The position numbers and the translations under genes are program-made. From Pontiella desulfatans (GTDB lineage: Bacteria > Verrucomicrobiota > Kiritimatiellia > Kiritimatiellales > Pontiellaceae), in contig NZ_CAAHFG010000002.1 of the NCBI RefSeq assembly GCF_900890425.1, positions 1,302,001-1,366,000 of the forward strand: 64,000 nucleotides of DNA. The letters are read 5' to 3'. Below the pieces are notes generated by a model, which did no database searches, was not told the origin of the DNA, and saw nothing but the letters and a program-made list of their open reading frames with translations. Each line of letters opens with the position of its first letter. Position 1 is the first letter of the stretch. Below are positions 1-64,000 of the stretch, one piece after another.

Positions 1-1301
1 CTCCTGATACCCGTCTGAGCATGACCAGTGGAGAAACATTGACGGTAACCGGAGGTGGAACCTTCAATACCGGAGAGCGACCCAATGACGGGACGACCGG
101 CCTCTGGGACGTCAATGGAGCGACGCTCGACTTTCAGGCCGATGTACTCATCGGCAATCAGCGCAGCATTGGCGAATTTGCGCTCGTGAAACTGGGAGCC
201 AATTCAACGTTTATCAATCAGCGTAACGCACACCAGACGTTCAACAACAACTGGGAGTTCGGCGGCGGAACCATCACGTTCCAGAACAACTGGGCGAATA
301 ACGGAAACATAACCGTGAATGGAACGGTGTCCGGATATGCTGACGAGTTTGTAATTGATATGGCCACTCCCACCAGCGGGAATCGGCTGGTCTACCTGAA
401 TAATTCCGCAGCCTACACCGCCGGTACGAATCGGATTGCCGAGGCGGTGGTTCAACTGAATGCCGACCATGGTCTGTCCAGCTCGGTCTTGGTCCTCGGG
501 GGTGTGTCAGGAAAGAACAGTTATTTGAATATGAATGGTCATGACCAATCCACCCGGGGCATTTCCAATGACATTGGAAACACCCGCGAAATTCGGAATA
601 ACGCCGCCGTCACAACCTCCACGCTCACCGTTGATGTTGAAGCGGGCAATAGTTTTACCTACTCCGCCAACTTTAATGGCGCGGGCGTGATTAATCTGGT
701 GAAGACGGGAGATGGAACGCAGGTCATCCAGCGGGCCAGTGGACATACCTCGGCTCTTGATACGCTCTCGGTCGAAGGTGGCGAACTGGTTTGGAACGTC
801 GGCGGTAGCGGAAATAGCGGTACGGTTAATGTCGGAATTAACGGTACACTCAGTGGTTCCGGCATCCTCAACGGTGCCACTACGGTGGCCGGCAACCTGA
901 TGCCGGGCAACAGCCCCGGAACACTGACCCTCAACGATGCCCTGACGCTGGAGTCCACCGCAACCTTGACGCTTGAAATCACCGGAACCGATGCCGGGTT
1001 GTACGATGTGCTGCTCAACGACGGTGGCGACACGCTGACTGCGGGCGGCACGCTCGTGCTCGACACCACAGGCTACACTGCTGCGCTGAACGATACCTTC
1101 ACGGTCTTTGAAAACTGGGGCGGTTTTTCGGGTGGTTTCGACGGCATCAGCGGCACCGACCTTGGCGGCGGGATGAGTTTCGACACCAGCAACCTACTGG
1201 TCGATGGAACGCTGACAGTCGTCCCGGAGCCGGGAACACTGGGCATGCTGGTTGCCATGGGCGGCGGCCTCATCTGGATCCGCCGCGTGTTCATGGTTTA
1301 G
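1..1301 (+). CDS. PEP-CTERM autotransporter-type beta-strand repeat protein (5' end cut by window)
   Basis: This is the last 432 or so residues of a secreted repeat protein. The first in-frame ATG is at 21, but codons from position 3 (PDTRLS) already match the interior of the paralogue at 7355-9637 (PDTHLS), so the true start lies left of the window. The body is Gly/Asn/Thr-rich with repeated short beta strands, as in autotransporter-associated beta-strand repeat proteins; it probably forms a surface or matrix beta-helix. The C-terminus is a classic PEP-CTERM signal: Val-Pro-Glu-Pro-Gly, a hydrophobic segment, then RRVFMV. In known systems this tail is recognised by an exosortase. It lacks the FFRV-type C-terminal domain of its two paralogues. 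A hairpin terminator follows at 1357-1376. The family is well supported; the biological role is unknown. Confidence 0.85.
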   Translation, partial: PDTRLSMTSGETLTVTGGGTFNTGERPNDGTTGLWDVNGATLDFQADVLIGNQRSIGEFALVKLGANSTFINQRNAHQTFNNNWEFGGGTITFQNNWANNGNITVNGTVSGYADEFVIDMATPTSGNRLVYLNNSAAYTAGTNRIAEAVVQLNADHGLSSSVLVLGGVSGKNSYLNMNGHDQSTRGISNDIGNTREIRNNAAVTTSTLTVDVEAGNSFTYSANFNGAGVINLVKTGDGTQVIQRASGHTSALDTLSVEGGELVWNVGGSGNSGTVNVGINGTLSGSGILNGATTVAGNLMPGNSPGTLTLNDALTLESTATLTLEITGTDAGLYDVLLNDGGDTLTAGGTLVLDTTGYTAALNDTFTVFENWGGFSGGFDGISGTDLGGGMSFDTSNLLVDGTLTVVPEPGTLGMLVAMGGGLIWIRRVFMV

Positions 1302-1356
1302 ATCTTCATTTAATCGCGTGAAAAGCCGCCCGAGCTTTGTGGACGGTTTGATGAAA

Positions 1357-1376
1357 GGCGGGGCTATTTCCCCGCC
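1357..1376 (+). terminator. Hairpin terminator after the PEP-CTERM gene
   Basis: A perfect 7-bp stem GGCGGGG / CCCCGCC with a 6-nt loop lies 56 bases after the stop codon. No long T-run follows, so it is a probable rather than certain intrinsic terminator. Confidence 0.5.
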
Positions 1377-1389
1377 CTTCTGGGGCGTA

Positions 1390-1605
1390 TTATTGAGGAG
1401 CTGTGCTGAAAGCACTACACAGTTTAGCCCATGGCAACGCCATGGGAACAAATGATGGGGATGATTTGCCCTGAAGGGGCAACACAAATACACGGCTAAT
1501 TGTGTTGCCCCTTCAGGGCAAATGTCTAGGAACCAAAGGGAACCTTGGGCTTTGCCCAAGGCTAAAATGTGTAGCGCTTTCAGCGCACATGGCAATGTGA
1601 AGATA
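1390..1605. repeat. Nested-hairpin intergenic repeat, copy 1
   Basis: A gene-free stretch made of four palindromes: TGTGCTGAAAGCAC near 1400; CCCATGGC/GCCATGGG near 1430; a long inverted repeat built on GCCCTGAAGGGGCAACACAA (about 1463) and its complement (about 1500); and CCTTGGGC/GCCCAAGG near 1545, closing with a TTTCAGCGCACA hairpin. The same set of hairpins recurs at 16270-16530. Short ORFs here are translations of the palindromes. Confidence 0.75.
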
Positions 1606-1645
1606 CCCCGACCCTTGGGGCGGGGAGCGTCATTAAAGAAGTAGT

Positions 1646-1664
1646 GCCGCCGCTACGCGGCTGC
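1646..1664. repeat. Solitary REP-like palindrome
   Basis: The core CCGC-TAC-GCGG hairpin of the RAYT-associated palindromes (see 6465-7170) occurs alone here, 31 bases before the start of the esterase gene. A GTAG tetranucleotide sits just upstream at 1641-1644. Confidence 0.7.
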
Positions 1665-1694
1665 ATTTTTACGTGGGGTGCGGGAAAAGGTACT

Positions 1695-4600
1695 ATGCAA
1701 ACGATACTCAAAACGGTCTGTTGTTCGATGCTGCTTGGATTCATCGCCGGGAACTCCTCGGCCGAATCAGAGGTGATTGCCGGGTGGCACGACTTCAATC
1801 CATCGGGCGCGAACGGTCTGTATAAAACATCGGCGGCGCAAAAGGCGCCGGATACTTCGCTCAATGGCGTGGACGGCGGGCTCTATTGCGCGGCGGGCAA
1901 CCGCTATAACTGGGGCTCGACCGACGGCACGTTCGGCACCTCGGCCGATACAGGGAGCACGTCCACCGACGGTGTAATGGCCATGCGCACCAATCCCGGC
2001 GAGGAAAGCTTGTTCTTCACGGTGGCCAACCATACCGGGGCCGACCTGGCGCTCGGCAGCATTGCCTTCGATTTCGATGGGATCAGCGCCAACGCCCCGA
2101 CCAACCTTTCGCTTCGCTATTTCGGCGGCGACCTCGGGGCAACCGAGGTGGAGATCAATTCCATCAGCGGGATCAACGCCCTGCGCAACGGAACCGTCAG
2201 CGACTATTACGATGTAGACTGGTCGCTCGCCGCGCTCGCCGATACCACGCTGGCCAACGGCGAGTCGGCCACGTTTCGTCTGTTCGTGAGCGATGCCGTC
2301 AACACGCTGCAAGCCATGGCCATCGACAACCTTGCCGTGTTGGGCGGCGGAACCGGCGCGCCCGTCACCACGTTGAAACCACGGAAATCCATCTCGATCA
2401 ACTTTACCAACGGCGAAGCGGACAAGACGATTGCCAGCGGCGAAATCGCAGGCTTCGAGCGTTCCAATGCCTGGAACGAGGCGCCGAGTTCTTCAGGGGG
2501 GCAGACCTCCGTCAACCTGCTCGATGATGCGGGGGAGGAGACCACCGCCTCGGTGACGACCACCTTCGGGCACCTGAACAGCGGCACCGGGGGAACGGGC
2601 TCGGCGAACGATCGGCTCTACCGCGCCTATGGTCTGGTGAGCGGATCCGAAGGCGTGGCCGTCAGCAACCTTCCGCCGGCGTTCACCGAGGCCGGCTATT
2701 CCGTGATCGTCTATTTCGATATCGATGCCGGGGTGGCGGATCGCACCCACTTTTTCACGCTGGGAAACCAAACCTTTTGGGGAACCGAAGAGTCCGGCTT
2801 TTTCAGCGGCACCTTCCGGCGGGCCAAAGGAAACACCGCAGGAGCGGCGTCTTCCACGGCAAACTATGCGGTCTTTACCGGGCTGACTAATTCCAACTTC
2901 ACCATTGCGGGCGGCACGGCCGACGGCGCCCGCGCGGCAATCTGTGGAATCCAGGTGGTGGCCGATGCCGGGGTGGATGTCTATCTGTTGAGCGGGCAGT
3001 CGAATATGGGCGGCTACGGGGAAGTCGCCGCCGCCCGGGCCGCGGGGCAGCAAATCGAGTTCCCGGAAATCCTGACCTACCATTCCGCGAACGTGGCCGC
3101 CAATTCTCCCGCGAAGACGCTGGGAACGCTCGCCCAGATGCCCGTCTACAACGCGGTCAACCATGGCCCCGAAATCGGGTTGGGCGATCGCCTGTTGGAG
3201 CTTAATCCCAACGGCACGCAGATGGCGTTCATCAAGCATGCGCAGGACGGGCGGAACCTCTATGACCATTTCGCGCCGGGAACCAACAGCGCCGATGTCG
3301 CCAACTGGGGCGAACATTTTTCGCTGCTGGTCGATACCGTCACCAACGGGTTGGCCGAGCTGCGTGCGCATGGATTCGAGCCCGCTATCCAGGGCATGGT
3401 CTGGCAGCAGGGCGAGGCCGATGCCAAATCGGAAACCTATACGAATATTTTTGGCGAGCAGGTTAATTCCTCCACGCAGTACGACACCAACATGCGCAAT
3501 TTTATCTCCCGTATCCGCGAACAGTTTGCGGCCGATGCGGGGGACGACGGTATTCGTTTTGTTCTCGGCGAAGTCTTTCCCCAGATCCGAGCGGATTTGG
3601 CGGATGTTTTTCCGGGCTATGAAACCGTAAAGGCGACGCAGCTGGGACTGGATGAAACCCAGACGAATGGTTTTCCCAACACGGCGACCGTTCCTGCCGA
3701 TACCGACGGCATGAGCACCAACGAGCAGATGGTCGATGGCTACCGCGACTGGGACGACATTCATTTGAGCTGGCAGGGGCAGGTGACCTTGGGCCGCAGT
3801 ATGGCCGATCTGCTGACGGGGCGTCGGGTCGCGATTGCGTCGCCTTCTTCCCGCCATATCGTTCAGCGCGATGCGGGCAATCGCGGAACCATAGAGGTGT
3901 CCGGAACCTACACCATCCCGCCGGATGTTGTGGAGGCCCGCACCGTCGTGATGGCGGGGGCTAATTCCGGAACCGGTTCCGCATGGTCGACCATTGCGGT
4001 CGCGCCGTCCAACGGCGTTTTCAACGGTGCGCTGACGAATATTGCCGCAGGCGGGTGGTATCGGCTGGAGGTTCGTTCCGTGATTCAAGGCGCGCCCGGC
4101 CCGGCGGCGGTGTTGGAAAAGGTTGGGGTGGGCGACATCTACATCACGTTTGGCCAATCCAACTCAGCCAACCACGGCGCCCCGGCGTTGACGCCGGACG
4201 ACGATCGGGTGGTGGCCCGCATGAGTCTCGACAACATGCTTTGGCAGCACGCCGCCGATCCGCAGCCGATCGCCAGCGGCAGCGGAGGCTCGCCGTGGTC
4301 GCGCCTCGGCGACCTGCTGGCGGCTTCGGAGAATGTACCGATCGGCTTCCTGTCCGTCGGCGTGGGAAGCACCAAGGTGATCCAATGGATTCCGGGCAGC
4401 ACCTACTACGACGAGCGGGTTCGGCCTGCGGTCGAATCATTTCCGGCGAACGGATTCCGCGCCATCCTGTGGCATCAGGGCGAGGCCGACTCCGGGGCGG
4501 GAACGGCGTTTGCAACCTACCGCGATCGCCTAGCGTCAATCATTGCCCAGACCCGCACCGATGCGGGTTGGAATATTCCTTGGTATGTCGCCGAGGTGTC

Positions 4601-5750
4601 GCGCCTGAGCGGCAGCAACCTGCTGAAAGGAATGCCGATCAACGCCGCTCAGCGCGCCGTCATCCATGCCGACGAAAACGTCTGGTTCGGAGCCGGCACC
4701 GACGATCTCCATTTGATGGGCATGCTGAACGATCTCAACCATTTCAACGCCGCCGGGTTGCTGGCGCACGCGCAGCTGTGGGCGGACATCCTGACCGGAA
4801 ACCCGGCGCCCACGGTGGACAATGCGGGTTTGGAGTCGAATACGCCGCTGGCCGAAGGCGCGGTGCATGTGGCCTCGGTCTCCGACACGTCGGCGGCCTC
4901 GCCGCAGGTGATCGGCTGGCGGATTCTCGATGCCGCCGGAACCGCCGCCTCCGATGGGACGGACGGCTACTACCATCCCGATAGCTCGGCCTACTCCGAG
5001 GCCGACCATGTGGCTTTCCTTGAAGGGGGCAGTGCGGGTAACCATTTCCTGCAGACCCTCCGCACGAGGGTGGTGCCCGATACCGGCTATACGTTGTCCG
5101 TTGCGCTGGGCCTTCGGAAGACGGGAACCTTCGGCAATGCGCGGATCGAGATGCTGGCCAACGGCGAAGCGGTTGCCTCGGCGACCGTCTCCGCATCCGA
5201 TCTGGTGGCCGATGCCTTCACGACGGTTTCAATTCCCTTTGTTTCGGGCAACAGCGTTGCCGTCAACCAGCCGCTGTCGATCCGCATCGTCAAGGTGGAT
5301 GGCGGCGATACCTATCTGGATTTCGACAACGTATCGCTGACGGCCGCCCGCACCCCGTTTTCGCTTTGGCAGGAAACCTGGTTCGGCGGAACGACCACCA
5401 GCACGGCGGGCATCCACGCCGACCCGGAAGGCGACGGCTTGTCCAACGGGCTGGAATATTTTCTCGGCAGCTCGCCCGAAGCCATCGACCCGCAACCGTT
5501 CAACGGCCCCGTCGTCGATGCCACGTCGGCGCAGGTTTCCGTGGCGCTGGATCCTTCCGTGACCGACGACGGGTTGGAGATGGATTATTCGTTCGACCTG
5601 GAAACCTGGTACGCCGCCGCCTCGGCCAGCCATCCCGGCGTTGAGTCGAGCCGGACGGCTTCCGAGTGGACGCTTGACGTGCCTGCCGAATTGAGCGAGC
5701 ACATGTTTTTCCGGATAAAGATCAATGATTCCGGCGTGCTAATCAAGTAG
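1695..5750 (+). CDS. Secreted protein with two SGNH / sialate O-acetylesterase-type modules
   Basis: A 1351-aa exported protein probably removing acetyl or similar ester groups from polysaccharide. The ATG at 1695 is preferred over the upstream 1644 because it has a GAAAAGG ribosome site and opens a signal peptide ending near GNSSAES. Order: an N-terminal beta domain (about 25-230), a second beta domain (about 240-425), SGNH module 1 (nucleophile Ser436 in SGQSNMGG; WQQGEAD with Glu574; DDIH with His690), a short linker domain, SGNH module 2 (Ser822 in GQSN; WHQGEAD with Glu930; DLNH with His1016), a carbohydrate-binding-like domain, an Asp/Gly-rich segment (DPEGDGLSNGLEY) and a C-terminal domain containing MFFRI. 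Both modules keep their catalytic blocks, so both look active. Carrying two in one chain is unusual. The ester specificity cannot be read from sequence. Confidence 0.85.
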   Translation: MQTILKTVCCSMLLGFIAGNSSAESEVIAGWHDFNPSGANGLYKTSAAQKAPDTSLNGVDGGLYCAAGNRYNWGSTDGTFGTSADTGSTSTDGVMAMRTNPGEESLFFTVANHTGADLALGSIAFDFDGISANAPTNLSLRYFGGDLGATEVEINSISGINALRNGTVSDYYDVDWSLAALADTTLANGESATFRLFVSDAVNTLQAMAIDNLAVLGGGTGAPVTTLKPRKSISINFTNGEADKTIASGEIAGFERSNAWNEAPSSSGGQTSVNLLDDAGEETTASVTTTFGHLNSGTGGTGSANDRLYRAYGLVSGSEGVAVSNLPPAFTEAGYSVIVYFDIDAGVADRTHFFTLGNQTFWGTEESGFFSGTFRRAKGNTAGAASSTANYAVFTGLTNSNFTIAGGTADGARAAICGIQVVADAGVDVYLLSGQSNMGGYGEVAAARAAGQQIEFPEILTYHSANVAANSPAKTLGTLAQMPVYNAVNHGPEIGLGDRLLELNPNGTQMAFIKHAQDGRNLYDHFAPGTNSADVANWGEHFSLLVDTVTNGLAELRAHGFEPAIQGMVWQQGEADAKSETYTNIFGEQVNSSTQYDTNMRNFISRIREQFAADAGDDGIRFVLGEVFPQIRADLADVFPGYETVKATQLGLDETQTNGFPNTATVPADTDGMSTNEQMVDGYRDWDDIHLSWQGQVTLGRSMADLLTGRRVAIASPSSRHIVQRDAGNRGTIEVSGTYTIPPDVVEARTVVMAGANSGTGSAWSTIAVAPSNGVFNGALTNIAAGGWYRLEVRSVIQGAPGPAAVLEKVGVGDIYITFGQSNSANHGAPALTPDDDRVVARMSLDNMLWQHAADPQPIASGSGGSPWSRLGDLLAASENVPIGFLSVGVGSTKVIQWIPGSTYYDERVRPAVESFPANGFRAILWHQGEADSGAGTAFATYRDRLASIIAQTRTDAGWNIPWYVAEVSRLSGSNLLKGMPINAAQRAVIHADENVWFGAGTDDLHLMGMLNDLNHFNAAGLLAHAQLWADILTGNPAPTVDNAGLESNTPLAEGAVHVASVSDTSAASPQVIGWRILDAAGTAASDGTDGYYHPDSSAYSEADHVAFLEGGSAGNHFLQTLRTRVVPDTGYTLSVALGLRKTGTFGNARIEMLANGEAVASATVSASDLVADAFTTVSIPFVSGNSVAVNQPLSIRIVKVDGGDTYLDFDNVSLTAARTPFSLWQETWFGGTTTSTAGIHADPEGDGLSNGLEYFLGSSPEAIDPQPFNGPVVDATSAQVSVALDPSVTDDGLEMDYSFDLETWYAAASASHPGVESSRTASEWTLDVPAELSEHMFFRIKINDSGVLIK

Positions 5751-5817
5751 AGCCGCCGCTACGCGGTGGCTTCTGCGGCGGGACGGTGCGAACGGAAGCC
5801 AGCACGTAGTGCAGGCT
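5751..5817. repeat. BIME-like unit upstream of the RAYT gene
   Basis: One PU1 palindrome (5751-5771) and one PU2 palindrome (5797-5817), the same pair that forms the array on the other side of the RAYT gene. The spacer between them is diverged from the array copies. Confidence 0.85.
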
Positions 5818-5852
5818 TTACTCTCCGTTCCGTCGTTCTTATCCTATGCGTA

Positions 5853-6464
5853 ATGGACAAGCCATGCACTTTGAAGTATACGCGCCGGAACTTGCCGCAT
5901 TGGCTGGTGGCCGATCATTCATATTTTGTAACGCTTCGATTGAAAGGAACCTTGCCTAGGCAGGTGAAAGAGCAATTCCGTGAGCAACGCAATCAAGTCG
6001 ATGAAGCAGAAGCCATGGAGTTGGCGAAAAAACAGTTTGCAACCGTTGAACGAATCCTCGATTCGATTTCGGATGTGCGTTGGTTGGCACAGTCGGACAT
6101 TACTTCGGTTGTTTGGGAAAGCCTGAATTGGTTGCGCGGCAGAGGTTGGATCGTGTATGCCGGGGTGTTGATGCCAAACCATGTGCATCTTCTCATACGC
6201 AACGAAGATGGACGCACTGCGGAAATGCTGGGGGATGTTGCCCGTTTCAAGAATTATACCGCGCGCGAGGCCAATAAGGTTCTTGGGCGAAGCGGTGCTT
6301 TTTGGGCGAGAGAGGATTTTGATCATTGGATCCGCAATCGCGAAAAGTTTGAGGGCACGGTTCGATACATTGCGAACAACCCGGTCAAGGCCGGGATGGT
6401 GTCGAACTGGTCAGAGTGGGACTGGACTGTAATCGATGGGTCGGTGCGGTATTGTCTCGAGTAA
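5853..6464 (+). CDS. REP-associated tyrosine transposase (RAYT, Y1/HUH type)
   Basis: A 203-aa single-strand DNA nuclease of the IS200/IS605-like Y1 superfamily, in the RAYT branch that processes REP hairpins. The HUH motif is His110-Val-His112 (preceded by MPN), and Tyr135 in NYTAR is the likely catalytic tyrosine. The conserved RAYT tail (YIANNPVKAGMV) is present. The ATG at 5853 (MDKPCTLKYTRRNLPHW) is the natural family start; the ORF's earlier ATG at 5766 lies inside a palindrome. The gene is bracketed by REP-like palindromes: one pair upstream and ten PU1 / nine PU2 downstream, the first touching the stop codon. No terminal repeats of an insertion sequence are visible, which fits a domesticated RAYT rather than a transposon. 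Confidence 0.92.
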   Translation: MDKPCTLKYTRRNLPHWLVADHSYFVTLRLKGTLPRQVKEQFREQRNQVDEAEAMELAKKQFATVERILDSISDVRWLAQSDITSVVWESLNWLRGRGWIVYAGVLMPNHVHLLIRNEDGRTAEMLGDVARFKNYTAREANKVLGRSGAFWAREDFDHWIRNREKFEGTVRYIANNPVKAGMVSNWSEWDWTVIDGSVRYCLE

Positions 6465-7170
6465 AGCCGCCGCTACGCGGTGGCTTATCGTTGGAGCGGT
6501 GCGGACGGGAGCCAGCACGTAGTGCAGGCTGTACCGGTAAAGCCGCCGCTACGCGGTGGCTTGTCGGTGGAGCGGTGCGTACGGGAGCCAGCACGTAGTG
6601 CAGGCTGTACCGGTAAAGCCGCCGCTACGCGGTGGCTTGTCGGTGGAGCGGTGCGTGCGGGAGCCAGCACGTAGTGCAGGCTGTTCCGGTAAAGCCGCCG
6701 CTACGCGGTGGCTTGTCGGTGGAGCGGTGCGTGCGGGAGCCAGCACGTAGTGCAGGCTGTTCCGGTAAAGCCGCCGCTACGCGGTGGCTTGTCGGTGGAG
6801 CGGTGCGTGCGGGAGCCAGCACGTAGTGCAGGCTGTACCGGTAAAGCCGCCGCTACGCGGTGGCTTATCGGTGGAGCGGTGCGTGCGGGAGCCAGCACGT
6901 AGTGCAGGCTGTTCCGGTAAAGCCGCCGCTACGCGGTGGCTTGTCGGTGGAGCGGTGCGTGCGGGAGCCAGCACGTAGTGCAGGCTGTACCGGTAAAGCC
7001 GCCGCTACGCGGTGGCTTATCGGTGGAGCGGTGCGTGCGGGAGCCAGCACAAAGTGCAGGCTGTACCGGTAAAGCCGCCGCTACGCGGTGGCTTATCGGT
7101 GGAGCGGTGCGTGCGGGAGCCAGCACAAAGTGCAGGCTGTACCGGTAAAGCCGCCGCTACGCGGTGGCTT
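6465..7170. repeat. Tandem 76-bp BIME-like array
   Basis: Ten copies of a 21-bp palindrome PU1 (at 6465 and every 76 bp to 7149) alternate with nine copies of PU2 (first at 6510-6530). PU1 is AGCC-G-CCGC-TAC-GCGG-T-GGCT; PU2 is AGCC-A-GCAC-GTA-GTGC-A-GGCT. Spacers are 24 and 10 nt and nearly invariant, with small changes such as GTACCGG/GTTCCGG. In copies 8 and 9 the PU2 loop is AAA instead of GTA while the stem is intact. After the tenth PU1 the sequence diverges. Open frames of about 64 codons through the array are by-products of a repeat of 76 bp (not a multiple of 3). Confidence 0.95.
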
Positions 7171-7354
7171 ATCGGTGGAGCGGTGCGCACGCAGAGCCCG
7201 CATGCAATCACGAGCATTTCCTGTGCCCCGTTTTTTTTGCATTCCCGCGTCCCGATTCCCGGATTCCCGGTGTTAAGGCAATGTCTGGCGGGAAACGAAC
7301 GTTGTCCGGCGGTTGATTCCCGGTGCTGAACCCATAACAGGACGAGGAGAAACA

Positions 7355-9637
7355 ATGAATAGGATGAACATACTGGTAATAACGACGGCGATCGGGGTGC
7401 TTTCTGCGGCCTCTGCAAAAGCGCAACAGACCTGGAGCGGGGGCGCCACCGGAACGTGGGATACGGTTGCGGCCAACTGGGATGGCGGTTCCGCATGGGG
7501 CAACGGTTCGGATGCCGTATTCGGTGCCGGCGCCGCTTTTGTTCAACTGGATTCCGGAGTGGCGGTCGGCAACCTGACGTTGGTTGACGGGGTGGGTTCG
7601 GTGGATATCCAGGCGATCGTCGATGATACGCATCTGACGCTGGTCGGCAGCCCAACGTGGGATCTCGGAACGAATACGTTGCATCTGGTGAACACCACTC
7701 CCGACACGCATTTGAGCATGGCCAGCGGCAATACGCTGACGGTCATCGGCGCCGGGGAGTTCAATGCCGGCGAACGGCCGAACGATGCCACCACGGGGTT
7801 GTGGGACGTTTCGGGTTCCACGCTTGATTTCCAGGCCGCCGTGATGAGAGGCAATCAGCGAAGTGTCGGTGAATTCGACCTGGTTAAAATGGCGGGCGGA
7901 TCCAAATTCATCAACGAACGCAACTCGAACCAAACCTATGCCAACAACTGGGAGCTGGGCTCGGGCGAAGTGACGTTCGATACGCGATTCACCCGAGCAA
8001 GTTTCCTTGACGGTATTGTGAGCGGCTCAGGAAGACTGGTCTATTCGGGCGGAGGTTCCTCCGTTGCATTTCTGCGCATTAACAATCCTTTGAATTCATT
8101 TGGCGGGGGCGTCATGTCGGATGGCGCAGCCGCGGTTACGAGTTTGCAGTTAAATGGTACCGACGATGTGCTCGGCGCCGTTCCGGCAACATTTGACCCG
8201 GACAACATTATCCTAAAGGACGGCGGGATCATTGAAATCGCCAACATGTTGGATACGATGAATCCGAATCGTGGAATCACGCTGGATGGCGGCGGGGTCA
8301 TCATTCCGGCCCATGCCATGACCCTCGGCAGTCCGATTACGGGAACCGGCGGCCTTACGATCGGCGTGACTGATCGTGGTGCCAATGTACTCACCTTGAC
8401 TGCCGCACACGATTACGAGGGGAACACCACCTTTACCAAAGGTTCGGTTCTTCTAGGCGCTTCCGACCTGCTGCCCGCCGGTACGGTGGTTTCCATCGGC
8501 GGTACGGGCGGCGGAACTTCCGCCTTGCTGATGAACGGATTCGACCAGACGCTTGGCGGGCTGACCTCGTCCGGAACCAACACCAAGCTGATCAACAACG
8601 ATTCCACGACCAACTCCACCCTTACCCTGAACGTGACATCCGATAAACAGTACGGAGGAAACATCACGGGAACGGGCTTGATCGATCTCGTTAAGGAGGG
8701 AAGCGCACGCCAGGCGTTTCTGCGGGCCTCGGCATATACCACAGGCCTTGCATCGCTCACCATCAACGAGGGCTTTGTGCAGTGGAACAGCGATGATCCG
8801 AACCTTGGGTTGGTTACGGTCAACGCCGGCGGAAAGATTGGCGGCAGCGGTTGGATCAACGATGTCGTGTTGAATTCCGGCTCCGCCATTGCTCCGGGCT
8901 ATTGGGTCGGCAGCCTCAACTTCCGGGGCGATCTCGACCTGTCGGCGATTTGCGCCGACAATGCCGGCGGAATCCAGATTACCTTCGACGAGACCGTGAA
9001 CGACCGTATCCTCGCGGAGAGCGGCACCATCACCCTCGATGGCTTGGGCATGGCCGACTTTACCTTTGGCGACAACTATGGGCTCGTCGACGGGGTATAC
9101 ACGGTGATGACCGCTTCGGCCGTTTCCGGCACCTTGGATCCGGCCGACCTCGCCGGGGCCGTCGGCAGCAAGGGGGCCACCGGCTCGCTGTCCGTTTCCG
9201 GCGGAAGCGTTTTGTTGACGGTTGCGGCCGGCGACTATTCCCCCTTCGGCACATGGACGCTCGGCTACGGCTTGATCGGCGATGCCGCCGCGGCAGACGC
9301 CGATCCGGATGCGGACCGCTACAGCAACATCCAGGAATACGCCTTTGGCGGCGATCCAACCAACGCCGCGGTTCAGGGCCACGCGCCCGTCGGCAAGGTG
9401 CTGGTGGATGGAACCACGAATTGGCTCACCTGCGCCTATGGGTTCCGCTCCGATACCAACAGCGGGGTTTCCATTTCGGCCGAAACCACCGACAACCTGG
9501 TGGTCGGAACCTGGACAACCAGCGGGGTCATGGTGCTTGGAACCGGAACCATCGATGGCACCTACGACACGGTCACCAACGGAATCCCAATGGATGGAAC
9601 GAGCGATTTCCTAGGTATATTCGTAGAACAAGAGTAG
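7355..9637 (+). CDS. Secreted autotransporter-type beta-strand repeat protein
   Basis: A 760-aa exported protein, paralogue of the genes at 1-1301 and 50627-53026. The ATG at 7355 follows a GAGGAG ribosome site and opens a signal peptide ending near AKAQQ; the longer frame from 7313 lacks one. It begins with the Trp-Ser-Gly-Gly / Gly-Thr-Trp-Asp motif typical of such passenger-like proteins, and continues with Gly/Asn/Thr beta-strand repeats. The C-terminal 140 residues hold an Asp-rich segment (DPDADRYSN, EYAFGGDPTN) and a final beta domain ending FLGIFVEQE. It has no PEP-CTERM tail and no outer-membrane beta-barrel domain. Likely a cell-surface or matrix structural protein; function not known. 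A strong terminator follows. Confidence 0.85.
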   Translation: MNRMNILVITTAIGVLSAASAKAQQTWSGGATGTWDTVAANWDGGSAWGNGSDAVFGAGAAFVQLDSGVAVGNLTLVDGVGSVDIQAIVDDTHLTLVGSPTWDLGTNTLHLVNTTPDTHLSMASGNTLTVIGAGEFNAGERPNDATTGLWDVSGSTLDFQAAVMRGNQRSVGEFDLVKMAGGSKFINERNSNQTYANNWELGSGEVTFDTRFTRASFLDGIVSGSGRLVYSGGGSSVAFLRINNPLNSFGGGVMSDGAAAVTSLQLNGTDDVLGAVPATFDPDNIILKDGGIIEIANMLDTMNPNRGITLDGGGVIIPAHAMTLGSPITGTGGLTIGVTDRGANVLTLTAAHDYEGNTTFTKGSVLLGASDLLPAGTVVSIGGTGGGTSALLMNGFDQTLGGLTSSGTNTKLINNDSTTNSTLTLNVTSDKQYGGNITGTGLIDLVKEGSARQAFLRASAYTTGLASLTINEGFVQWNSDDPNLGLVTVNAGGKIGGSGWINDVVLNSGSAIAPGYWVGSLNFRGDLDLSAICADNAGGIQITFDETVNDRILAESGTITLDGLGMADFTFGDNYGLVDGVYTVMTASAVSGTLDPADLAGAVGSKGATGSLSVSGGSVLLTVAAGDYSPFGTWTLGYGLIGDAAAADADPDADRYSNIQEYAFGGDPTNAAVQGHAPVGKVLVDGTTNWLTCAYGFRSDTNSGVSISAETTDNLVVGTWTTSGVMVLGTGTIDGTYDTVTNGIPMDGTSDFLGIFVEQE

Positions 9638-9654
9638 GGTTTCATATTCAATCG

Positions 9655-9690
9655 TGGGTCGGGAATAGGCATGCTGCGATTCCCGACCCA
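9655..9690 (+). terminator. Intrinsic terminator
   Basis: A perfect 12-bp stem TGGGTCGGGAAT / ATTCCCGACCCA with a 12-nt loop, followed by TTGTTTT, 18 bases after the stop codon. Confidence 0.88.
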
Positions 9691-9717
9691 TTGTTTTCAG
9701 AGCAAGAGAGAATCAAC

Positions 9718-12300
9718 ATGCTGCGACTTCATATCTTTTTAGCCATCGCCTTGACCCTATCCGTTTCGCACGGCGCGGATTTCCAGCCCTTGGAACGGTC
9801 GTACGGCCGTGCTTCCGTGAAAACTTCCGGCGATGAACTGGTTGTTTCTTCCGGAAAAGTGGAGCGGCGCTGGAAATGGACAGGGCGCGGTTTGGCCACG
9901 GCCGGACTCCGCGATCTGCGCTCGGGGAACGAATGGGTTGAAGAAGCCGCCGGGGAGGCCGACTGGCGCTTCCCGGGGTTGATCGAAGGAGATGCGAGGC
10001 TCGTTTCGCTCACTGCGAGGGAGTCGGACGACGAAGGCTTCACCTCCAGGCATTTGGAAGTGGTGGCGGAGATGGAATATCCGCAAACGGGCGTATGGCT
10101 GAAGTATGTCGTTTGGGCCTATCCCGATGCGCCGGGCGTGCGCACCCAGATTTGGCTGAAGGGCGAACCTAAGGCGGTCGATGCCGTCCGCGCGGCGAAG
10201 GACGGCGTGGCGATCGGCGTGGTTTCGGGGAAGCCCCATCAAATTCCCGAAAGCATGCCGGAGAGCGCGGCGGCGCCGGCCTACCATACCTCGAACCTCT
10301 ATCATGGAAAAGAGGTTGAGCTGAAGATCGAGGGCATGAAGCACGACCGCAACTACAAGGCCATGCTGTCGTGGTGGGATACCGGCGGCGGGAAGCGCCG
10401 CACGCAATCCGTGAAGGTTGCGAGCATGGATGGCGAAAGCCTGGTGCAGGTGGTTCCGCCCACGGCGTTGCCGGCCTTCCGCGACAAGGCCCTGCCCGGA
10501 GACGCGGCGTTCAATATTCCGCCGGAAGTCCGGGTGGGTGACATGGTGCGGGTGAAGGTGCAAAAGGAGCAGGGCGTGAATGCCAACCTGTCTGAACTTT
10601 GGGTCTATGAAGAGGGGGGCGCTCCGGAAGGGTTGCAGCTGGCCGGAAACCGGGAACGGATCGAGCACCTCGAAACCATTGCTCCCGAAGGGTATCATCT
10701 GGCGGCCTACCTGGATTGCGGAGGCAAGACAACCCTGGCCCCTGAAATGAAGGAGGCCAGTGGAAACCGCGTCGATTTTCTTCCCGTGGTTGGAAGCGGG
10801 CTGACAGCCTTTGGCTACTACAACGACACGCAGCATCGCCACACGCCGCAGCATCACATGGTTCGCGAGGAACCCGTGGACGGCTCCTCCGTGGATTGGG
10901 CGAGCGTGCTGTTTGCCGAAAAGGGGCAGGGCGGCATGGCCTGGGTGAAGGAATCGCACAAGTGCGTCAACCGCTCCGGGGTCGATACGGGCGGATTCAT
11001 TTCGGATGCGGCGGGCCTGCATAATACCGGTTCCGCGTTGTCGGCGCCCTATTTGCGGCCGGATGAATACCGCTGGTGCTGGGCAAGCTGGACGCTGCTC
11101 TATCCGGAAAATACGCAATTCGCCCGCGAGCTGGCCATGAAGCAGTTCGACCGCGCGCGCTATCCGGTCGATCCGCAGCGCGATGTCTTCGTGAAAGCCA
11201 ACACCTGGGGCAGCGGCAACAGTGGCGAGGAATCCATGTCCATGGCCGCCGAAAAGGAAGTGCTCAAGGAAATCAAGTCGGTGGCGGATCTGGGGATCGA
11301 TATTCTGCAGATCGACGACGGGTGGCAGTGCGGCCGCCAGAGGCCGCCGAACAAGGCGCGGGCCTGGCATGTGCGCGAAGACTGGTATCCGGATGGCTGG
11401 GAAAACGTGCGCCAGGCCGCCGCCAAGCAAAACCTCAAGCTCGGGCTCTGGACGGCGGCCTATGCCGAACTCGATGATTTGAAGCGCAACTATGACGACG
11501 GCGGGTTCGTGACCTGGAAATACGACTTCGCGCATATCGGCAACTACAGCGACCTCTACGGGCATTGGAACAAACTGCGCACCTTCTTGCTCTACACCGG
11601 CCACAAGGCCCGCATGGCGGTGGACGTGACGGAAAACGCGCCGCGCTTCGGCTATTTCTGGGCGCGCGATTTCGGCTGCGTTTGGCTTTCCAACCGCAAG
11701 CCCAACAATCCGTCGAACACCGTTCCGAAGCCGACCTTGATGCTGCGTGAAAACCGCGAGCTTTCAACATACGTCAACCTCAACAAGTTCGAGCTGCCCA
11801 TCCAGAATTTCGCGCGGGTGAATAAACAAAAGAGCGATGCGCACCTGCATGGCCACGCCTACGAAGTGGCGCTGGGCCTCATGGGCATTCCCACTTTTTT
11901 CCAGACGACCTACCATTATGAAGGCGATGCCCGCAAGGAGGTGCGCGAGCTGGTTGGGCTCTATCGGCAGAATCAGCGGGAACTCTACAATCGTTTTGTC
12001 TTTGCCATCGGCGACGAGCCGGACAACGCCGCCTGGAGCGGGTTCCAATGGTTGGCGCCCGGCTCCGACGAAGGCTATCTGCTGATCTTCCGCGAGCGGG
12101 AAAACCAGGAGCGTTCAAAACAGGTTAACCTTCGGGGTGTCGATGCTGGTGTACCGATCCGGGTGGTGAATCTCCGGACCGGGAAGGCAGGAAGTCTGCC
12201 GGTGGATGCCTCCGGTGCGGTTAATCTTGAGATCAACGACCCGGCGGATTTCCTGTTCATGAAATATAAGCGTACCGGCAAACCGCTTCAGGATTCATGA
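9718..12300 (+). CDS. Secreted alpha-galactosidase-like glycoside hydrolase (clan GH-D, GH36-like)
   Basis: An 860-aa exported enzyme likely hydrolysing alpha-galactosidic or related bonds. The open frame runs from 8851 but overlaps the previous gene; the ATG at 9718 has the AGAGAGAA leader and starts a signal peptide ending near SHGAD. The N-terminal 480 residues are beta-rich. The barrel begins near residue 490 (FVKANTWGSGNSGEES) and holds ILQIDDGWQ (Asp533-Asp534-Gly-Trp536), the hallmark of clan GH-D. WKYD (Asp603) is the best candidate nucleophile, at the place of the KWD motif in GH36. The acid/base residue could not be assigned. The exact family is uncertain, since the nucleophile motif is not canonical. 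A terminator separates it from the gene before, and the sigma factor gene follows after 51 bases. Confidence 0.72.
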   Translation: MLRLHIFLAIALTLSVSHGADFQPLERSYGRASVKTSGDELVVSSGKVERRWKWTGRGLATAGLRDLRSGNEWVEEAAGEADWRFPGLIEGDARLVSLTARESDDEGFTSRHLEVVAEMEYPQTGVWLKYVVWAYPDAPGVRTQIWLKGEPKAVDAVRAAKDGVAIGVVSGKPHQIPESMPESAAAPAYHTSNLYHGKEVELKIEGMKHDRNYKAMLSWWDTGGGKRRTQSVKVASMDGESLVQVVPPTALPAFRDKALPGDAAFNIPPEVRVGDMVRVKVQKEQGVNANLSELWVYEEGGAPEGLQLAGNRERIEHLETIAPEGYHLAAYLDCGGKTTLAPEMKEASGNRVDFLPVVGSGLTAFGYYNDTQHRHTPQHHMVREEPVDGSSVDWASVLFAEKGQGGMAWVKESHKCVNRSGVDTGGFISDAAGLHNTGSALSAPYLRPDEYRWCWASWTLLYPENTQFARELAMKQFDRARYPVDPQRDVFVKANTWGSGNSGEESMSMAAEKEVLKEIKSVADLGIDILQIDDGWQCGRQRPPNKARAWHVREDWYPDGWENVRQAAAKQNLKLGLWTAAYAELDDLKRNYDDGGFVTWKYDFAHIGNYSDLYGHWNKLRTFLLYTGHKARMAVDVTENAPRFGYFWARDFGCVWLSNRKPNNPSNTVPKPTLMLRENRELSTYVNLNKFELPIQNFARVNKQKSDAHLHGHAYEVALGLMGIPTFFQTTYHYEGDARKEVRELVGLYRQNQRELYNRFVFAIGDEPDNAAWSGFQWLAPGSDEGYLLIFRERENQERSKQVNLRGVDAGVPIRVVNLRTGKAGSLPVDASGAVNLEINDPADFLFMKYKRTGKPLQDS

Positions 12301-12333
12301 AAATGTAATTGGCGGGACACGGGCGAAGCCGTT

Positions 12334-12342
12334 TGCTAGCTT
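12334..12342 (+). promoter_or_regulatory. Extended -10 (TGC-TAGCTT) just ahead of the sigma factor
   Basis: TGC at 12334-12336 followed by TAGCTT at 12337-12342. A start site 7 nt after the hexamer would be at about 12349, only 3 nt before the ATG at 12352, giving an almost leaderless mRNA; no Shine-Dalgarno sequence is visible. The same nine bases precede the histidine kinase gene (49111-49103, reverse strand). Confidence 0.45.
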
Positions 12343-12351
12343 GCCAGACCT

Positions 12352-12960
12352 ATGGGTAATGAATGGCAGACCAGGCAGACGCTTTTGATGCGTGCAAAGA
12401 ACCAGGACGACGAAGCGGCCTGGGAAGAGTTCGTTCGCTATTATCGGGAGTTTTTCCATATGGTGCTGAACCAGATGGGGCTCCTCTCCGCGGATGCCGA
12501 CGATCTGGTTCAGGAAATCCTGATCCAGATTTGGAAGAGCCTGCCGAACCATATCTACGATCAGGACCGCGCCCAGTTCCGCACCTGGCTCAGCCGCCTG
12601 ATCCGCAACCAGGTGCTGAATCATGTCCGTACCACGAAGCGGCGCGACCGCAAGCATGCTGCGGTTGCGGAGCAGGGCGAGGAAGACCACATTGCGGTTG
12701 TCACGGAACCTGAAGTGGAACAGATTATCCGGAAAGAGTGGGAGATCTACATTGTTCAGCTGGCGATCGAAAACATTAAGCCGCTGTTTTCCGAACGTTC
12801 GATCAAGGCGTTTTCCATGAGCATCGATGGTTACGACACGGCGCACATTGCGGAATACCTCGGGGTGAAGCCGAATTCGGTGGTCAAACTGAAGAGCCGG
12901 GTGAAGGCGCGGCTGGTGAAGGAGATCCACCGCCTTCGCAACGAACTGGAAGCGCTATGA
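12352..12960 (+). CDS. ECF-type RNA polymerase sigma factor
   Basis: A 202-aa alternative sigma factor. Region 2 covers about residues 10-95 (AWEEFVRYYREFF, DADDLVQEILIQIWKSL, FRTWLSRLIRNQVLNHVR). Region 4, with its helix-turn-helix, covers about 145-195 (GYDTAHIAEYLGVKPNSVV). There is no region 1 or 3. Its stop codon overlaps the start codon of the kinase gene (ATGA at 12957-12960), so the two are translationally coupled. Pairing of an ECF factor with a membrane Ser/Thr kinase is known in planctomycetes and relatives (ECF-STK groups), where the kinase is thought to control the sigma factor. No anti-sigma gene is present. Confidence 0.9.
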   Translation: MGNEWQTRQTLLMRAKNQDDEAAWEEFVRYYREFFHMVLNQMGLLSADADDLVQEILIQIWKSLPNHIYDQDRAQFRTWLSRLIRNQVLNHVRTTKRRDRKHAAVAEQGEEDHIAVVTEPEVEQIIRKEWEIYIVQLAIENIKPLFSERSIKAFSMSIDGYDTAHIAEYLGVKPNSVVKLKSRVKARLVKEIHRLRNELEAL

Positions 12961-14972
12961 AAACGGAATACTCCATCAAGGCGGCGGGCGACATGGCCCG
13001 GCAGCTGGCTTCCCTCTATGAGGAGGGGGCGGATGCCGGCGAAGAGGAGCCGGGGATCATCTATTCCGAACTCCGGAGCTATGGCGACCGCTACATCAAC
13101 CCGGAAGTGCTGGCACGGGGTTCCATGAAAAAGATCAGCCGCGTGTTCGATACGAAGACCGGACGGCATGTGGCCATGGCCGAGCTGCGGGCCAACGCGC
13201 CGGAGGAACTTTACGAACCGTTCCTGCGCGAGGCGCGCCTTACGGCGCTGCTGGAGCATCCCAACATTATTTCGGTCAACGACATTGGGCTGACGGAAGC
13301 AGGGCTGCCGTATTTTACGATGGATCTGAAGCGGGGGGATTCGCTGGGCAAGTTCCTGAAAAAGAACCGGAACGAACGCAGGCAATTGCTGGAAGTCTTC
13401 GTGAAGCTGTGCGATGCGATTTCCTATGCCCACTCCCAGAAGGTGCTGCATTTGGATCTAAAGCCCGAAAATATCCAGGTGGGACGCTTTGGCGACGTGT
13501 TTATCTGCGACTGGGGATTGGGGAAGGTCGTCGGTTCACCGGAGGACGAGGAAAAGGAGTTCGACGAACTGCTTTTCAATCCCGACCTGCTCAACAACAT
13601 GACGCTGGTCGGCGAGCTGAAGGGAACGCCGGGCTACATGGCTCCGGAGCAATTCGAGAAGGATGGTGAGAAAACCTATCAAACGGATATTTATGCCCTG
13701 GGTTGCCTGCTGCATACGTTGCTGACGGAGGTTCCGCCCCTTTCCGGCAGCATGGACGAAATCCGCGAATCGACCCTGGCGGGTAGAATTGTTTCCCCCG
13801 CAAAAGCGTTTCCCAACAAGGAGATTCACAAAGGGCTGAATGCGGTGGTCATGAAAGCCTTGGAGTTGAAACCCGCCAATCGCTATGCCTCCGTGGCCGC
13901 ACTCCGCGACGATGTGAACAATTTTCTTGCGGGCTTCTCAACCACGGCAGAAAATGCCGGGATTCTTAAAGAGCTGTCGCTCTTCTACAGGCGCAATCGT
14001 GCGGCCTGTTTGGTCGGCTTCTTTTCGCTCGTGGCGATCTTTGCGATGATTGGATGGTTTATCGGTGCGCAGCAACAAAGCATTGTGGAAACCCGCGCCG
14101 CACGCGATCTGGCGGAAACCCGCCGTCGCGAGGCGGATGAATCGTTCGCCCAATATCGCAAGGAGCTCACGCGCAATATGCGCCTGATGGGCACGCTGGC
14201 GGAAAACCTGGAGTTTCAGGCGTTGGAACTCTCCCGCACCTTTTTCTATATGGATCCGGTCCAGGCGCTCGAACTTTCCATCCAACGGTATCAATTCCTG
14301 CAGTCGAACGATCCGGATGCCGACTTCAACTCACATATCGCATACTGTTATTTCATCCTGCAGGACTTTGCCAAGGCGAATGAATATTTCGAAATCAACA
14401 GCGATTGGAATGGGAAGCTCTATAAGCTCAGCCGGAAGTATGAAGCGGTAAAGAAAGGCGAACTGCTGGGCATCGGGCAACTTGAAAACTTGATTCGCGA
14501 TCTGCGGGTTTTCAAGGGAACCCGGAAGTCGATGATGGAAAAAATGCTCGTTTGCGATAATGAGTTCAGGAAGGACAAATCCGGCTATGATCAGATCGTC
14601 CGTGTGGTGCTGGAAGGCTGGAACAGTCGCTGGACGCATGGACAGTTTGACTATGACCCTCAAGCGAAAACGTTGCGGTTGCGCGGCGACCAGCTCAAGG
14701 AATTCGCAATCGTTTCGCAAGAAAGCTCCGGGGAAAGTCCGTTGCGGTTCCTCGATATCCATTCATTGGATGCGCAGGGAACGGGACTCCATGACCTGAA
14801 CCAGATTAAGATGCTCGCCATCCAAACCCTGGATATCCGGAAGACGAGCGTGGTGGATCTGGAACCGATCAAACACTTTTCCTCCTTAAAGACGCTTGTT
14901 GTTGCCCATGGGCAGTTTGCGGACGGGCAACTGGCGGCGCTGCCGCGCGAATTAACCGTTGCCGTGCGCTGA
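12957..14972 (+). CDS. Membrane-bound Hanks-type Ser/Thr kinase, atypical N-lobe
   Basis: A 671-aa kinase-family protein, coupled to the ECF sigma gene by a 4-bp overlap. The kinase fold spans about residues 40-330. The C-lobe is intact: HLDLKPEN (Asp167, Asn172), DWG (Asp185, a variant of DFG), GTPGYMAPE. The N-lobe is not: the glycine-rich loop reads ARGSMKK, and the VAIK lysine is replaced (VAMA, Ala75). One transmembrane helix lies near residues 349-372. The outer part (about 375-671) has a coiled stretch, helical repeat-like segments, and a C-terminal leucine-rich-like segment (LDIRKTSVVDLEPIKHFSSL). Either it is a pseudokinase or it uses another lysine for ATP. The partner is presumably the sigma factor. 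Confidence 0.85.
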   Translation: MKTEYSIKAAGDMARQLASLYEEGADAGEEEPGIIYSELRSYGDRYINPEVLARGSMKKISRVFDTKTGRHVAMAELRANAPEELYEPFLREARLTALLEHPNIISVNDIGLTEAGLPYFTMDLKRGDSLGKFLKKNRNERRQLLEVFVKLCDAISYAHSQKVLHLDLKPENIQVGRFGDVFICDWGLGKVVGSPEDEEKEFDELLFNPDLLNNMTLVGELKGTPGYMAPEQFEKDGEKTYQTDIYALGCLLHTLLTEVPPLSGSMDEIRESTLAGRIVSPAKAFPNKEIHKGLNAVVMKALELKPANRYASVAALRDDVNNFLAGFSTTAENAGILKELSLFYRRNRAACLVGFFSLVAIFAMIGWFIGAQQQSIVETRAARDLAETRRREADESFAQYRKELTRNMRLMGTLAENLEFQALELSRTFFYMDPVQALELSIQRYQFLQSNDPDADFNSHIAYCYFILQDFAKANEYFEINSDWNGKLYKLSRKYEAVKKGELLGIGQLENLIRDLRVFKGTRKSMMEKMLVCDNEFRKDKSGYDQIVRVVLEGWNSRWTHGQFDYDPQAKTLRLRGDQLKEFAIVSQESSGESPLRFLDIHSLDAQGTGLHDLNQIKMLAIQTLDIRKTSVVDLEPIKHFSSLKTLVVAHGQFADGQLAALPRELTVAVR

Positions 14973-15019
14973 AGAATGCTGGTTTTATAGCCCGGGTGTC
15001 ACCTTGTCCGGTTTCCCGG

Positions 15020-15028
15020 TGCTAATGA
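15020..15028 (+). promoter_or_regulatory. Putative extended -10 for the propeller hydrolase gene
   Basis: TGC-TAATGA at 15020-15028, about 55 bases before the ATG at 15083, preceded by TTGTCC and a CCGG-TTTC-CCGG palindrome-like stretch. It resembles the TGC-TA elements upstream of other genes in the window. Confidence 0.35.
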
Positions 15029-15082
15029 TGATAGTTGGCCAATGATTGGCTTAGGCATTATCGAGAAGATCTGGAGAGAAAA

Positions 15083-16162
15083 ATGAAGTTGATGCAACAC
15101 CTGTTTTTGGGGTGCGCTTTTGCGGCGCTCAGTTCGGCAACACCCGGCGAGCTTGAATTTGAATATGTCGGCAAGGCCGTGGAAACGAAAGACACGCATG
15201 TCTGGGGCTCGTCCCCGGTGATGGGGCCGGACGGGAAGGTGCACCTCTATGTGGCGCAATGGCCGATTGCTACGCGGCCGAACTTTGATGGGTGGTTCAA
15301 GGACTGCGAGATTGCCCACTATGTCGGCGATCAGCCGGAGGGTCCCTTCACGTTTGTCCGGGTGGCGGTGCGCGACCAGGATGGAACCTTCAACTCACCC
15401 CATAACCCGACCATCCAGCATGTCGATGGGAAATATGTACTCTGCTTCATTGTGAATGAAGTAACGCAGCGCAGCGAGTGGACGAAAGATGGCGACCTGA
15501 AAACGCAGCGCATCATCATGTATGTCGCCGACGATTTGGACGATGATTGGAAGCCGGCTGCAGGGGCCGAGCCGGACGGGACCATCCTTCGCAAGTCCGC
15601 CGAACCCACCGACTGGAACCATGACGCAAAACTGGGGGTCTCGAATCCGTCGCTGATCAAATACAACGGAAAATACATGCTCTATATTAAATCCGTAATT
15701 CCGAACGGCGGCGGATACACCTATGGGGTTGCGGTGTCGGATGCCCTGGAAGGGCCCTACAAAACCCATCCGAAAAAGGTGACCAGCAAAGGGATCGAAG
15801 ATGCCTACGCCTTCACGATGGACAACACGGTTTATCTGCTCAGCCGCAATTTCGGGCATGCAAAAGGGGGCTCGCACGGTGGCGGCCTTTTGTGGAAATC
15901 CGGGGATGGGTTCTGGTTTCCACCGGAAGATGTGGAGCTCTCCTTTGAACCTTTGGCGCACTATATCGGCACGGCGGCCCTGAAAAACGGCACGAAATAT
16001 CGGCCGCCGGCGAAGGTGAAGGACTATTCCGGCCGACTGGAGCGCCCGCAGATCCTCATGGAGGATGGCAAACCCGCGTATGTTTATATGGCGACCGGGA
16101 TCAGCACCCGCGAGGGATACGGCAGCTGCTCGCACGTCTTCCGCATCAAAACCGCAAAGTGA
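15083..16162 (+). CDS. Secreted five-bladed beta-propeller glycoside hydrolase (GH43/GH117-like)
   Basis: A 359-aa exported protein. The ATG at 15083 follows a GGAGAG ribosome site and a signal peptide ending near SSATPG; the frame from 15035 has no leader. Five repeated blades with Asp-Gly-Lys-type turns (GPDGKVHLYVA, HVDGKYVLCF, KYNGKYMLY, TMDNTVYLL, MEDGKPAYVY) indicate a clan GH-F-like propeller. SNPSLI and GIEDAYAF (Glu239-Asp240) occupy the places of propeller active-site motifs, with Glu239 a candidate acid. Families GH43 and GH117 act on arabinosides, xylosides or anhydrogalactose ends; the substrate here cannot be told. It stands alone between its own putative promoter and an 800-bp gene-free region. 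Confidence 0.7.
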   Translation: MKLMQHLFLGCAFAALSSATPGELEFEYVGKAVETKDTHVWGSSPVMGPDGKVHLYVAQWPIATRPNFDGWFKDCEIAHYVGDQPEGPFTFVRVAVRDQDGTFNSPHNPTIQHVDGKYVLCFIVNEVTQRSEWTKDGDLKTQRIIMYVADDLDDDWKPAAGAEPDGTILRKSAEPTDWNHDAKLGVSNPSLIKYNGKYMLYIKSVIPNGGGYTYGVAVSDALEGPYKTHPKKVTSKGIEDAYAFTMDNTVYLLSRNFGHAKGGSHGGGLLWKSGDGFWFPPEDVELSFEPLAHYIGTAALKNGTKYRPPAKVKDYSGRLERPQILMEDGKPAYVYMATGISTREGYGSCSHVFRIKTAK

Positions 16163-16967
16163 TTCCTGCCTTATGCCACTTGCAAAAGCTGAGCGGTTTA
16201 AGTTGGTGGCAACGAATGAATGAAAAGCAACGAATCTAAACAGGAAGAATATCCGTAACTATCCAGGTCGAAAATGTGCTGTTGGCACATACAGAACCGA
16301 TTCACTTTGCGGAAGCCGTTTGGGGCTGCCCCCAAGACGGTTGCGATTGCGACCAATTAAATTCCGGGGAATGTCCTGGTTACGAAACCCCGATCCATTT
16401 GCCCTGAAAGGGCAGCACAATCTGACGAGAATAGATGTTCTTGTGTTGCCCTTTCAGGGCAAGAAACACGGCCATTCCGCATACCCATGGCTTTGCCATG
16501 GGCTAAATTGTTTTGTGCTGTCAGCACATCCCAGCCCTCTGTGTGCCAACCTGAGTAGTTACGAATATTCGTGGCAACCTAGCCTGCATATTTGCATCTG
16601 GTATTAGAAGGACGCTCTGCTTGGCGAGGCGGCCGTTTTCGGGTTCACATCCCATTTTCGGGGAGCAATGAAGTAGCTCGCATATCCGATGCGAGTTCCC
16701 GCCACACGGAAGACGCGGATCGGATATCCGCGCCACGAGCGGGCAACAGCAACATTCCACGGAATTGGGACATGAACCTTTTCGTGCTCGTCAGGCCCTC
16801 CAGCTGATTGTTTTCACTTTTTAATTTTTCGTGTCACCTCGGTTCTCCTGCCGGTTCTTGTGGGGGTGTATGTGCGGAGTCTTCGCACGATGCACAGTGA
16901 TAGCGTGCCGGTTTTCTTGGGAAAACAACGCGGGCGATGAATGAAATTGGAAAATAAAGGAGCAGAG
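16163..16967. other. Gene-free 805-bp interval
   Basis: No supportable gene. It holds the second copy of the nested-hairpin repeat (about 16270-16530). A palindrome GTGCG-GAGTCTT-CGCAC lies near 16872-16888. A possible extended -10 (TGA-TAGCGT, 16898-16906) lies about 60 bases before the next start codon. Confidence 0.6.
16270..16530. repeat. Nested-hairpin intergenic repeat, copy 2
   Basis: The same modules as at 1390-1605 but rearranged: ATGTGC/GCACAT, TTGGGG/CCCCAAG, GCCCTGAAAGGGCAGCACAA with its complement near 16450, CCCATGGC/GCCATGGG near 16482, and TGTGCTGTCAGCACA near 16513. Stems are conserved while loops and order differ between copies. Confidence 0.72.
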
Positions 16968-19247
16968 ATGAAAAAAATACTGACTAGAGCATGGGTTGCC
17001 GGACTGCTGGGTGCGGTGATGGCGGGAACGGCCAACGCCGAGGTAATTTACCTGGATTTTTATGATGACGGAACCACAAATACGAGTCCTGAAACCTATA
17101 ACGTATTGAATTCAACCGCGGGCAGCGGCCAAACCCATCCCGTGGCGACGGCAGGAACGGGGCTGTCCATGACGGGGCTGGTTGACACAAACGGCGTCAC
17201 GACCGGTGCCGATGTGACCCTCCATTCGTATAGTTCGTTCAGAACAGCTGGCGGACCCGCTGTTGGCGGGACGTATGCCCACCAGCCTGTTTCCGGCATT
17301 GCCACCAATGCTTCGCAGGATTCATTCTGGGTCAACGATCAGGGAAATGCCGCGTCCTTTGGCTTCATTTTGACCTTTACCGGGCTGACTGGAAGCGCCT
17401 ACGACATTTCAATGCTGGCTGGTGCTGCATCTGGCGGCGGCACTTGGTCCGTGACGACCGGAAGTGGCGATTCGGATACCGAAGCGTATAGTACCGCCCA
17501 AACCGAGGTTCAGCAATGGACGGAAGTTGTTCCGGTCGGTGGCACGATTGAATTGAGAAGCATCGACGATGGTTCGGGCAACTGGCAGAACGCCACCCTC
17601 TCTTTCGTTTCGTTGGAAGAAGTGGAACTCGCAAACTCTCTGCTTGCATTGTCATCGGGAACGCTCTCCCTCAACCTGGATGCCCCCGACACGGCCATCG
17701 ATGGAACCATCGAAGCCACATTTGTTCCGGGAAGCGCCTCTACCGATGTTGAAATCCTTTCTATGACGGCCGATGCCGGCTTCAGCGCCTCCGTGACAAG
17801 CACCATCCTCGGCACGGCAAATCCGGCGGAAGACATCACGGTTACCTTCGACAATTCCTCGATCGGTCTTGCGAGCGGGGAAACTACGAATTCCACGCTG
17901 GTGGTCACCTGGACAGAGTCCGGCTCCGGCGTAAACAATACCTCTGAAGTGGCACTGGATGTCATCTATACCGATGAACCCAGCAGCCTTGTGTTGGCAC
18001 CGACGACGCTCTCGCTCGAGCTGTCTTCGCCTGCAACGACCGTCGGCGGCACCATTGCGGCCTCGTTTGTTGAGGGAAATGCTTCGGCCGACGTTGAAGT
18101 TATTTCCGTTACAGCCGATGCCGGATTCAGCGTCTCCCCGGCGAGCTTTACTCTGGCCACGGCCAACACCAGTGAAGATATTTCCGTTACCTTCAACAAT
18201 GCGACCATCGGTCTTGCACAACATGGTGAGACCACCAACACAACGATGGTCGTTACCTGGGCCGAGGTCGGTTCCGGCGTAACCAACACCACGACGGCAG
18301 ATTTAGACGTCACCTATATCGTGGAATTCCCGGAGCTTGAGCATGGCGCGATTATTTTCGAGGCGGATACGAATAATACAACGCTCCTGAGCAGCTACAA
18401 TGTTAACGGAACCATGTCGCTCAGCGGGGCAACCGGGAGTCTGGTGCTCACCAACGCTCACGGCGGCTTTAATTCGACGGGCTTTGCCGGCACCGAGTCG
18501 ATCGAAACCCAGCTGGGACGGGGTCTTACGACCGACGATACGGTGACGATGAGCCTGACGGTTGATTCGATTTCCGGCACATGGCGGGCCAATGGCGTTA
18601 CTTTCGGTATGGCCGGGAGCGTTTCCGATTGGCCTACCGTAACCACCACCAACCTCATGCTTGGAGTCAAAGCCGCGAATCAGGGCAGCGATGTGCAACT
18701 GCGAAACTCCTGGTTGACGAACGGGAATCTTGGTTTCGATGCACAGGAAGCCAGCATGCTTGACGGATTCAGCATATATCTTACGGCCGACAAGGATGGA
18801 TACACCTTTGTGATCTACGACATCATCGTTGCGAATTCCACCGTGTCCGGAGCCGTGAATGGCGCAACCTGGGGCATGGTAAGCGGAAGCTTCTCTGGAA
18901 ACGAGTTTGTCGATTACTTTAGTGACGGTCGTCTCTTTTATGGGGCGCAAAGGTTTAATACGGATCCTACCACCGATCCGCTGGTTTCGTTCATTAGCGA
19001 CGCCACCATCTCGGTGTCCGTCCCCGATGCGGGAGAGTTCACGGGAGTAACGGTTTCCAATGGATCGCTCGTGGTTGAGTTCACCGGCTCGGTCGGTCGC
19101 GGATACATCGTCGAAACCACCGAAAATCTGAGCATCCCCAACTCTTGGGAGACGGCAACCAATATCACCGCATTGCCGGAATCGCCAATGACGCTTGAGT
19201 TGCCAACTACTAAAAACGCCGCCTTCTTCAGGATTCTAAACGATTAA
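16968..19247 (+). CDS. Secreted protein with two tandem Ig-like repeats and a shared beta-domain
   Basis: A 759-aa exported protein of unknown role. The ATG at 16968 has an AAAGGAG ribosome site and a signal peptide ending near TANAEV. Residues about 20-225 form an N-terminal beta domain. Two tandem repeats of about 115 residues follow (each with DVE-I/V-S-V/M-TADAGFS, SEDI-type and GETTN-TxVVTW motifs). Residues about 455-670 form a domain also found at the N-terminus of the 20296-25629 protein (VDSISG, RANGVTFGM, FNTD). The C-terminus is a beta domain ending AAFFRILND. No catalytic motif or PEP-CTERM tail is visible. Probably an extracellular adhesion or substrate-binding protein. A terminator follows. 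Confidence 0.75.
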   Translation: MKKILTRAWVAGLLGAVMAGTANAEVIYLDFYDDGTTNTSPETYNVLNSTAGSGQTHPVATAGTGLSMTGLVDTNGVTTGADVTLHSYSSFRTAGGPAVGGTYAHQPVSGIATNASQDSFWVNDQGNAASFGFILTFTGLTGSAYDISMLAGAASGGGTWSVTTGSGDSDTEAYSTAQTEVQQWTEVVPVGGTIELRSIDDGSGNWQNATLSFVSLEEVELANSLLALSSGTLSLNLDAPDTAIDGTIEATFVPGSASTDVEILSMTADAGFSASVTSTILGTANPAEDITVTFDNSSIGLASGETTNSTLVVTWTESGSGVNNTSEVALDVIYTDEPSSLVLAPTTLSLELSSPATTVGGTIAASFVEGNASADVEVISVTADAGFSVSPASFTLATANTSEDISVTFNNATIGLAQHGETTNTTMVVTWAEVGSGVTNTTTADLDVTYIVEFPELEHGAIIFEADTNNTTLLSSYNVNGTMSLSGATGSLVLTNAHGGFNSTGFAGTESIETQLGRGLTTDDTVTMSLTVDSISGTWRANGVTFGMAGSVSDWPTVTTTNLMLGVKAANQGSDVQLRNSWLTNGNLGFDAQEASMLDGFSIYLTADKDGYTFVIYDIIVANSTVSGAVNGATWGMVSGSFSGNEFVDYFSDGRLFYGAQRFNTDPTTDPLVSFISDATISVSVPDAGEFTGVTVSNGSLVVEFTGSVGRGYIVETTENLSIPNSWETATNITALPESPMTLELPTTKNAAFFRILND

Positions 19248-19259
19248 ATACGGTGTTTT

Positions 19260-19297
19260 CAGGGTCCGTTGTCCGGCGGGCCCTGCTCAATCTTTTT
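19260..19297 (+). terminator. Intrinsic terminator
   Basis: An 8-bp stem CAGGGTCC / GGGCCCTG (one T-G pair) with a 10-nt loop, followed by CTCAATCTTTTT, 13 bases after the stop codon. Confidence 0.85.
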
Positions 19298-19329
19298 AAT
19301 CAAGAACATAAGAAGCAAAAGGAGAAAAA

Positions 19330-20013
19330 ATGAAAAAAATAATAGTAGCCATCATGGCCTTGTCTGGCCTGATGGCATCGGTACATGCCGATCCGGTCGA
19401 GCTCATTGTGAATGGTGGTTTTGAAGAGGATGGTTATACCTCAAATGATGTTAATAATGTAGCACGAACGATTACCGGTTGGTCTTCGTCGTTGAGTGAT
19501 AATAAATTGCGGGTTGATCATATTTCGGCTCTACCCGGAGGCGTAGACAATACGGTCATTCGTATGTTGCCGAGCAATGTCATGTATCAGAACTTAACCA
19601 CGGACTGGGATGCGGACAGTACGTTCACGTTGTCGTTCAATGCTTCGGAGGTTTCATGGAAAAACGGTGCCGTGGGAAACCGGTTTTTCCCGCAGATCAA
19701 GACTGCGGACAACAGCAAGCAATTGTGGCTTGCATTGGCTGACCTTGATGGAAACAACGATGGGAGCACATATACTGAGTGGCAGGCAAATCAAACCTTT
19801 AGTTGGGAGATTACAGGCCAGGAACTTCTCGATACCGGCTTTGTGTCGGCAGGTGATGCCCTTAGACTCCATATCAATGCAGCAAGTGACTCGGATTCCA
19901 TCAACTGGATCGACAACGTTTCGATGACCGTAATTCCGGAACCGGCAACGCTGGGGCTGGTGGTTGCCATGGGTGGCAGCCTTCTCTGGGTTCGCCGCGT
20001 GTTCATGGTTTAA
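19330..20013 (+). CDS. Small PEP-CTERM secreted protein
   Basis: A 227-aa exported protein with an AAAAGGAG ribosome site, a signal peptide ending near SVHADP, and one carbohydrate-binding-like beta-sandwich starting LIVNGGFEEDG. That opening is typical of PEP-CTERM proteins with a galactose-binding-like fold. The tail is Pro-Glu-Pro-Ala, a hydrophobic stretch, then RRVFMV, identical at its end to the protein at 1-1301. It would be processed by an exosortase and may be anchored or exported to the matrix. Own terminators on both sides suggest a monocistronic unit. Confidence 0.85.
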   Translation: MKKIIVAIMALSGLMASVHADPVELIVNGGFEEDGYTSNDVNNVARTITGWSSSLSDNKLRVDHISALPGGVDNTVIRMLPSNVMYQNLTTDWDADSTFTLSFNASEVSWKNGAVGNRFFPQIKTADNSKQLWLALADLDGNNDGSTYTEWQANQTFSWEITGQELLDTGFVSAGDALRLHINAASDSDSINWIDNVSMTVIPEPATLGLVVAMGGSLLWVRRVFMV

Positions 20014-20034
20014 GTTAATTCATAAAGCCAGGCG

Positions 20035-20067
20035 AAGGCCGCCCGCTCTGTGTGGCGGCCTTGTTTT
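20035..20067 (+). terminator. Intrinsic terminator
   Basis: A 9-bp perfect stem AAGGCCGCC / GGCGGCCTT with a 10-nt loop, followed by GTTTTT. Confidence 0.9.
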
Positions 20068-20113
20068 TAGAATCATGCCCCAATAGTGGGGAAACAATCG
20101 GCTGGTTGAGATC

Positions 20114-20188
20114 GTAGACGCGACACCCTCGTCGCGTTGCATACGCAAGGCCAGATTCTACGAAACGCGACGAGGGCGTCGCGTCTAC
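20114..20188. repeat. Long near-perfect inverted repeat
   Basis: Arms of 25 bp (20114-20138 and 20164-20188) differ at one base; they begin GTAGACGCGAC and contain CCTCGTCGCG. The 25-nt centre is unrelated to the arms. It lies between a terminator and the next start codon and resembles a dispersed palindromic intergenic element; no transposase is attached. Confidence 0.85.
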
Positions 20189-20295
20189 GTTGTCGACTTC
20201 CTGGAAAAAGGTCATGAACCTTTTTTTCTGACCTAGGTCTAATCGGACCAACTAGAAACGCTTTTTAAAGCAACCGACGAAAAAGAGCAGAACAG

Positions 20296-23200
20296 ATGAA
20301 AAAGATTATATACATATCCGCAGTGGCCATCGGACTGGTTGGCTCCGCTCAATCAGCAGAAATCTGGTCTGCGACGACGGCGAATACGACCGTGATCGAC
20401 AGCGAATATAGTTCGACGGGACCCGCAACCCTTTCCGGGACAGAGGGGAACCTGGTGCTGACCAGCAGCAACGGGGGGTTCAATGCGGACGGAATGGCCA
20501 GCACCGCTGATATCAACACCCTGAACGGGACCGCTCTGGTCGACACGGATACGGTTACGATCAAATTAACCGTTGATAGCATCTCGGGTGATCTTAGGGC
20601 TAATGGGGTTACGTTTGGAATGTTTTCATCCGCGGAGGCTGCCACTACCGACACGGGAATGCTGATTGGTGCAAAAATGGCGAACCAAGGCAGTGCTGTG
20701 AATATTAGAGCTTCATACCAGGATATTGGGGATACCGGTTTCTTTGCAACGGATGCCGAGTTGTATGATGGATTCACGATGACGCTGACTGCAAATGCTG
20801 CTGGCTATACGTTCGTGCTCGAGAGTGTCGGGGCGACCTCTCCGATCACGGTTTCCGGCACCTTTGCCGGAACGGAATTTCTCGATCACTTCGGCTCGGG
20901 GCACTTCTATTTTTCGGCCCAAAAATTCAATACAGGTCCTGTTTCCACCACCATTAGCGAAGCGAGTATTAGCGTAACGGGGGCTGAAGTGTTCTACGCG
21001 GACTTTAATGCCGCGACTGAAATCAGCGGTTCTGTTACTGCAAACGCAACGGAAGCCAATCTGAATGCCGGAACGGCGGTCGGAAGCTGGTTTTTGCCGG
21101 ATGTCGAACCCGGCGCAATCATTTCCGATGGCGACGCCAACCATGCCTTTATGTTCGATCGCGTGCTGTCGGGGTCCACGTCGAATACCGTGACAGCACT
21201 GTTCGAGCGGAGCGTGGATCTGGCTGGCGGAAAAGGCCTCGTGTTGGAAATGGATTTGTATGCCGCGCGCCAGAGCAGCTCGCAACGCATTGAGTTTTCG
21301 TTAGACGATGCCGATGGGAACAGCGCCTATACGTTTGTTTTCCGAATGAATGATACGAAGGATTTTTACACCCTGAATGCTTCCGGATTGCTGACCGATG
21401 TCACGGCGAATGGAACAGGCGTAAACAACGGATTAAAAAATCCGGCGGTCGACGGGTATTTGGATTGGGGAGCTACCATGATTCATGTGAAAGCCGAGAT
21501 CAGCAGCCAGCCGACTCAGGCCGGTAACCGCGGGGCCTTGTTGAGCATAGACTGGAACGGCGATGGCGATTATGCCGATGACGGCGAGTTGCTGGAAGCC
21601 CATGCGGGCCCCCGTTTCTCCGGGGTAACGGAAATCAGTTCGCTTCGTATTTCCAATCTGACGACGATTGGAGGCGGTGCCTGGATTGATAATCTTTCCG
21701 CGACGGCCACGGTCGGGGCGGTGGTCGCCTCCCCAGACCATATGAATCTGGCCAAGTATCAGACCACCACGGCGGATTCGTCCGATTCCGATACGCCGAA
21801 GCAGTTTGCCACCGACGGGTTCGCGGCGCAGGACAGCCGCTGGGGAACCAGTTCCGCCGCCCCGCACTGGCTTGCGGTCGAGCTGGCGACTCCGATGTCC
21901 ATAGGTAGCGCGCACCTCTACAGCGGCACCCCGTGGGGGTTCGTCGTTGAGGATTTTGTGCTCCAATACTACGAGGGGGGGAGCTGGATTGATATTCCCG
22001 GCGCAACGGTTTCCGGCAACACGGTGCCTGCACTCAATATCGTGTTCGACGCACCCGTCACCGCTCAGATGTTTCGTTTATACACCACCGACGGATCACC
22101 CCGCGTGAAGGAGCTGGCGTTGTATCCTGCGACGGACGACGGCTCCATGGTTCCCTTCGGTGCGGATCTGGACCTCAACGTGGCCAAGATGAGGCAGTAC
22201 GCGTACTCCTCCGTCAGTGGAAACAACTATCCCAAGCTGGCGATCGATGGTTATGCCGATGATTCCTCCGGCTGGGCCAGTGCCAACACGGCCGGGCCGC
22301 ACGACCTTGAAATCCATCTGTTGGAGAACGAGGCCATCGGCGGCATCCATCTCTATTCCGGCTACACGGACCAGCCGGGTACGCAGGTCCAGGACTTCGA
22401 GGTGGCTTATCATGATGGTTCCGGCTGGGTGCTCTTTGACGGCGGGGCGGTTTCCGGCAACACCGAGCTCAACCGGGTGGTTCAGTTTAACGCGTCCGCC
22501 ACGACAACAAAAATCCGTCTGCGCTGTCTCGGTTGCGGTCAGGCCTTCGTCCGTGAGTTCGCGGTCATGCCGGACGACGGCGGGGACGGCTATCCGCTCT
22601 GGACGGATGTGAAGAACGAAGCGCCGCCCTCGGAAAGCTTCATGGATTACGAGGATTCCTACTACACCATCGAAAACCGGGAATCCGGACAGGACCTCGC
22701 AAACGGATGGCTCCAGGTTTTGCTCAACCTCGGCACCGATACCTATCGCCTGCGCAGCAAAGCCTCCGAACGCTGTTTCGAGGTTACGATGGCATCAACG
22801 AACGAGGGGGCTTCGATTGTCGAGGGCACTTGGTCGACCCTGCCGCACCAACGTTGGCGGCTGGAGCCCGTTGGTGAGTATGTCAAGATCGTCAACGTCT
22901 GGAGTGGATTGGTGCTTGGCCTCGACGGCACCAACGTGGTGCAGCAGGCGTCCGGACCGGAGGCTGCCCAACAATGGAAAATTAATTATGAGACCCATTA
23001 TCCCAAACGCGGGCAAGCTTCACATTATCACTTTAGCCATCTGTTCAAGCCCAGTTGGGCCTACCGCTGGTCCAATGACTATGAGGAAGAAAACGATCTG
23101 AAGCACGGCCAGTATATGCCGATGCAGTGGGGCGGAATCGGCGGGACGTCCCCCAATATACTGAAGTATCAGCCCAAGTGGTATGGCCGGGCCAACCAGA

Positions 23201-25629
23201 CGACGGTGTTGGGCTTCAACGAACCCGATCTTCCTGACCAGGCCAATATGGAAGAAGCAACCGCCGCCTACCAATGGCCGCGCCTCGAGCGCATGCGCCT
23301 TCCGCTGGCCGGACCGGTTCCGGCGGCCTATAAGGGAACCTGGCGCCAAAACTATGAAGCGATTGCCGATGAGGAGGGACTGCGTTCCGAATACATGGCG
23401 ATGCACTGGTATTCGCCCAACGGCGCCTCCAGCGGAAGCCCGAGTACGCTCATCAGCAATATGCAGACCCTCTACAACACCTATGGCAAGCCCATCTGGC
23501 TGACCGAATTTTCGACCCGCGATTTCGATGGAACAAAAACCTCCTGGAGCCGCAACCACAACTTTAACTTCCTGGCTGAGTTTATCTGGCGCGCCGAAAG
23601 TCTGCCGTGGCTTAAAAAATATTCTGTCTTTGAGTGGGGCGTTTCTGGCGGTGACCCAGCCACAACGGATGCCAGTAGTGCCGATCCGACCGATATGAAT
23701 TCTCCCCGGACTTCGCTGCACTACAACAACGACTCGACGGATCCCGGCTGGGAAGACCTCGCTGAGTGCGGGCTGCTTCTGGCTGGCTGGGACGGCGATG
23801 CGGCCGTTCGCGACGACAAAGCCTACATCATCCACAACAAAGGCCGCTTCCTGCGTCTGATCGACCATCCGGCCTCCAACAGCGTTTCAACAGCCGATGT
23901 CCTCAACCGCAGCGCAACCGAACAGTTCATGCTGGAAGATGCGGGTTCTGGCAAAAAATACATTACCGGCCTGAGCGATGGACGCCGCCTTTCCTGCGAT
24001 GGATCAAGCGTTGGGCTGGCGGCTGCCGGAACCACGGGAGCGGTGGTGGAGTGGGAGCTGAACGAATACCAATACGGCTGGTTCTACATCGACCATCCAT
24101 CCACCGGCAAGCGCTTGCGCATCACCGATGCGGACGCGATCGATGTTGTGGCGGATTCGAATGCCTACGACAACCTGCGCTTCCGTTTCATCAAGCACTA
24201 CCTCCCGATCTCGCTCACCGAGGTGCAGAGCCTCCCGTACGCCGAAAGCTTCGAGGACGGGATCGGGGCCTGGCGTGAATTCGATAACGACTCAACGCGG
24301 TATTGGGAAGTCGGCTCCGGCGGAACCCCGACCGCGGCGGCCGGACCGGGCGGCGCTTCCGACGGCAATCATTATCTCTTTGCCGAAGGCCATGATGCCG
24401 GGGGCTATGTCACCAACATGGTGGAGTGTGTTTTTGATCTGGGTACCGCCGGCTCCACCGTCATGACCTTCGATTACCACATGTACGGCTCCTACATCGA
24501 TTTCCTCTCGCTGGACGTGTTCGACGGTTCCACCTGGACGTCCAATGTCTGGACTAAAAAAGGGCAGCAGCAGAGCGGCAGCGACGATGCCTGGTTGTCG
24601 GCGACCGTCGATCTTTCTGCGTATGCAGGAAATGCAGCGGTAACCCTGCGCTTCCGCACGGCAAACAAGCAGTGGGGGGCGGCCGATCCGGCCATCGATA
24701 ATATCCATATCGACGGGACCTATCAGCCCTTTCCCTACGCCGAGAGCTTCGAGCATGGCTTCGGGAAATGGACACAGTCGACCGACGACGACTTCGATTG
24801 GACGCGCAACAGCGGAGGAACGGACACGGCAGGCACGGGCCCGAATGGTGCTTCGGACGGAAGCTGGTATCTCTATATCGAGCCGCACGATGATTACAAC
24901 GGGCACAACAAGATCGCCGCGATAGAGGGCGCCTTCGATCTCAGTACGTTGGAAACGGCGGAGTTGAGTTTCGATTATCACATGTACGGCGTGAATGTCG
25001 ATTATTTGGCGGTCGATGTTTCCGATGGCACCACCTGGACGTCCGATGTCTGGAAAATGACCGGTGCGCAGCAGGGCAGCTGGTCGAACGCGGTGGTCGA
25101 TCTGTCGGCCTATGCCGGAGGCAGCGAGGTCATGATCCGGTTCCGGGCCAAGCAGCTGTATTGGCACGTCTCCGATATCGCCCTCGACAACATCCGGATC
25201 AACGAGGCATCCCTGGAGGAGGGCTATTCCAGCTGGGCCGCCGACTACGGCCTGGCCGGCGACGATGCGCTGTCCGGTGCCGATCCCGAGAACGGGGGTG
25301 CCGGCGATGGATACGACAACCTGGCGGAATTTGCCCTCGGCATGAATCCAACCACCGCGGATGCCGGCTCCAGGGATTGGGCAACCGTTTCGGCCGAGGA
25401 TGGAACGGACTGGTTCGACTATGTCCATTACCGCCGCGCGAACCATGTTGCGGAAGGGTTGAGCTATTGGCTGATTGATTCAACGAGTCTGGTGGAATCC
25501 GTCACGGCCACCAATACGCAGGATCATGTCATCGTCGGCCCTGCCGTCAACGGCTATGAGCCCGTAACCAACCGCTACGAAGCCGATGGTGCGGCCCGCT
25601 TCATCAAGCTCGAAATCCGGCAGGACTAG
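20296..25629 (+). CDS. Giant multidomain secreted glycoside hydrolase, GH128-like core
   Basis: A 1777-aa exported enzyme. After a signal peptide ending near AQSAEI come: a beta domain shared with the 16968 protein (about 22-230), a LamG-like domain (about 235-465), two F5/8 type C (discoidin, CBM32-like) domains (about 480-615 and 620-760), a ricin-type beta-trefoil (about 780-900), the catalytic barrel (about 905-1130), a second beta-trefoil-like region (about 1175-1310), two MAM-type domains (about 1312-1475 and 1478-1636), and an Asp-rich tail plus C-terminal domain. The barrel has LGFNEPD (Glu976) and WLTEFS (Glu1071), matching the acid/base and nucleophile of GH128 beta-1,3-glucanases. 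GH128 is the best family guess, not certain. Seven binding-type domains suggest action on insoluble or cell-wall glycan. It stands alone. Confidence 0.78.
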   Translation: MKKIIYISAVAIGLVGSAQSAEIWSATTANTTVIDSEYSSTGPATLSGTEGNLVLTSSNGGFNADGMASTADINTLNGTALVDTDTVTIKLTVDSISGDLRANGVTFGMFSSAEAATTDTGMLIGAKMANQGSAVNIRASYQDIGDTGFFATDAELYDGFTMTLTANAAGYTFVLESVGATSPITVSGTFAGTEFLDHFGSGHFYFSAQKFNTGPVSTTISEASISVTGAEVFYADFNAATEISGSVTANATEANLNAGTAVGSWFLPDVEPGAIISDGDANHAFMFDRVLSGSTSNTVTALFERSVDLAGGKGLVLEMDLYAARQSSSQRIEFSLDDADGNSAYTFVFRMNDTKDFYTLNASGLLTDVTANGTGVNNGLKNPAVDGYLDWGATMIHVKAEISSQPTQAGNRGALLSIDWNGDGDYADDGELLEAHAGPRFSGVTEISSLRISNLTTIGGGAWIDNLSATATVGAVVASPDHMNLAKYQTTTADSSDSDTPKQFATDGFAAQDSRWGTSSAAPHWLAVELATPMSIGSAHLYSGTPWGFVVEDFVLQYYEGGSWIDIPGATVSGNTVPALNIVFDAPVTAQMFRLYTTDGSPRVKELALYPATDDGSMVPFGADLDLNVAKMRQYAYSSVSGNNYPKLAIDGYADDSSGWASANTAGPHDLEIHLLENEAIGGIHLYSGYTDQPGTQVQDFEVAYHDGSGWVLFDGGAVSGNTELNRVVQFNASATTTKIRLRCLGCGQAFVREFAVMPDDGGDGYPLWTDVKNEAPPSESFMDYEDSYYTIENRESGQDLANGWLQVLLNLGTDTYRLRSKASERCFEVTMASTNEGASIVEGTWSTLPHQRWRLEPVGEYVKIVNVWSGLVLGLDGTNVVQQASGPEAAQQWKINYETHYPKRGQASHYHFSHLFKPSWAYRWSNDYEEENDLKHGQYMPMQWGGIGGTSPNILKYQPKWYGRANQTTVLGFNEPDLPDQANMEEATAAYQWPRLERMRLPLAGPVPAAYKGTWRQNYEAIADEEGLRSEYMAMHWYSPNGASSGSPSTLISNMQTLYNTYGKPIWLTEFSTRDFDGTKTSWSRNHNFNFLAEFIWRAESLPWLKKYSVFEWGVSGGDPATTDASSADPTDMNSPRTSLHYNNDSTDPGWEDLAECGLLLAGWDGDAAVRDDKAYIIHNKGRFLRLIDHPASNSVSTADVLNRSATEQFMLEDAGSGKKYITGLSDGRRLSCDGSSVGLAAAGTTGAVVEWELNEYQYGWFYIDHPSTGKRLRITDADAIDVVADSNAYDNLRFRFIKHYLPISLTEVQSLPYAESFEDGIGAWREFDNDSTRYWEVGSGGTPTAAAGPGGASDGNHYLFAEGHDAGGYVTNMVECVFDLGTAGSTVMTFDYHMYGSYIDFLSLDVFDGSTWTSNVWTKKGQQQSGSDDAWLSATVDLSAYAGNAAVTLRFRTANKQWGAADPAIDNIHIDGTYQPFPYAESFEHGFGKWTQSTDDDFDWTRNSGGTDTAGTGPNGASDGSWYLYIEPHDDYNGHNKIAAIEGAFDLSTLETAELSFDYHMYGVNVDYLAVDVSDGTTWTSDVWKMTGAQQGSWSNAVVDLSAYAGGSEVMIRFRAKQLYWHVSDIALDNIRINEASLEEGYSSWAADYGLAGDDALSGADPENGGAGDGYDNLAEFALGMNPTTADAGSRDWATVSAEDGTDWFDYVHYRRANHVAEGLSYWLIDSTSLVESVTATNTQDHVIVGPAVNGYEPVTNRYEADGAARFIKLEIRQD

Positions 25630-25682
25630 CACGTTGTGAAGATAGTCGCAGAACCACTGCAGCTGAGGGGGAGTTCCGCCTT

Positions 25683-25702
25683 GCCTGACCCCAAAGTCAG
25701 GC
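25683..25702. terminator. Hairpin between convergent genes
   Basis: A 7-bp stem GCCTGAC / GTCAGGC with a 6-nt loop lies between the end of the giant hydrolase and the reverse-strand regulator fragment. No T-run; it could serve either direction. Confidence 0.4.
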
Positions 25703-25712
25703 GTGCAGATGG

Positions 25713-25931
25713 CTAATTGCTGGATGGAAGGATTCCGCTTTTGTAAGCCTTCGAGATGGCGGAGGGGGCGTTCTCGACCTGCAGCTTTTCGTAGATGTGG
25801 CGGATGTGGGTTTTAACGGTGCCAACGCCGATGCCGAGCCGGTCGGCGATTTCCTTCTTGAGCAGGCCATCGCCGAGCAGGGTGAGGATTTCCATTTCCC
25901 GTTCGGAGAGCGGTTTGTCCAGTTGTACCTT
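25713..25931 (-). pseudogene. LuxR/NarL-type response regulator fragment (HTH domain only)
   Basis: About 70 codons encode an intact C-terminal LuxR-type DNA-binding domain (LSEREMEILTLLGDG, KKEIADRLGIGVGTVKTHIRHIYEKL), ending at a TAG. Upstream in the same frame the residues stop resembling a regulator within a few codons of LDKPLSE. No receiver domain, or start with a ribosome site, is visible. An ATG at 25895 exists but lies inside the domain. It is best read as the remnant of a response regulator whose front was lost. It is related to, but not the same as, the complete regulator at 46309-46971. Confidence 0.75.
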
Positions 25932-26092
25932 GGCGGTCCTGGTTTTTATTACGTTCGTAAACCATGGTCGTGGTCGTTCCGCTTGATTCAGGTAGCAAGG
26001 CTGGCCCGTTTCTGTCGAGCAATAGAGAATGGATCAGAAGGGGGCAAATTCCACTTAAGCTTGTAGTCCTAAAATCCGGGTTAAGCGCACTT

Positions 26093-27478
26093 TCAGTTCC
26101 ACCCGTCGTTCCAGACGCGGAATTCGCTCGGGCGAAGGCGGTAGCGGGCAATATTGCCTTCGTGCAGGCTGCAGAGTTCAAGCTCGACCGCCTCAATGAA
26201 TTTAACGCGGTCGCCGGGCTGAATTTCCCGTTCGGTCTGTTCGCCGATCCATCGGGATGCGCTTCGCTTATCCATGCGTTGGTTCACCACCCATTGGACA
26301 AACTGTTTGATTTCCGTTCGGTACTGCAGCCGGAATGGATCGGGTTCGCCGGCAACCTGCCGGATCTCCGCGTGCCGCGAGCAGGAGCGGCGGTAGGCCC
26401 AGGAGAACACATCGCGCAAATAATCCACGCGGGTCAGTTCATAAACACCGATCGTGGCCCGGGTATAGTCCTGCTGGTCCACATCTGTGAACGAAAGCGG
26501 GCAAAGGTTGTGCCGCGTCAGCGGAATGTTCGCGGCCAGCCGCGAGGTTCGTTTGTTGACATCCTCGAAGGGCTGGAGGTAGGGCAGGTGGACCATAATA
26601 AAAAAAGCCTGCTCAAACGGATTCGCGATGGCCTCCGCCTTTTCGAGCATCAGGTCGAAATAGAGTTCCACTTTCTGGGGAATGGCCAGGGGGCGGAACG
26701 CCGTTCCGGTGATGCCGACCGGTTTGACGCGCAATCTGCCGGACGCATCGGGGTTCTGCATCAGGTTTTCGGAGAGCAGGGCATGAAGGTTGCAGACGGT
26801 ATAGCGGTTGAAGCCGATTTCATCGGCCTGTTCCGCCAGCATTTCGATGGCCGCCTTATGGTTGAGGATCATTTGGGTTTCCTCCACCTTCTTGCCTTCT
26901 GCATTTTGCCCGGCCTCGATCAACAGCTGGGTGTCGAGCAGCGAATAGGTGTTGCCCTCCAGCCGGCTGGAGTTCCACGACAGGTCTATGATCAGGCGGT
27001 CCATGACCTGGCGTAGGTAGGTTCCGGCGGGAAGCTCGTTCGGGCCGAGCCGTCCCAGTGCCAGAAGTTCGGCCCTCAGCGGTTCATCGAGGTATGAAGT
27101 CGAATTGGGTTCATAGGCTTCCAACAAGGAAGGATTGTAGGTGACCGGCGTTCGTTCGCTCAGGGGGCGCATCACCATCTGTTTTGTAAACTCCCCTTCT
27201 TTGGAGAGTTTCCGGGTGGCATAGGAAACATCCGGGATTTCCGCAATCACGGCATCCGGAAGGGGGAGGGGGGCGGGGAAATAGCGTTTGCCGCGGCCGG
27301 AGCCTCGGGCTTCAATGCGGCCTTCTTCGGCCAACCGGGCCAAGCGGCGCTGCAGCGTACGCGTGGGGAGGTTCATGCCGATGGTCTGCCGGATTCCTTC
27401 GGCGTCGATTCCGCCCGGATGTGCGGCAATGGCGGAGGCGATAGCCGCAAGCTCTTCTGATGGGATAATCTTTGGCAT
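26093..27478 (-). CDS. Fic family protein with N-terminal winged helix
   Basis: A 461-aa protein. The N-terminal 70 residues form a winged-helix-like domain (TRTLQRRLARLAEEGRIEARG); the Fic fold occupies about 160-380. The Fic motif reads LQPFEDVNKRTSRLA: the usual catalytic His (H-P-F) is Gln, while the Asp, Asn-Lys-Arg and following residues are kept. Fic proteins transfer AMP or other groups to targets and often act in toxin-antitoxin or regulatory roles; loss of His predicts loss of normal AMPylation. ATG at 27478 (weak CGAG site) is chosen over a TTG at 27499. Three TTTATATGTCG-like repeats lie at and upstream of the start, suggesting autoregulation. No antitoxin gene is adjacent. Confidence 0.82.
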   Translation of the reverse strand: MPKIIPSEELAAIASAIAAHPGGIDAEGIRQTIGMNLPTRTLQRRLARLAEEGRIEARGSGRGKRYFPAPLPLPDAVIAEIPDVSYATRKLSKEGEFTKQMVMRPLSERTPVTYNPSLLEAYEPNSTSYLDEPLRAELLALGRLGPNELPAGTYLRQVMDRLIIDLSWNSSRLEGNTYSLLDTQLLIEAGQNAEGKKVEETQMILNHKAAIEMLAEQADEIGFNRYTVCNLHALLSENLMQNPDASGRLRVKPVGITGTAFRPLAIPQKVELYFDLMLEKAEAIANPFEQAFFIMVHLPYLQPFEDVNKRTSRLAANIPLTRHNLCPLSFTDVDQQDYTRATIGVYELTRVDYLRDVFSWAYRRSCSRHAEIRQVAGEPDPFRLQYRTEIKQFVQWVVNQRMDKRSASRWIGEQTEREIQPGDRVKFIEAVELELCSLHEGNIARYRLRPSEFRVWNDGWN

Positions 27479-27484
27479 GTCTCG

Positions 27485-27577
27485 TTTATATGTCGTCAAA
27501 AGGGGGAATTCAAGCTTTTATTCCTTTTTGTGTCGTGAAAAAGCTTCTTTGTGACGTATTTCGGGTTTTATATGTCG
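27485..27577. promoter_or_regulatory. Three spaced direct repeats at the Fic gene start
   Basis: TTTATATGTCG at 27485-27495 and 27567-27577 (identical), with a related TTTTTGTGTCG at 27525-27535. Right ends are 40 and 42 bp apart, about four helical turns each. The first lies just upstream of the ATG. Likely binding sites for the winged-helix domain or another regulator. Confidence 0.5.
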
Positions 27578-27578
27578 C

Positions 27579-27850
27579 AAATTGGCGCGCCATTCGTTTG
27601 GGGGCTCTATGCAACAAACTGGGTGGCATTGGGCTTTTTAGTGGGCGGCATCTCCCAAATGGTGGATAGGCAACCCAGATGATTCTGGTATTATTGCTTT
27701 TTTAATGAATTCAAAGGGAAGGGTGGGGTCGCATTTAAGTATCCCTATTTGGTATTCCTGTCCGTATGGATTTGTACAGGTGATGGGTTTGCGCCAATAA
27801 TTTTGAAGAGAGCTTGTGAATAGAGCGTTCTGGGAACGCGGGAAGGGATT
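27579..27850. other. Intergenic region ahead of the fucosidase-sulfatase operon
   Basis: No gene seen. A GCGTTC-TGG-GAACGC palindrome at 27825-27839 sits just before the ribosome site of the fucosidase gene and could be an operator or a leader hairpin. No clear promoter or copy of the 23-bp motif is visible. Confidence 0.45.
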
Positions 27851-29968
27851 ATGGATATTAAGATGAAAGCGGTTCGTTTTGCGGTGGTTGCGGCTTGTCT
27901 GTTTGGAGCCGTGGCCGCACATGCAGAGAAGCCATACGACGGCAGTTGGGAATCGTTGCAGCGGATGCCCGTTCCGGCGTGGTTCGACGACGGCAAGATC
28001 GGCATCTTCATCCATTGGGGGCCGTACAGTGCGATCGGCTATCGCAAGGGTGGGCGCGGTTATGCGGAGCATGTGCCGAAAATGATCTACCGGGAGCCTG
28101 AGCACTATTACCCCTATGTGAAGCAGCGCTGGGGCGCATGCCCTCCGGAGTTCGGCTACAAGGATATCATCCCGGATTTCAAGGCGGAAAAGTGGAACCC
28201 CGATGAATGGGCCAAGCTGTTCAAGGAGGTCGGCGCAACCTATGTGGTGCTCACGGCCGAACACCACGACGGCTGGGCCAACTGGGATTCCGATCTCACG
28301 CCGTGGAACGCGGTCGACAAGGGGCCGAAGCGCGATCTCGTCGGCGATCTCGGCAAGGCCGTGCGCAAGCAGGGGCTGAAATATGCGCCGTCCTATCACC
28401 GCGAACGGCACAGCTCGTTCTTTGCCGAAAAACTCTATGTGGTTAACGCCACGCCCCTGCCGGATATCGCGGAAGAGATCCGGCGCGTTCCCGAAGCCGC
28501 ATCGCTCTATGGCCCCTTCGGCTTTTCAAAGGATTATGTGGACGACTATGTGGCGCGCTGGAAGGAGATTCAGCAAAAGTACCGGCCCGACATGCTGTGG
28601 GTGGACGATTTCCCGATCTACACCCGCGACGGCAACCAAGTGCGCAAGGGTACGGCGAAGCCGATCATTCAATATTTCGACGACCAGGTGCGCGGAATGA
28701 TCACGGACTATATGAACAACGGCGCGGCCCTGAACCAGCCGGTTTATGTCAACAACAAGGGCGGCAACCGCAACTGGCCCGACGGCGTCGGCTGCCTGGA
28801 GAAAGACAACCTTAAGCTCAAGGTGATCGGCCCCAAGTGGCAAAGCTGCACCACCTTTGGAACCTCCTTCGGCTATCTCGAGGGCGACACCTATAAAACC
28901 GTCGAGGGCGTCATCCATGAAATGATCGAGGTGGTCAGCCGCAACGGCAACTTCCTGATCAACATTGGCCCGAAGGCCGACGGCACGCTGGTGCCCGAGC
29001 AGGTGGAGCGCCTGCGCGCCATGGGCGACTGGCTGAAGATCAACGGCGCCGCCATCTATGGCTCCCGCTACTGGAAGGAGTGCGACCAGAAGGACGAGCA
29101 CCTCGCCTTCACCACCAACGGCAAGAACCTCTATGCCATCAAGCTTCAAAAACCCGTCGGGCCGTTCACCATCGCGGGCACCGCAGGGTGGACGGCCGGC
29201 CAAGTGAAGTCGGTCCGCCTGCTCGGTTCCCATGCGGAAGTGGAATGGACGATGTCGCCGCAGGGGCTGGCGGTCTCGCCGCCTTCGAACCTGGGCGAAA
29301 GCCAATATGCCTGGACGTTCGAGATCGTGACCGACCGTGAACAGCATAAACCGAATGTCATCCTGCACGATGCCGCCAAGGCTTTGACGGGCACCAAGGA
29401 GGTCGATCTGGAAGGGTATGATGCAACGATGCCGGAAAATGTGCCGGGTTCGTCCGTGGTGGTCGAAACCGCGTCCAGTGCGCAGGGTTTCAAACAGCTT
29501 CCGCCTCCGCCCGCATCGGGCCTGAAGGTTGCGGCAAACCAGAAAACCGGCAACGAGCCGTTGGAGTCGTTGACGGATGGAACGGTTACCGCTGGATTTG
29601 GCCCTGTCTTCGGAAACGGCACCCGCAACGGGGCCTACAAAATGGATCTGGGCGCGGTGAAATCCGTGTCGGCCATCAGCAGCTGGTCGCACAACATGAA
29701 GGGATTCCGCGGTGCCCAAAAGCTGGCCCTTTACGGCAGCGCAGCAACGGCCGACCCCGGTTGGGATCTTTCGCGCTATGCGCCGCTCGGCTCAATCGAC
29801 ACGACCGGAGCGGCCAAGGCCCCGTTCACGGCGGCCTCCTTGCAGGCAGCCGAAGGAAAGCGGCTTGGCGAGTTCCGCTGGATTGTCTGGGCGGTCTCGC
29901 CGATTTCGGAAAAAGGCGGCGGAGAAAACACCGCCATGCAAGAGCTTTTCGTCGAGTGCATCAAATGA
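27851..29968 (+). CDS. Secreted GH29-family alpha-L-fucosidase
   Basis: A 705-aa exported enzyme releasing alpha-L-fucose (or L-galactose) from glycans. The start is ATG 27851 with a GGAAGGG ribosome site; ATG 27863 is an alternative. Signal peptide ends near AAHAEK. The GH29 barrel covers about 30-380: FDDGKIGIFIHWG, LTAEHHDGWANWDS, GPKRDLVGDL, and LWVDD with Asp252 as likely nucleophile, then SRNGNFLINIGPKADG. A C-terminal beta region and a discoidin-like domain (about 560-705) follow. The acid/base cannot be assigned. It is the first gene of a run of six closely spaced same-strand genes; the next starts 38 bases later. The other GH29 enzyme in the window (49310) is only half as long. Confidence 0.9.
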   Translation: MDIKMKAVRFAVVAACLFGAVAAHAEKPYDGSWESLQRMPVPAWFDDGKIGIFIHWGPYSAIGYRKGGRGYAEHVPKMIYREPEHYYPYVKQRWGACPPEFGYKDIIPDFKAEKWNPDEWAKLFKEVGATYVVLTAEHHDGWANWDSDLTPWNAVDKGPKRDLVGDLGKAVRKQGLKYAPSYHRERHSSFFAEKLYVVNATPLPDIAEEIRRVPEAASLYGPFGFSKDYVDDYVARWKEIQQKYRPDMLWVDDFPIYTRDGNQVRKGTAKPIIQYFDDQVRGMITDYMNNGAALNQPVYVNNKGGNRNWPDGVGCLEKDNLKLKVIGPKWQSCTTFGTSFGYLEGDTYKTVEGVIHEMIEVVSRNGNFLINIGPKADGTLVPEQVERLRAMGDWLKINGAAIYGSRYWKECDQKDEHLAFTTNGKNLYAIKLQKPVGPFTIAGTAGWTAGQVKSVRLLGSHAEVEWTMSPQGLAVSPPSNLGESQYAWTFEIVTDREQHKPNVILHDAAKALTGTKEVDLEGYDATMPENVPGSSVVVETASSAQGFKQLPPPPASGLKVAANQKTGNEPLESLTDGTVTAGFGPVFGNGTRNGAYKMDLGAVKSVSAISSWSHNMKGFRGAQKLALYGSAATADPGWDLSRYAPLGSIDTTGAAKAPFTAASLQAAEGKRLGEFRWIVWAVSPISEKGGGENTAMQELFVECIK

Positions 29969-30006
29969 GGCAAAGTGCTCCCGGAAGCGGAGGCCAGGTC
30001 TTGAAT

Positions 30007-33000
30007 ATGAAAACTAAAACAGTCAGCGCAATCATCATGCTCACCGTTGCGGTGGGGCCTGCCCATGCGGCGGAATGGCGATGGACGGGGGCGGACGATG
30101 GGACACAATTTGATAATCCGCTGAACTGGGATGCCGAACCGGCATCTTTCCCGCAACCGGCAACGAACCATCTGTGGATTGCGGGGGGTGCGCCGGTGGC
30201 ATCGGCCGACATCCATCTGGGGGCGCAGCGGCTGCGTGTTTCATCCGGTTCGCTGGTGGCCGAAGGGATTTCCGCCGACGGCGATGCCACCGACCGGCGC
30301 GCCGGGCTGATCCTGGAAGGCGGCTCGGTCGAGGCCGACTATCTGGAGGATGTGATCTGCGGGCTGGAAGGCGCTGCCGCGCTGGTGTTGCGCAACACAA
30401 ATGCGCCGCTGCGCGATGCGTGGCTCGATCTCGGCTCGCTGGACTGCTCGGTGGTTTTCCGGGGCATGGAGCCGGATGCGGTTGAGGCCCTGGCCAACCT
30501 GCGCATTTCGGTGTTCGGCATCCAGCCGGTTCGGAATAAAAATTATCGGCTGGTCGATACCGGCGCCGATACGCGTCTTGAACCCTATTACTACGAATGG
30601 ACAGGGGCCGGCGATGGGGTTTCGCTCTATAAGGGCAACAACTGGGATACCGATCCCGACACCCCCGGTACGCAGGCCGCCGCCGATTGGAGCAGCACGA
30701 AAAAGCTTCCCGCCGGGCTCTATATTCCGTCGGGCAACGTGGGCGGCGGCGGTTTCGGCGTCAACTTGAACCTCTACCAGTTCCACATCGTCATGACCGG
30801 CGGCAAGATGAAGGGGCAGGGCGGGGGCGGCATCGTGGGCGGTGTCAACGCGCGCAACGACCGCAACCCGATCCATCTTTCCGGCGGTACGCTCGAGGTC
30901 GATTGGCTGCGCCAGATGGAACTGCACTTGAGCGGTTCCGGGAGCGCCATCCTGCGCAGTGCCACCGAGGCGCTCGACAATGCGGTCGTCACCATGAACG
31001 GCGAGGGGGTCTCGATTGAATTCACGCAGGCCACCTTCAACCAGGTGCGCGAGTTTTATCTGCCGATGATCTCGGCCAACGGGCCGCTGGCGGTCTCGCC
31101 GGACGGCGGCAGCTTGGTCGTGAACGTCCATCGCGACGCCAATACGAATGGCATGGACGATGTTTGGGAAACCAACTGGGCGGGCGCCGACGATGGCGAC
31201 GGGCTGGATCTGTTGGGCGAATATTTGGCCGGCACCGATCCCTCCAATCCGGATACCGATGGCGACACGATCCTGGACGGCGCGGATCCCGATCCGCTCA
31301 AGGCGGATGCCGATGGCGACGGGCTTTCCGACCCGGATGAAGTGGCTGCGGGCACCGATCCGCTCAACCCCAATTCCGATGGCGATCGCTTTCTCGACGG
31401 CGGCGAAGTCCTGCGCGGCACCGACCCGCTTGATCCCGCCAGCCAGCCGGTTGCGCCCAATATTATCCTGGTGATGGCCGACGATGCCGGGTGGGGCGAG
31501 CTGGGTTGCTATGGCAATGCCACGGTGCAGACCCCGGTTCTCGACCAGATGGCGGCGGAGGGGCTGCGCTTCACCAGCTTCTATTCCAGCGGCTGCGTCT
31601 GCGCTCCCACGCGCTATTCGATTTTGATGGGGCAGCACACCGGGCGTGCCGCGCTGCGCTCGTGGAACGTGCGCCTGCGCCCCGGCGACCCAACGCTCGC
31701 CACCATGCTGCGCGATGCCGGCTACAACACCGGCGTGTTCGGCAAGTGGGGCGTCGGCGATGCCGGCAACGGGGGCATGCCGACGCAGGGCGGCTTCCAG
31801 CGCTTCTTCGGAATCGTCGACCACCAGGAAGGGCACCGCCACTACCATCGCTACCTGTGGCGCGACCTCGATCCGGTCTTCTACAACCCCGTCACCGCGT
31901 GGCGGCACAACGACGCCCCGCTCGATTTCCCGGGGGCGGGCAATTCGGGCATCATGAATGGCGATTTGGAGGCGAACCGCGGCAACATCCATTCGCACGA
32001 CCTCATTACGCAGGAGCTCTTCGGGTTCATTCAAGATCACACGAACGAGGCGTTCTTCGCCTATTGGAACCCGATCCACCCGCACGGGCCGATCCAGGAG
32101 AGCGCACACCCGGACGACCTCGTCGACGGCGACGGCATTCTGGCGGATACGGCGTACCGCAGCATGGTCGATGCGTTCTACGCCGGCTCCGGCCTTTCCG
32201 ATAGCCAGCTGGGCCGGATTTCGCAAACCACGGCCATCGACCACGACATGGGGCGGTTGATCGCCAAGCTCAACGAGTTGGGAATCGCCGACAACACCAT
32301 CATCCTGTTCACCTCGGACAACGGGTCGGATGCCGTCTATGCGGACGATCCGGATCTAATGCTGGTCGGGGATTTGAACGGCAACAAGTGGATCCTGCAC
32401 GAGGGCGGCATCCGCGTGCCGCTGATCGCGTGGTCGCCCTCGCTGATCCCGGCCAACGAAACCATCGACCATCCCGCCGCGATGGACGACCTCTACCCCA
32501 CGCTGGCGGAACTCTGCGGCGGCATCAACCACCGAGGGCTGACCGGCCACTCGTTCGCCTCGCTGCTCAAGGGCGGGGCAGCGGCTTCGCTCGAACCGTG
32601 GCCGCTTTATTGGGAATGGGCGACCGGGAACTATTGGGAGCGCGCCGTGCGCCATGGCGATTGGAAGCTGCGCCGCCTACGCTCGAAAACCGACGCAACC
32701 GATGCCTACGAACTCTACAACCTGACGGCGAACCGGCAGGAGTCGGTCAACCTGGTTGCCACCGAGCCCGAACGGTTCGCCCTGCTTGCCCGCCTGATGG
32801 ACGATCCGTACTACCACGATGTCGGCTTCGAAAACTTCCGCGCAACGGACGAGGTGGCGCTCGCGGACGGCGACCAATCGCTCGCGAAGGGATCGGTGGG
32901 GTTCATCCTCGACGAAGGCATGGCCACGTGGACGCCGCTGGCCGTGGCGCAGTCCAATGCGGTTGGCCTTTCGCTCCGCATGAAACTCGATGCGGGCGAG

Positions 33001-33552
33001 CGGGGGCGCTTTGGCCTGACGGATGGAAACGCCGCGGATTTCCTGCAGTTTGAAATCGACGAGGCAACGGGAACGTTCCAATTGAACGGGGAGTCCGGCG
33101 AGCTGCCGGCCGCTGAAGCCGACGGCGCGTGGACGGCCACGCTGGTTTGGGAACCGGGCGGGCTGAGTTCCGTGAAGGTCGGCGGAACGGGGGTTCAGGT
33201 TGCGTCGCCGGCCGGCCTTGCGTACCTCTCGCAGGCGCGTTGCGAATCGCCGGTTGGAACCGCCGAGTTCAGCAATTTCCGGCTGCACGGCATGGCCGCG
33301 CAGGTGACGGCGTCGCAACTGAGGCTTGATCCTTCGGTGGGTGGGCAACATTTGATTCAGGCCCGCCGGAACGGCGCCGCGCAAAACTGGAGCTACCGGC
33401 AGACCGATTGCTTAACCAATGGTTGGATTAACGCACCGGTTTTACGGGAATCCGTGCTCCCTGGCTATGGGGGGTGGGAGACGGTCGAAACAAGTTTCCT
33501 GCCGGAAACGCCGTTGCCGGACAGTCGTTTTTACTCCACGGTTCCGGAATAG
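30007..33552 (+). CDS. Secreted sulfatase with N-terminal beta domains and Ca-binding TSP3-like linker
   Basis: An 1181-aa exported sulfatase. The ATG at 30007 (or TTG 30001, better spaced from GGAGG) opens a signal peptide ending near AHAAEW. Residues about 22-370 are two beta regions; about 375-478 are Asp-rich thrombospondin type 3-like repeats (DGDGLDLLGEYLAGTDPSNP, DTDGDTILDGADPDP, DADGDGLSDPDE) that likely bind calcium. The sulfatase (about 483-930) has the CxPxR site Cys532-Ala-Pro-Thr-Arg536 and TGVFGKWG. This cysteine must be oxidised to formylglycine, but no maturase gene is in the window. A LamG-like region and a C-terminal domain ending SRFYSTVPE follow. Part of the 27851-41161 unit. 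Confidence 0.88.
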   Translation: MKTKTVSAIIMLTVAVGPAHAAEWRWTGADDGTQFDNPLNWDAEPASFPQPATNHLWIAGGAPVASADIHLGAQRLRVSSGSLVAEGISADGDATDRRAGLILEGGSVEADYLEDVICGLEGAAALVLRNTNAPLRDAWLDLGSLDCSVVFRGMEPDAVEALANLRISVFGIQPVRNKNYRLVDTGADTRLEPYYYEWTGAGDGVSLYKGNNWDTDPDTPGTQAAADWSSTKKLPAGLYIPSGNVGGGGFGVNLNLYQFHIVMTGGKMKGQGGGGIVGGVNARNDRNPIHLSGGTLEVDWLRQMELHLSGSGSAILRSATEALDNAVVTMNGEGVSIEFTQATFNQVREFYLPMISANGPLAVSPDGGSLVVNVHRDANTNGMDDVWETNWAGADDGDGLDLLGEYLAGTDPSNPDTDGDTILDGADPDPLKADADGDGLSDPDEVAAGTDPLNPNSDGDRFLDGGEVLRGTDPLDPASQPVAPNIILVMADDAGWGELGCYGNATVQTPVLDQMAAEGLRFTSFYSSGCVCAPTRYSILMGQHTGRAALRSWNVRLRPGDPTLATMLRDAGYNTGVFGKWGVGDAGNGGMPTQGGFQRFFGIVDHQEGHRHYHRYLWRDLDPVFYNPVTAWRHNDAPLDFPGAGNSGIMNGDLEANRGNIHSHDLITQELFGFIQDHTNEAFFAYWNPIHPHGPIQESAHPDDLVDGDGILADTAYRSMVDAFYAGSGLSDSQLGRISQTTAIDHDMGRLIAKLNELGIADNTIILFTSDNGSDAVYADDPDLMLVGDLNGNKWILHEGGIRVPLIAWSPSLIPANETIDHPAAMDDLYPTLAELCGGINHRGLTGHSFASLLKGGAAASLEPWPLYWEWATGNYWERAVRHGDWKLRRLRSKTDATDAYELYNLTANRQESVNLVATEPERFALLARLMDDPYYHDVGFENFRATDEVALADGDQSLAKGSVGFILDEGMATWTPLAVAQSNAVGLSLRMKLDAGERGRFGLTDGNAADFLQFEIDEATGTFQLNGESGELPAAEADGAWTATLVWEPGGLSSVKVGGTGVQVASPAGLAYLSQARCESPVGTAEFSNFRLHGMAAQVTASQLRLDPSVGGQHLIQARRNGAAQNWSYRQTDCLTNGWINAPVLRESVLPGYGGWETVETSFLPETPLPDSRFYSTVPE

Positions 33553-33682
33553 GGGCGGAAACGGCTGGAAATTATGTGCTGATCCATGTCATTCAAAGGG
33601 GGTCTTTGCCGTTAAAGGGTATGACCGGGGGAAACCGGATTCGAATGAAACGAGCAACGATGGTCTGGATGACGTGGGCGGA

Positions 33683-34954
33683 ATGAGTAGGTTTTTGAAA
33701 GTTCAAATGGTGGTGCTGGGGCTATGTGCCGCTGCGGACGCCTACGACGAAGTGGTGGTCTTTCCCAAGGAAAAGGGGGTGAAGATCGACCGGTTTTTCT
33801 ATGATTTCAAATCGCCTTCGGCGCCCTGGAAGTTTACGCAGAAAGGGTGGGCCAAGACGCTGCTGGAGGAGTATGGCTTCAACGGCATCCGCACCTCGAT
33901 CTATGGCACCGGAAGCAAACCGGCGCACCCGGAACCCGGCGTGGTGCTGGAGGAATACTACCAAGGGGAAACCAAGGGCCTCAAGCTGGCCAGGAAGATC
34001 CGGCCGAACACCATCATCTTTGCCAGCAAGAAGCTCGACAACACCCAATCGTTCCCGGACTGGACGAAGGGGGCCAAGGGCGTCATTCCCGAAAAGTATG
34101 CCATCCTGGTCGCCGATTATCTCGAATACATGAAAGGCGAAGGCCTCGAGGTGGATGTGCTCGCCATCGACAACGAACGCCGCTTCAACGAAGGCAACAT
34201 TATGCCGGAGACGCACCGGGACGTGGTGCTGGAGCTGCGTCGCCTAACGGCCGAGCGTGGATTGCGCATGCCCAAGGTGGTGGGGCATGAGGACTATGCC
34301 GTGGGGCGCCACAAGTGGATGGAAACCTTCGATTCGCTGCAAAGCGACACCATGGATATCTTTGGTGCGCACTACTATCCCCGCGCCCGGTTGCTGGAGA
34401 AGCTCAAGTCGGATCTTGCGTATGCCGGCGATCGCGAAAAGTGGCATACGGAACTGCATTGGGACAGCCATGGCGATCCCAAGGCAACCAACGATTCGAT
34501 GGAGACGGCCGTCTGTTCCTTCCTTGCGCTTTGGGACTGCGTCGATCAAGGAATGAATGGCCTGATGTGGTGGGACTTCAGCCCGAAAAAGAATCGGCGC
34601 AACCATCTCATGCATGCGGCCAGCGTCCCGCTGGTGAATGCCTGGCCGCTCAAGGTGATCGATCCCGACGGGGCGGAGACGGTCGACTTGAACCAATTGC
34701 ACACCCGCGCTTTCCTCCAAGGCGACACGCTGACAATCTACGCCATCAACCATGATTCCGCCAAGGAGTGGAAGGATCTGCGCTTCAAGCTCGCCACCGG
34801 GCGCATTGCCGGGAAGATCGAAGGGCGCCAGTGGTCCGATGGCGGACCGGCGGAAGGGAACGTTGGAACCATTAAACCCTTTATGCGGGGGAGCTTTCGT
34901 GTCAATCTCGCCCCCGGTACAATTTCCGTTTTTTCACTTAACATTAAGCCGTAG
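33683..34954 (+). CDS. Secreted clan GH-A-type glycoside hydrolase
   Basis: A 423-aa exported hydrolase. The open frame begins inside the previous gene at 33419, but ATG 33683 opens a signal peptide (MSRFLKVQMVVLGLCAAADA). The TIM-barrel core (about 30-340) has AIDNER, with Asn164-Glu165 as acid/base, and HTELHWD, with Glu257 as nucleophile, and GLMWWDFS near the end of the barrel. A small C-terminal beta domain (about 340-423) completes it. The pattern suits GH30/GH39/GH86-like families; some of these act on algal galactans, but the family cannot be fixed by eye. It lies 9 bases before a sulfatase, so the two are co-transcribed. Confidence 0.75.
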   Translation: MSRFLKVQMVVLGLCAAADAYDEVVVFPKEKGVKIDRFFYDFKSPSAPWKFTQKGWAKTLLEEYGFNGIRTSIYGTGSKPAHPEPGVVLEEYYQGETKGLKLARKIRPNTIIFASKKLDNTQSFPDWTKGAKGVIPEKYAILVADYLEYMKGEGLEVDVLAIDNERRFNEGNIMPETHRDVVLELRRLTAERGLRMPKVVGHEDYAVGRHKWMETFDSLQSDTMDIFGAHYYPRARLLEKLKSDLAYAGDREKWHTELHWDSHGDPKATNDSMETAVCSFLALWDCVDQGMNGLMWWDFSPKKNRRNHLMHAASVPLVNAWPLKVIDPDGAETVDLNQLHTRAFLQGDTLTIYAINHDSAKEWKDLRFKLATGRIAGKIEGRQWSDGGPAEGNVGTIKPFMRGSFRVNLAPGTISVFSLNIKP

Positions 34955-34963
34955 CGGTACATC

Positions 34964-36334
34964 ATGAAGCAGCTTTTCATTCGTTGGTTGGTCCTGCTGG
35001 GCGGCTCCTTGGCGGTCCATGCCGCGCAACCGAATGTTTTGATCATTCTCGCGGATGATCTGGGGTATGCCGACCTCGGCTTCCAGGGGTCGGAAGAAAT
35101 CAAGACGCCGCACCTCGACCGCTTGCGCGCTTCCGGCGTCCGGTTTTCCGATGCATATGTCTCGGCCTCGGTTTGCAGTCCGTCGCGCGCGGGCATGATG
35201 ACCGGGCGGTACCAGCAGCAGTTCGGGCATGAGCCGAACTGCCCGCCCCTGCAATTCGGGATGAACCTCGGGGAAACGACGCTGGCGGATGCGCTCCAGC
35301 CGCTGGGCTACCGGACCGGATTGATCGGGAAATGGCACCTGGGCGACCAGGACCGGTTTTATCCGACCAACCGCGGTTTCGATTATTTCTGCGGTTTGCG
35401 CGAAGGCTCCCGCAGCTATTTCTTCAGCCCGCAGAACGACGACAAGCCGGGCAGCTACAAGAGGATCGAGGAAAACGGCGAGCCGCTCAAGTTCGAGGGC
35501 TACCTGACCGATTTTTTCACGGACAAGGCGGTGGGATTCATCGACGAGGCTTCATCGGAAGAGCCCTTTTTCCTGTTTCTCTCCTATACCGCGCCGCACG
35601 CCCCGATGCATGCCACGGAAGAGGACCGGCAACGCTTCAGTCACATTGAAAACGAAAAGCGCCGCACCTATGCCGCGATGGTCTGGGCGATGGACCGGGG
35701 GATTGGCCGGGTGATGGAGGCGTTGGATAAAACCGGCGCGTTGCAAAATACGCTGGTCTTTTTCCTGAGCGATAACGGCGGGCCCATTCATCATAATGCC
35801 TCGATCAATCTGCCGCTGAACGGGGAGAAGGGCATCAAGTTCGAGGGCGGAATCCGCGTCCCGTTTGTGATGAGCTGGCCGCAACGCCTGCCCCAGGGCG
35901 GAACCTATTCCTCCATGGTTTCCTCGCTCGATATTTTCCCGACGGTGTTGGCTGCGGCCGGCGGCAAGCCCGACTATGGCCATTTGGCCGGACGGGATCT
36001 GCTGCCCTATGTTCTGGGAGACGATGCCGGCATCCCGCACCAGAGACTCTATTGGCATAAGGAGTGGTTTTCGGCCATGCGCGAAGGGGATTGGAAAATC
36101 CTCTATGTGCAGGACTTTGGCTATGCGCTCTACAACCTCGGAGAGGATGTGGGCGAGAAAAACAATGTGGCGAAACGGCAACCCGAAAAACTGGAGCAGA
36201 TGCGCCGCGGGCTGGAGGCCTGGAAGGCCAGGCGAAGTGGTTCCGAGTGGACCGAAGGCCCGAAGTGGTACAGGATCAACCGTCAATTGCACATAGATCT
36301 GATCGAGGAAGGGTCGCAGGTGCCCGCTCCCTGA
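34964..36334 (+). CDS. Secreted S1-family sulfatase
   Basis: A 456-aa single-domain sulfatase of normal family length. Signal peptide ends near VHAAQ. NVLIILADDLGYADLG supplies metal ligands; Cys71-Ser-Pro-Ser-Arg75 (CxPxR) is the formylglycine site; LIGKWHLGD and the DNGGP segment with later His are further active-site blocks. It removes sulfate esters from a polysaccharide fragment in the periplasm or outside. Unlike the other sulfatases here it has no added modules. The gene follows the clan GH-A hydrolase by 9 bases and precedes the VWA-like gene by 60. Confidence 0.93.
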   Translation: MKQLFIRWLVLLGGSLAVHAAQPNVLIILADDLGYADLGFQGSEEIKTPHLDRLRASGVRFSDAYVSASVCSPSRAGMMTGRYQQQFGHEPNCPPLQFGMNLGETTLADALQPLGYRTGLIGKWHLGDQDRFYPTNRGFDYFCGLREGSRSYFFSPQNDDKPGSYKRIEENGEPLKFEGYLTDFFTDKAVGFIDEASSEEPFFLFLSYTAPHAPMHATEEDRQRFSHIENEKRRTYAAMVWAMDRGIGRVMEALDKTGALQNTLVFFLSDNGGPIHHNASINLPLNGEKGIKFEGGIRVPFVMSWPQRLPQGGTYSSMVSSLDIFPTVLAAAGGKPDYGHLAGRDLLPYVLGDDAGIPHQRLYWHKEWFSAMREGDWKILYVQDFGYALYNLGEDVGEKNNVAKRQPEKLEQMRRGLEAWKARRSGSEWTEGPKWYRINRQLHIDLIEEGSQVPAP

Positions 36335-36394
36335 AGCAGCCGGGGAAGGGCTGGGGACGACGGGTTTTAACAAAAAATAGATAGAGGGATGGAT

Positions 36395-37585
36395 ATGTCG
36401 GAACGAACCAAGAAAAGATTCTTTTCCAAACACGCAAAATCGAGCGCCGCGCTCATCAGCCTGGGCATCCACGCCGTACTGCTCGTTGTGGCGATCTCCT
36501 TCGTGGCGGTTACCGTGATCCATAAGGAAGACCAGGTTTTCGAGGCGAAGCAGGTGCGACGCCCCAAGGTACCGATCAAAAAGCTGCAGGTTCCGGTCAA
36601 TATCAAGAAAAAGAAAACGCAGAAGCCGAAGTTGCGCAAACGCATCGTGGTCAAGCAGACGCCCAAGGTGCCGGAAATCAAGATGCCGGAGATTACCGGG
36701 GTCAAGGGCGGCATGGGCGGCGGCTATGGCGATGGCGGCGGAAACGGCCTGGGCTTCAACATGCCCGAGATCGATTTCTTCGGCGCCAAGGGCAAGGGGG
36801 AGAAGGTGGTTTTCATTGTCCACTTCGGCCCGGCGACCATCGGCAAAAATCCCTACCAACGGATGACCGGCTACACGATCCGCAATCGCCTGGAGGATCT
36901 GATCAACGAACTCCCGGGGGTGTCCCTGTTCAATGTGGCCGCCTATTGGGCGAACGACACCATTGCGCTTAACCCGGAAATGATGCTGGCCACGCCCGAC
37001 AACAAACAGAAGGTCATGGACTGGATGGAGCCGGTCAATCCCCTGAAGGGAAACTATGACCACTGCTTCGTTTGGCAGGGTGCGCAGAAGAAGGTTACCA
37101 ACGCACGCTCGAAATATCCCCAGCGCGTTACCGGGCTGCCCTCCTATTCCACCAAATGGGCCTATCCCTACGAGGTGCCGGGTGGAATCAACACCAAGTA
37201 TCTGGGCCAAGGAAAAAAATTCATGCACTGGAACCGCGGCGTCACCTGGGCGCTGCAAACCCAGAAACCGGATACGATCTTTATTCTGACGACCAACTAC
37301 ATCGACGACTGGGGCAATGGCGCAAAAGGGAACCCGTCCAAAGTATCGGGGGCCTACCGGGATATGATCCGCGACATCTACGGCCCGGATAAAAACCGGT
37401 GGCCCACGCTCAACGTCGTGGTCTTGCAGCACGGCAACTCGAATGCCGACGTGGTTCTGAACTCGCAGTTCGGGCCGATCATCAAGGCCTTCCGGGGCAA
37501 CGGATCCGTCATTCGCGATATTTCCAAATACATGACCGATGAAGAACGGGCGATGTATAAGGATTTCCGAAGCCAATACAACTAG
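36395..37585 (+). CDS. Membrane-anchored degenerate VWA-like protein
   Basis: A 396-aa protein with a short basic cytoplasmic start, one transmembrane helix (about 18-40), a long Lys/Pro-rich stretch (KVPIKKLQVP, KKKKTQKPKLRKR, about 52-95), a Gly-rich segment (GGMGGGYGDGGGNG), and a C-terminal domain of about 260 residues. That domain opens GEKVVFIVHFGPA, which resembles the first strand of von Willebrand A domains, but the metal site DxSxS is absent. The layout (helix, Pro/Lys linker) recalls TonB- or TolA-like periplasm-spanning proteins. ATG 36395 has AGAGGG at proper spacing; ATG 36389 is too close. Function not recognised; its place inside a sulfatase operon suggests an envelope role in the same process. 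Confidence 0.6.
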   Translation: MSERTKKRFFSKHAKSSAALISLGIHAVLLVVAISFVAVTVIHKEDQVFEAKQVRRPKVPIKKLQVPVNIKKKKTQKPKLRKRIVVKQTPKVPEIKMPEITGVKGGMGGGYGDGGGNGLGFNMPEIDFFGAKGKGEKVVFIVHFGPATIGKNPYQRMTGYTIRNRLEDLINELPGVSLFNVAAYWANDTIALNPEMMLATPDNKQKVMDWMEPVNPLKGNYDHCFVWQGAQKKVTNARSKYPQRVTGLPSYSTKWAYPYEVPGGINTKYLGQGKKFMHWNRGVTWALQTQKPDTIFILTTNYIDDWGNGAKGNPSKVSGAYRDMIRDIYGPDKNRWPTLNVVVLQHGNSNADVVLNSQFGPIIKAFRGNGSVIRDISKYMTDEERAMYKDFRSQYN

Positions 37586-37633
37586 ACTCAACAAGGGGCG
37601 CCGTCTTGCCATGGCGGTTGGAATGGAGGGGGC

Positions 37634-40600
37634 ATGAAACGAATTTCGCTAGCGCTGTTTTTGGTCTCACTGGCCGTGCCGTTCGCAACGCCTGCGGCGC
37701 CAATTGGCTGGGGCGCGGCAACGGATGTTTCCGCGGCAACGGATGTTTCGGTTTCGGGCAACCTGGTGGAGGCCTTCAACGCGGGGGACAATGCGGTTGC
37801 AGACCAGACCGTGAACGGCGTGCTCTTTACCGGAACGGGGGCGCTGCTGAACCTGAACGCAGCCTCGGACGTCTTTTCCGGCGACACCGGCGATGCGGCC
37901 TACAATGCCTTGCTCAGCTCCATTGACTATGGTGGCGGCACCGACCTCGTTACCCTGCAGGTGGGCGGCGGAAACCTGGTGGCGGGGGGCACCTACGAGA
38001 TCCAGGTTTGGTTCGTGGATACGCGCAGCACGCGCCAGACTCCGGTGGGCGACGGGGAGTCGCCGAACAACACCGTTACGTTGTCGGGGAATCCCGGGCA
38101 ATACGCCATCGGTACCTTTACCGCCGACGGAACAACGCAATCGATCACGCTCGAATCGCCGGATTTTGGCAACGCGCATATCAACGCCTACCAGATCCGC
38201 ACGGCCGGCCCGCTGCCCGATCCGGATGTGCCGACCGGGTTGACGGCGACGAACGGGGCAACCGATGAGATCGTGCTGGACTGGGACGACAACACGCAGG
38301 GCTACGCCTTCTCGCACTTCATCGTGAAGCGCTCCCCGGATTCCGGCGGGCCGTACATGCCCATTCCCGGCGCGGAACCGACGGCGAGCGAATATACGGA
38401 TACCGGGCTGGTCACCGGCTCGACCTACCATTATGTGGTTAGTGCCGTGAATGTCGGCGAGGTGGAGTCGGCGGATTCCGCGGAAGCCTCCGCCACCGCG
38501 CAGGTGTTTGTTCCCGATGCCCCGACCGTTCCGACGGGCCTTGATGTCAGGTCGGGCAATACCCGTGCCTATTTGAGCTGGGATGAAAATACGCAGCTGG
38601 GTTTTGCGGCGTTCCGGTTGAAACGGTCGGAAGACCAGGGCGGCCCGTATGACTTGATCATGTCCGGCACCAATACCACGTATGTTGATTCGGGGCTGAC
38701 CAATGGCATCACCTATTTCTATGTCGTCACCGCCGTGAACATCGATAACGCGGAGTCGGCTCTTTCGGTCGAACGTTCGGCCACGCCGGCTGCCGCCGCC
38801 GAGCCGCCCAACTTCCTGTTCATTATCGCCGACGATATGGACACCTATGCGGTGAACGCCTACCGCGAGTCGGAGCCCTGCGAGACCGACGCGGCCGGCA
38901 ATCCGTATGGCATCGACACCCCGAATATCGACCGGCTGGCCGAAGAGGGGATGCTGTTCCACCAGGCGCGGTTGATGGGGGCGAACAGCGGCGCGGTCTG
39001 CACGCCTTCGCGCACCACGATCATGACGGGGAAGAGCACATGGGAACGAACGGTGGGCGTCACCGCCGCCACGACATTCCCCGGCATCTTCAACCGGGGC
39101 GCGCGCGAAGGGCAGGGGGCGCTGCCCTATGCCACCTACCGCACCTGCAAGTCCGGAAACTCCTACCCGACGGCCAACCTGGAATTCCAGGCTGTGAACG
39201 ACGCGACCAAACGGGGAAACACCGATGGAAACGGCAGCGAGTGGCATGGCGACTGGGGGGAGCTCTATCTGGAGGATTGGGCAAACAACCACCAAGCCAA
39301 CGGAAAGCCGTTTTTCATGTATCTCGGCTTCTCGCATCCGCATGACACGCGGCTGGCCCGCGAAAATCCAGACCTGACGGGCCGCTACGGCTGCATCAAC
39401 ACCACCGACCCCGCTTCCATTATGTTGAATGCAAACGCGCCGCCGCTTCCCTACAACCATCTTTCCTGCACACCGGACACCTATCCCGCGCATCCGTTCG
39501 ATCATGGCCACCTGGGGGTTCGCGACGAGAACACCGTTGCCGGCATGGGGCAATATCGAACGGCGGCGGTGGTGCGCAACGAGATCGGCCGCAACTTTGC
39601 CTGCGTCGACTGGATCGACCAGCAGATCGGGCGGGTGCTTGACCGGCTCGAGGATCCCAACGGAGACGGTGACACCTCCGACAGCGTGGCGGACAACACC
39701 TATGTGGTCTTTACCGCCGACCACGGTATTGCGATCGGCCGCCACGGGCTGCAGGGCAAGCAAAACCTTTATGAACACACCTGGCGGGTGCCGTACATCG
39801 TGCGCGGCCCCGGCATCGAAGCCGGAACCGCAACGGACGCCCTGATCTATTTGCACGAAACCTTCCCGACCTTCTGCGACCTCGCCGGCCTCGACCTCCC
39901 CGCCACGATCGACGGCAACGACGGCCAGAGCTTCCGCGCCGTGCTGGAGGGAACCACCAATGCGCATCACGATGTGGTTTATGGCCTGTATGCCGGCGGC
40001 GACAAGCCCGGCATCCGCGCCGTGACCGATGGCCGCTTCAAGCTGATGAAATACGATGTCGGCAACAATGCCACGCAGGTGACCCAGCTGTTCGACCTGG
40101 AACAGAATCCGTTCGAGCTGCTGCCCGAACACGGCGTTCCGAACCTGGCCGAACAACCGGCCTATGCGCAGATCCGCCAGCGGCTCGAAGCGCGGCTGAT
40201 GGAAAAGCGCATTCTGTTTGCCGATCCCTATGCCTTCCTCGGCGACCGCACCCTGCTGCGGTTTGAAAATGATCTGACCGATGCCCTGCCGTTCGGGAAC
40301 AACGGAACCGCGCCAAACGGGGCCGCCTATTCAACCGACGTGCCCAACGAAACGGACTACGTCGTGGGGGAGGCCAATACGGCGGCGCTAGACCTGGAGC
40401 AAACCCTTAACCAGTACATCCAGGTTCCGGATGCGGCCGCTCTCGGATTCGGCGCTGCGCCTTTCACGATCGAAGCCTGGGTGAAGCTCGAAAGCCTGCC
40501 TTCGGAGTCCAATCTTGCGAGCGCGATGCCGGTGGTGCAGAAAAAGGTCATCGGTGCGGCCGACAGCGAGCTCGACTATATGTTCCTGGCCTGCGCCGGT

Positions 40601-41161
40601 AGCTTTGGCGATGCCACGACCTTCCCGAACATGGCGCTCCGGCTGGGGGCGACCACCATCGTTTCTTCGCTGGCGATCCCGGACCTGCAGTGGCACTACA
40701 TCGGCGTGGCATTGGATCCCGTTGCGGACACCGCGCGCTTCATCCTCGACGACCAGACCAATGTGGTCTCGACCACGGCAACCGGAACCGCCAACGCCGG
40801 GCCGCTCGTGGTGGGGGCCCACTTCAATTCGTCGGGCGTGGTGGATGCCGCGTTCGATGGGCTGATCGACGAGCTGAGCATCACCGACGGTTTCCTGGCC
40901 CCCGCCGAGCTGCAGCCGCTACGGCAGATTCCCGAGCCGCTGCCGCCTTTGCTCCAGGCCCCGGTCATTTCCAATAACAATGTGGTGCTGAGTTTCGACT
41001 CCACCCCGTTGCATCTTTACGACGTGGAGTCGACCCCGCAACTGATCGATCCGGTCTGGACGCTGGAACGTTCCTATCTGTGGGATGCGGGCAACCGCAT
41101 CTCCGTGCAACTTGGAGCCGCGGCTTCAACCAACACCTTCTACCGCGTCCGGACTCCATAG
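37634..41161 (+). CDS. Secreted FN3-sulfatase-LamG multidomain protein
   Basis: An 1175-aa exported sulfatase with a GGAGGG ribosome site. Signal peptide ends near FATPAAP. Residues about 25-195 form a beta domain; two fibronectin type III domains (about 198-290 and 298-385; VPTGLTATNG..., VPTGLDVRSG...) precede the sulfatase (about 392-860). The formylglycine site is Cys456-Thr-Pro-Ser-Arg. Later blocks include FTADHGIAIGRHGLQGKQN. A LamG / concanavalin A-like domain (about 870-1090) and a C-terminal domain ending NTFYRVRTP close the protein. It is the last gene of the 27851-41161 unit; a copy of the 23-bp motif starts 9 bases after its stop, serving the next gene. Substrate unknown. Confidence 0.9.
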   Translation: MKRISLALFLVSLAVPFATPAAPIGWGAATDVSAATDVSVSGNLVEAFNAGDNAVADQTVNGVLFTGTGALLNLNAASDVFSGDTGDAAYNALLSSIDYGGGTDLVTLQVGGGNLVAGGTYEIQVWFVDTRSTRQTPVGDGESPNNTVTLSGNPGQYAIGTFTADGTTQSITLESPDFGNAHINAYQIRTAGPLPDPDVPTGLTATNGATDEIVLDWDDNTQGYAFSHFIVKRSPDSGGPYMPIPGAEPTASEYTDTGLVTGSTYHYVVSAVNVGEVESADSAEASATAQVFVPDAPTVPTGLDVRSGNTRAYLSWDENTQLGFAAFRLKRSEDQGGPYDLIMSGTNTTYVDSGLTNGITYFYVVTAVNIDNAESALSVERSATPAAAAEPPNFLFIIADDMDTYAVNAYRESEPCETDAAGNPYGIDTPNIDRLAEEGMLFHQARLMGANSGAVCTPSRTTIMTGKSTWERTVGVTAATTFPGIFNRGAREGQGALPYATYRTCKSGNSYPTANLEFQAVNDATKRGNTDGNGSEWHGDWGELYLEDWANNHQANGKPFFMYLGFSHPHDTRLARENPDLTGRYGCINTTDPASIMLNANAPPLPYNHLSCTPDTYPAHPFDHGHLGVRDENTVAGMGQYRTAAVVRNEIGRNFACVDWIDQQIGRVLDRLEDPNGDGDTSDSVADNTYVVFTADHGIAIGRHGLQGKQNLYEHTWRVPYIVRGPGIEAGTATDALIYLHETFPTFCDLAGLDLPATIDGNDGQSFRAVLEGTTNAHHDVVYGLYAGGDKPGIRAVTDGRFKLMKYDVGNNATQVTQLFDLEQNPFELLPEHGVPNLAEQPAYAQIRQRLEARLMEKRILFADPYAFLGDRTLLRFENDLTDALPFGNNGTAPNGAAYSTDVPNETDYVVGEANTAALDLEQTLNQYIQVPDAAALGFGAAPFTIEAWVKLESLPSESNLASAMPVVQKKVIGAADSELDYMFLACAGSFGDATTFPNMALRLGATTIVSSLAIPDLQWHYIGVALDPVADTARFILDDQTNVVSTTATGTANAGPLVVGAHFNSSGVVDAAFDGLIDELSITDGFLAPAELQPLRQIPEPLPPLLQAPVISNNNVVLSFDSTPLHLYDVESTPQLIDPVWTLERSYLWDAGNRISVQLGAAASTNTFYRVRTP

Positions 41162-41169
41162 GTGGCGCT

Positions 41170-41216
41170 ACCACCCTATTGGGTAGGTAGTCGCGAGGGG
41201 AACCCCGTGCTAACTT
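41170..41216 (+). promoter_or_regulatory. 23-bp motif (41170-41192) plus extended -10 (41208-41216)
   Basis: The motif has ACC-ACC at its left end and GGGTAGGTAG-TC at its right end. An extended -10 (TGC-TAACTT) begins 16 bases after it, with a GGGG-AA-CCCC palindrome between. Predicted 5' leader about 50 nt. See the finding on four shared sites. Confidence 0.7.
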
Positions 41217-41272
41217 CTCCAGCAATGGTTGCGGAATGGATTGATCCGCGCCGACTAAAGGAGAAGAAAAAA

Positions 41273-42067
41273 ATGAACAACCCGATTCAGACCACGAAAA
41301 TTCAACGGTATCGATTGATTGGCTTTGCGGCGGCCCTCTTTTTGGGCCTCTCATCGCCGATGGCGGGTGCCGGGGTGATCCTTTCCTACGACAGCCTGCT
41401 CCCGGCATCCGGTGGTTCGGCCACGGCACTCAGCCGTATCAACAGCCAAACCGACACGGAGTTTGTGGCTTCTTCTGCCCAATTCAGCGGAATCGGCCCC
41501 AGAGGTGTGATGGCGGCGATTCATGGTAGCCAAACCAATGTTCAGGGGGCCTACGGCGATCAAAACGACCTCATGTTCCGCTTCGGCAGCAGCGATACCA
41601 CGCCGGGTGATGGAATTCTCTCTGGTGCGCTCTCGGTGGGGCATGTGGCGCTTGGCCCGTATGTCTCATTCAGCTACACGGCAGCCAAAAACCAGACGCT
41701 CAGCGGGTTTTCGTTCCACCTGTTCAATAATTCAAACAACGCCAGCAGTTACGGCGCGCGCGACGTTGGACTCTATGTCCAGGTTGCCGGCGGCGGCTAT
41801 GCCCAGTTTGGTGATTTGGACACCTCAGCCACCGGCAATGGAAACCAGGGCATCGTGACGTTCAGCGACAGCCTTGCCGTGGCGAACGGCGAGCTGGTGG
41901 AATTTCGCCTGGGCTTCACCGACCGCACCCGCACGAACAACGACCTGCAGGCGGCGACCCGCATTGGCGACGTCAACATTTCCGCGATTCCGGAACCGGC
42001 TTCGCTGGGTTTGGTTGCGATGGTGGGGGGAGGAATCTTTTTTGTCCGCCGCCGCTTCATGATCTAG
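41273..42067 (+). CDS. PEP-CTERM secreted protein
   Basis: A 264-aa exported protein. The frame opens at 41162, but ATG 41273 follows AAAGGAGAA and a signal peptide (about 1-40) ending near MAGAGV; the earlier part covers the promoter. A beta-sandwich of about 190 residues precedes a PEP-CTERM tail: IPEPAS, hydrophobic segment, then RRRFMI, slightly different from the RRVFMV tails of the other two. No enzyme motif. Probably a surface or matrix protein processed by exosortase. Its promoter carries the 23-bp motif, and a terminator follows. Confidence 0.85.
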   Translation: MNNPIQTTKIQRYRLIGFAAALFLGLSSPMAGAGVILSYDSLLPASGGSATALSRINSQTDTEFVASSAQFSGIGPRGVMAAIHGSQTNVQGAYGDQNDLMFRFGSSDTTPGDGILSGALSVGHVALGPYVSFSYTAAKNQTLSGFSFHLFNNSNNASSYGARDVGLYVQVAGGGYAQFGDLDTSATGNGNQGIVTFSDSLAVANGELVEFRLGFTDRTRTNNDLQAATRIGDVNISAIPEPASLGLVAMVGGGIFFVRRRFMI

Positions 42068-42092
42068 CGGAATAGTAGACTATTGTTTTTGG

Positions 42093-42119
42093 AAGGGGCG
42101 GTGATCCGCCCCTTTTTGT
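42093..42119 (+). terminator. Intrinsic terminator
   Basis: A 9-bp perfect stem AAGGGGCGG / CCGCCCCTT with a TGAT loop, followed by TTTGTT, 25 bases after the stop codon. Confidence 0.9.
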
Positions 42120-42146
42120 TGCTGCAACCATGTCCGCCGTTCGCCG

Positions 42147-42193
42147 ACTACCTCATCGGCTAGGTGGGCAGGTTTGATCCTTGTTGATACCTT
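42147..42193 (+). promoter_or_regulatory. 23-bp motif (42147-42169) plus extended -10 (42185-42193)
   Basis: Left end ACT-ACC, right end GGCTAGGTGGGC. TGA-TACCTT lies 15-16 bases after the motif, the same distance as upstream of the 41273 and 49310 genes. Predicted leader about 48 nt. Confidence 0.65.
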
Positions 42194-42247
42194 ACCCGCT
42201 ACTGTTTTTTAGCGTGATTGGGTTAGACCGGAAAGGAAGAGGGAAAC

Positions 42248-45200
42248 ATGAAATATGCAGGAATCGCGATAGGCATGGCATGGTTCGCCATGAATGCTTT
42301 AGCTGGCACCGTCACCGTGGGCGTATCCGCGCCCGCAACCAACATCCTGTCGTCTGCGGTTGGCGGGATCGACTCGGCCATCTTCGACGAAAACGCCAAC
42401 GCAAACCATGCGCGGGGCCAGGTCTTCAGCCTCGGGGATGCCGGAGACAAAAACAACGCATTCGAAATCCGCGCGCTCACGATCCAGAAGAGCAATGACC
42501 AAACCTATTCCAACGACACCCTGACCTTGCGGGTTTTCCAGGGATCCGAAGCACAATGGACAACCGGAACCGGCCACTCCACCACCATTGACGGCGACGA
42601 TTATCTGGTCGGCACGGGCTGCGCCTTGCTCCACACCGAAACGTTCACGCTGAACGGAGCATTCTCCAACGAGAGCTTTGTCACCTTGACGCTCGCCACT
42701 CCAATCACCCTTGGCGCAAACGGCGACTATGGCTTTTTCTTTACCTACGATCAGGTCGATGGAACTCAGGATCGATTCCGCTATCGGGAGGGTTCCAACG
42801 GGGGGCGTCTTTCGATTTCAACCACCGCCCATGGCACCTCCGACCGTCAAATGGAATATTACCTCCAAGGCACCGCCGTCGCGGGCTCGCCCACCTTCGC
42901 GGTGTTGTATGGCTCGCCGTTCCAGGACGGCATGGTGCTGCAGCGCGGCAAGCCGCTCAAGGTCTGGGGGACGGCCGCCCCGACCAACGAGGTGACCGTT
43001 TTCCTGAACGGGGCGACGGGCATGGGCATGTCCGATGCCGATGGCAACTGGATGGTGGAGCTTCCGGCGCAGACCGCGAACGGCCCGTATGAACTGACGA
43101 CCGTCTGCAATGGACAAACCAACACGCTGACGGATGTGCTGGTGGGCGATGTTTGGATTGCTTTCGGCCAGTCCAACATGGTGCGTCCGCTGAGCGAAAT
43201 GACCAACAAGCAAATCTATATCGACGACATTTCCACCAACCGCATGATCCGCTGTCTGCAAGTTGCCCAGGATGCGGCCCTTACCCCGCAGGAGTCGGGG
43301 GCCATGACGTGGCTTGATAATTCCAATCCCGGAAGCTGGGGGTCGGTTGCCGCCGTGTTTGCCCACCAGATGCACGCAGGCAGCGGAGTGCCGACCGCGG
43401 TGGTCTGGGCGGGCTGGGGCAGCTCGTCGATCGAAGGCTGGATGCCGATCCAGATGACGAACGATTTCCCGCATTTCGAGGCGATGATGGAGCATTATCA
43501 AAGCATCGGCGAGTACGTCAGCGGCGACACCATCTCGTCGCGCGTGTCGGCCACGTATTCCTCGAACCTCGAAGCGATCACCGCCATGGTCAACGGCACG
43601 GGGACTTGGGATGATATCTTCATCCGCACGCGTCCAAACATTATCTACAACCAGCGGATCCACCCGCTGCTCGACTTCGGTATTTCCGGTTTTGTCTGGT
43701 ACCAGGGCGAGGCGAACGCCGGCACTCCGGAAAACGTTGCCCAGTATGGTTTCACGCTTCCCGCATTCGTTGCGGAATACCGCGCGCTCTTCGGCCAGGG
43801 CGACCTACCGTTCCTCGGCGTGCAGTTGCCATCGTACAACAGCACCTATTGGGCCTGGTTCCGCGAATCCCAAAGCCGGGTCGCAACGCTCAACAACGCC
43901 CATGTGGCCGTAACGATCGATACGGGACTGGTCAACAACATCCACCCCTACGACAAGGAGCCGATCGGCCAGCGCCTCGCCCTGCTGGGGCGCAAATATG
44001 CACTCGGCGAATCCATCGAGGCACATGGCCCGACCTTTGCATCGATGGGCATCAGCGGCAATGAGGCGACCATCACCTTCAGCCATGCGAACGGACTGGC
44101 GACAGACGACGCGCTCGCTCCCGCCGAGTTCGAGTTGGCCGGTTCCGACCAGGTCTGGCATGCCGCAACCAGTGCGGCAATCAGCGGCGGCAATGTCGTG
44201 GTCAGCTCCAGCTCGGAACCTGCTCCGGTGGCCGTGCGCTACGCGTGGTCGCCCGCGCCGGTGAACACCGTGAACCTGATCAATGGCGATGGCCTGCCGG
44301 CCGCGCCGTTCCGCACCGACGACTGGATGCCGACCGGCCTGGGGGCGCAGGCGCCGATGGCGGTGAAGGATTCGTATGGCGTGTTCACCAACGAAACGCT
44401 GGCGGTTGCCGCAGCGGGCGTTTTGGGAAACGACATGGACTTGAACCGCGATCCGCTCACCGCATCGCTGGTCTCCGACGTTTCGCATGGAACGTTGTCG
44501 CTGGCTTCCGATGGCTCGTTCAGCTACACGGCGGATGCCGGTTTTGCCGGAGCCGATTCTTTTGAGTATGCCGCTTCGGATGGCGCATTGTCCGCAACCA
44601 CGACCGTAACGATTGCTGTCAATGTGGGGTCGCTGGCCGCCGGCTATTCGGACGCGTTCGACAACGATGGACTGGCGATCAACTTCGGCGAGGGCGGGGG
44701 GCTGATCAACAAGACCTGGTATGGGTCGGCTTGGCAGGACGATGGCGAGCTGACGGGGCCCGTGAGCGGCACCCGCTGGTACCGCGCCCTCGCCTATACC
44801 GCGCTCTCCTATCCGGTCAGTAATGGCTTCATGCTGGATGTGGCCTACTCCATCACGAACATCGTTGTCGGGGAAGAGCGTGCCACCGCCACCTTCGGAT
44901 TGGTTGCCGACGATGCCACCGAAGCCGACATGGATATCCTGTTCAGCCGGGAAATGCCGATTCAGGGCATCGGCATGAGTCTCACGGACTGCACGGCGGA
45001 AGATGGTGTGCAAGGCTTGCATGCTGATAGCGGAACGCTGGCGCTGTTGAGCAACGACCAAACGGTCACGGCGGGGTCCAACAAAACCTTCAGCCTGACC
45101 GTTCTGCCGGATGGCAGTTGGTCGTACTGCATCGATGGCGCGGAACCGACCACCGGCACCGGCCTGGTTTTCGATCTGGATAAAAACTACCGGTTTGCCG

Positions 45201-45490
45201 CTTTCGTCAGGCAGGATCCCGGTTTTGCCATCCAGCGCGTTTCTCTCGTGCCCATTGCATCCGTCACGGAAATCGGGGAGATCGATTTCGGGATCCTGCC
45301 GGGCGGAACGGAACTGGGGTTCAGCTGGTATGGCGAGGCCGGAGCGAACTACGGACTCGAAATGACGCAAAACCTGGTTACGGGCATTTGGGAAACGGTT
45401 ACGAATGTCGTCGGCGCCAACTCGATGATTTCGCTGACGAACGCGATGGACCGGACCAACGCGTTCTTCCGCGTCTACTTGGCGGACTAG
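42248..45490 (+). CDS. Secreted sialate O-acetylesterase-like protein with cadherin-like domain
   Basis: A 1080-aa exported esterase. Signal peptide ends near MNALAG. Residues about 20-215 form a beta domain; about 217-300 an Ig-like domain typical of sialate O-acetylesterases (VLYGSPFQDGMVLQRG). The SGNH catalytic part (about 300-590) has GQSN with Ser309, a WYQGEAN block with Glu488, and NNIHP with His566. A cadherin-like / VCBS-type repeat (about 700-795, VLGNDMDLNRDPLTASLV) and a LamG-like domain (about 800-1000) follow, then a C-terminal domain ending NAFFRVYLAD. It would remove acetyl groups from glycans. Its stop codon is 4 bases from the convergent 45495 gene. Confidence 0.87.
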   Translation: MKYAGIAIGMAWFAMNALAGTVTVGVSAPATNILSSAVGGIDSAIFDENANANHARGQVFSLGDAGDKNNAFEIRALTIQKSNDQTYSNDTLTLRVFQGSEAQWTTGTGHSTTIDGDDYLVGTGCALLHTETFTLNGAFSNESFVTLTLATPITLGANGDYGFFFTYDQVDGTQDRFRYREGSNGGRLSISTTAHGTSDRQMEYYLQGTAVAGSPTFAVLYGSPFQDGMVLQRGKPLKVWGTAAPTNEVTVFLNGATGMGMSDADGNWMVELPAQTANGPYELTTVCNGQTNTLTDVLVGDVWIAFGQSNMVRPLSEMTNKQIYIDDISTNRMIRCLQVAQDAALTPQESGAMTWLDNSNPGSWGSVAAVFAHQMHAGSGVPTAVVWAGWGSSSIEGWMPIQMTNDFPHFEAMMEHYQSIGEYVSGDTISSRVSATYSSNLEAITAMVNGTGTWDDIFIRTRPNIIYNQRIHPLLDFGISGFVWYQGEANAGTPENVAQYGFTLPAFVAEYRALFGQGDLPFLGVQLPSYNSTYWAWFRESQSRVATLNNAHVAVTIDTGLVNNIHPYDKEPIGQRLALLGRKYALGESIEAHGPTFASMGISGNEATITFSHANGLATDDALAPAEFELAGSDQVWHAATSAAISGGNVVVSSSSEPAPVAVRYAWSPAPVNTVNLINGDGLPAAPFRTDDWMPTGLGAQAPMAVKDSYGVFTNETLAVAAAGVLGNDMDLNRDPLTASLVSDVSHGTLSLASDGSFSYTADAGFAGADSFEYAASDGALSATTTVTIAVNVGSLAAGYSDAFDNDGLAINFGEGGGLINKTWYGSAWQDDGELTGPVSGTRWYRALAYTALSYPVSNGFMLDVAYSITNIVVGEERATATFGLVADDATEADMDILFSREMPIQGIGMSLTDCTAEDGVQGLHADSGTLALLSNDQTVTAGSNKTFSLTVLPDGSWSYCIDGAEPTTGTGLVFDLDKNYRFAAFVRQDPGFAIQRVSLVPIASVTEIGEIDFGILPGGTELGFSWYGEAGANYGLEMTQNLVTGIWETVTNVVGANSMISLTNAMDRTNAFFRVYLAD

Positions 45491-45494
45491 TGCT

Positions 45495-45911
45495 TTACTC
45501 TGGCCGACCGGCGTTTCCCGTGGGTTCACCGCCGTCGCCCGAGCGCAGGATCCGCTGGTCGGGAATGCTGTTTTCCTTGGCAAACCGGATGGCGGTTTCC
45601 AGGGTGTCGAAAAGGTGGATTCTTCCTTTGCCCGCTTTCTTGTGCAGTCCGCTCCTTTTTGAAATCCGAACGCCGTATCCCGTCACCTGTTCAAGGGTGA
45701 ACCCATCCTTTTCCATCGATGCCACCGCCGCTCCATCCGACATGTGAGCCTTCCAGGGTGCGTAGGACAACGTCCCGTCAGAATGTGTGATTCGCGCCCA
45801 GTCTCCATGGTGGATATCGGCAACCGTGACGGCCGTGTGGTTGACGACAACGAGGGTGCCCATGCCAATGATGATTAATGCAATGAACAGGAGTAGCTTG
45901 TTTTTACTCAT
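45495..45911 (-). CDS. Small membrane-anchored protein of unknown function
   Basis: A 138-aa protein. ATG 45911 has a GAAAGGA ribosome site; an upstream frame to 45977 runs into a repeat. One N-terminal helix (about 5-26, LLLFIALIIIGMGTLVVV) anchors a soluble domain of about 110 residues with charged beta-type segments (ITHSDGTLSYAPWKAH, GYGVRISKRSG, ETAIRFAKENSIPDQRILR). No family recognised. It is convergent with the esterase gene, and its promoter region is the repeat-rich interval 45912-46308. Confidence 0.65.
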   Translation of the reverse strand: MSKNKLLLFIALIIIGMGTLVVVNHTAVTVADIHHGDWARITHSDGTLSYAPWKAHMSDGAAVASMEKDGFTLEQVTGYGVRISKRSGLHKKAGKGRIHLFDTLETAIRFAKENSIPDQRILRSGDGGEPTGNAGRPE

Positions 45912-45941
45912 CGTATATCCTTTCAACCTAGAAGCGTAAAT

Positions 45942-46067
45942 GAACCACAGATGAACACGGATAAACACAGAAACCATTCAAGCTTAGTTCCTATAACCCA
46001 CAGGGAGGACGGAACAAATTTCGTCTCTTCTTGAATATCAGCGTCCATCTGTGTTCATCCGTGGTTC
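45942..46067. repeat. Inverted repeat, ACCACAGATGAACACGG type
   Basis: Left arm GAACCACAGATGAACACGG starts at 45942; the complementary right arm CTGTGTTCATCCGTGGTTC lies at 46049-46067. It is a dispersed intergenic palindrome type, upstream of the small membrane protein. Confidence 0.75.
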
Positions 46068-46152
46068 CATTCCTGGGTTAAGGTTCAAGCATGGCACTCT
46101 GCTTCGGTGCCATCACCTTGGTTATACCAAATTAAACTGATTTGAATTTTTT

Positions 46153-46224
46153 ACCACAGAGTTCACAGAGACGCAGAGGGTGGCAGATGTATTGGTTGCT
46201 CTGTGCCTCCGTGCGCTCTGTGGT
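46153..46224. repeat. Inverted repeat, ACCACAGAGTTCACAGAG type
   Basis: Left arm ACCACAGAGTTCACAGAG (46153-46170) and right arm ending GTGCGCTCTGTGGT (46211-46224), paired with mismatches. Second palindromic element in the 397-bp gap 45912-46308, which otherwise holds no gene. Confidence 0.7.
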
Positions 46225-46308
46225 GAGACTCTTCAAGTTAATTGCCTATTAATCAAGTGGCGGGGCGGTTCTTTTTCCTTCGGTGTTCCTTGTTCGTGAT
46301 TCGATATT

Positions 46309-46971
46309 CTAAATAATTCCCTTGCGGATGCCTTTGGCAACGGCGCCGGCCTGGGATTGCACGTTGAGCTTTTTGTAGGTGTTGGCAATGTGGAACTTGA
46401 CCGTGTTGGCGGAGAGGTTCAGATCGTCGGCGATCTCTTTGATGATCTTGCCGGTGGCCAGGGCCTGCAGCACTTCGATCTCGCGTTCGGTGAGGTCGAA
46501 CTCGTTTCCGGCGGTGTTCTTTTTGGGGAAGGCGTCGAGCACGAGCGAGGCCATCTGCGGGTCCAGCGAGGCTCCGCCCTCCATGACGTCCTTGATGCCG
46601 CGGATGATCTGTTCGAAGGCGACGCTCTTAAGCAAGTAGCCGGAGGCACCCGTTCGGATGGCCTCAACGACGTGCTTCTGCCGCTCCGAGCTCGTTAGCA
46701 TAATGCATTTAATGGTTGGGTCGATTTCCCTGATTCTTCCAAGACCTTCAATGCCGTCCATGCCCGGCAGCGCAATGTCGACCAGCATCACCTCGGGATG
46801 CTCCATTTCGGCTTCGAGGCATTCGAGGGCTTCTTCGCAGGAGGAAAAGTTCCGGTCGCAGCGAATGGTGCCGGAGGCGTTGATGATTTCGGTCAGATTG
46901 GTTCTGAAGGCCGCATGGTCTTCAATCATCCAGGTTTTCACCGTCTTTCTTTTGCCAGATCCTGTTGTCAT
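46309..46971 (-). CDS. NarL/FixJ-type response regulator
   Basis: A 220-aa two-component regulator. The receiver domain (about 10-130) has acidic residues in MIEDH, phospho-acceptor Asp65 in MLVDIALPGMDG, Thr93 and Lys115. The LuxR-type DNA-binding domain (about 155-215) has LTEREIEVLQALATG, IIKEIADDLNLSANTVKFHI. The gene lies 36 bases after the histidine kinase gene on the same strand and is certainly its partner. Targets are unknown; nearby polysaccharide genes are plausible. The 23-bp motif upstream of neighbouring genes is one candidate binding site, but that is inference only. Confidence 0.93.
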   Translation of the reverse strand: MTTGSGKRKTVKTWMIEDHAAFRTNLTEIINASGTIRCDRNFSSCEEALECLEAEMEHPEVMLVDIALPGMDGIEGLGRIREIDPTIKCIMLTSSERQKHVVEAIRTGASGYLLKSVAFEQIIRGIKDVMEGGASLDPQMASLVLDAFPKKNTAGNEFDLTEREIEVLQALATGKIIKEIADDLNLSANTVKFHIANTYKKLNVQSQAGAVAKGIRKGII

Positions 46972-47007
46972 CCTACTCCTCTGTTGCAGTGCCGTATTGG
47001 TTTCTGA

Positions 47008-49071
47008 TTATAACGGCATTTTCAATGTAACCTGTGTCCCTTGGCCCGGGGTAGACTGGATTTCGAGTTCCGCGCCCAGCAGTTTCGCCCGCCGTTCCAT
47101 GTTGGCAAGGCCACGTCCCGAATCGCTGTTGGCCACGACGGTGCAGGACGGATCGAAACCGATTCCATCGTCTTTCATGGTTAGTTCCAGGACGGAATCG
47201 TGCATGGCGGCCTGGATGGACATGTGTTTCGCCTGCGCATATTTGGCGCAATTGTAGAGGGCTTCCTTGACCAGCAGCATGATGTTCCTGCGGGTTTTGG
47301 CCGGAACCGGAATGCCCTGGGGCGGGGGATAGGTGAAATCGACCTGGCAATCCGTCAGGACGCTTCTTGCGGTTCGTTCGAGTTTTTCGAACATTTCGGA
47401 AAGGTGGACGATATCGGAGTCCATGTGCCAGATGATTTCCTTGATGGAGATGAAGCTTTCCTGGGCAATATGCCCGATCTCCATCAACTTATCGCGGATG
47501 AGCGCGGGCGAGGAATCCTGTTGCAGGCGTCGGGTGATCATGGAGATGGTGCCCAGGTTGCTGCTGATGTCGTCGTGCAGGTCGGCGGCGATCTGCCGGC
47601 GTAGGTCCATTAGGGCGCGTTGCCGGGCAATGCGCTGGTAGGCAATCCAGAGGATGAGGGAAAAGAAGAGGATCGTGCCGCCGGACATGCCGACCATCCA
47701 GTAATAGGAGTTGCGGGTGGCGCGGGCGATCATCAGGCGATGCTGGGTTTCGGCAAGTGCTTCGACCAGGATTTTCCTGGCGGCGAGCTGCTCGATATAG
47801 TCCCGCTCGGGAATGATCTTGCGGCCGTTGCTGTAGCCATCGGTCAGCAGGCGCGTATCGGCGGCTTCGCCTTCGGGAGTCTGGGTCACACGGATGCTCG
47901 CTCCTGCGGCAAGGTTGTTCAGCTGGTTGCCCTCGCGACCCATCAGCCGGATCTCCCCCATGGCGAAAACCGGGCGGCCATCATGGCGCGGTAACTCGTG
48001 CAGGATCAAACGAACAAAGCGCCCTTTGGCCGAGGAAAGCGGGTGCCAGCGCATCCGGGAGGGCAGGGTGTCTTCGATGATTCCGGATTGGATGGCCGGC
48101 TCCGTTTTCAACCACCGGCGCAACTCGACCTGGTATTCCAAGGGGAAGGCAAACTCCGGAATCGGCATGCCCGGCAGCTTGGCGGGATAGAGTTCGACGC
48201 GCCCGATGTTCCGGGCCTCGCCCAGGTCGATGATGATTTCGGGGGTTGCAAGACGGATGGTTTCCTCATCGAAATACTGGACGAAATCCGCCGCCGGGTG
48301 ATGGGTGTGGAAATAACCGCCGGCATGGATTTTCCGGTCGGTGAGGTATTGGAGTTTCCAGTAGGGAGGCTCGTTGAGGGAGTCGGATGCCGTCAGCCCT
48401 TGGTATGCCGGGGGAGCCACGTTGTTGCCCTGTTGGAACACCATGAGTTCGTCCAATGCAAAGAACTGCGAGTCGCCCTCGACCACGCCTTTGTTGACCG
48501 TAAGGCGAACGGTCTGCACGGCGCGGGCGGCAAAGCTGAAAAAAACGGGGTGCAGTCCGGGGTCGGGAAAATCCGCAGCCGTCCAGTCCACGACCGTTAC
48601 CGGGACATCCGGTTCCTGGTGGCTGAAGATTTCGATCTTGAAGCGTTTGGGGAATCCATAGTTTCCTTCGTCCGAAAACGCCGGGTAGAAGGCCGGTACC
48701 AATGCGATGCCATCCACGGACGACGTCCACTTGCCGAAGAACGAGAGTTGCACCCAGGCTTCCATGGTGTCGTTGGTGGCGCCGGCGGGGTGCCGCCCGC
48801 CCAGGTATCCGAAATATTGATGGGGCGGGGCGATTCTGCTTTCGAGCTGCGGGAGCTGTTCCAGTTTTTCCTGCTCCATGCGTTCGCGCTTTTCAAGCGC
48901 CCCCATGCCGCGTTCCGCGATTCCCGCGGAGGGCGGGCCGGCCTCCTCCGGGAAGCAGGGATCGGAATAGCCCCGGCCCCCGGGGGGCTGCGCCTGGATC
49001 GTTCCGGCGAGCAGGCTCCCGAAGAGGGCTGCGGAGATCAATGTTGCGGGTATGGGGAATGTCGTGTCCAT
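47008..49071 (-). CDS. Sensor histidine kinase (HisKA_3 type) with galactose-binding-like sensor
   Basis: A 687-aa membrane sensor. Signal/anchor segment at the start (to about IQAQ), a periplasmic part of about 430 residues, one transmembrane helix (about 455-478), then a NarX/DesK-type kinase: DLHDDISSNLG with phospho-His499, and an ATPase domain with Asn in LLVKEALYNCAKYAQ, DDGIGFDP and SGRGLANM. The periplasmic part seems to hold two discoidin-like (galactose-binding) folds (about 90-220 and 275-378), for example IIDLGEARNIGRVELYP, FVRLILHEL and FAMGEIRLMG. Such folds often bind sugars, so this sensor may detect polysaccharide fragments. It heads a two-gene operon with the response regulator. 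Confidence 0.88.
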   Translation of the reverse strand: MDTTFPIPATLISAALFGSLLAGTIQAQPPGGRGYSDPCFPEEAGPPSAGIAERGMGALEKRERMEQEKLEQLPQLESRIAPPHQYFGYLGGRHPAGATNDTMEAWVQLSFFGKWTSSVDGIALVPAFYPAFSDEGNYGFPKRFKIEIFSHQEPDVPVTVVDWTAADFPDPGLHPVFFSFAARAVQTVRLTVNKGVVEGDSQFFALDELMVFQQGNNVAPPAYQGLTASDSLNEPPYWKLQYLTDRKIHAGGYFHTHHPAADFVQYFDEETIRLATPEIIIDLGEARNIGRVELYPAKLPGMPIPEFAFPLEYQVELRRWLKTEPAIQSGIIEDTLPSRMRWHPLSSAKGRFVRLILHELPRHDGRPVFAMGEIRLMGREGNQLNNLAAGASIRVTQTPEGEAADTRLLTDGYSNGRKIIPERDYIEQLAARKILVEALAETQHRLMIARATRNSYYWMVGMSGGTILFFSLILWIAYQRIARQRALMDLRRQIAADLHDDISSNLGTISMITRRLQQDSSPALIRDKLMEIGHIAQESFISIKEIIWHMDSDIVHLSEMFEKLERTARSVLTDCQVDFTYPPPQGIPVPAKTRRNIMLLVKEALYNCAKYAQAKHMSIQAAMHDSVLELTMKDDGIGFDPSCTVVANSDSGRGLANMERRAKLLGAELEIQSTPGQGTQVTLKMPL

Positions 49072-49102
49072 GGGGTATGTTCGTTGGGGTCAACCGATAG
49101 GG

Positions 49103-49111
49103 AAGCTAGCA
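49103..49111 (-). promoter_or_regulatory. Extended -10 for the histidine kinase operon
   Basis: On the reverse strand TGC (49111-49109) is followed by TAGCTT (49108-49103); a TTGTTT lies about 18 nt upstream as a possible -35. Predicted leader about 25 nt. The same nine bases precede the ECF sigma gene. Confidence 0.5.
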
Positions 49112-49170
49112 CAACGATGCCGCTGGAAACAAAATAAACACCGGCTAAATTGGGGGATTGCTTGAGGGAA

Positions 49171-49218
49171 ACCACCTCTTTGGCTAGGTAGCCATAGACG
49201 GGGTCCCGATGCTAGATT
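49171..49218 (+). promoter_or_regulatory. 23-bp motif (49171-49193) plus extended -10 (49210-49218)
   Basis: Left end ACC-ACC, right end GGCTAGGTAGCC. TGC-TAGATT begins 17 bases after the motif; a CGGG-GT-CCCG palindrome lies between. Predicted leader about 85 nt. Confidence 0.7.
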
Positions 49219-49309
49219 CCACCGATGTGATAGGCCGTATGTCCGTTTTGGATGGGATGCAGGAGCGGATACGGTTTTTTTTTAGAACAACAACCCAAGG
49301 AAACCCGCC

Positions 49310-50416
49310 ATGACGATTCAAACCCTAAACCGTCGTTCCCTGCTGCGCAATGGAGCCGCCGCCACTGCCGCCCTAACCGTGTCGCCGTCCGTGTTTGGGG
49401 AGCGTGCGGTACCCTCGTATTTGAACAAGCAGGCGGCCTTATACCAAACCGATCCCCGGGCGGCTGCGCTGGAGTATTTCAAGGCAGCGGACTTCGGCCT
49501 GTTTATCCATTACGGGCTCTACTCCTTGCTGGGCCGGGGCGAATGGGTGCAGTTGAAGGATAAAATCCACGTGGCGGAGTATGCCAAGCTGGCCGACCGG
49601 TTTACCGCGGAAAAATTCGATGCCGACTTCATTACCGATATGGCGCTCGATGCCGGGATGACGTATGTCAACCTCACGACCCGCCACCACGACAGCTTCT
49701 GCCTCTTCGATTCCAAATACACCGACTTCAAGAGCACCAACTCGCCGGCCAAGCGCGATCTGGTTGGCGAACTGGCCGAACAGTGCCGGAAAAAGAACAT
49801 GGGCTTTTATCTCTATTATTCGCACGGCCGCGACTGGCGCCATCCGCATGCGCCCAACAACGGCGATTGGGGTGGCAACGCCCGGCCGAAATATGATGCC
49901 CAGGAGCCGTTCTATAAATACGGCGAGGAACAGGATCTCCAGATTTATGTGGAATTCATGAAAAACCAGATCACCGAGCTGCTGACCAACTATGGTCCGG
50001 TCGGCGGCATCTGGCTGGACGGGGAGGGCACCCCCAAATCCCGTAAGAACCGGCTGCACGAGTTCAAGCTGCAGGAGCTCTACGACCATATCCGGTCGCT
50101 GCAGCCGCAGGCCCTGGTTTCCTACAAGCATGGGCTGACCGGCACGGAGGACTTCAAGGCCCCCGAGCGCAAATTCGAGGGCACATCCGATGTGCCCCTG
50201 GAATTCTGCGATACGCTGCAACCGTGGAAGTGGGGATACGACAAGAGTCTGGACGGGAAGCACAAGACCGCCGACCAGGTGATGGAAATGCTCGGTAAGG
50301 CGCGGGGGATGGATGGCAACCTGTTGCTCAACGTGGGCCCGTTGCCGGACGGTTCCATCCATCCGGAAGATCTGAAGACGCTGGCCGAAGTGGGCAAGCG
50401 TTTGCGGAACGCCTAG
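49310..50416 (+). CDS. GH29-family alpha-L-fucosidase with possible Tat signal
   Basis: A 368-aa short-form GH29 enzyme. The start has twin arginines (NRRSLLRNGAAATAALTV), resembling a Tat export signal, so it may be folded before export. The barrel carries FKAADFGLFIHYGLYS, LTTRHHDSFCLFDS, SPAKRDLVGEL, GIWLDG with nucleophile Asp237, and GMDGNLLLNVGPLPDG. No C-terminal accessory domain. It cleaves alpha-L-fucose or a related sugar; the size and single domain suggest action on short oligosaccharides in the periplasm. Its promoter carries the 23-bp motif. It is clearly different from the 705-aa enzyme at 27851. Confidence 0.92.
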   Translation: MTIQTLNRRSLLRNGAAATAALTVSPSVFGERAVPSYLNKQAALYQTDPRAAALEYFKAADFGLFIHYGLYSLLGRGEWVQLKDKIHVAEYAKLADRFTAEKFDADFITDMALDAGMTYVNLTTRHHDSFCLFDSKYTDFKSTNSPAKRDLVGELAEQCRKKNMGFYLYYSHGRDWRHPHAPNNGDWGGNARPKYDAQEPFYKYGEEQDLQIYVEFMKNQITELLTNYGPVGGIWLDGEGTPKSRKNRLHEFKLQELYDHIRSLQPQALVSYKHGLTGTEDFKAPERKFEGTSDVPLEFCDTLQPWKWGYDKSLDGKHKTADQVMEMLGKARGMDGNLLLNVGPLPDGSIHPEDLKTLAEVGKRLRNA

Positions 50417-50501
50417 GCCTGCGCCTCGGATTGCTTTCTGTTCCTGCTGAGCGATGGCCATCCCGTCATCAAGACCCCGCACTTTCCCCTCCAGAATAAA
50501 T

Positions 50502-50537
50502 ACCACCTGATCGGGTGGGTAGGCATGGTGCTAGACC
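50502..50537 (+). promoter_or_regulatory. 23-bp motif (50502-50524) plus close extended -10 (50529-50537)
   Basis: Left end ACC-ACC, right end GGGTGGGTAGGC. TGC-TAGACC begins only 5 bases later here, so the motif is 11-12 bp, about one helical turn, nearer the -10 than in the other three. Predicted leader about 83 nt. Confidence 0.65.
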
Positions 50538-50626
50538 GATGGTATCTTCAGCAAGACGCTATTGGAAAAGGCATTGCAGCCTTTCCATGCATTGAAAGGT
50601 AACCGGAAATCAACTGGAGGAAAGTC

Positions 50627-53026
50627 ATGAGGAACGAGATGAAAGCATTCGCATGCGTCGCAACGGTCGCACTTCTGGGCGCATCGCTCGCACAGGCGCA
50701 GCTCACCTGGGATGTCGTGCCCGGCACGGTCGGCATCGGCGACAACGCCATCGCCCATAGCAACGGCGTGTGGGACGCAACCTCGGGAAACTGGACGGCG
50801 GATGGCGGCACCAACAATGTGCTCTGGATTTCCGGGGCGGATGCCGTGTTCGGTAACAACGAGAGCAATACCGCGGTTACCATCGATATCCCGGATGCCG
50901 GCGTGACGGTCGGCGATCTAACGCTGGAACCCGGCGGCGGCAAGGTCAGCCTCCAGGCCATCAACGACAATATCGGCGCCATCACGGTTAATCCCGGCGG
51001 GGCGACGTGGGATACCGGCGGGCGCGAAATTGAAATTGTCGGATTGAATACGAGCAATGATACCCGCGTGATCATGACCCCTGGCGACACCCTGACGGTT
51101 GTCGGCGGCGGCACATTCGATGCGGGGGAAAGGCAGCAGAATGCCAACTGGGTGGCCACCGGCGCCACGAATGATATCCAGGATGGCGTAACGGTGCGCG
51201 GATGCGTCAACAACGTCGGGCAGTTCGACATGATCAAGCTCGAAGGCGGCACCACCTACATCCACGAGCGCAACTCCGGCCAAACCTACAACAACGACTG
51301 GGAGCTGGGTGCGGGGATCGTCTCGTTTGATAACCGGTTTACCCGACCGTATGTGATAAATGGTGTGATCAGCGGCCCCGGAACGCTGCTGGTCAAGGAT
51401 CTCGGCGGAACCGGCCAGGACTCCCGTTTGCAGCTGAATCAAACCAACACGTTCACCGGCGGGATCATCGTTGATTCGAGCAACAACCTCGCCCGTTTGT
51501 CGATTAGCGGCGACCACCAGCTTGGTGCGGTTCCGGCAACATTCGACCCCGACAACATTGTGCTCCGCAACGGCGGCATGATGAAACTGACGACGGTCAC
51601 GCTCAACCTCAACCGCGGCATCACGCTCGAAAACGGGGTGGGCGGGGTGATCCTCAACTCCGCCCCGAGCACCATCGGCAGTCCGATTACCGGCCCGGGA
51701 AGCTTCCGGGTGGGTTGGGATGGCGATTCTTCCGGGAACGCGGTCATCCTTACCACGAACAATACGTACGAGGGCGAGACCAACCCGCGCAGGGGAACGA
51801 TTCAATTGGGCATCGAGAATGCCCTGCCCACCACTACGGTGCTGTCCATCGGGGGTAGTGCCGGCGCTTCGGTGCTGGAGATGAATGGCTTCAACCAGAC
51901 CATCGGCGGCCTTACCACCACGGGCGGAAACACGCGCCAGATCGAAAACAACAGCGCAACCAGCGTAACGCTCACCATCAATGTGGCCAGCAGCAATACC
52001 TACGATTATGCTGCAAACTTTGCGGATGTCGGCGACATTGCCCTGGTGAAGGAAGGCGCCGGCGTTCAGCGTCTGTCACGTAGTGGCGGTTATTCAAAGA
52101 ATCCGGTCTCGCTGACGATCAACGGCGGGGAGCTGGAGCAAAGCGGAACGGCCTTTGCCGTACCGATCACGGTCAATTCCGGCGGAACCCTGGGCGGCAT
52201 CGGTACAACCCTCAGCAACGTGGTCGTCATGTCCGGCGGCTCCATTTCCCCCGGTAACAACGACGGATGGAACTCGGTGAAGATCGAGGGGGCCAACCTC
52301 GACCTCAGCGACATGATCGACGATAATGCCGGCGGACTGCAGATCGGGTTCGGGGCCGCTTTCGATTCGATCATTGTCAGCACCAACGCCTCCGGCTTGG
52401 GTGGAACCCTCGATATGGATGGCCCCACGGGATCCGACCTCGGATTCAGCGACTTCACCTTCACGGATCAGGATGGGGTGGCGAGTGGTGTTTATCCGAT
52501 CCTGGTTGCCCAGTCGATCGTTGGAACGCTGGATGCAACCGACCTGGGCGGGGATGTCGGCGACCTCGGTGCAACGGGGATGCTCTCGCTGTCGAACAAC
52601 ACCGTTTGGCTCACGATCGACGGTGTCGATACGTCCGAATACGGCCAGTGGGCCTCGACCTTTGACCTGCCGAAAGGCTCGGATCTGGTCGATACGGATG
52701 ACGACGGCTACAACAACTTCCAGGAATTCGCCTTTGGCGGCGATCCCACCAACGACCTGGTGGTCGGCATGGTTCCGGTGGCCGGCACGCTGGACGATGG
52801 CTCCACCAACTGGCTGACGATGGTCTATGGCGAGCGCACCAACGACAACCCGGGCGTAACCTACACCGTTGAAACGGTCGATGACTTGGTTTTCGGCACC
52901 TGGACCAACGATGTCACCTTCCTGGGGTATGGCGACACGGTCGATGGCATCACCCCCGTCACCAACGCCATTCCGATTGACAACACGAAGGACTTCCTGG
53001 GCGTGTTCCTCGAAAAGCAGGAATAG
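50627..53026 (+). CDS. Secreted autotransporter-type beta-strand repeat protein
   Basis: A 799-aa exported protein with a CTGGAGGAAAG ribosome site and a signal peptide ending near LAQAQ. It is a close paralogue of the 7355 protein over its full length: Trp-Thr-Ala-Asp-Gly / Leu-Trp-Ile-Ser-Gly opening, Gly/Asn/Thr beta-strand repeats, then the Asp-rich segment (DTDDDGYNNFQEFAFGGDPTN) and a C-terminal beta domain ending FLGVFLEKQE. No PEP-CTERM tail, no membrane barrel. Probably a surface-exposed or matrix beta-helix protein. Its promoter carries the 23-bp motif and a terminator follows. Confidence 0.85.
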   Translation: MRNEMKAFACVATVALLGASLAQAQLTWDVVPGTVGIGDNAIAHSNGVWDATSGNWTADGGTNNVLWISGADAVFGNNESNTAVTIDIPDAGVTVGDLTLEPGGGKVSLQAINDNIGAITVNPGGATWDTGGREIEIVGLNTSNDTRVIMTPGDTLTVVGGGTFDAGERQQNANWVATGATNDIQDGVTVRGCVNNVGQFDMIKLEGGTTYIHERNSGQTYNNDWELGAGIVSFDNRFTRPYVINGVISGPGTLLVKDLGGTGQDSRLQLNQTNTFTGGIIVDSSNNLARLSISGDHQLGAVPATFDPDNIVLRNGGMMKLTTVTLNLNRGITLENGVGGVILNSAPSTIGSPITGPGSFRVGWDGDSSGNAVILTTNNTYEGETNPRRGTIQLGIENALPTTTVLSIGGSAGASVLEMNGFNQTIGGLTTTGGNTRQIENNSATSVTLTINVASSNTYDYAANFADVGDIALVKEGAGVQRLSRSGGYSKNPVSLTINGGELEQSGTAFAVPITVNSGGTLGGIGTTLSNVVVMSGGSISPGNNDGWNSVKIEGANLDLSDMIDDNAGGLQIGFGAAFDSIIVSTNASGLGGTLDMDGPTGSDLGFSDFTFTDQDGVASGVYPILVAQSIVGTLDATDLGGDVGDLGATGMLSLSNNTVWLTIDGVDTSEYGQWASTFDLPKGSDLVDTDDDGYNNFQEFAFGGDPTNDLVVGMVPVAGTLDDGSTNWLTMVYGERTNDNPGVTYTVETVDDLVFGTWTNDVTFLGYGDTVDGITPVTNAIPIDNTKDFLGVFLEKQE

Positions 53027-53054
53027 GCCGGTTTGGCGTGAGTGAATGGGCATG

Positions 53055-53087
53055 GGCCGGAGGATCATAATGGATTCCCCGGCCTTT
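53055..53087 (+). terminator. Probable intrinsic terminator
   Basis: A 6-bp stem GGCCGG / CCGGCC with an 18-nt loop, followed by TTTGTTTT, 28 bases after the stop codon. Confidence 0.65.
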
Positions 53088-53210
53088 GTTTTGGGGCGGC
53101 CGGCAAGGGTTAAGTGAAATCGCTTGTCACTTTCCATCGAAATACGGGGTTTATGGTGTATGTATGGGTGCCGAGGGGACTCTTTTTTTAGACCACGAAT
53201 GCGGAATATG

Positions 53211-56200
53211 ATGAAACGACTTTTTATAGCGCTGTTGACTTTTGTGTGCGCATCTCAGGCGGAACGCTCCGGTTTTGACCTGGATTGGAAATTTGTGCTT
53301 GGGGATCCGGACGGGGCCGAGCAGGTTCGCTTTGACGACGCCGGTTGGCGCACGTTGGATGTCCCGCACGACTGGAGCATCGAAGGCGAATACCATAAAA
53401 ACAATCCGATGGGCGGGACTGCGGGATACCTTCCGGCGGGAATCGGGTGGTATCGCAAAACGATCCCGGTGCCGGGCGATTGGAAGGGCCGGCATGTCGA
53501 GATCGCCTTCGACGGCGTCTACATGAACAGCACCGTCTGGGCAAACGGAAAAAAACTCGGTACGCGCCCCTATGGCTGGAGTTCGTTTTCGTACGACATC
53601 AGCGACGTGGTTCAATCCGCCGACTCCATCACCTTCGCCGTGCGGGTGGATAACGAAAAGCAGCCCTCTGCGCGCTGGTACACCGGCAGCGGCATCTATG
53701 CCCACACGTGGATCGATGTGAAGCAAAAGGTGCATGTGCCGGCCGATGGGCTTTTTGTCCGCACCGACGGTGGCCGCGTGGAACTCGATGCGGAAATCCG
53801 CAACACCACGGGGGCCATGCAAAAAATCGACGTCGAGGTTTCCATCGTCGATCCCGAAGGGAAGGTCGTGGCCTCGCAGCGCAAGTCCGTCATGGCAGGA
53901 AACGATGCGGTTCAGGTTTCGGGTTTCAGGTTCGAGGTTTCCGCTCCCCGGCGGTGGGATCTGGATACGCCGAACCTGTATAAGGCGTCGGTGGTTTTGA
54001 AGAGCGGGAATATCCCGTTCGATCAGGCCGAAGTACGGTTCGGTTTCCGCGATATCGAGTGGAAGCCGCAAACCGGCATGTGGCTGAATGGCAAAAACGT
54101 AAAGCTCCGGGGCGTGTGCAACCATCAGGATGCGGGGGCGTTGGGCGCGGCGGTTCCGGACAAGATCCTGCGCTTCCGGATCGAACAGTTGAAGACCATG
54201 GGCTGCAATGCCATCCGCACCGCCCACAACCCGCAGACACCGGTCTTCTACGACATCTGCGACGAGGTCGGCATGCTGGTGATGGACGAGATTTTCGATG
54301 GATGGAAGAAAAAGGCGGCGCACGATTATGGCCGGTACCATTTTAACGACTGGTGGGAACGCGATGTGGCCGGTTGGATCAAGCGCGACCGCAACCATCC
54401 CTCCGTGGTGATCTATAGCGTGGGGAACGAGACCCACGGCAAGGTCGGGAAGGATATTGTTGCGCTCTGCCACACATTGGATCCCACGCGGCCGGTCACC
54501 TCCGGACACTCGGGTTCGGAATATATGGATGTGCTCGGCGTCAACGGCGCCAGCGAATCGGTGGGGTGGTTCGACCGGCTGGAAACAGACCGCGTATTCA
54601 TCGGCACCGAAAACACCCACACCTGGCAGGTGCGGGGGTTCTACCGCACTAAAACCTGGTATCGCGACGGCGGCCCCGAGGTGAAAAAAGCCGTCCATGA
54701 AATCCCCGACCTGACCGAGGTCGAAGTGTTTTCGCACGATTGGACGGACGAGTCCGGGCGCTCCCACCGCAAGCAGGTGTTCAACTCCAGCTATGACAAT
54801 GCCACGGTTCGCACGACGGCGCGCCACAACATCGAGCAGCTGCGCGACATTCCAAATTTTGCCGGCACCTTCCGCTGGACGGGCCACGACTATATCGGCG
54901 AAGCCAGCTATGTGCATGGCGGCTGGCCGTTCAAGGCCTTCATGGGGGGGGCGATCGACCTGGCCAACTTTGAAAAGGATCTCTATTACCTCTACCAGAG
55001 CCAATGGACGGACGAACCGATGGTGCACATCCTGCCGCACTGGACGCACCCGACGCTCAAGGAGGGAACGAAGATTCCCGTCTGGGTCTACTCCAACTGT
55101 TCCGAGGTTGAATTGTTCCTGAACGGAACGTCGATCGGCACGCAGGCGCCGGGCCGGGCCTGGAACGAAATGCAGTGCCAGTGGATGGTGCCGTGGGCGC
55201 CGGGCGAGCTGAAGGCCGTTGCGATCCAGGGCGGACGTGCGGTTGCCGAAAAAACCATTCGTTCGGCCGATGCGCCGTCGCGCATTGCGCTCTCTATCGA
55301 CGGCGAGCCGCTGGCTGCCGAAGGCAAGGACCTCGTTCAGGTGCGCGTAACTTCGACCGATGAAAAAGGCGAGATGTATCCCTACGGCGAAAACCGAACC
55401 TTCTTCAAGGTGCTTGGACCCGGAAGACTCCGTGCGCTCGATAACGGTAGCCCGATCGATGTGGAAAAACACTTCGGTGTGGATAGCCGCATCGCGTTCC
55501 ATGGCCTGACCCGCGCTTATGTCGAATCGACCGGCGAGCCGGGCGGCATCGCCCTCGTGGCGAGCTGCATCCTCGGCGAAAAGAAACAGGTTTCCTCTAA
55601 CAAGGTTAGCATTGATGTGCAGCAGATTCCGTTGCGCGGATCGGTGCCCGAATCGAAGGTGGAAATCTTTTATACGACCGATCAGTCCGAGCCGACCGCT
55701 CGGTCCACCCCCTACACAGGGGCGTTTCCGGTTAAGCTGGGCACCACCGTAAAAGCAATGGTGATGGTGGACGGCAAGCCATTCCAGACGCTGGAGGAAC
55801 GCTTTGCCATGAACGAAGGTTTCGTGTGGAACAGCAAGCCCACGGCATCCAATCCCGGCGGCGAGCAGGCCGAGGATGCGGCGCTCAGCGGCGCGCGCGT
55901 CAGCGCCAAGGGCAAGGGGTTCCATGGGCGGGGCTTCATCGACTTTGGCCACAATCGCGGCGCCTATGCCGAGTGGTATCAGGAAAACGACGGTGATGCC
56001 GGACAGGCCGAGCTGACGATCCGCTATAGCGGAAACGCCAAAGGCAAGCCCGGGCGCAACGTGAAACTGACGGTGAACGGCCAAACGGTTCAAGCGGAAC
56101 TATTGCTCCCGAACACGAAGGACTGGGGCTCCGATTGGCAAACCCTGACGGTTGGCATTCCGATTAAGCGCGGCGCCAACACCATCCGGCTCACCACGGT

Positions 56201-56243
56201 GGAAAGCGGTGGAATGTATATCGATGAGATCTCCGTTCGATAA
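53211..56243 (+). CDS. Secreted GH2-family beta-galactosidase-like enzyme
   Basis: A 1010-aa exported enzyme. ATGs at 53199, 53208 and 53211 are possible; 53211 gives the best signal peptide (MKRLFIALLTFVCASQA). Order: GH2 sugar-binding domain (about 20-180), Ig-like domain (about 185-285), TIM barrel (about 285-590), DUF4982-type Ig domain, further beta domains, a chitobiase C-terminal-like domain (about 825-875, IFYTTDQSEPT) and a C-terminal CBM6/35-like domain. Catalytic acid/base is Glu407 in VGNETH; Glu467 in IGTENTHTW is the likely nucleophile. GLRG-type motif KLRGVCNHQDAGALG is typical. Exact sugar (galactose, glucuronate or other) is uncertain. The gene ends 2 bases from the convergent beta-helix gene. 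Confidence 0.9.
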   Translation: MKRLFIALLTFVCASQAERSGFDLDWKFVLGDPDGAEQVRFDDAGWRTLDVPHDWSIEGEYHKNNPMGGTAGYLPAGIGWYRKTIPVPGDWKGRHVEIAFDGVYMNSTVWANGKKLGTRPYGWSSFSYDISDVVQSADSITFAVRVDNEKQPSARWYTGSGIYAHTWIDVKQKVHVPADGLFVRTDGGRVELDAEIRNTTGAMQKIDVEVSIVDPEGKVVASQRKSVMAGNDAVQVSGFRFEVSAPRRWDLDTPNLYKASVVLKSGNIPFDQAEVRFGFRDIEWKPQTGMWLNGKNVKLRGVCNHQDAGALGAAVPDKILRFRIEQLKTMGCNAIRTAHNPQTPVFYDICDEVGMLVMDEIFDGWKKKAAHDYGRYHFNDWWERDVAGWIKRDRNHPSVVIYSVGNETHGKVGKDIVALCHTLDPTRPVTSGHSGSEYMDVLGVNGASESVGWFDRLETDRVFIGTENTHTWQVRGFYRTKTWYRDGGPEVKKAVHEIPDLTEVEVFSHDWTDESGRSHRKQVFNSSYDNATVRTTARHNIEQLRDIPNFAGTFRWTGHDYIGEASYVHGGWPFKAFMGGAIDLANFEKDLYYLYQSQWTDEPMVHILPHWTHPTLKEGTKIPVWVYSNCSEVELFLNGTSIGTQAPGRAWNEMQCQWMVPWAPGELKAVAIQGGRAVAEKTIRSADAPSRIALSIDGEPLAAEGKDLVQVRVTSTDEKGEMYPYGENRTFFKVLGPGRLRALDNGSPIDVEKHFGVDSRIAFHGLTRAYVESTGEPGGIALVASCILGEKKQVSSNKVSIDVQQIPLRGSVPESKVEIFYTTDQSEPTARSTPYTGAFPVKLGTTVKAMVMVDGKPFQTLEERFAMNEGFVWNSKPTASNPGGEQAEDAALSGARVSAKGKGFHGRGFIDFGHNRGAYAEWYQENDGDAGQAELTIRYSGNAKGKPGRNVKLTVNGQTVQAELLLPNTKDWGSDWQTLTVGIPIKRGANTIRLTTVESGGMYIDEISVR

Positions 56244-56245
56244 GG

Positions 56246-57985
56246 CTACGGCACGCTGACCTGCACGCGGTAGTAGATCTGGGTTGCGTCGGTCCGATGG
56301 GCAAACCCGACGCCTTCGGCTGAGCCGGCCTGGTTGAGCTGATTTGAAGCGACCACCCATTCACCCGCCGGCAGGTTGGTGCTGTAGAGCAGGCTGTATT
56401 GCCGGTTGGCGGATGCCGTCGCCACGATTTCGTTCGTTCCCGACGCGCTGCTGAAGGCGGTGATTTCGAAGAGTGAGTTGCCATCGCGCGGATCGGTGTC
56501 GGCAATGGATTCGTCGGCGTTGTCCATGCCGTCGAGGTCGCTGTCGGCCGTTCCGTCCTCCGCCGTCCGCGGGTTGAAACCATAACCCAGCTCCCATCCA
56601 TCGAGCATGCCGTCGCCGTCGGTGTCGGCGGCGGCGCAGGCGTATTCATGGGCGCCGATGTCGGCAAGGGCCGAACCATTGTTGTCGCCGTCGAGCGGAC
56701 AGGGTATGCCGTCGATGTCGGCGGTGCGGTTCCCGGTGCCCGCATCGATGGCGGGGGAGCCATGGACCAGGATGAAATCGTGATTGGCCGCATCGGCAAA
56801 GAGCGGATCGCCGGTCATGTTGCCCGTTCCGGCATAGCCCTCTTCAACAATGCTGTAGGTGATGTCGGGAAAATTATCGTGCCAGACTTCGAGGTCGGTG
56901 GGCCCCGGCGCGGTGGTGATCGTGTTGCCGAAGAAGATGCAGTTGACGATGGTCGGCAGGTTGGCCGTTGCGCTGGCACTGTGCGATCCGTTGTAGATGG
57001 CCGCGCCCTTGTCCCACGCTTCGTTGTTGGCGAAGGTGCAGTTGACGATGGTCGGCGAAGAGCTTCCATCGTTGCCCATGGCACCGGCCATGATGGCATA
57101 GTTGCCGGCGAAGACGCAGTTGGTGAGGAAGGGGGAGCAATAGAAGTCGTTGTACATCCCTCCGCCTTTGCCGTCGCAGGTGTTGTCGAGAAAGCGGCAA
57201 TTCACGAAGGCGGGATGCGTGGCCACATCGTTCTGTACGGCGCCGCCGCGCCCGCCGGAGGTGTTGCCGACAAACGTGCAGTTTTCATAGTAGGGGTTCG
57301 GGTCATCGTCGCTGCCTCTGGCTGTCGTACTGACCATGTTGTAGGCACCGCCTGCCTTGCCGGCATGGTTGTTGGTGACGATGCAGTTGTAGAATGAAGC
57401 GGCGGCCTGGAAGTTGATGATGCCTCCGCCGGCGCTGTGGTTGATGCCCGCCACGATGGCTTCGGCGCTGGTCGAGTTTAATCCCGTGTTTGCGCCACCG
57501 CCCGTGTTGGGGCCATCGGCATAGCCGTCGCGGATGGTGAACCCATCAAGCACGGCACCGGTGGCGTTGGTGCAGGAAACCACATGGAAGGAGTTGTCGG
57601 TGGCCAATCCCGGATCGCCAATGTTTCCACTGAGGATTGTTGGGTTTGCGATCCAGTCGCGCATGGATCGGTCGGTCTCGGTGCCGTCGAAACCGCCATA
57701 CACCGCAATGTTGCTTTTTAGCAGGATGGTGGTCCGACGCAACGTTCCTCCGGTCGGGGCATAGGTTCCGGCGGCCACCCAAACCTCGGGGTCGCCGGCC
57801 GTTTCCGCCGCGTCGATGCCTTCCTGAACGGTATTGAAGGCGGTGGCCCAGGAGGCCCCGTCTTCGGTGCCGGTGTTTCCTGCATCCACATGGATGGCGG
57901 CTTCGGCGGTCGCCGCGAGAAGCAGCCCGGTCAGTAGATAGGAAAATGCTTTCATGTTGTTGCCCTGTTTTGATTGGTTGCTCAT
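56246..57985 (-). CDS. Secreted right-handed beta-helix protein
   Basis: A 579-aa exported protein, last gene of the reverse-strand sulfatase operon. Its ATG at 57985 overlaps the sulfatase stop codon (ATGA); ATG 57953-57955 (MKAFSYLLTG) is the alternative and starts the signal peptide proper. Repeats such as GGAVQND, NCRFLDNTCDGKGGGMYND and NCTFANNEAWDKGAAIYNG form a parallel beta-helix (about 30-430), as in polymorphic-membrane-protein-like and choice-of-anchor proteins. An Asp-rich segment (DTDGDGMLDGWELGYGFNP) and a C-terminal domain ending IYYRVQVSVP follow. No catalytic residues for a lyase could be recognised. The helix closely resembles the one fused to the sulfatase upstream. Confidence 0.82.
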   Translation of the reverse strand: MSNQSKQGNNMKAFSYLLTGLLLAATAEAAIHVDAGNTGTEDGASWATAFNTVQEGIDAAETAGDPEVWVAAGTYAPTGGTLRRTTILLKSNIAVYGGFDGTETDRSMRDWIANPTILSGNIGDPGLATDNSFHVVSCTNATGAVLDGFTIRDGYADGPNTGGGANTGLNSTSAEAIVAGINHSAGGGIINFQAAASFYNCIVTNNHAGKAGGAYNMVSTTARGSDDDPNPYYENCTFVGNTSGGRGGAVQNDVATHPAFVNCRFLDNTCDGKGGGMYNDFYCSPFLTNCVFAGNYAIMAGAMGNDGSSSPTIVNCTFANNEAWDKGAAIYNGSHSASATANLPTIVNCIFFGNTITTAPGPTDLEVWHDNFPDITYSIVEEGYAGTGNMTGDPLFADAANHDFILVHGSPAIDAGTGNRTADIDGIPCPLDGDNNGSALADIGAHEYACAAADTDGDGMLDGWELGYGFNPRTAEDGTADSDLDGMDNADESIADTDPRDGNSLFEITAFSSASGTNEIVATASANRQYSLLYSTNLPAGEWVVASNQLNQAGSAEGVGFAHRTDATQIYYRVQVSVP

Positions 57986-60273
57986 TGGAACACCACCGAA
58001 GTTGCATCCGAATCGACATCGGCCTCGCCGGTGCCGCCGCTGTTGTTCAGGAAGGTGTTGCCGGACAACGTCAACTCCGACTTATAGTCGTTGGCGATCG
58101 CACCGCCGCCGGTGCCGGCGGAGTTGCCAACGAACGACGTGTTGGTGACGGCGGTCTCGCTGCCCTCGAAGTTATAGATGCCGCCACCGCGATAGCTGGC
58201 GGAGTTGCCCGCGAAGGAGCAGTCGATGAAGACCGGCGAGGAGATGCCCACCTGGGAGGCGAGGTCGTCGGTAAAGAACGCGCCGCCCTTGCCGGTGGTG
58301 CTGTTGGCCGAAAACGTGCAATCGTGGAACCACGGCGACGAGCCGTAGTCCGCATAGATGGCGCCGCCGGCCCAGTCGGCGACATTGTGCGCGAAGGTGC
58401 AGTTGGAAAAGGTTCCGCTGCATCCATTGCGCAACAGTAGCGCCGCGCCTCGCTTGGCGGTGTTGTTGGAAAATACGCAATCGGTGAAGTCGGACGACGA
58501 TGCGTTGTAGGCATAGACCCCCGCGCCCTCATGGGCATGGTTGCCGGTGAAGATGCATTGGTTGACGGTCATCGAAATTTCGTCCACGCAAAACAGGCCC
58601 GCACCGTGCAGATTCTGGCCGGCGCCATCCGCCTTTCCGCCGGTAATCGTGAACCCGTCCAGCGTTGCTCCGTTTGCCCCGACGATTACGTGGTAGCTGT
58701 TGTCGGCACCAAGGTCACCGCTGAGCGTTGTTACATGCGCCGCCGGATTGCGTTGGTCTTCGCTGGTTTCGCTGCCGTCGAATCCGCCAAGCAGGTGGAC
58801 GCCGCTCTCCAGCATGAAGCTGGCGGAACGATCCGAATTCGTGGCGGGCCGGTAGATGCCTTCGGCCACCCAGACGTTGGCTCCGCCTTGCGCCTCGGCT
58901 TCGTCGATGCCGGCCTGCACGGTTTGGAATGCCGAAGTCCAGGAGGTGCCATCCCATGGGCCGGTGAGGTTGTCCAGGTCGACATAAACCTGCATCGGTG
59001 TGTTGGTCCAGCTATCGAGTTTTTCCGCGAGCGCGTCGTAGATGGCGGCATCAACCGTGCCCAGCGATCCTTCCAGCAGGTTGATCTCTTCCAGCGGATC
59101 GACCGAAAGGTTGTAGAATTCTTCGTCCTGGCCATCCTTGCGGATCAGTTTGTAGGATCCGCTCCGGATGCCGCGTCCGGAGCCGCCACCCGGCACCAGG
59201 TTGTCGGTTTCCACCAGCACGGAATCCTCGGCGGGGGCGAATGTTCCGTTGTCGAGGATCGGAACGAGCGACCGTGAATCCGCGCCCGTCTCCGGCGGAA
59301 CCCCGCCCGCCAATTCAATGATCGTGGCGAAAAGGTCGGCCACGTGGACGACGGAATCGTTGGTGCGTCCGCCATCGGCCACATCGGCCCCCCAGATGAA
59401 GAAGGGGACGTGGGTTCCGCCTTCGTAGAGGCTTCCCTTGGCGCGCCCGGCAATGTCGTAAGGCGGTTGGATGACGTCGTTGGCGGTGCCGTTGTCGCCG
59501 ATGAAAATGATGGTCGTGTTGTTGGTGTCGATCTCGTCGAGCAACCAGCCGATGCGGTTGTCCATGGCCTCGATGATCGCTTCGTAGAACGGGCGCGGAT
59601 GGTTGGTGGTGTCCAGCCCCGTCAAATCCACCGTGAACAGGTTCGGGGGCGGTTGGTGCAGCGGCGTGTGGGCGGCGTTGAAGCCGATCCAGGCAAACCA
59701 GTTGTTGGTGCCCTGGGCATTGATCCATGCGGCGGCGTCCTTCGTGTTTTCGGTTGTGGCATAGGTTTGGGTAACGTTGGTTTCAACCCCGTCCACCACC
59801 TTGGTCCAACGGCGATAGTTGTTCAGTCCGCCACCGAGTGCGCCGGAAAAATGCGGCCACCCGCCCAGCTCGTTGGGGCCGTCGTTTCCGCCACCGAGGT
59901 GCCATTTGCCAAAGCTGGCTAGTTCGTAGTCCAGACCCTGGTCGGCAAAGATTTCCGGCAGGGTGTATTCCGCGGCCGAAAAGTTTTCCGACGACTGGGG
60001 GCTCAGCACGCCGGTGCGGTAGCCGTAGCGCCCGGTCAGGATCGACGAGCGGGTCGGCGAACAGGTCGGATAGGCATAGCCATTTGAAAACAGCACCCCG
60101 TCCTTCGCCAGGGCCTGGAGCGTCGGGATCGGCGGGAAGCTTGCCGTCGGATCGTCGTTCGAGATATGCAGGCTGTCGAGACCGATATCGTCGCCGATGA
60201 TCAGCAGAATGTTGTTTTGCTGCGCCTGCGCGGCGGCATGGCAAAGCAGTAGGGCAATCAGTATTCGTTTCAT
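57982..60273 (-). CDS. Sulfatase fused to a right-handed beta-helix
   Basis: A 763-aa exported protein. Signal peptide ends near AAAQAQ. The sulfatase part (about 20-430) has ILLIIGDDIGLDS, Cys71-Ser-Pro-Thr-Arg75 (CxPxR, formylglycine site), ASFGKWHLGGG and GDNGT. From about residue 430 the chain becomes a parallel beta-helix (VYVDLDNLTGPWDGTSWTSA, then repeats of NCTFAHN / GGAIYAD type) to the C-terminus at DATSVVFQ. The helix is homologous to the next gene's product. It has no FFRV-type tail, unlike the neighbour. The gene starts 9 bases after the first operon gene and overlaps the next. The helix may bind long polysaccharide beside the sulfatase site. Confidence 0.88.
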   Translation of the reverse strand: MKRILIALLLCHAAAQAQQNNILLIIGDDIGLDSLHISNDDPTASFPPIPTLQALAKDGVLFSNGYAYPTCSPTRSSILTGRYGYRTGVLSPQSSENFSAAEYTLPEIFADQGLDYELASFGKWHLGGGNDGPNELGGWPHFSGALGGGLNNYRRWTKVVDGVETNVTQTYATTENTKDAAAWINAQGTNNWFAWIGFNAAHTPLHQPPPNLFTVDLTGLDTTNHPRPFYEAIIEAMDNRIGWLLDEIDTNNTTIIFIGDNGTANDVIQPPYDIAGRAKGSLYEGGTHVPFFIWGADVADGGRTNDSVVHVADLFATIIELAGGVPPETGADSRSLVPILDNGTFAPAEDSVLVETDNLVPGGGSGRGIRSGSYKLIRKDGQDEEFYNLSVDPLEEINLLEGSLGTVDAAIYDALAEKLDSWTNTPMQVYVDLDNLTGPWDGTSWTSAFQTVQAGIDEAEAQGGANVWVAEGIYRPATNSDRSASFMLESGVHLLGGFDGSETSEDQRNPAAHVTTLSGDLGADNSYHVIVGANGATLDGFTITGGKADGAGQNLHGAGLFCVDEISMTVNQCIFTGNHAHEGAGVYAYNASSSDFTDCVFSNNTAKRGAALLLRNGCSGTFSNCTFAHNVADWAGGAIYADYGSSPWFHDCTFSANSTTGKGGAFFTDDLASQVGISSPVFIDCSFAGNSASYRGGGIYNFEGSETAVTNTSFVGNSAGTGGGAIANDYKSELTLSGNTFLNNSGGTGEADVDSDATSVVFQ

Positions 60274-60282
60274 GGGGTTTTC

Positions 60283-61965
60283 CTATTTCCTGTTGCGCTT
60301 GCCACGGGCCTGCGCCTGGTCTTTCGACGGATCGTAGTCGGGGTTCGGGGTCGGAAGCTGGGCGTCGGTTTCCTTGAGGCGCCGCTCCATCTTGGCCACC
60401 AGCTCTTTAAGTTTTTCCGGATTGGATGTCGAGAGGTCGTCCTGTTCGCCGATGTCCCTCGAGAGATTGAACAGTTCGTAGCGCTCGTCTTCCCAGTGCT
60501 TCAGTAGTTTGAAGTCGCCTTCGATGATGGCGGTCTGCGGTTTTTGCGGCCCTTGCCCGTAGTGCGGGTAGTGGAAGAGCAACGGCTTTTCACGTGCAAT
60601 GCTTTTTGTTTTGCCTGTCAGCAACGGGGCCGCCGAGGTGCCGTCAACCTGGCCTGGATCGATTCCAACCCAGTCGCAGAAGGTCGGCATCAGATCGCAG
60701 CCGGTCACCGCAATATCCGATCGCGTTCCGGGGGCAATGCCGGGGCCGCTGATGACGAGGGGGACGCGGATGCCTCCTTCGTAGAGGGTTCCCTTGCCGG
60801 CGTTGAGCGGTTGGTTGTTCGGGCGGCGCGGCGAGCCGGGTGCGCCGTTGTCGGACATGAAAACAAGGTAGGTGTTGCGGGCGATGCCGAGGTCGGCAAC
60901 GGCTGTCATCAGGGTTCCGAGGCTGGTGTCGAGATCCCAGGCCATGCCGGCGTTTTGCGAATCGGAATGGCGCTTGCCCGCCGGGAGCTTTTCAAACTTA
61001 TCGCCGGATTCCTTGAGCGTCTCGATGGGGGAATGGACGGCATAGTGCGAGAGCTGGAGATAGAAAGGGCGACCGGCTTCCACCTGCTGCTTCATGAATT
61101 TAATGCCCCGCTCGGTGAGGCTGAAGATTTCCTTCGGATCGGATTCGCTTCCGTGCGTTTCGTTACCAGTGGCGCCGTCATGATAATCAAAACCATACAT
61201 TCCTGCATCGTCGCCCTGGCCGATGTGCCATTTGCCCAGCAATGCGGTGGCATAGCCTTCGGCCTGCAGATGGGTTCCAATGGTTGGAAAATCTGTCGAG
61301 AGTTGGCCGGCCTGCTGCGGGGTGGTCAGCTTGCGTGTGTTATCGGAGCGACCGCCGCCGGGGGTGGTGATGTGGACTTCGGCGGGCGTCTTGCCGGTTA
61401 AAACAGCGGCGCGGCTAGGCGTGCAGAGCGAGGCGGGGGAATAGGCTTGCGAAAAGACCATGCCTTTTGCGGCGAGCTTTTCGAGGTTGGGCGTCAGGTA
61501 AAAATCGCTTTTTGAGGCGGCATCGCCTGCGATCATGGCGAGGGAGGTGCCGGTCCAGCCCATATCGTCGGCATAAACAAAAACGATGTTGGGGAGCCCA
61601 TCGGCGGCCTTCGCCCGGTTGATGCCGGGGGCCTGTTGGGGGGCCGCTTCGGAGGGGCGTGTTTCGCGCCCGCCCCGATTCGGGGGTGCCGGCGCGGCGG
61701 CGGCTTCCTCGGGGGTAATGGTTCCGTCGCTATCGAGGTCGAGCAGGATGAAGCGTTGGATCGGCCCGCGGAATTCATCTTCGGTAATCTTGCCGTCCTG
61801 GTTGGCATCGAACCGTGTAAACAGGCGTTGTGCCGATGGGCCTTGCTTCCCGACGGACTGCTCGGTCCGGTGGCGGTCGGGGGTGGCATCGCCGGTCACC
61901 TGGTCGCTGACTGCGGATGCGGTGGCTGCCGCAAGCGCAAGCATAGGGATGAGGTATTTTTTCAT
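60283..61965 (-). CDS. Secreted sulfatase with N-terminal EF-hand pair
   Basis: A 560-aa exported sulfatase, first gene of a three-gene reverse-strand operon. ATG 61965 follows AGGAAA and opens a signal peptide ending near TASAVS; the frame from 61986 is longer without a better site. Two EF-hand loops (about 53-64 DANQDGKITEDE and 76-87 DLDSDGTITPEE) precede a Pro/Ala linker and the sulfatase (about 125-530). Cys181-Thr-Pro-Ser-Arg is the formylglycine site; LLGKWHIGQGD and MSDNGAP are further blocks. The EF-hands suggest calcium binding or calcium-dependent contact. Substrate is a sulfated glycan of unknown type. Confidence 0.92.
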   Translation of the reverse strand: MKKYLIPMLALAAATASAVSDQVTGDATPDRHRTEQSVGKQGPSAQRLFTRFDANQDGKITEDEFRGPIQRFILLDLDSDGTITPEEAAAAPAPPNRGGRETRPSEAAPQQAPGINRAKAADGLPNIVFVYADDMGWTGTSLAMIAGDAASKSDFYLTPNLEKLAAKGMVFSQAYSPASLCTPSRAAVLTGKTPAEVHITTPGGGRSDNTRKLTTPQQAGQLSTDFPTIGTHLQAEGYATALLGKWHIGQGDDAGMYGFDYHDGATGNETHGSESDPKEIFSLTERGIKFMKQQVEAGRPFYLQLSHYAVHSPIETLKESGDKFEKLPAGKRHSDSQNAGMAWDLDTSLGTLMTAVADLGIARNTYLVFMSDNGAPGSPRRPNNQPLNAGKGTLYEGGIRVPLVISGPGIAPGTRSDIAVTGCDLMPTFCDWVGIDPGQVDGTSAAPLLTGKTKSIAREKPLLFHYPHYGQGPQKPQTAIIEGDFKLLKHWEDERYELFNLSRDIGEQDDLSTSNPEKLKELVAKMERRLKETDAQLPTPNPDYDPSKDQAQARGKRNRK

Positions 61966-62281
61966 GATGTTTTCCTGTCCGGCCATTCAGTCCCGCATCC
62001 GGTTTTTCGCCTGAGTCCAGGCACGTCGCCGTTTGTCGAGAGGTTCGCAAACATGGCGCGGTTCGTATCGGGTTCCGGTGTTGGCATGCTAACACCAACG
62101 GGCGCGGCGGCGGGATATTGTGGAGTGTTGTTATAATAATCCCAAGGTCGTGAAACCTGAACCGGCGAGTGCTTCGCTTTATGGTAACGCGGTGACGGGG
62201 CGGTCGGGATGAGAGGCGGACAATTGGATCTGGACCGCAGGTTAAGTTAGATTTGTCGCTTGGTCCCCTGGCATGAAAGGG
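61966..62281. other. Promoter region of the sulfatase operon
   Basis: No gene seen. It includes a 20-bp imperfect palindrome at 62077-62096 (GGTGTT...AACACC around GCATGC), about 110-130 bases upstream of the sulfatase start. It could be an operator. In the forward direction it also contains TGC-TAAC, like the -10 elements above. Confidence 0.5.
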
Positions 62282-62331
62282 TGGTACCCCGGGCGGGACT
62301 CGAACCCACTACCTACAGATTAGGAATCTAT
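62282..62331 (-). tRNA. tRNA-Arg(CCU) 3' fragment at an attachment site
   Basis: On the reverse strand the sequence gives a perfect tRNA 3' half: anticodon stem ATAGA/TCTGT with loop TTCCTAA (anticodon CCT), variable loop AGGTA, T-arm GTGGG-TTCGAGT-CCCGC, acceptor strand CCGGGGT, discriminator A, and encoded CCA. The D-arm and 5' acceptor strand are missing; the sequence before the anticodon stem is A/T-rich and unrelated. It is not a working tRNA. With a tyrosine recombinase next to it, this is the remaining copy of an attachment site. Confidence 0.85.
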
Positions 62332-62480
62332 ACCAAAAGATGAAAAACCTTAGAAAAAATCATGTAATGGCGATTAGTGGTGTCCTTGTGGTGTCTTTAT
62401 TGTTGCAGAGTAGCCCCTCCAAGGGTACGGTTCGGGACAGTTCAAGATCCTAAACCCTCAACCACAAGGAAGGGCTACAT
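62332..62480. other. A/T-rich spacer between attachment site and integrase
   Basis: 149 bases with no gene. Base composition is visibly more A/T-rich than left of the tRNA fragment, in line with the start of acquired DNA. A ribosome site (AAGGAAGGG) for the integrase lies at its right end. Confidence 0.5.
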
Positions 62481-63971
62481 ATGAAAACTATCAAAGCAGC
62501 AGGCAAAAGCAAGCGGGCACCTAAAGGCATGGGCCGCCTTTACATTCGTGGAAAGGACCGGAAGGAATACCCAGCAGGGACTCCCAACGTAGAAGGCGGA
62601 GCTTATTGGTTAGCTTATCTGAAACCCACGGGCGCAACCGATGCCAATGGAAAGCCGGTCAAAAAGAAAACACGCGTATCCCTAAAGGATGCAGACGGAA
62701 ATTCCATTACCACCAAGAAAGAAGCGGAAGAGGCTCAGAAGCGCATAATTCATCAATATGTAGCCACCAGTAAGGAAGAGCAGTTGATCAGTCTTAAAGC
62801 GAAGATTGAGGAAGCTACAGAAGAGCGCGTCAAAGCAGTAGAAGAGGCAAACCCTCCGCTTGCTATCAGTGAAGCATGGGAAAGCTATCGTGATAATCCC
62901 AAGGCCGACCTAACCAGCAATATTGATACTCTCAAAGGATATATTGGCTACTGGAAGGCATTTTCAGAATGGCTAGGGGAAAGAAACCCTCATGCTGTAT
63001 ACCTGCGGGATGTAACCGACAAGGATGCAGAAACTTATTCCAAGCATCTAAGAAAGCAGTTGGCGCGCGGCACCTATAACAAGCAAATCCGCTTTTTACG
63101 TTCCCTATTTACAGTGGTGGCGAAGGATGCACGTATAGCGGAAAATCCTTTTGAGGGAATCCTTACTATCGATAAGGAAGAGGAGCGGGATTCTCGCCGC
63201 GCGTTAAGTGTTGAAGAGCTGCGGACTATTCTGGAACGGGCGGAAGGTGAATTAGCGACTCTGCTGTTTCTTGGTACGTTTCTCGGGCTACGCTTGGGTG
63301 ACTGCTGTACTCTCTCTTGGTCGGAATGTAACCTCGCAAAGGGGTTGGTCTTCCGGAAGACCAACAAGGCCAAGAAAAGGGTTTCCGTTGGAATTCCGGC
63401 ACCATTAATGGAGCTCCTGCTTCAAACTCCTGCATCAAATCGTAAGGGATATATCGTTCCTGATTTCGCTGGTCGGTACACATACAGAAACGCGACCGGC
63501 GCAACTACACAACGAGGGTCCATTACTGATCAGGTTCAGAAGCATCTGGGGACTGTCTGCGGTATCAGGTTGTATAAAGAGGGTACCGGGAAGACACCTG
63601 AATATTTGGAGAAACTTAAGCAATGGGAGCAGGGCGGTTGTAAAGGTAAAAAACCCACGTATAAGCGCGCTGTTGTTGAGGTTGGGTTTCATTCGCTCCG
63701 GCATTCCTATGTTTCGTTACAGGCGGCTACAGGCACCCCTCAGGCTGTTGTGCAGAAGTTGGTAGGGCATGGAAGCCCAGCAATGACTGAACACTACACA
63801 CACCTTGAAGAATCGACTGTTTTGCAGGCGGCGAGATCCTTAGACCATAGGATCATCGATGCCGACTTTGAGGAAGTGCGGACGGTGTCGCCATGGATAC
63901 GGGAAGCACTTGGAACCGCAACGGCGCATAATTGGCAGGACGTAATTAACGAAGTGTTGGGGGGTGCATAG
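62481..63971 (+). CDS. Tyrosine recombinase / integrase
   Basis: A 496-aa site-specific recombinase. Ribosome site AAGGAAGGG precedes ATG 62481. A long Lys-rich N-terminal arm-binding part (about 1-130), a SAM-like core-binding domain (about 135-225), then the catalytic domain with Arg271 (LGLRLGD), His404-Ser-Leu-Arg407, His430 (GHGS) and Tyr439 (EHYTH). All five are present, so it should be active. It contains an insert of about 40 residues before HSLRH. It lies 149 bases from the tRNA-Arg fragment and most likely integrates an element at the 3' end of that tRNA. Codon use looks less G/C-rich than its neighbours, as in acquired DNA. Confidence 0.94.
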   Translation: MKTIKAAGKSKRAPKGMGRLYIRGKDRKEYPAGTPNVEGGAYWLAYLKPTGATDANGKPVKKKTRVSLKDADGNSITTKKEAEEAQKRIIHQYVATSKEEQLISLKAKIEEATEERVKAVEEANPPLAISEAWESYRDNPKADLTSNIDTLKGYIGYWKAFSEWLGERNPHAVYLRDVTDKDAETYSKHLRKQLARGTYNKQIRFLRSLFTVVAKDARIAENPFEGILTIDKEEERDSRRALSVEELRTILERAEGELATLLFLGTFLGLRLGDCCTLSWSECNLAKGLVFRKTNKAKKRVSVGIPAPLMELLLQTPASNRKGYIVPDFAGRYTYRNATGATTQRGSITDQVQKHLGTVCGIRLYKEGTGKTPEYLEKLKQWEQGGCKGKKPTYKRAVVEVGFHSLRHSYVSLQAATGTPQAVVQKLVGHGSPAMTEHYTHLEESTVLQAARSLDHRIIDADFEEVRTVSPWIREALGTATAHNWQDVINEVLGGA

Positions 63972-63972
63972 A

Positions 63973-64000
63973 ATGCTATCGGAAGAAACATGGCAAAAGT
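63973..64000 (+). CDS. Possible start of a gene cut by the window end
   Basis: An ATG one base after the integrase stop opens nine codons (MLSEETWQK) to the window edge. Tight spacing suggests a co-transcribed gene of the integrated element, perhaps an excision or regulatory protein, but nothing more can be said. Confidence 0.3.

Follow-up and report, generated by a model that had tools for sequence, protein, structure and literature searches.

Our analysis of the 64,000-nucleotide stretch shown here (hereafter 'the window') leads us to propose, with a probability of roughly 0.8, that the locus described below is a REPtron, in which GTAR-tagged REP doublets belonging to the RAYT lie on both sides of its gene and the one behind the gene has expanded to a BIME-type array; the RAYT would cleave and mobilise the REPs, and the array would have grown in place. 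The system is real and not unprecedented, being the REPtron/BIME of a RAYT clade that is spread through the phylum. The surprise lies outside the window, where distant RAYTs reside inside essential genes of related bacteria.

Architecture of the locus

The locus comprises the following features (window coordinates).

1644..5750, + strand: preceding gene, coding for a SASA carbohydrate esterase with an HpiC1-like domain; its TAG stop lies inside a REP tag
5747..5771, + strand: upstream REP PU1, with the GTAG tag at 5747-5750 followed by the 21-nt hairpin
5748-5750, + strand: TAG stop of the preceding gene, within the upstream PU1 tag
5797..5821, - strand: upstream REP PU2, 21-nt hairpin plus TTAC (GTAA on the - strand)
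5853..6464, + strand: RAYT gene (203 aa, ATG at 5853), assigned by family, alignment and fold match
6180..6188, + strand: HUH motif H110-V111-H112, from the alignment
6366..6368, + strand: predicted catalytic Tyr172 in a YIANNP motif, from the alignment and by homology only
6461..7187, + strand: array of BIME type in 9.6 units of 76 bp, with ten PU1 (+) and nine PU2 (-) in alternation
6462-6464, + strand: TAA stop of the RAYT gene, overlapping the first array REP

In REP orientation the hairpin reads GTA[A/G/C] followed by AGCC-N-NNNN-TAY-N'N'N'N'-N-GGCT (21 nt, 8 pairs), that is, a short hairpin with an unpaired GTAG-type tag at one end, as defines REPs of the GTAG superfamily. Tandem Repeats Finder delineates the array at 6461-7187 (period 76, 9.6 copies, 98% matches, score 1342). 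PU1 (AAGCCGCCGCTACGCGGTGGCTT) is present in ten exact copies in the array and, with a single change, once upstream of the RAYT gene, while PU2 is found there nine times (seven exact copies, two with the loop changed from GT to AA) and once before the gene. Within a unit the starts of PU1 and PU2 are 45 bases apart, and the ensuing 45/31-base alternation, with alternating orientation and regular spacers over 9.6 tandem units, is that of a BIME; the array tags face outward across a 24-25-nt spacer and inward, across GTACCGGTAA, to the next unit. The first-pass annotation had described a palindrome pair before the gene and, from the stop codon onward, a 76-bp array with ten PU1 and nine PU2, and its coordinates, counts and period were right.

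The upstream PU1 and PU2 (5747-5821) form an outward doublet, and alignment reveals the same outward layout and a related spacer in the array unit. Hence, one and the same doublet stands on both sides of the RAYT gene and was multiplied on the downstream side. The array starts at the RAYT stop codon (GAG TAA AGCC), where G-TAA constitutes the REP tetranucleotide; the 3' end of the gene is outside the array, its last 12 nt occurring a single time in the window. That the window RAYT might be inserted within a larger gene, as the distant RAYTs discussed below are, was considered and is ruled out by its open frame of 237 codons. Elsewhere in the window, a long ORF contains a 66-bp coding repeat (31289-31430, 2.2 copies, DPLNPNADGDALSDPDE-like) that resembles calcium-binding repeats.

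Among 21 aligned REP copies, 99.4% of the stem cells are paired, with a covariation that none of 500 shuffles reaches, and two stem positions exhibit compensatory changes. The REPs form strong hairpins in DNA and RNA folds (z = -4.3 for the DNA fold of the upstream pair), and control searches with reversed PU1 and PU2 patterns gave 0 matches genome-wide. Chance palindromes are excluded by the covariation, this control and the model matches elsewhere in the genome.

The nine full array units have a mean identity of 96.5% (93.4-100%). Units 3 and 4, 5 and 7, and 8 and 9 are identical, and units 1 and 2 carry private changes, which points to local duplication; other variants are common to blocks of units. 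The recent amplification that had been postulated from the near identity of the copies is thus upheld as local tandem duplication, and the RAYT remains a putative driver of it.

The RAYT protein

Both histidines (H110, H112) and Tyr172 are invariant among 12 aligned relatives, and the protein combines the HUH motif and one predicted catalytic tyrosine with a Y1 transposase fold, as is diagnostic of RAYTs. A sequence search of the PDB yields entry 4er8 (E 7e-4), the E. coli RAYT (REP transposase) bound to a REP hairpin. 4er8 is also the best Foldseek match (E 1.1e-6) of an AlphaFold model built with 12 relatives (mean pLDDT 83), followed by the IS200, ISDra2 and IS608 transposases. The protein matches the NCBIfam family REP_Tyr_transpos (NF047646) with E 1.5e-20 and 73.5 bits, under the 80-bit cut-off, and Pfam Y1_Tnp with 20.2 bits, just under the 23-bit threshold; these narrowly missed thresholds are set by curators' convention and do not define the family. 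Searching PHROGs gave only a weak match to an unnamed family. Inverted REPs with a GTAG-like tag flank the gene (doublet before, array after), and the several near-identical whole copies expected of an IS200/IS605 element are not found, the gene being present in one copy with the next best 30% identical. The initial assignment of a RAYT with intact HUH and Tyr residues is thus borne out by the invariant residues and the fold match, and its placement within its own REP/BIME-type repeats by the NCBIfam match (below cut-off), by 4er8 and by palindromes elsewhere in the genome.

REPs in the genome and its relatives

A covariance model (R1) of the REP was run on the 8,658,305-base genome and gave 45 matches at E <= 1.1e-3, of which 21 are in the window and 24 elsewhere; the copies from the pattern search that seeded R1 match by construction. 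The REPs are thus dispersed, with only 24 copies outside the locus: at 14 loci there are ten doublets (five outward, five inward) and four single REPs. REPs usually exceed 100 per genome (PMC2817692, available in part). The first-pass annotation had proposed to search the genome for the hairpins, and it is these 24 further copies that the search delivered. Near the other RAYT-like genes of this genome, a comparison of coordinates showed no R1 matches. On C3 (405782-405863 and 406001-406081) two similar outward doublets are separated by about 220 bp, and a GACCGCAAAGACGCCAAG-like stretch precedes each of them, which suggests a local duplication.

R1 has matches in 11 of 57 relatives, mostly in G014 (53) and G016 (34), and none in G021. 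G014 contains short arrays of these REPs with a period of ~80 nt, far from any close RAYT. No RAYT above about 36% identity was found in G014 or G016, both of which are fragmented drafts of 200 or more contigs. The annotation had held that its reading would fail if the palindromes were absent elsewhere in the genome or if the array occurred in relatives devoid of the RAYT gene. The palindromes are present elsewhere, with 24 copies at 14 loci; the second point does find some substance in G014 and G016, where the same REP model matches without a close RAYT, but in fragmented drafts. An orthologue of the last 352 aa of the preceding gene was not found in the 57 relatives, so that this site offers no empty-site comparison.

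A RAYT clade and its palindromes

Relatives of the RAYT were sought in the contigs of related genomes and in a scan of 387 genomes of the phylum. Those of 42-57% identity belong to scattered families and to Lentisphaerota. At all 12 loci examined with a RAYT of at least 42% identity, this locus included, palindromes surround the gene; a hairpin script detects tagged hairpins at 11 of the 12 and misses the long downstream hairpins of G030 and the array of L294, both of which were seen by eye. In L294 arrays lie on both sides of the RAYT, by eye with no obvious GTA tag. Most RAYTs of 34-40% identity lack flanking palindromes according to the script. Arrays or repeated doublets accompany the RAYT at L294, L295, L297, L298, L299 and L300.

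The hairpin layout follows the RAYT tree. In the six-member clade of the window RAYT (support 97/94), five members have a 21-nt hairpin whose loop consists of three bases (TAC, TAT or TGC), the hairpins of G030 being longer, while L067 and L299 (97/95) share an 18-nt hairpin. Taken together with the palindromes at 12 of 12 loci, this indicates that the coupling of RAYT and repeat characterises the clade and is not peculiar to this genome. The locus thereby adds, outside Proteobacteria, a coherent RAYT clade whose hairpin layout tracks the transposase tree.

REP tags as stop codons

Among 17 outward tags, counted by hand, six constitute the stop codon of an ORF of 237-1391 codons: those of the preceding gene (AAG TAG) and the RAYT gene (GAG TAA), and those at C1:292590, C3:558608, C4:486305 and C5:436468. 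As a background, an ORF of at least 200 codons terminates at 9 of the 390 GTAR sites in the window (2.3%), and the excess at outward tags is significant (p = 1.5e-6). Two of the five inward doublets abut a TGA stop, and in G009 a single doublet provides the stops of both of two convergent genes. That GTAG REPs supply stop codons has been published (PMC3733652, available in part).

At the yihY-like gene at C4:486305 one site has been used repeatedly (gene ends L233, L242, L236 and L244 in different congeners). Its orthologues in this genome and in G016 carry this REP at the stop, and other orthologues have no palindrome there, while the proteins end within a few residues of each other. Protein ends that stay alike despite differing palindromes fit insertion beside a pre-existing GTAR stop. 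A different GTAG palindrome is seen at the same stop in G005 and G001.

Distant RAYTs within host genes

The distant RAYTs of relatives (Pfam Y1_Tnp) are often located in frame inside conserved genes, namely those coding for XseA (exonuclease VII), the CCA-adding enzyme, HypF, PriA and a B12-radical-SAM/DUF4080 protein, and at the end of TatD. Such loci are L041, L042, L029, L034 and L038 (DUF4080 radical SAM), L033 (XseA), L043 and L047 (CCA tRNA nucleotidyltransferase), L046 (HypF) and L030 (TatD end); L082-L089 represent other PVC genomes with in-frame Y1_Tnp. The in-frame domains are flanked by palindrome-coded peptides, e.g. RRDACDT..VPQASRLP, and in one radical-SAM gene (L034, G014 C212) an in-frame tandem array of the palindrome-coded 17-aa peptide RQDVGDTVPPASCGQHS lies on either side of the in-frame RAYT.

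PriA was followed through 27 genomes (loci L263-L292, e.g. L287 in G021, L264 in G030 and L284 in this genome at C4:916033). The distance from its linker to GVTGSGKTE is 101-135 aa without a RAYT and 320-374 aa with one. The linker site is empty in G008, G010, G019 and G027, holds an in-frame REP pair only in this genome, G001 and G004, and harbours REP-RAYT-REP in frame in the 14 genomes in which the RAYT is present. In several cases one end reads GTA GAC and the opposite one TCT AC or GTC TAC, that is, GTAG..CTAC facing outward and in frame. The insert is present in G021 (5 contigs) and in G030 (7 contigs), so that assembly error is unlikely to account for all of them. On the PriA tree, RAYT presence requires 7 changes (bootstrap 6-8; many forks are weak), while the RAYTs carried by PriA group in a single clade of 13 (97/90) with two types, each found in both host families. 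This suggests intein-like gain, loss and exchange; no evidence of splicing was found for the inserts. We regard the priA states as a lead and not as proof of mobility, vertical inheritance with repeated loss being the alternative.

The intragenic REPs described in the available part of PMC3733652 encode short stretches of 20-82 aa. Our literature search, which did not cover most subscription papers, found no published RAYT in frame within a host gene, and nothing relevant on REPs in Kiritimatiellae, transposases in Pontiella or Y1_Tnp in PriA.

Proposed mechanism and alternatives

E. coli TnpAREP is reported to recognise REP in single-stranded form and to cleave GTAG (cited in PMC3733652, available in part). 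By analogy, the window RAYT most likely binds the hairpin of single-stranded REP DNA, would cleave beside the GTAR tetranucleotide with Tyr172, and may move or copy REP doublets, in trans, to other GTAR sites. Insertions beside a GTAR that already serves as stop codon (G-TAA or G-TAG) would survive, since they leave the host gene intact. Tandem duplication of the 76-bp unit, through slippage, through unequal recombination or by way of a circular intermediate, would then have lengthened the array in place. A circle of an outward doublet could carry the inward junction NTAC-CG-GTAN, and a published model derives REP arrays from circular intermediates (reported in PMC3733652, available in part). 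The REPtron reading is supported by the fold and family of the protein, the ten doublets among the 14 other loci, the covariation, the clade association, the stop bias, the different palindromes at the stop of the yihY-like orthologues and the identical neighbouring units. Against it stand the REPs of G014 and G016 without a close RAYT, the score of the RAYT under the NCBIfam cut-off and the low copy number.

The array might instead be a plain minisatellite, that is, a REP doublet beside a gene that was multiplied by slippage or unequal recombination, the RAYT having at most placed the first doublet. Identical neighbouring units (3 and 4, 8 and 9) and variants in blocks are just what tandem duplication predicts, and the short arrays of related REPs in G014 are far from any close RAYT, so that we rate this explanation as a serious one, a little short of an even chance; chance placement would not, however, make arrays or repeated doublets hug the RAYT in independent members of the clade (L294, L295, L297-L300). 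It is rather improbable that the REPs are kept for a host role, such as transcription termination, mRNA 3'-end protection or protein binding, and that the RAYT is a domesticated housekeeping protein, mobility being over. The location of REPs at gene ends is well known, and roles in RNA have been proposed for it (PMC3733652, available in part), and the hairpins are strong in DNA and RNA folds, but turnover better fits the low copy number, the patchy distribution of RAYT and REPs among congeners, the near-identical array units and the different palindromes at one gene end in relatives. That the REPs belong to another RAYT, with the window gene merely sitting among them, appears very unlikely: although such REPs are present in G014 and G016, where no close relative of the window RAYT was detected, the other RAYT-like genes of this genome have no R1 matches nearby, and REPs of the gene's own type recur around its clade.

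Beyond the REPtron reading of the window, it is tempting to speculate, if only tentatively, that REP-RAYT-REP units are mobile elements in these PVC bacteria, inserting beside GTAR without breaking the host gene, either at the stop (G-TAR) or in frame (GTA-G.., as in priA); the window would then represent the stop-codon form. If so, the view that RAYTs no longer move needs revision. The locus links the choice of GTAR as target, in a testable form, to survival where the tag is a stop codon. Whether RAYTs still move could be tested directly on the allelic states that relatives show at the priA site. The pointer to GTAR-directed insertion in this lineage, at stops or in frame, is in our opinion the most valuable outcome.

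Comparison with known systems

BIMEs joined to rayt genes have been published (Nunvar et al. 2010, PMC2817692, available in part). As at the rayt loci with BIME of Stenotrophomonas and others described there, the RAYT gene is flanked by inverted REPs, a REP follows right after its stop and the downstream REP is within a BIME; those loci are from Proteobacteria, whereas the array in the window leaves out the 3' end of the rayt gene, and the RAYT belongs to another clade. E. coli TnpAREP (4er8) likewise combines the HUH-Y1 fold with a GTAG-type tag beside the hairpin and alternating REPs in tandem groups. However, identity over the structural match is 17%, the window RAYT is the longer protein, and, unlike E. 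coli REPs, those studied here have a 21-nt hairpin with a TAY loop, few copies per genome and GTAA, GTAG or GTAC as tag.

That RAYT/REP systems are known mainly in Proteobacteria, as the annotation stated, is right by abundance; yet GTAG REPs have been published for the PVC superphylum, with Opitutus terrae being highly enriched (Di Nocera et al. 2013, PMC3733652, available in part). The setting in a PVC-type genome, which had been considered notable, is therefore not exceptional, as RAYT-plus-repeat loci of this clade are found in many lineages of the phylum. The PVC GTAG REPs come from the same superphylum as ours. The available text of that paper does not name this REP sequence or host class, and our REPs differ in providing GTAA as well as GTAG stops and in their low copy number; both share the GTAG-type tag, head-head and tail-tail dimers, groups, tag-supplied stop codons and in-frame intragenic copies.

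Follow-up and report, generated by a model that had tools for sequence, protein, structure and literature searches.

A candidate private operator of a NarL-type two-component system at a polysaccharide gene cluster of Pontiella desulfatans

The cluster and its four promoters

The stretch of Pontiella desulfatans DNA analysed here (64,000 nucleotides, referred to as the window) contains a kinase-regulator gene pair on the minus strand. Four upstream regions share a motif, P1, and these four sites flank the pair, which sits between sites 2 and 3. The elements that matter for the argument are the following.

41170..41192, plus strand: putative operator P1 site 1 (ACCACCCTATTGGGTAGGTAGTC), upstream of the PEP-CTERM gene; kept at the orthologue in genome G016 (L068:6164)
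41188..41216, plus strand: predicted promoter 1, weak -35 TAGTCG at 41188-41193, 17-bp spacer, extended -10 TG-C-TAACTT at 41208-41216
41273..42067, plus strand: proposed target gene, secreted PEP-CTERM protein of 264 aa (PEP-CTERM matches)
42147..42169, plus strand: putative operator P1 site 2 (ACTACCTCATCGGCTAGGTGGGC), upstream of the esterase gene
42165..42193, plus strand: predicted promoter 2, -35 TGGGCA, 17-bp spacer, extended -10 TG-A-TACCTT at 42185-42193
42248..45490, plus strand: proposed target gene, SASA-family acetylesterase with cadherin/Ig-like domains (Pfam PF03629)
46309..46971, minus strand: NarL/LuxR-type response regulator (Response_reg and GerE), the proposed P1 binder
47008..49071, minus strand: sensor histidine kinase of DesK/NarX type, with a signal peptide, two predicted CBM32/F5-8C-like domains, one TM helix, HisKA_3 and HATPase
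49171..49193, plus strand: putative operator P1 site 3 (ACCACCTCTTTGGCTAGGTAGCC), between the kinase and GH29 genes; in the same place in genomes G016 and G001
49189..49218, plus strand: predicted promoter 3, -35 TAGCCA, 18-bp spacer, extended -10 TG-C-TAGATT at 49210-49218
49310..50416, plus strand: proposed target gene, GH29 alpha-L-fucosidase (PF01120)
50502..50524, plus strand: putative operator P1 site 4 (ACCACCTGATCGGGTGGGTAGGC)
50520..50548, plus strand: predicted promoter 4, -35 TAGGCA, 17-bp spacer, extended -10 TG-G-TATCTT at 50540-50548, not TAGACC
50627..53026, plus strand: proposed target gene, secreted beta-strand-rich protein of 799 aa without a Pfam match
53124..56243, plus strand: GH2-family glycosidase (PF02836/PF02837), probably co-transcribed with 50627-53026 across a 97-bp gap

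The four 23-mers were first pointed out in an earlier note, which placed all of them correctly and listed 14 of 23 positions as invariant, as indeed they are. Its -10 hexamers for sites 1-3 (TAACTT at 41211-41216, TACCTT at 42188-42193 and TAGATT at 49213-49218) are likewise confirmed. The helical-turn shift that it suggested for site 4 was a misreading: TGCTAGACC (50529-50537) had been taken for the -10, while TGGTATCTT (50540-50548) stands 18 bp after the motif, at the standard distance. Promoter geometry is therefore tighter than had been claimed. The -10 hexamers start 18, 18, 19 and 18 bp after the motif at sites 1, 2, 3 and 4, and all four extended -10s fit TGnTAnnTT.

The motif contains a 20-bp dyad, CYACCT-N8-AGGTRG, with its centre 30.5-31.5 bp upstream of the first -10 base. 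If transcription starts 12 bp after that base, the centre would lie near -42. Motif positions 19-24 (TAGTCG, TGGGCA, TAGCCA and TAGGCA at sites 1-4) form a weak -35 with a spacer of 17-18 bp, hence the end of the motif is common to the operator and the -35. With the start so predicted, the dyad falls in the region of -41.5 and overlaps a weak -35, which is the class II position. The proposal that P1 is the site of a regulator, probably an activator, at a constant place in the promoter is supported.

Two other features of the window can be mentioned. On the minus strand at 25728-25946 there is probably the remnant of a decayed regulator: a NarL-type HTH fragment that lacks a receiver domain and shares 67% identity with the HTH of the L072 regulator (see below). 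It adjoins a reading frame with a Fic-like motif (26093-27499, minus strand). A tyrosine recombinase of the phage integrase family (62481-63971, plus strand) lies at the edge of a sulfatase cluster.

Distribution of P1 in this genome and in relatives

The motif is real and matches far better than chance would allow. Scanning upstream regions de novo gave it a score of 66 versus at most 5 in 20 shuffles, and with no -10 requirement it scored 82 versus at most 40 in 25 dinucleotide shuffles. Coverage of the genome consisted of pattern searches and selected stretches. Motif and -10 together have exactly four matches in the 8.66-Mb genome, all in the window, and the reversed-pattern control has none. 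The motif alone, with up to three mismatches, gave 523 genome-wide matches versus 731 for the reversed control, which adds nothing to the four sites, and plasmid records held no match to the site 3 region. A genome-wide regulon was considered and rejected, as only chance-level matches occur outside the cluster. Since the matches are confined to four sites around one cluster, the regulon would be local.

The idea that genes for secreted proteins and polysaccharide breakdown form a regulon, and that the 46309 regulator is its likely binder, holds up, while the genome-wide matches that the earlier note expected with it do not appear. The same note would have abandoned the idea if genome matches occurred at chance frequency. 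That argument does not apply to a local regulon, for which function is indicated by conservation at orthologues in other species.

Kinase and motif were both searched for in 58 genomes. Kinase orthologues more than 60% identical are present in G001, G008 and G016 only, the next best match being 34% identical, and the 46309 regulator has orthologues 70-85% identical in the same three genomes. In a named genome collection the regulator has a single close relative, in Pontiellaceae bacterium B12227. Allowing one mismatch at most, P1 is matched in three of the four genomes whose kinase orthologue exceeds 60% identity and in 0 of the 54 others.

P1 recurs in G001, G008 and G016 upstream of orthologues of window genes. 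Because several of these lie on other contigs, the sites go with the genes. G016 has kept the gene order around the orthologous pair, and its PEP-CTERM, esterase and GH29 genes each have a site in front; ahead of the esterase gene the operator stands out as a nearly identical block amid flanks that have diverged. G001 has sites upstream of GH29 and of its orthologues of 33419 and 37634, two genes of the window. The G008 sites stand in front of GH29, of a gene whose protein shares the window esterase's C-terminal part, and of the kinase gene itself. The esterase orthologue of G008 showed no P1 match upstream, which counts against a private operator and means that membership of the regulon turns over. 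The ten sites in other genomes were found from the motif alone, and each has a TA 17-19 bp further downstream, for which the product of local background frequencies is 5e-8. A further point against a private operator is a related site, L072:9669, that lies close to another pair with a regulator of only 37% identity.

At L072 we also noticed an 839-aa protein (9827-12346, minus strand) whose middle domain resembles hydrazine synthase alpha and which also has a cytochrome c domain; it adjoins a sulfatase.

The kinase-regulator pair and its paralogues

PF00072 and PF00196 both match the 46309 regulator above cut-offs, giving a receiver followed by a GerE helix-turn-helix, and its full-length PDB matches are NarL, VraR, DevR and DesR. 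D18, D65 and K115 are invariant among the four orthologues, so that the phosphoacceptor aspartate and the lysine of the receiver are conserved; residues 203-215, after the recognition helix, are also identical among orthologues. It is not NarL proper, the nitrate regulator, as it scores 121.9 bits against the NCBIfam NarL equivalog (cut-off 250).

The kinase is of HisKA_3 type (PF07730, with HATPase_c, PF02518); H499 is invariant in 18 kinases. A structure model of the kinase half is DesK/VraS-like, with DesK and VraS as top fold matches. Modelled alone (pLDDT 81.5), the sensor part has two discoidin-like beta-sandwich domains. Domain 1 (residues 5-135) has a CBM32 match at Z 9.5, the nearest being galactose-binding CBM32 modules, and domain 2 (residues 176-302) has matches to a fucose-binding lectin and CBM32 at Z 8.7; such Z-scores of 8-9.5 are moderate, and a common fold is not proof of ligand binding. 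Pfam makes no CBM32/F5-8C call in this kinase and a weak one in a paralogue. The extracytoplasmic part is thus predicted from the models to be two CBM32-like domains that look sugar-binding.

This genome has 14 matches to the N-terminal 485 residues of the kinase (the sensor part). The pair at C1:3.00 Mb has beside it seven copies of the palindrome CCTACTGATTTCAGYAGG in a 25-kb stretch; the rest of the genome has none, nor does any of the 57 relatives searched. Scans of other pairs gave the operators CCTGTTGAATTGACCAGTAG at C3:970-997k, ACCTAGAGATTCCTCTAGTAG at C1:674-690k and others, and CATCCCGTG-AA-CACGGGATG at C1:1336-1339k. The palindromes at these other clusters are unrelated, in many cases near-perfect, and occupy the same place in the promoter; whatever the class of operator, most copies have their centre 30.5-33.5 bp from the TA of the -10. 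De novo scans found repeated operators in 6 of 12 kinase-regulator blocks, with scores of 45-354 versus 4-39 in 7 control blocks. Two results count against the pattern: the other six kinase-regulator blocks showed no shared operator in the de novo scan, and one control block did reach 39.

The regulators at C1:674k and C3:959k have the same helix, STAGFHLSNI, and both are near ACCTAGAG-type sites; a neighbouring regulator with the helix TARFHLSNI is near CCTGTTGA sites. It is suggestive, though not a test, that the recognition helix appears to track operator type across these regulators. We rejected C3:1010-1023k as a separate system: no regulator was found beside it, and its operators are of the ACCTAGAG class of C1:642-702k.

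Some further sites came to light. The variants CTACACGATTGTGTAGGTTG, CTACATATTTTAGTAGGTTG and CTACTAATTTTGGTAGGTTT of CCTACTGATTTCAGYAGG are at G000:C1:2889357, 2913341 and 3039534, near the 25-kb block and outside it. A control block, L208-L210 (G000:C1:3600-3660k), has its own repeated upstream motif, approximately TTGGCGG then TACTATT, before the -10. In another species (L156/L155, G021:C1:3456-3496k), GTCTACAAGGTCGCGTACGGG is present three times at the same distance from the -10, near two regulator genes.

What P1 may be

The closest tested promoter is E. coli ogt, which is activated by NarL from a site at -44.5 and has -10 TATCTT and -35 TGGCTG (PMC7419079). The likeness to the NarX/NarL-ogt system extends to a HisKA_3-type kinase, a NarL-family regulator, a dyad operator and nearly the same promoter (PMC7419079). 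There are differences. NarL binds inverted heptamers 2 bp apart (7-2-7), whereas P1 has other half-sites and a spacing of N8, which counts against assigning P1 to a NarL-type regulator; the paralogous P2 (CTACTGA-TT-TCAGTAG) does have 7-2-7 spacing. E. coli NarL is a global nitrate regulator while the regulator here would serve one gene cluster, and unlike that of NarX the sensor is predicted to be CBM-like.

Local two-component control is known from the polysaccharide utilization loci of Bacteroides, where it is exerted by hybrid systems (PMC11253607). These likewise place a dedicated sensor-regulator beside each polysaccharide cluster, but as a single fused membrane sensor kinase and regulator; here there are two proteins, with a NarL-type HTH and a CBM32-like sensor. 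For Pontiella agarivorans, kinase (PF07730) and regulator genes near GH and sulfatase genes were suggested to serve in substrate sensing (PMC10880615). That is the same setting at the level of the genus, described there without operators, promoters or motifs. A response regulator with PEP-CTERM gene targets, DVUA0057 of Desulfovibrio vulgaris, is listed in a figure among regulators that lack a validated binding motif (PMC3333781); both the organism and the gene setting differ from ours.

We suggest, with a probability of roughly 0.8, that P1 is the private operator of the local two-component system 46309/47008 and activates the surrounding polysaccharide genes; binding, activation and the glycan signal are inferred from sequence. 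An extracytoplasmic glycan would be sensed by the predicted tandem CBM32-like domains of the kinase (47008-49071), which would then phosphorylate the NarL-type regulator (46309-46971). A regulator dimer would bind the inverted repeat CYACCT-N8-AGGTRG near -42, over the weak -35, and recruit RNA polymerase, so activating the PEP-CTERM, esterase, GH29 and beta-strand/GH2 genes. We favour this because there are only four full sites in 8.66 Mb and they flank a kinase-regulator pair, and because sites stand at orthologues in genomes that carry the regulator and paralogous pairs have different operators.

The sign of the effect could be opposite, or the protein a different one. Overlap with the -35 is a position that repressors use too, and the sequence would fit an operator from which a repressor, or an unlinked transcription factor, blocks RNA polymerase. 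We think this improbable. All four promoters have a poor -35 (TRGnCR), as suits dependence on an activator; across species the site goes with the local pair, paralogous pairs have operators of their own in the same place, and the window genes scanned yielded no other DNA-binding regulator. The fixed spacing between the upstream element and the -10 might instead suggest that both together are the promoter of an alternative sigma factor, e.g. of the ECF type. However, the -10 is of the ordinary extended sigma-70 type, the upstream element is dyad-symmetric and is replaced in other clusters by unrelated palindromes at the same position, and the window genes scanned yielded no sigma factor, all of which makes this very unlikely. 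That all four sites lie within one 10-kb cluster could also reflect chance similarity or recent duplication of one upstream region. This we can practically dismiss: shuffled sequences never reached the observed score, flanks and downstream genes are unrelated, and the cross-species data contradict it, with a conserved island between diverged flanks in G016 and sites that follow orthologues to other contigs.

We lean, with some reserve, towards the view that the genus has an expanded family of kinase-regulator pairs with CBM-like sensors, each with its own operator at a fixed position, and that the pairing of helix and operator is a natural specificity code for NarL-type regulators that can be read from genomes. 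The kind of system is known, while the P1 sites and the family-wide operator pattern appear to be undescribed; in open-access papers we found no description of these operators. Sulfatase and glycosidase genes are very numerous in the anaerobic polysaccharide degraders of this group, and we found no published operator for any of them. If our reading is true, the sensor, regulator, operator and targets of each cluster could be assigned from sequence, which would give a handle on the glycan that it answers. The paralogous pairs would also be a series in which to study how the DNA specificity of NarL-type regulators changes at one kept promoter position.
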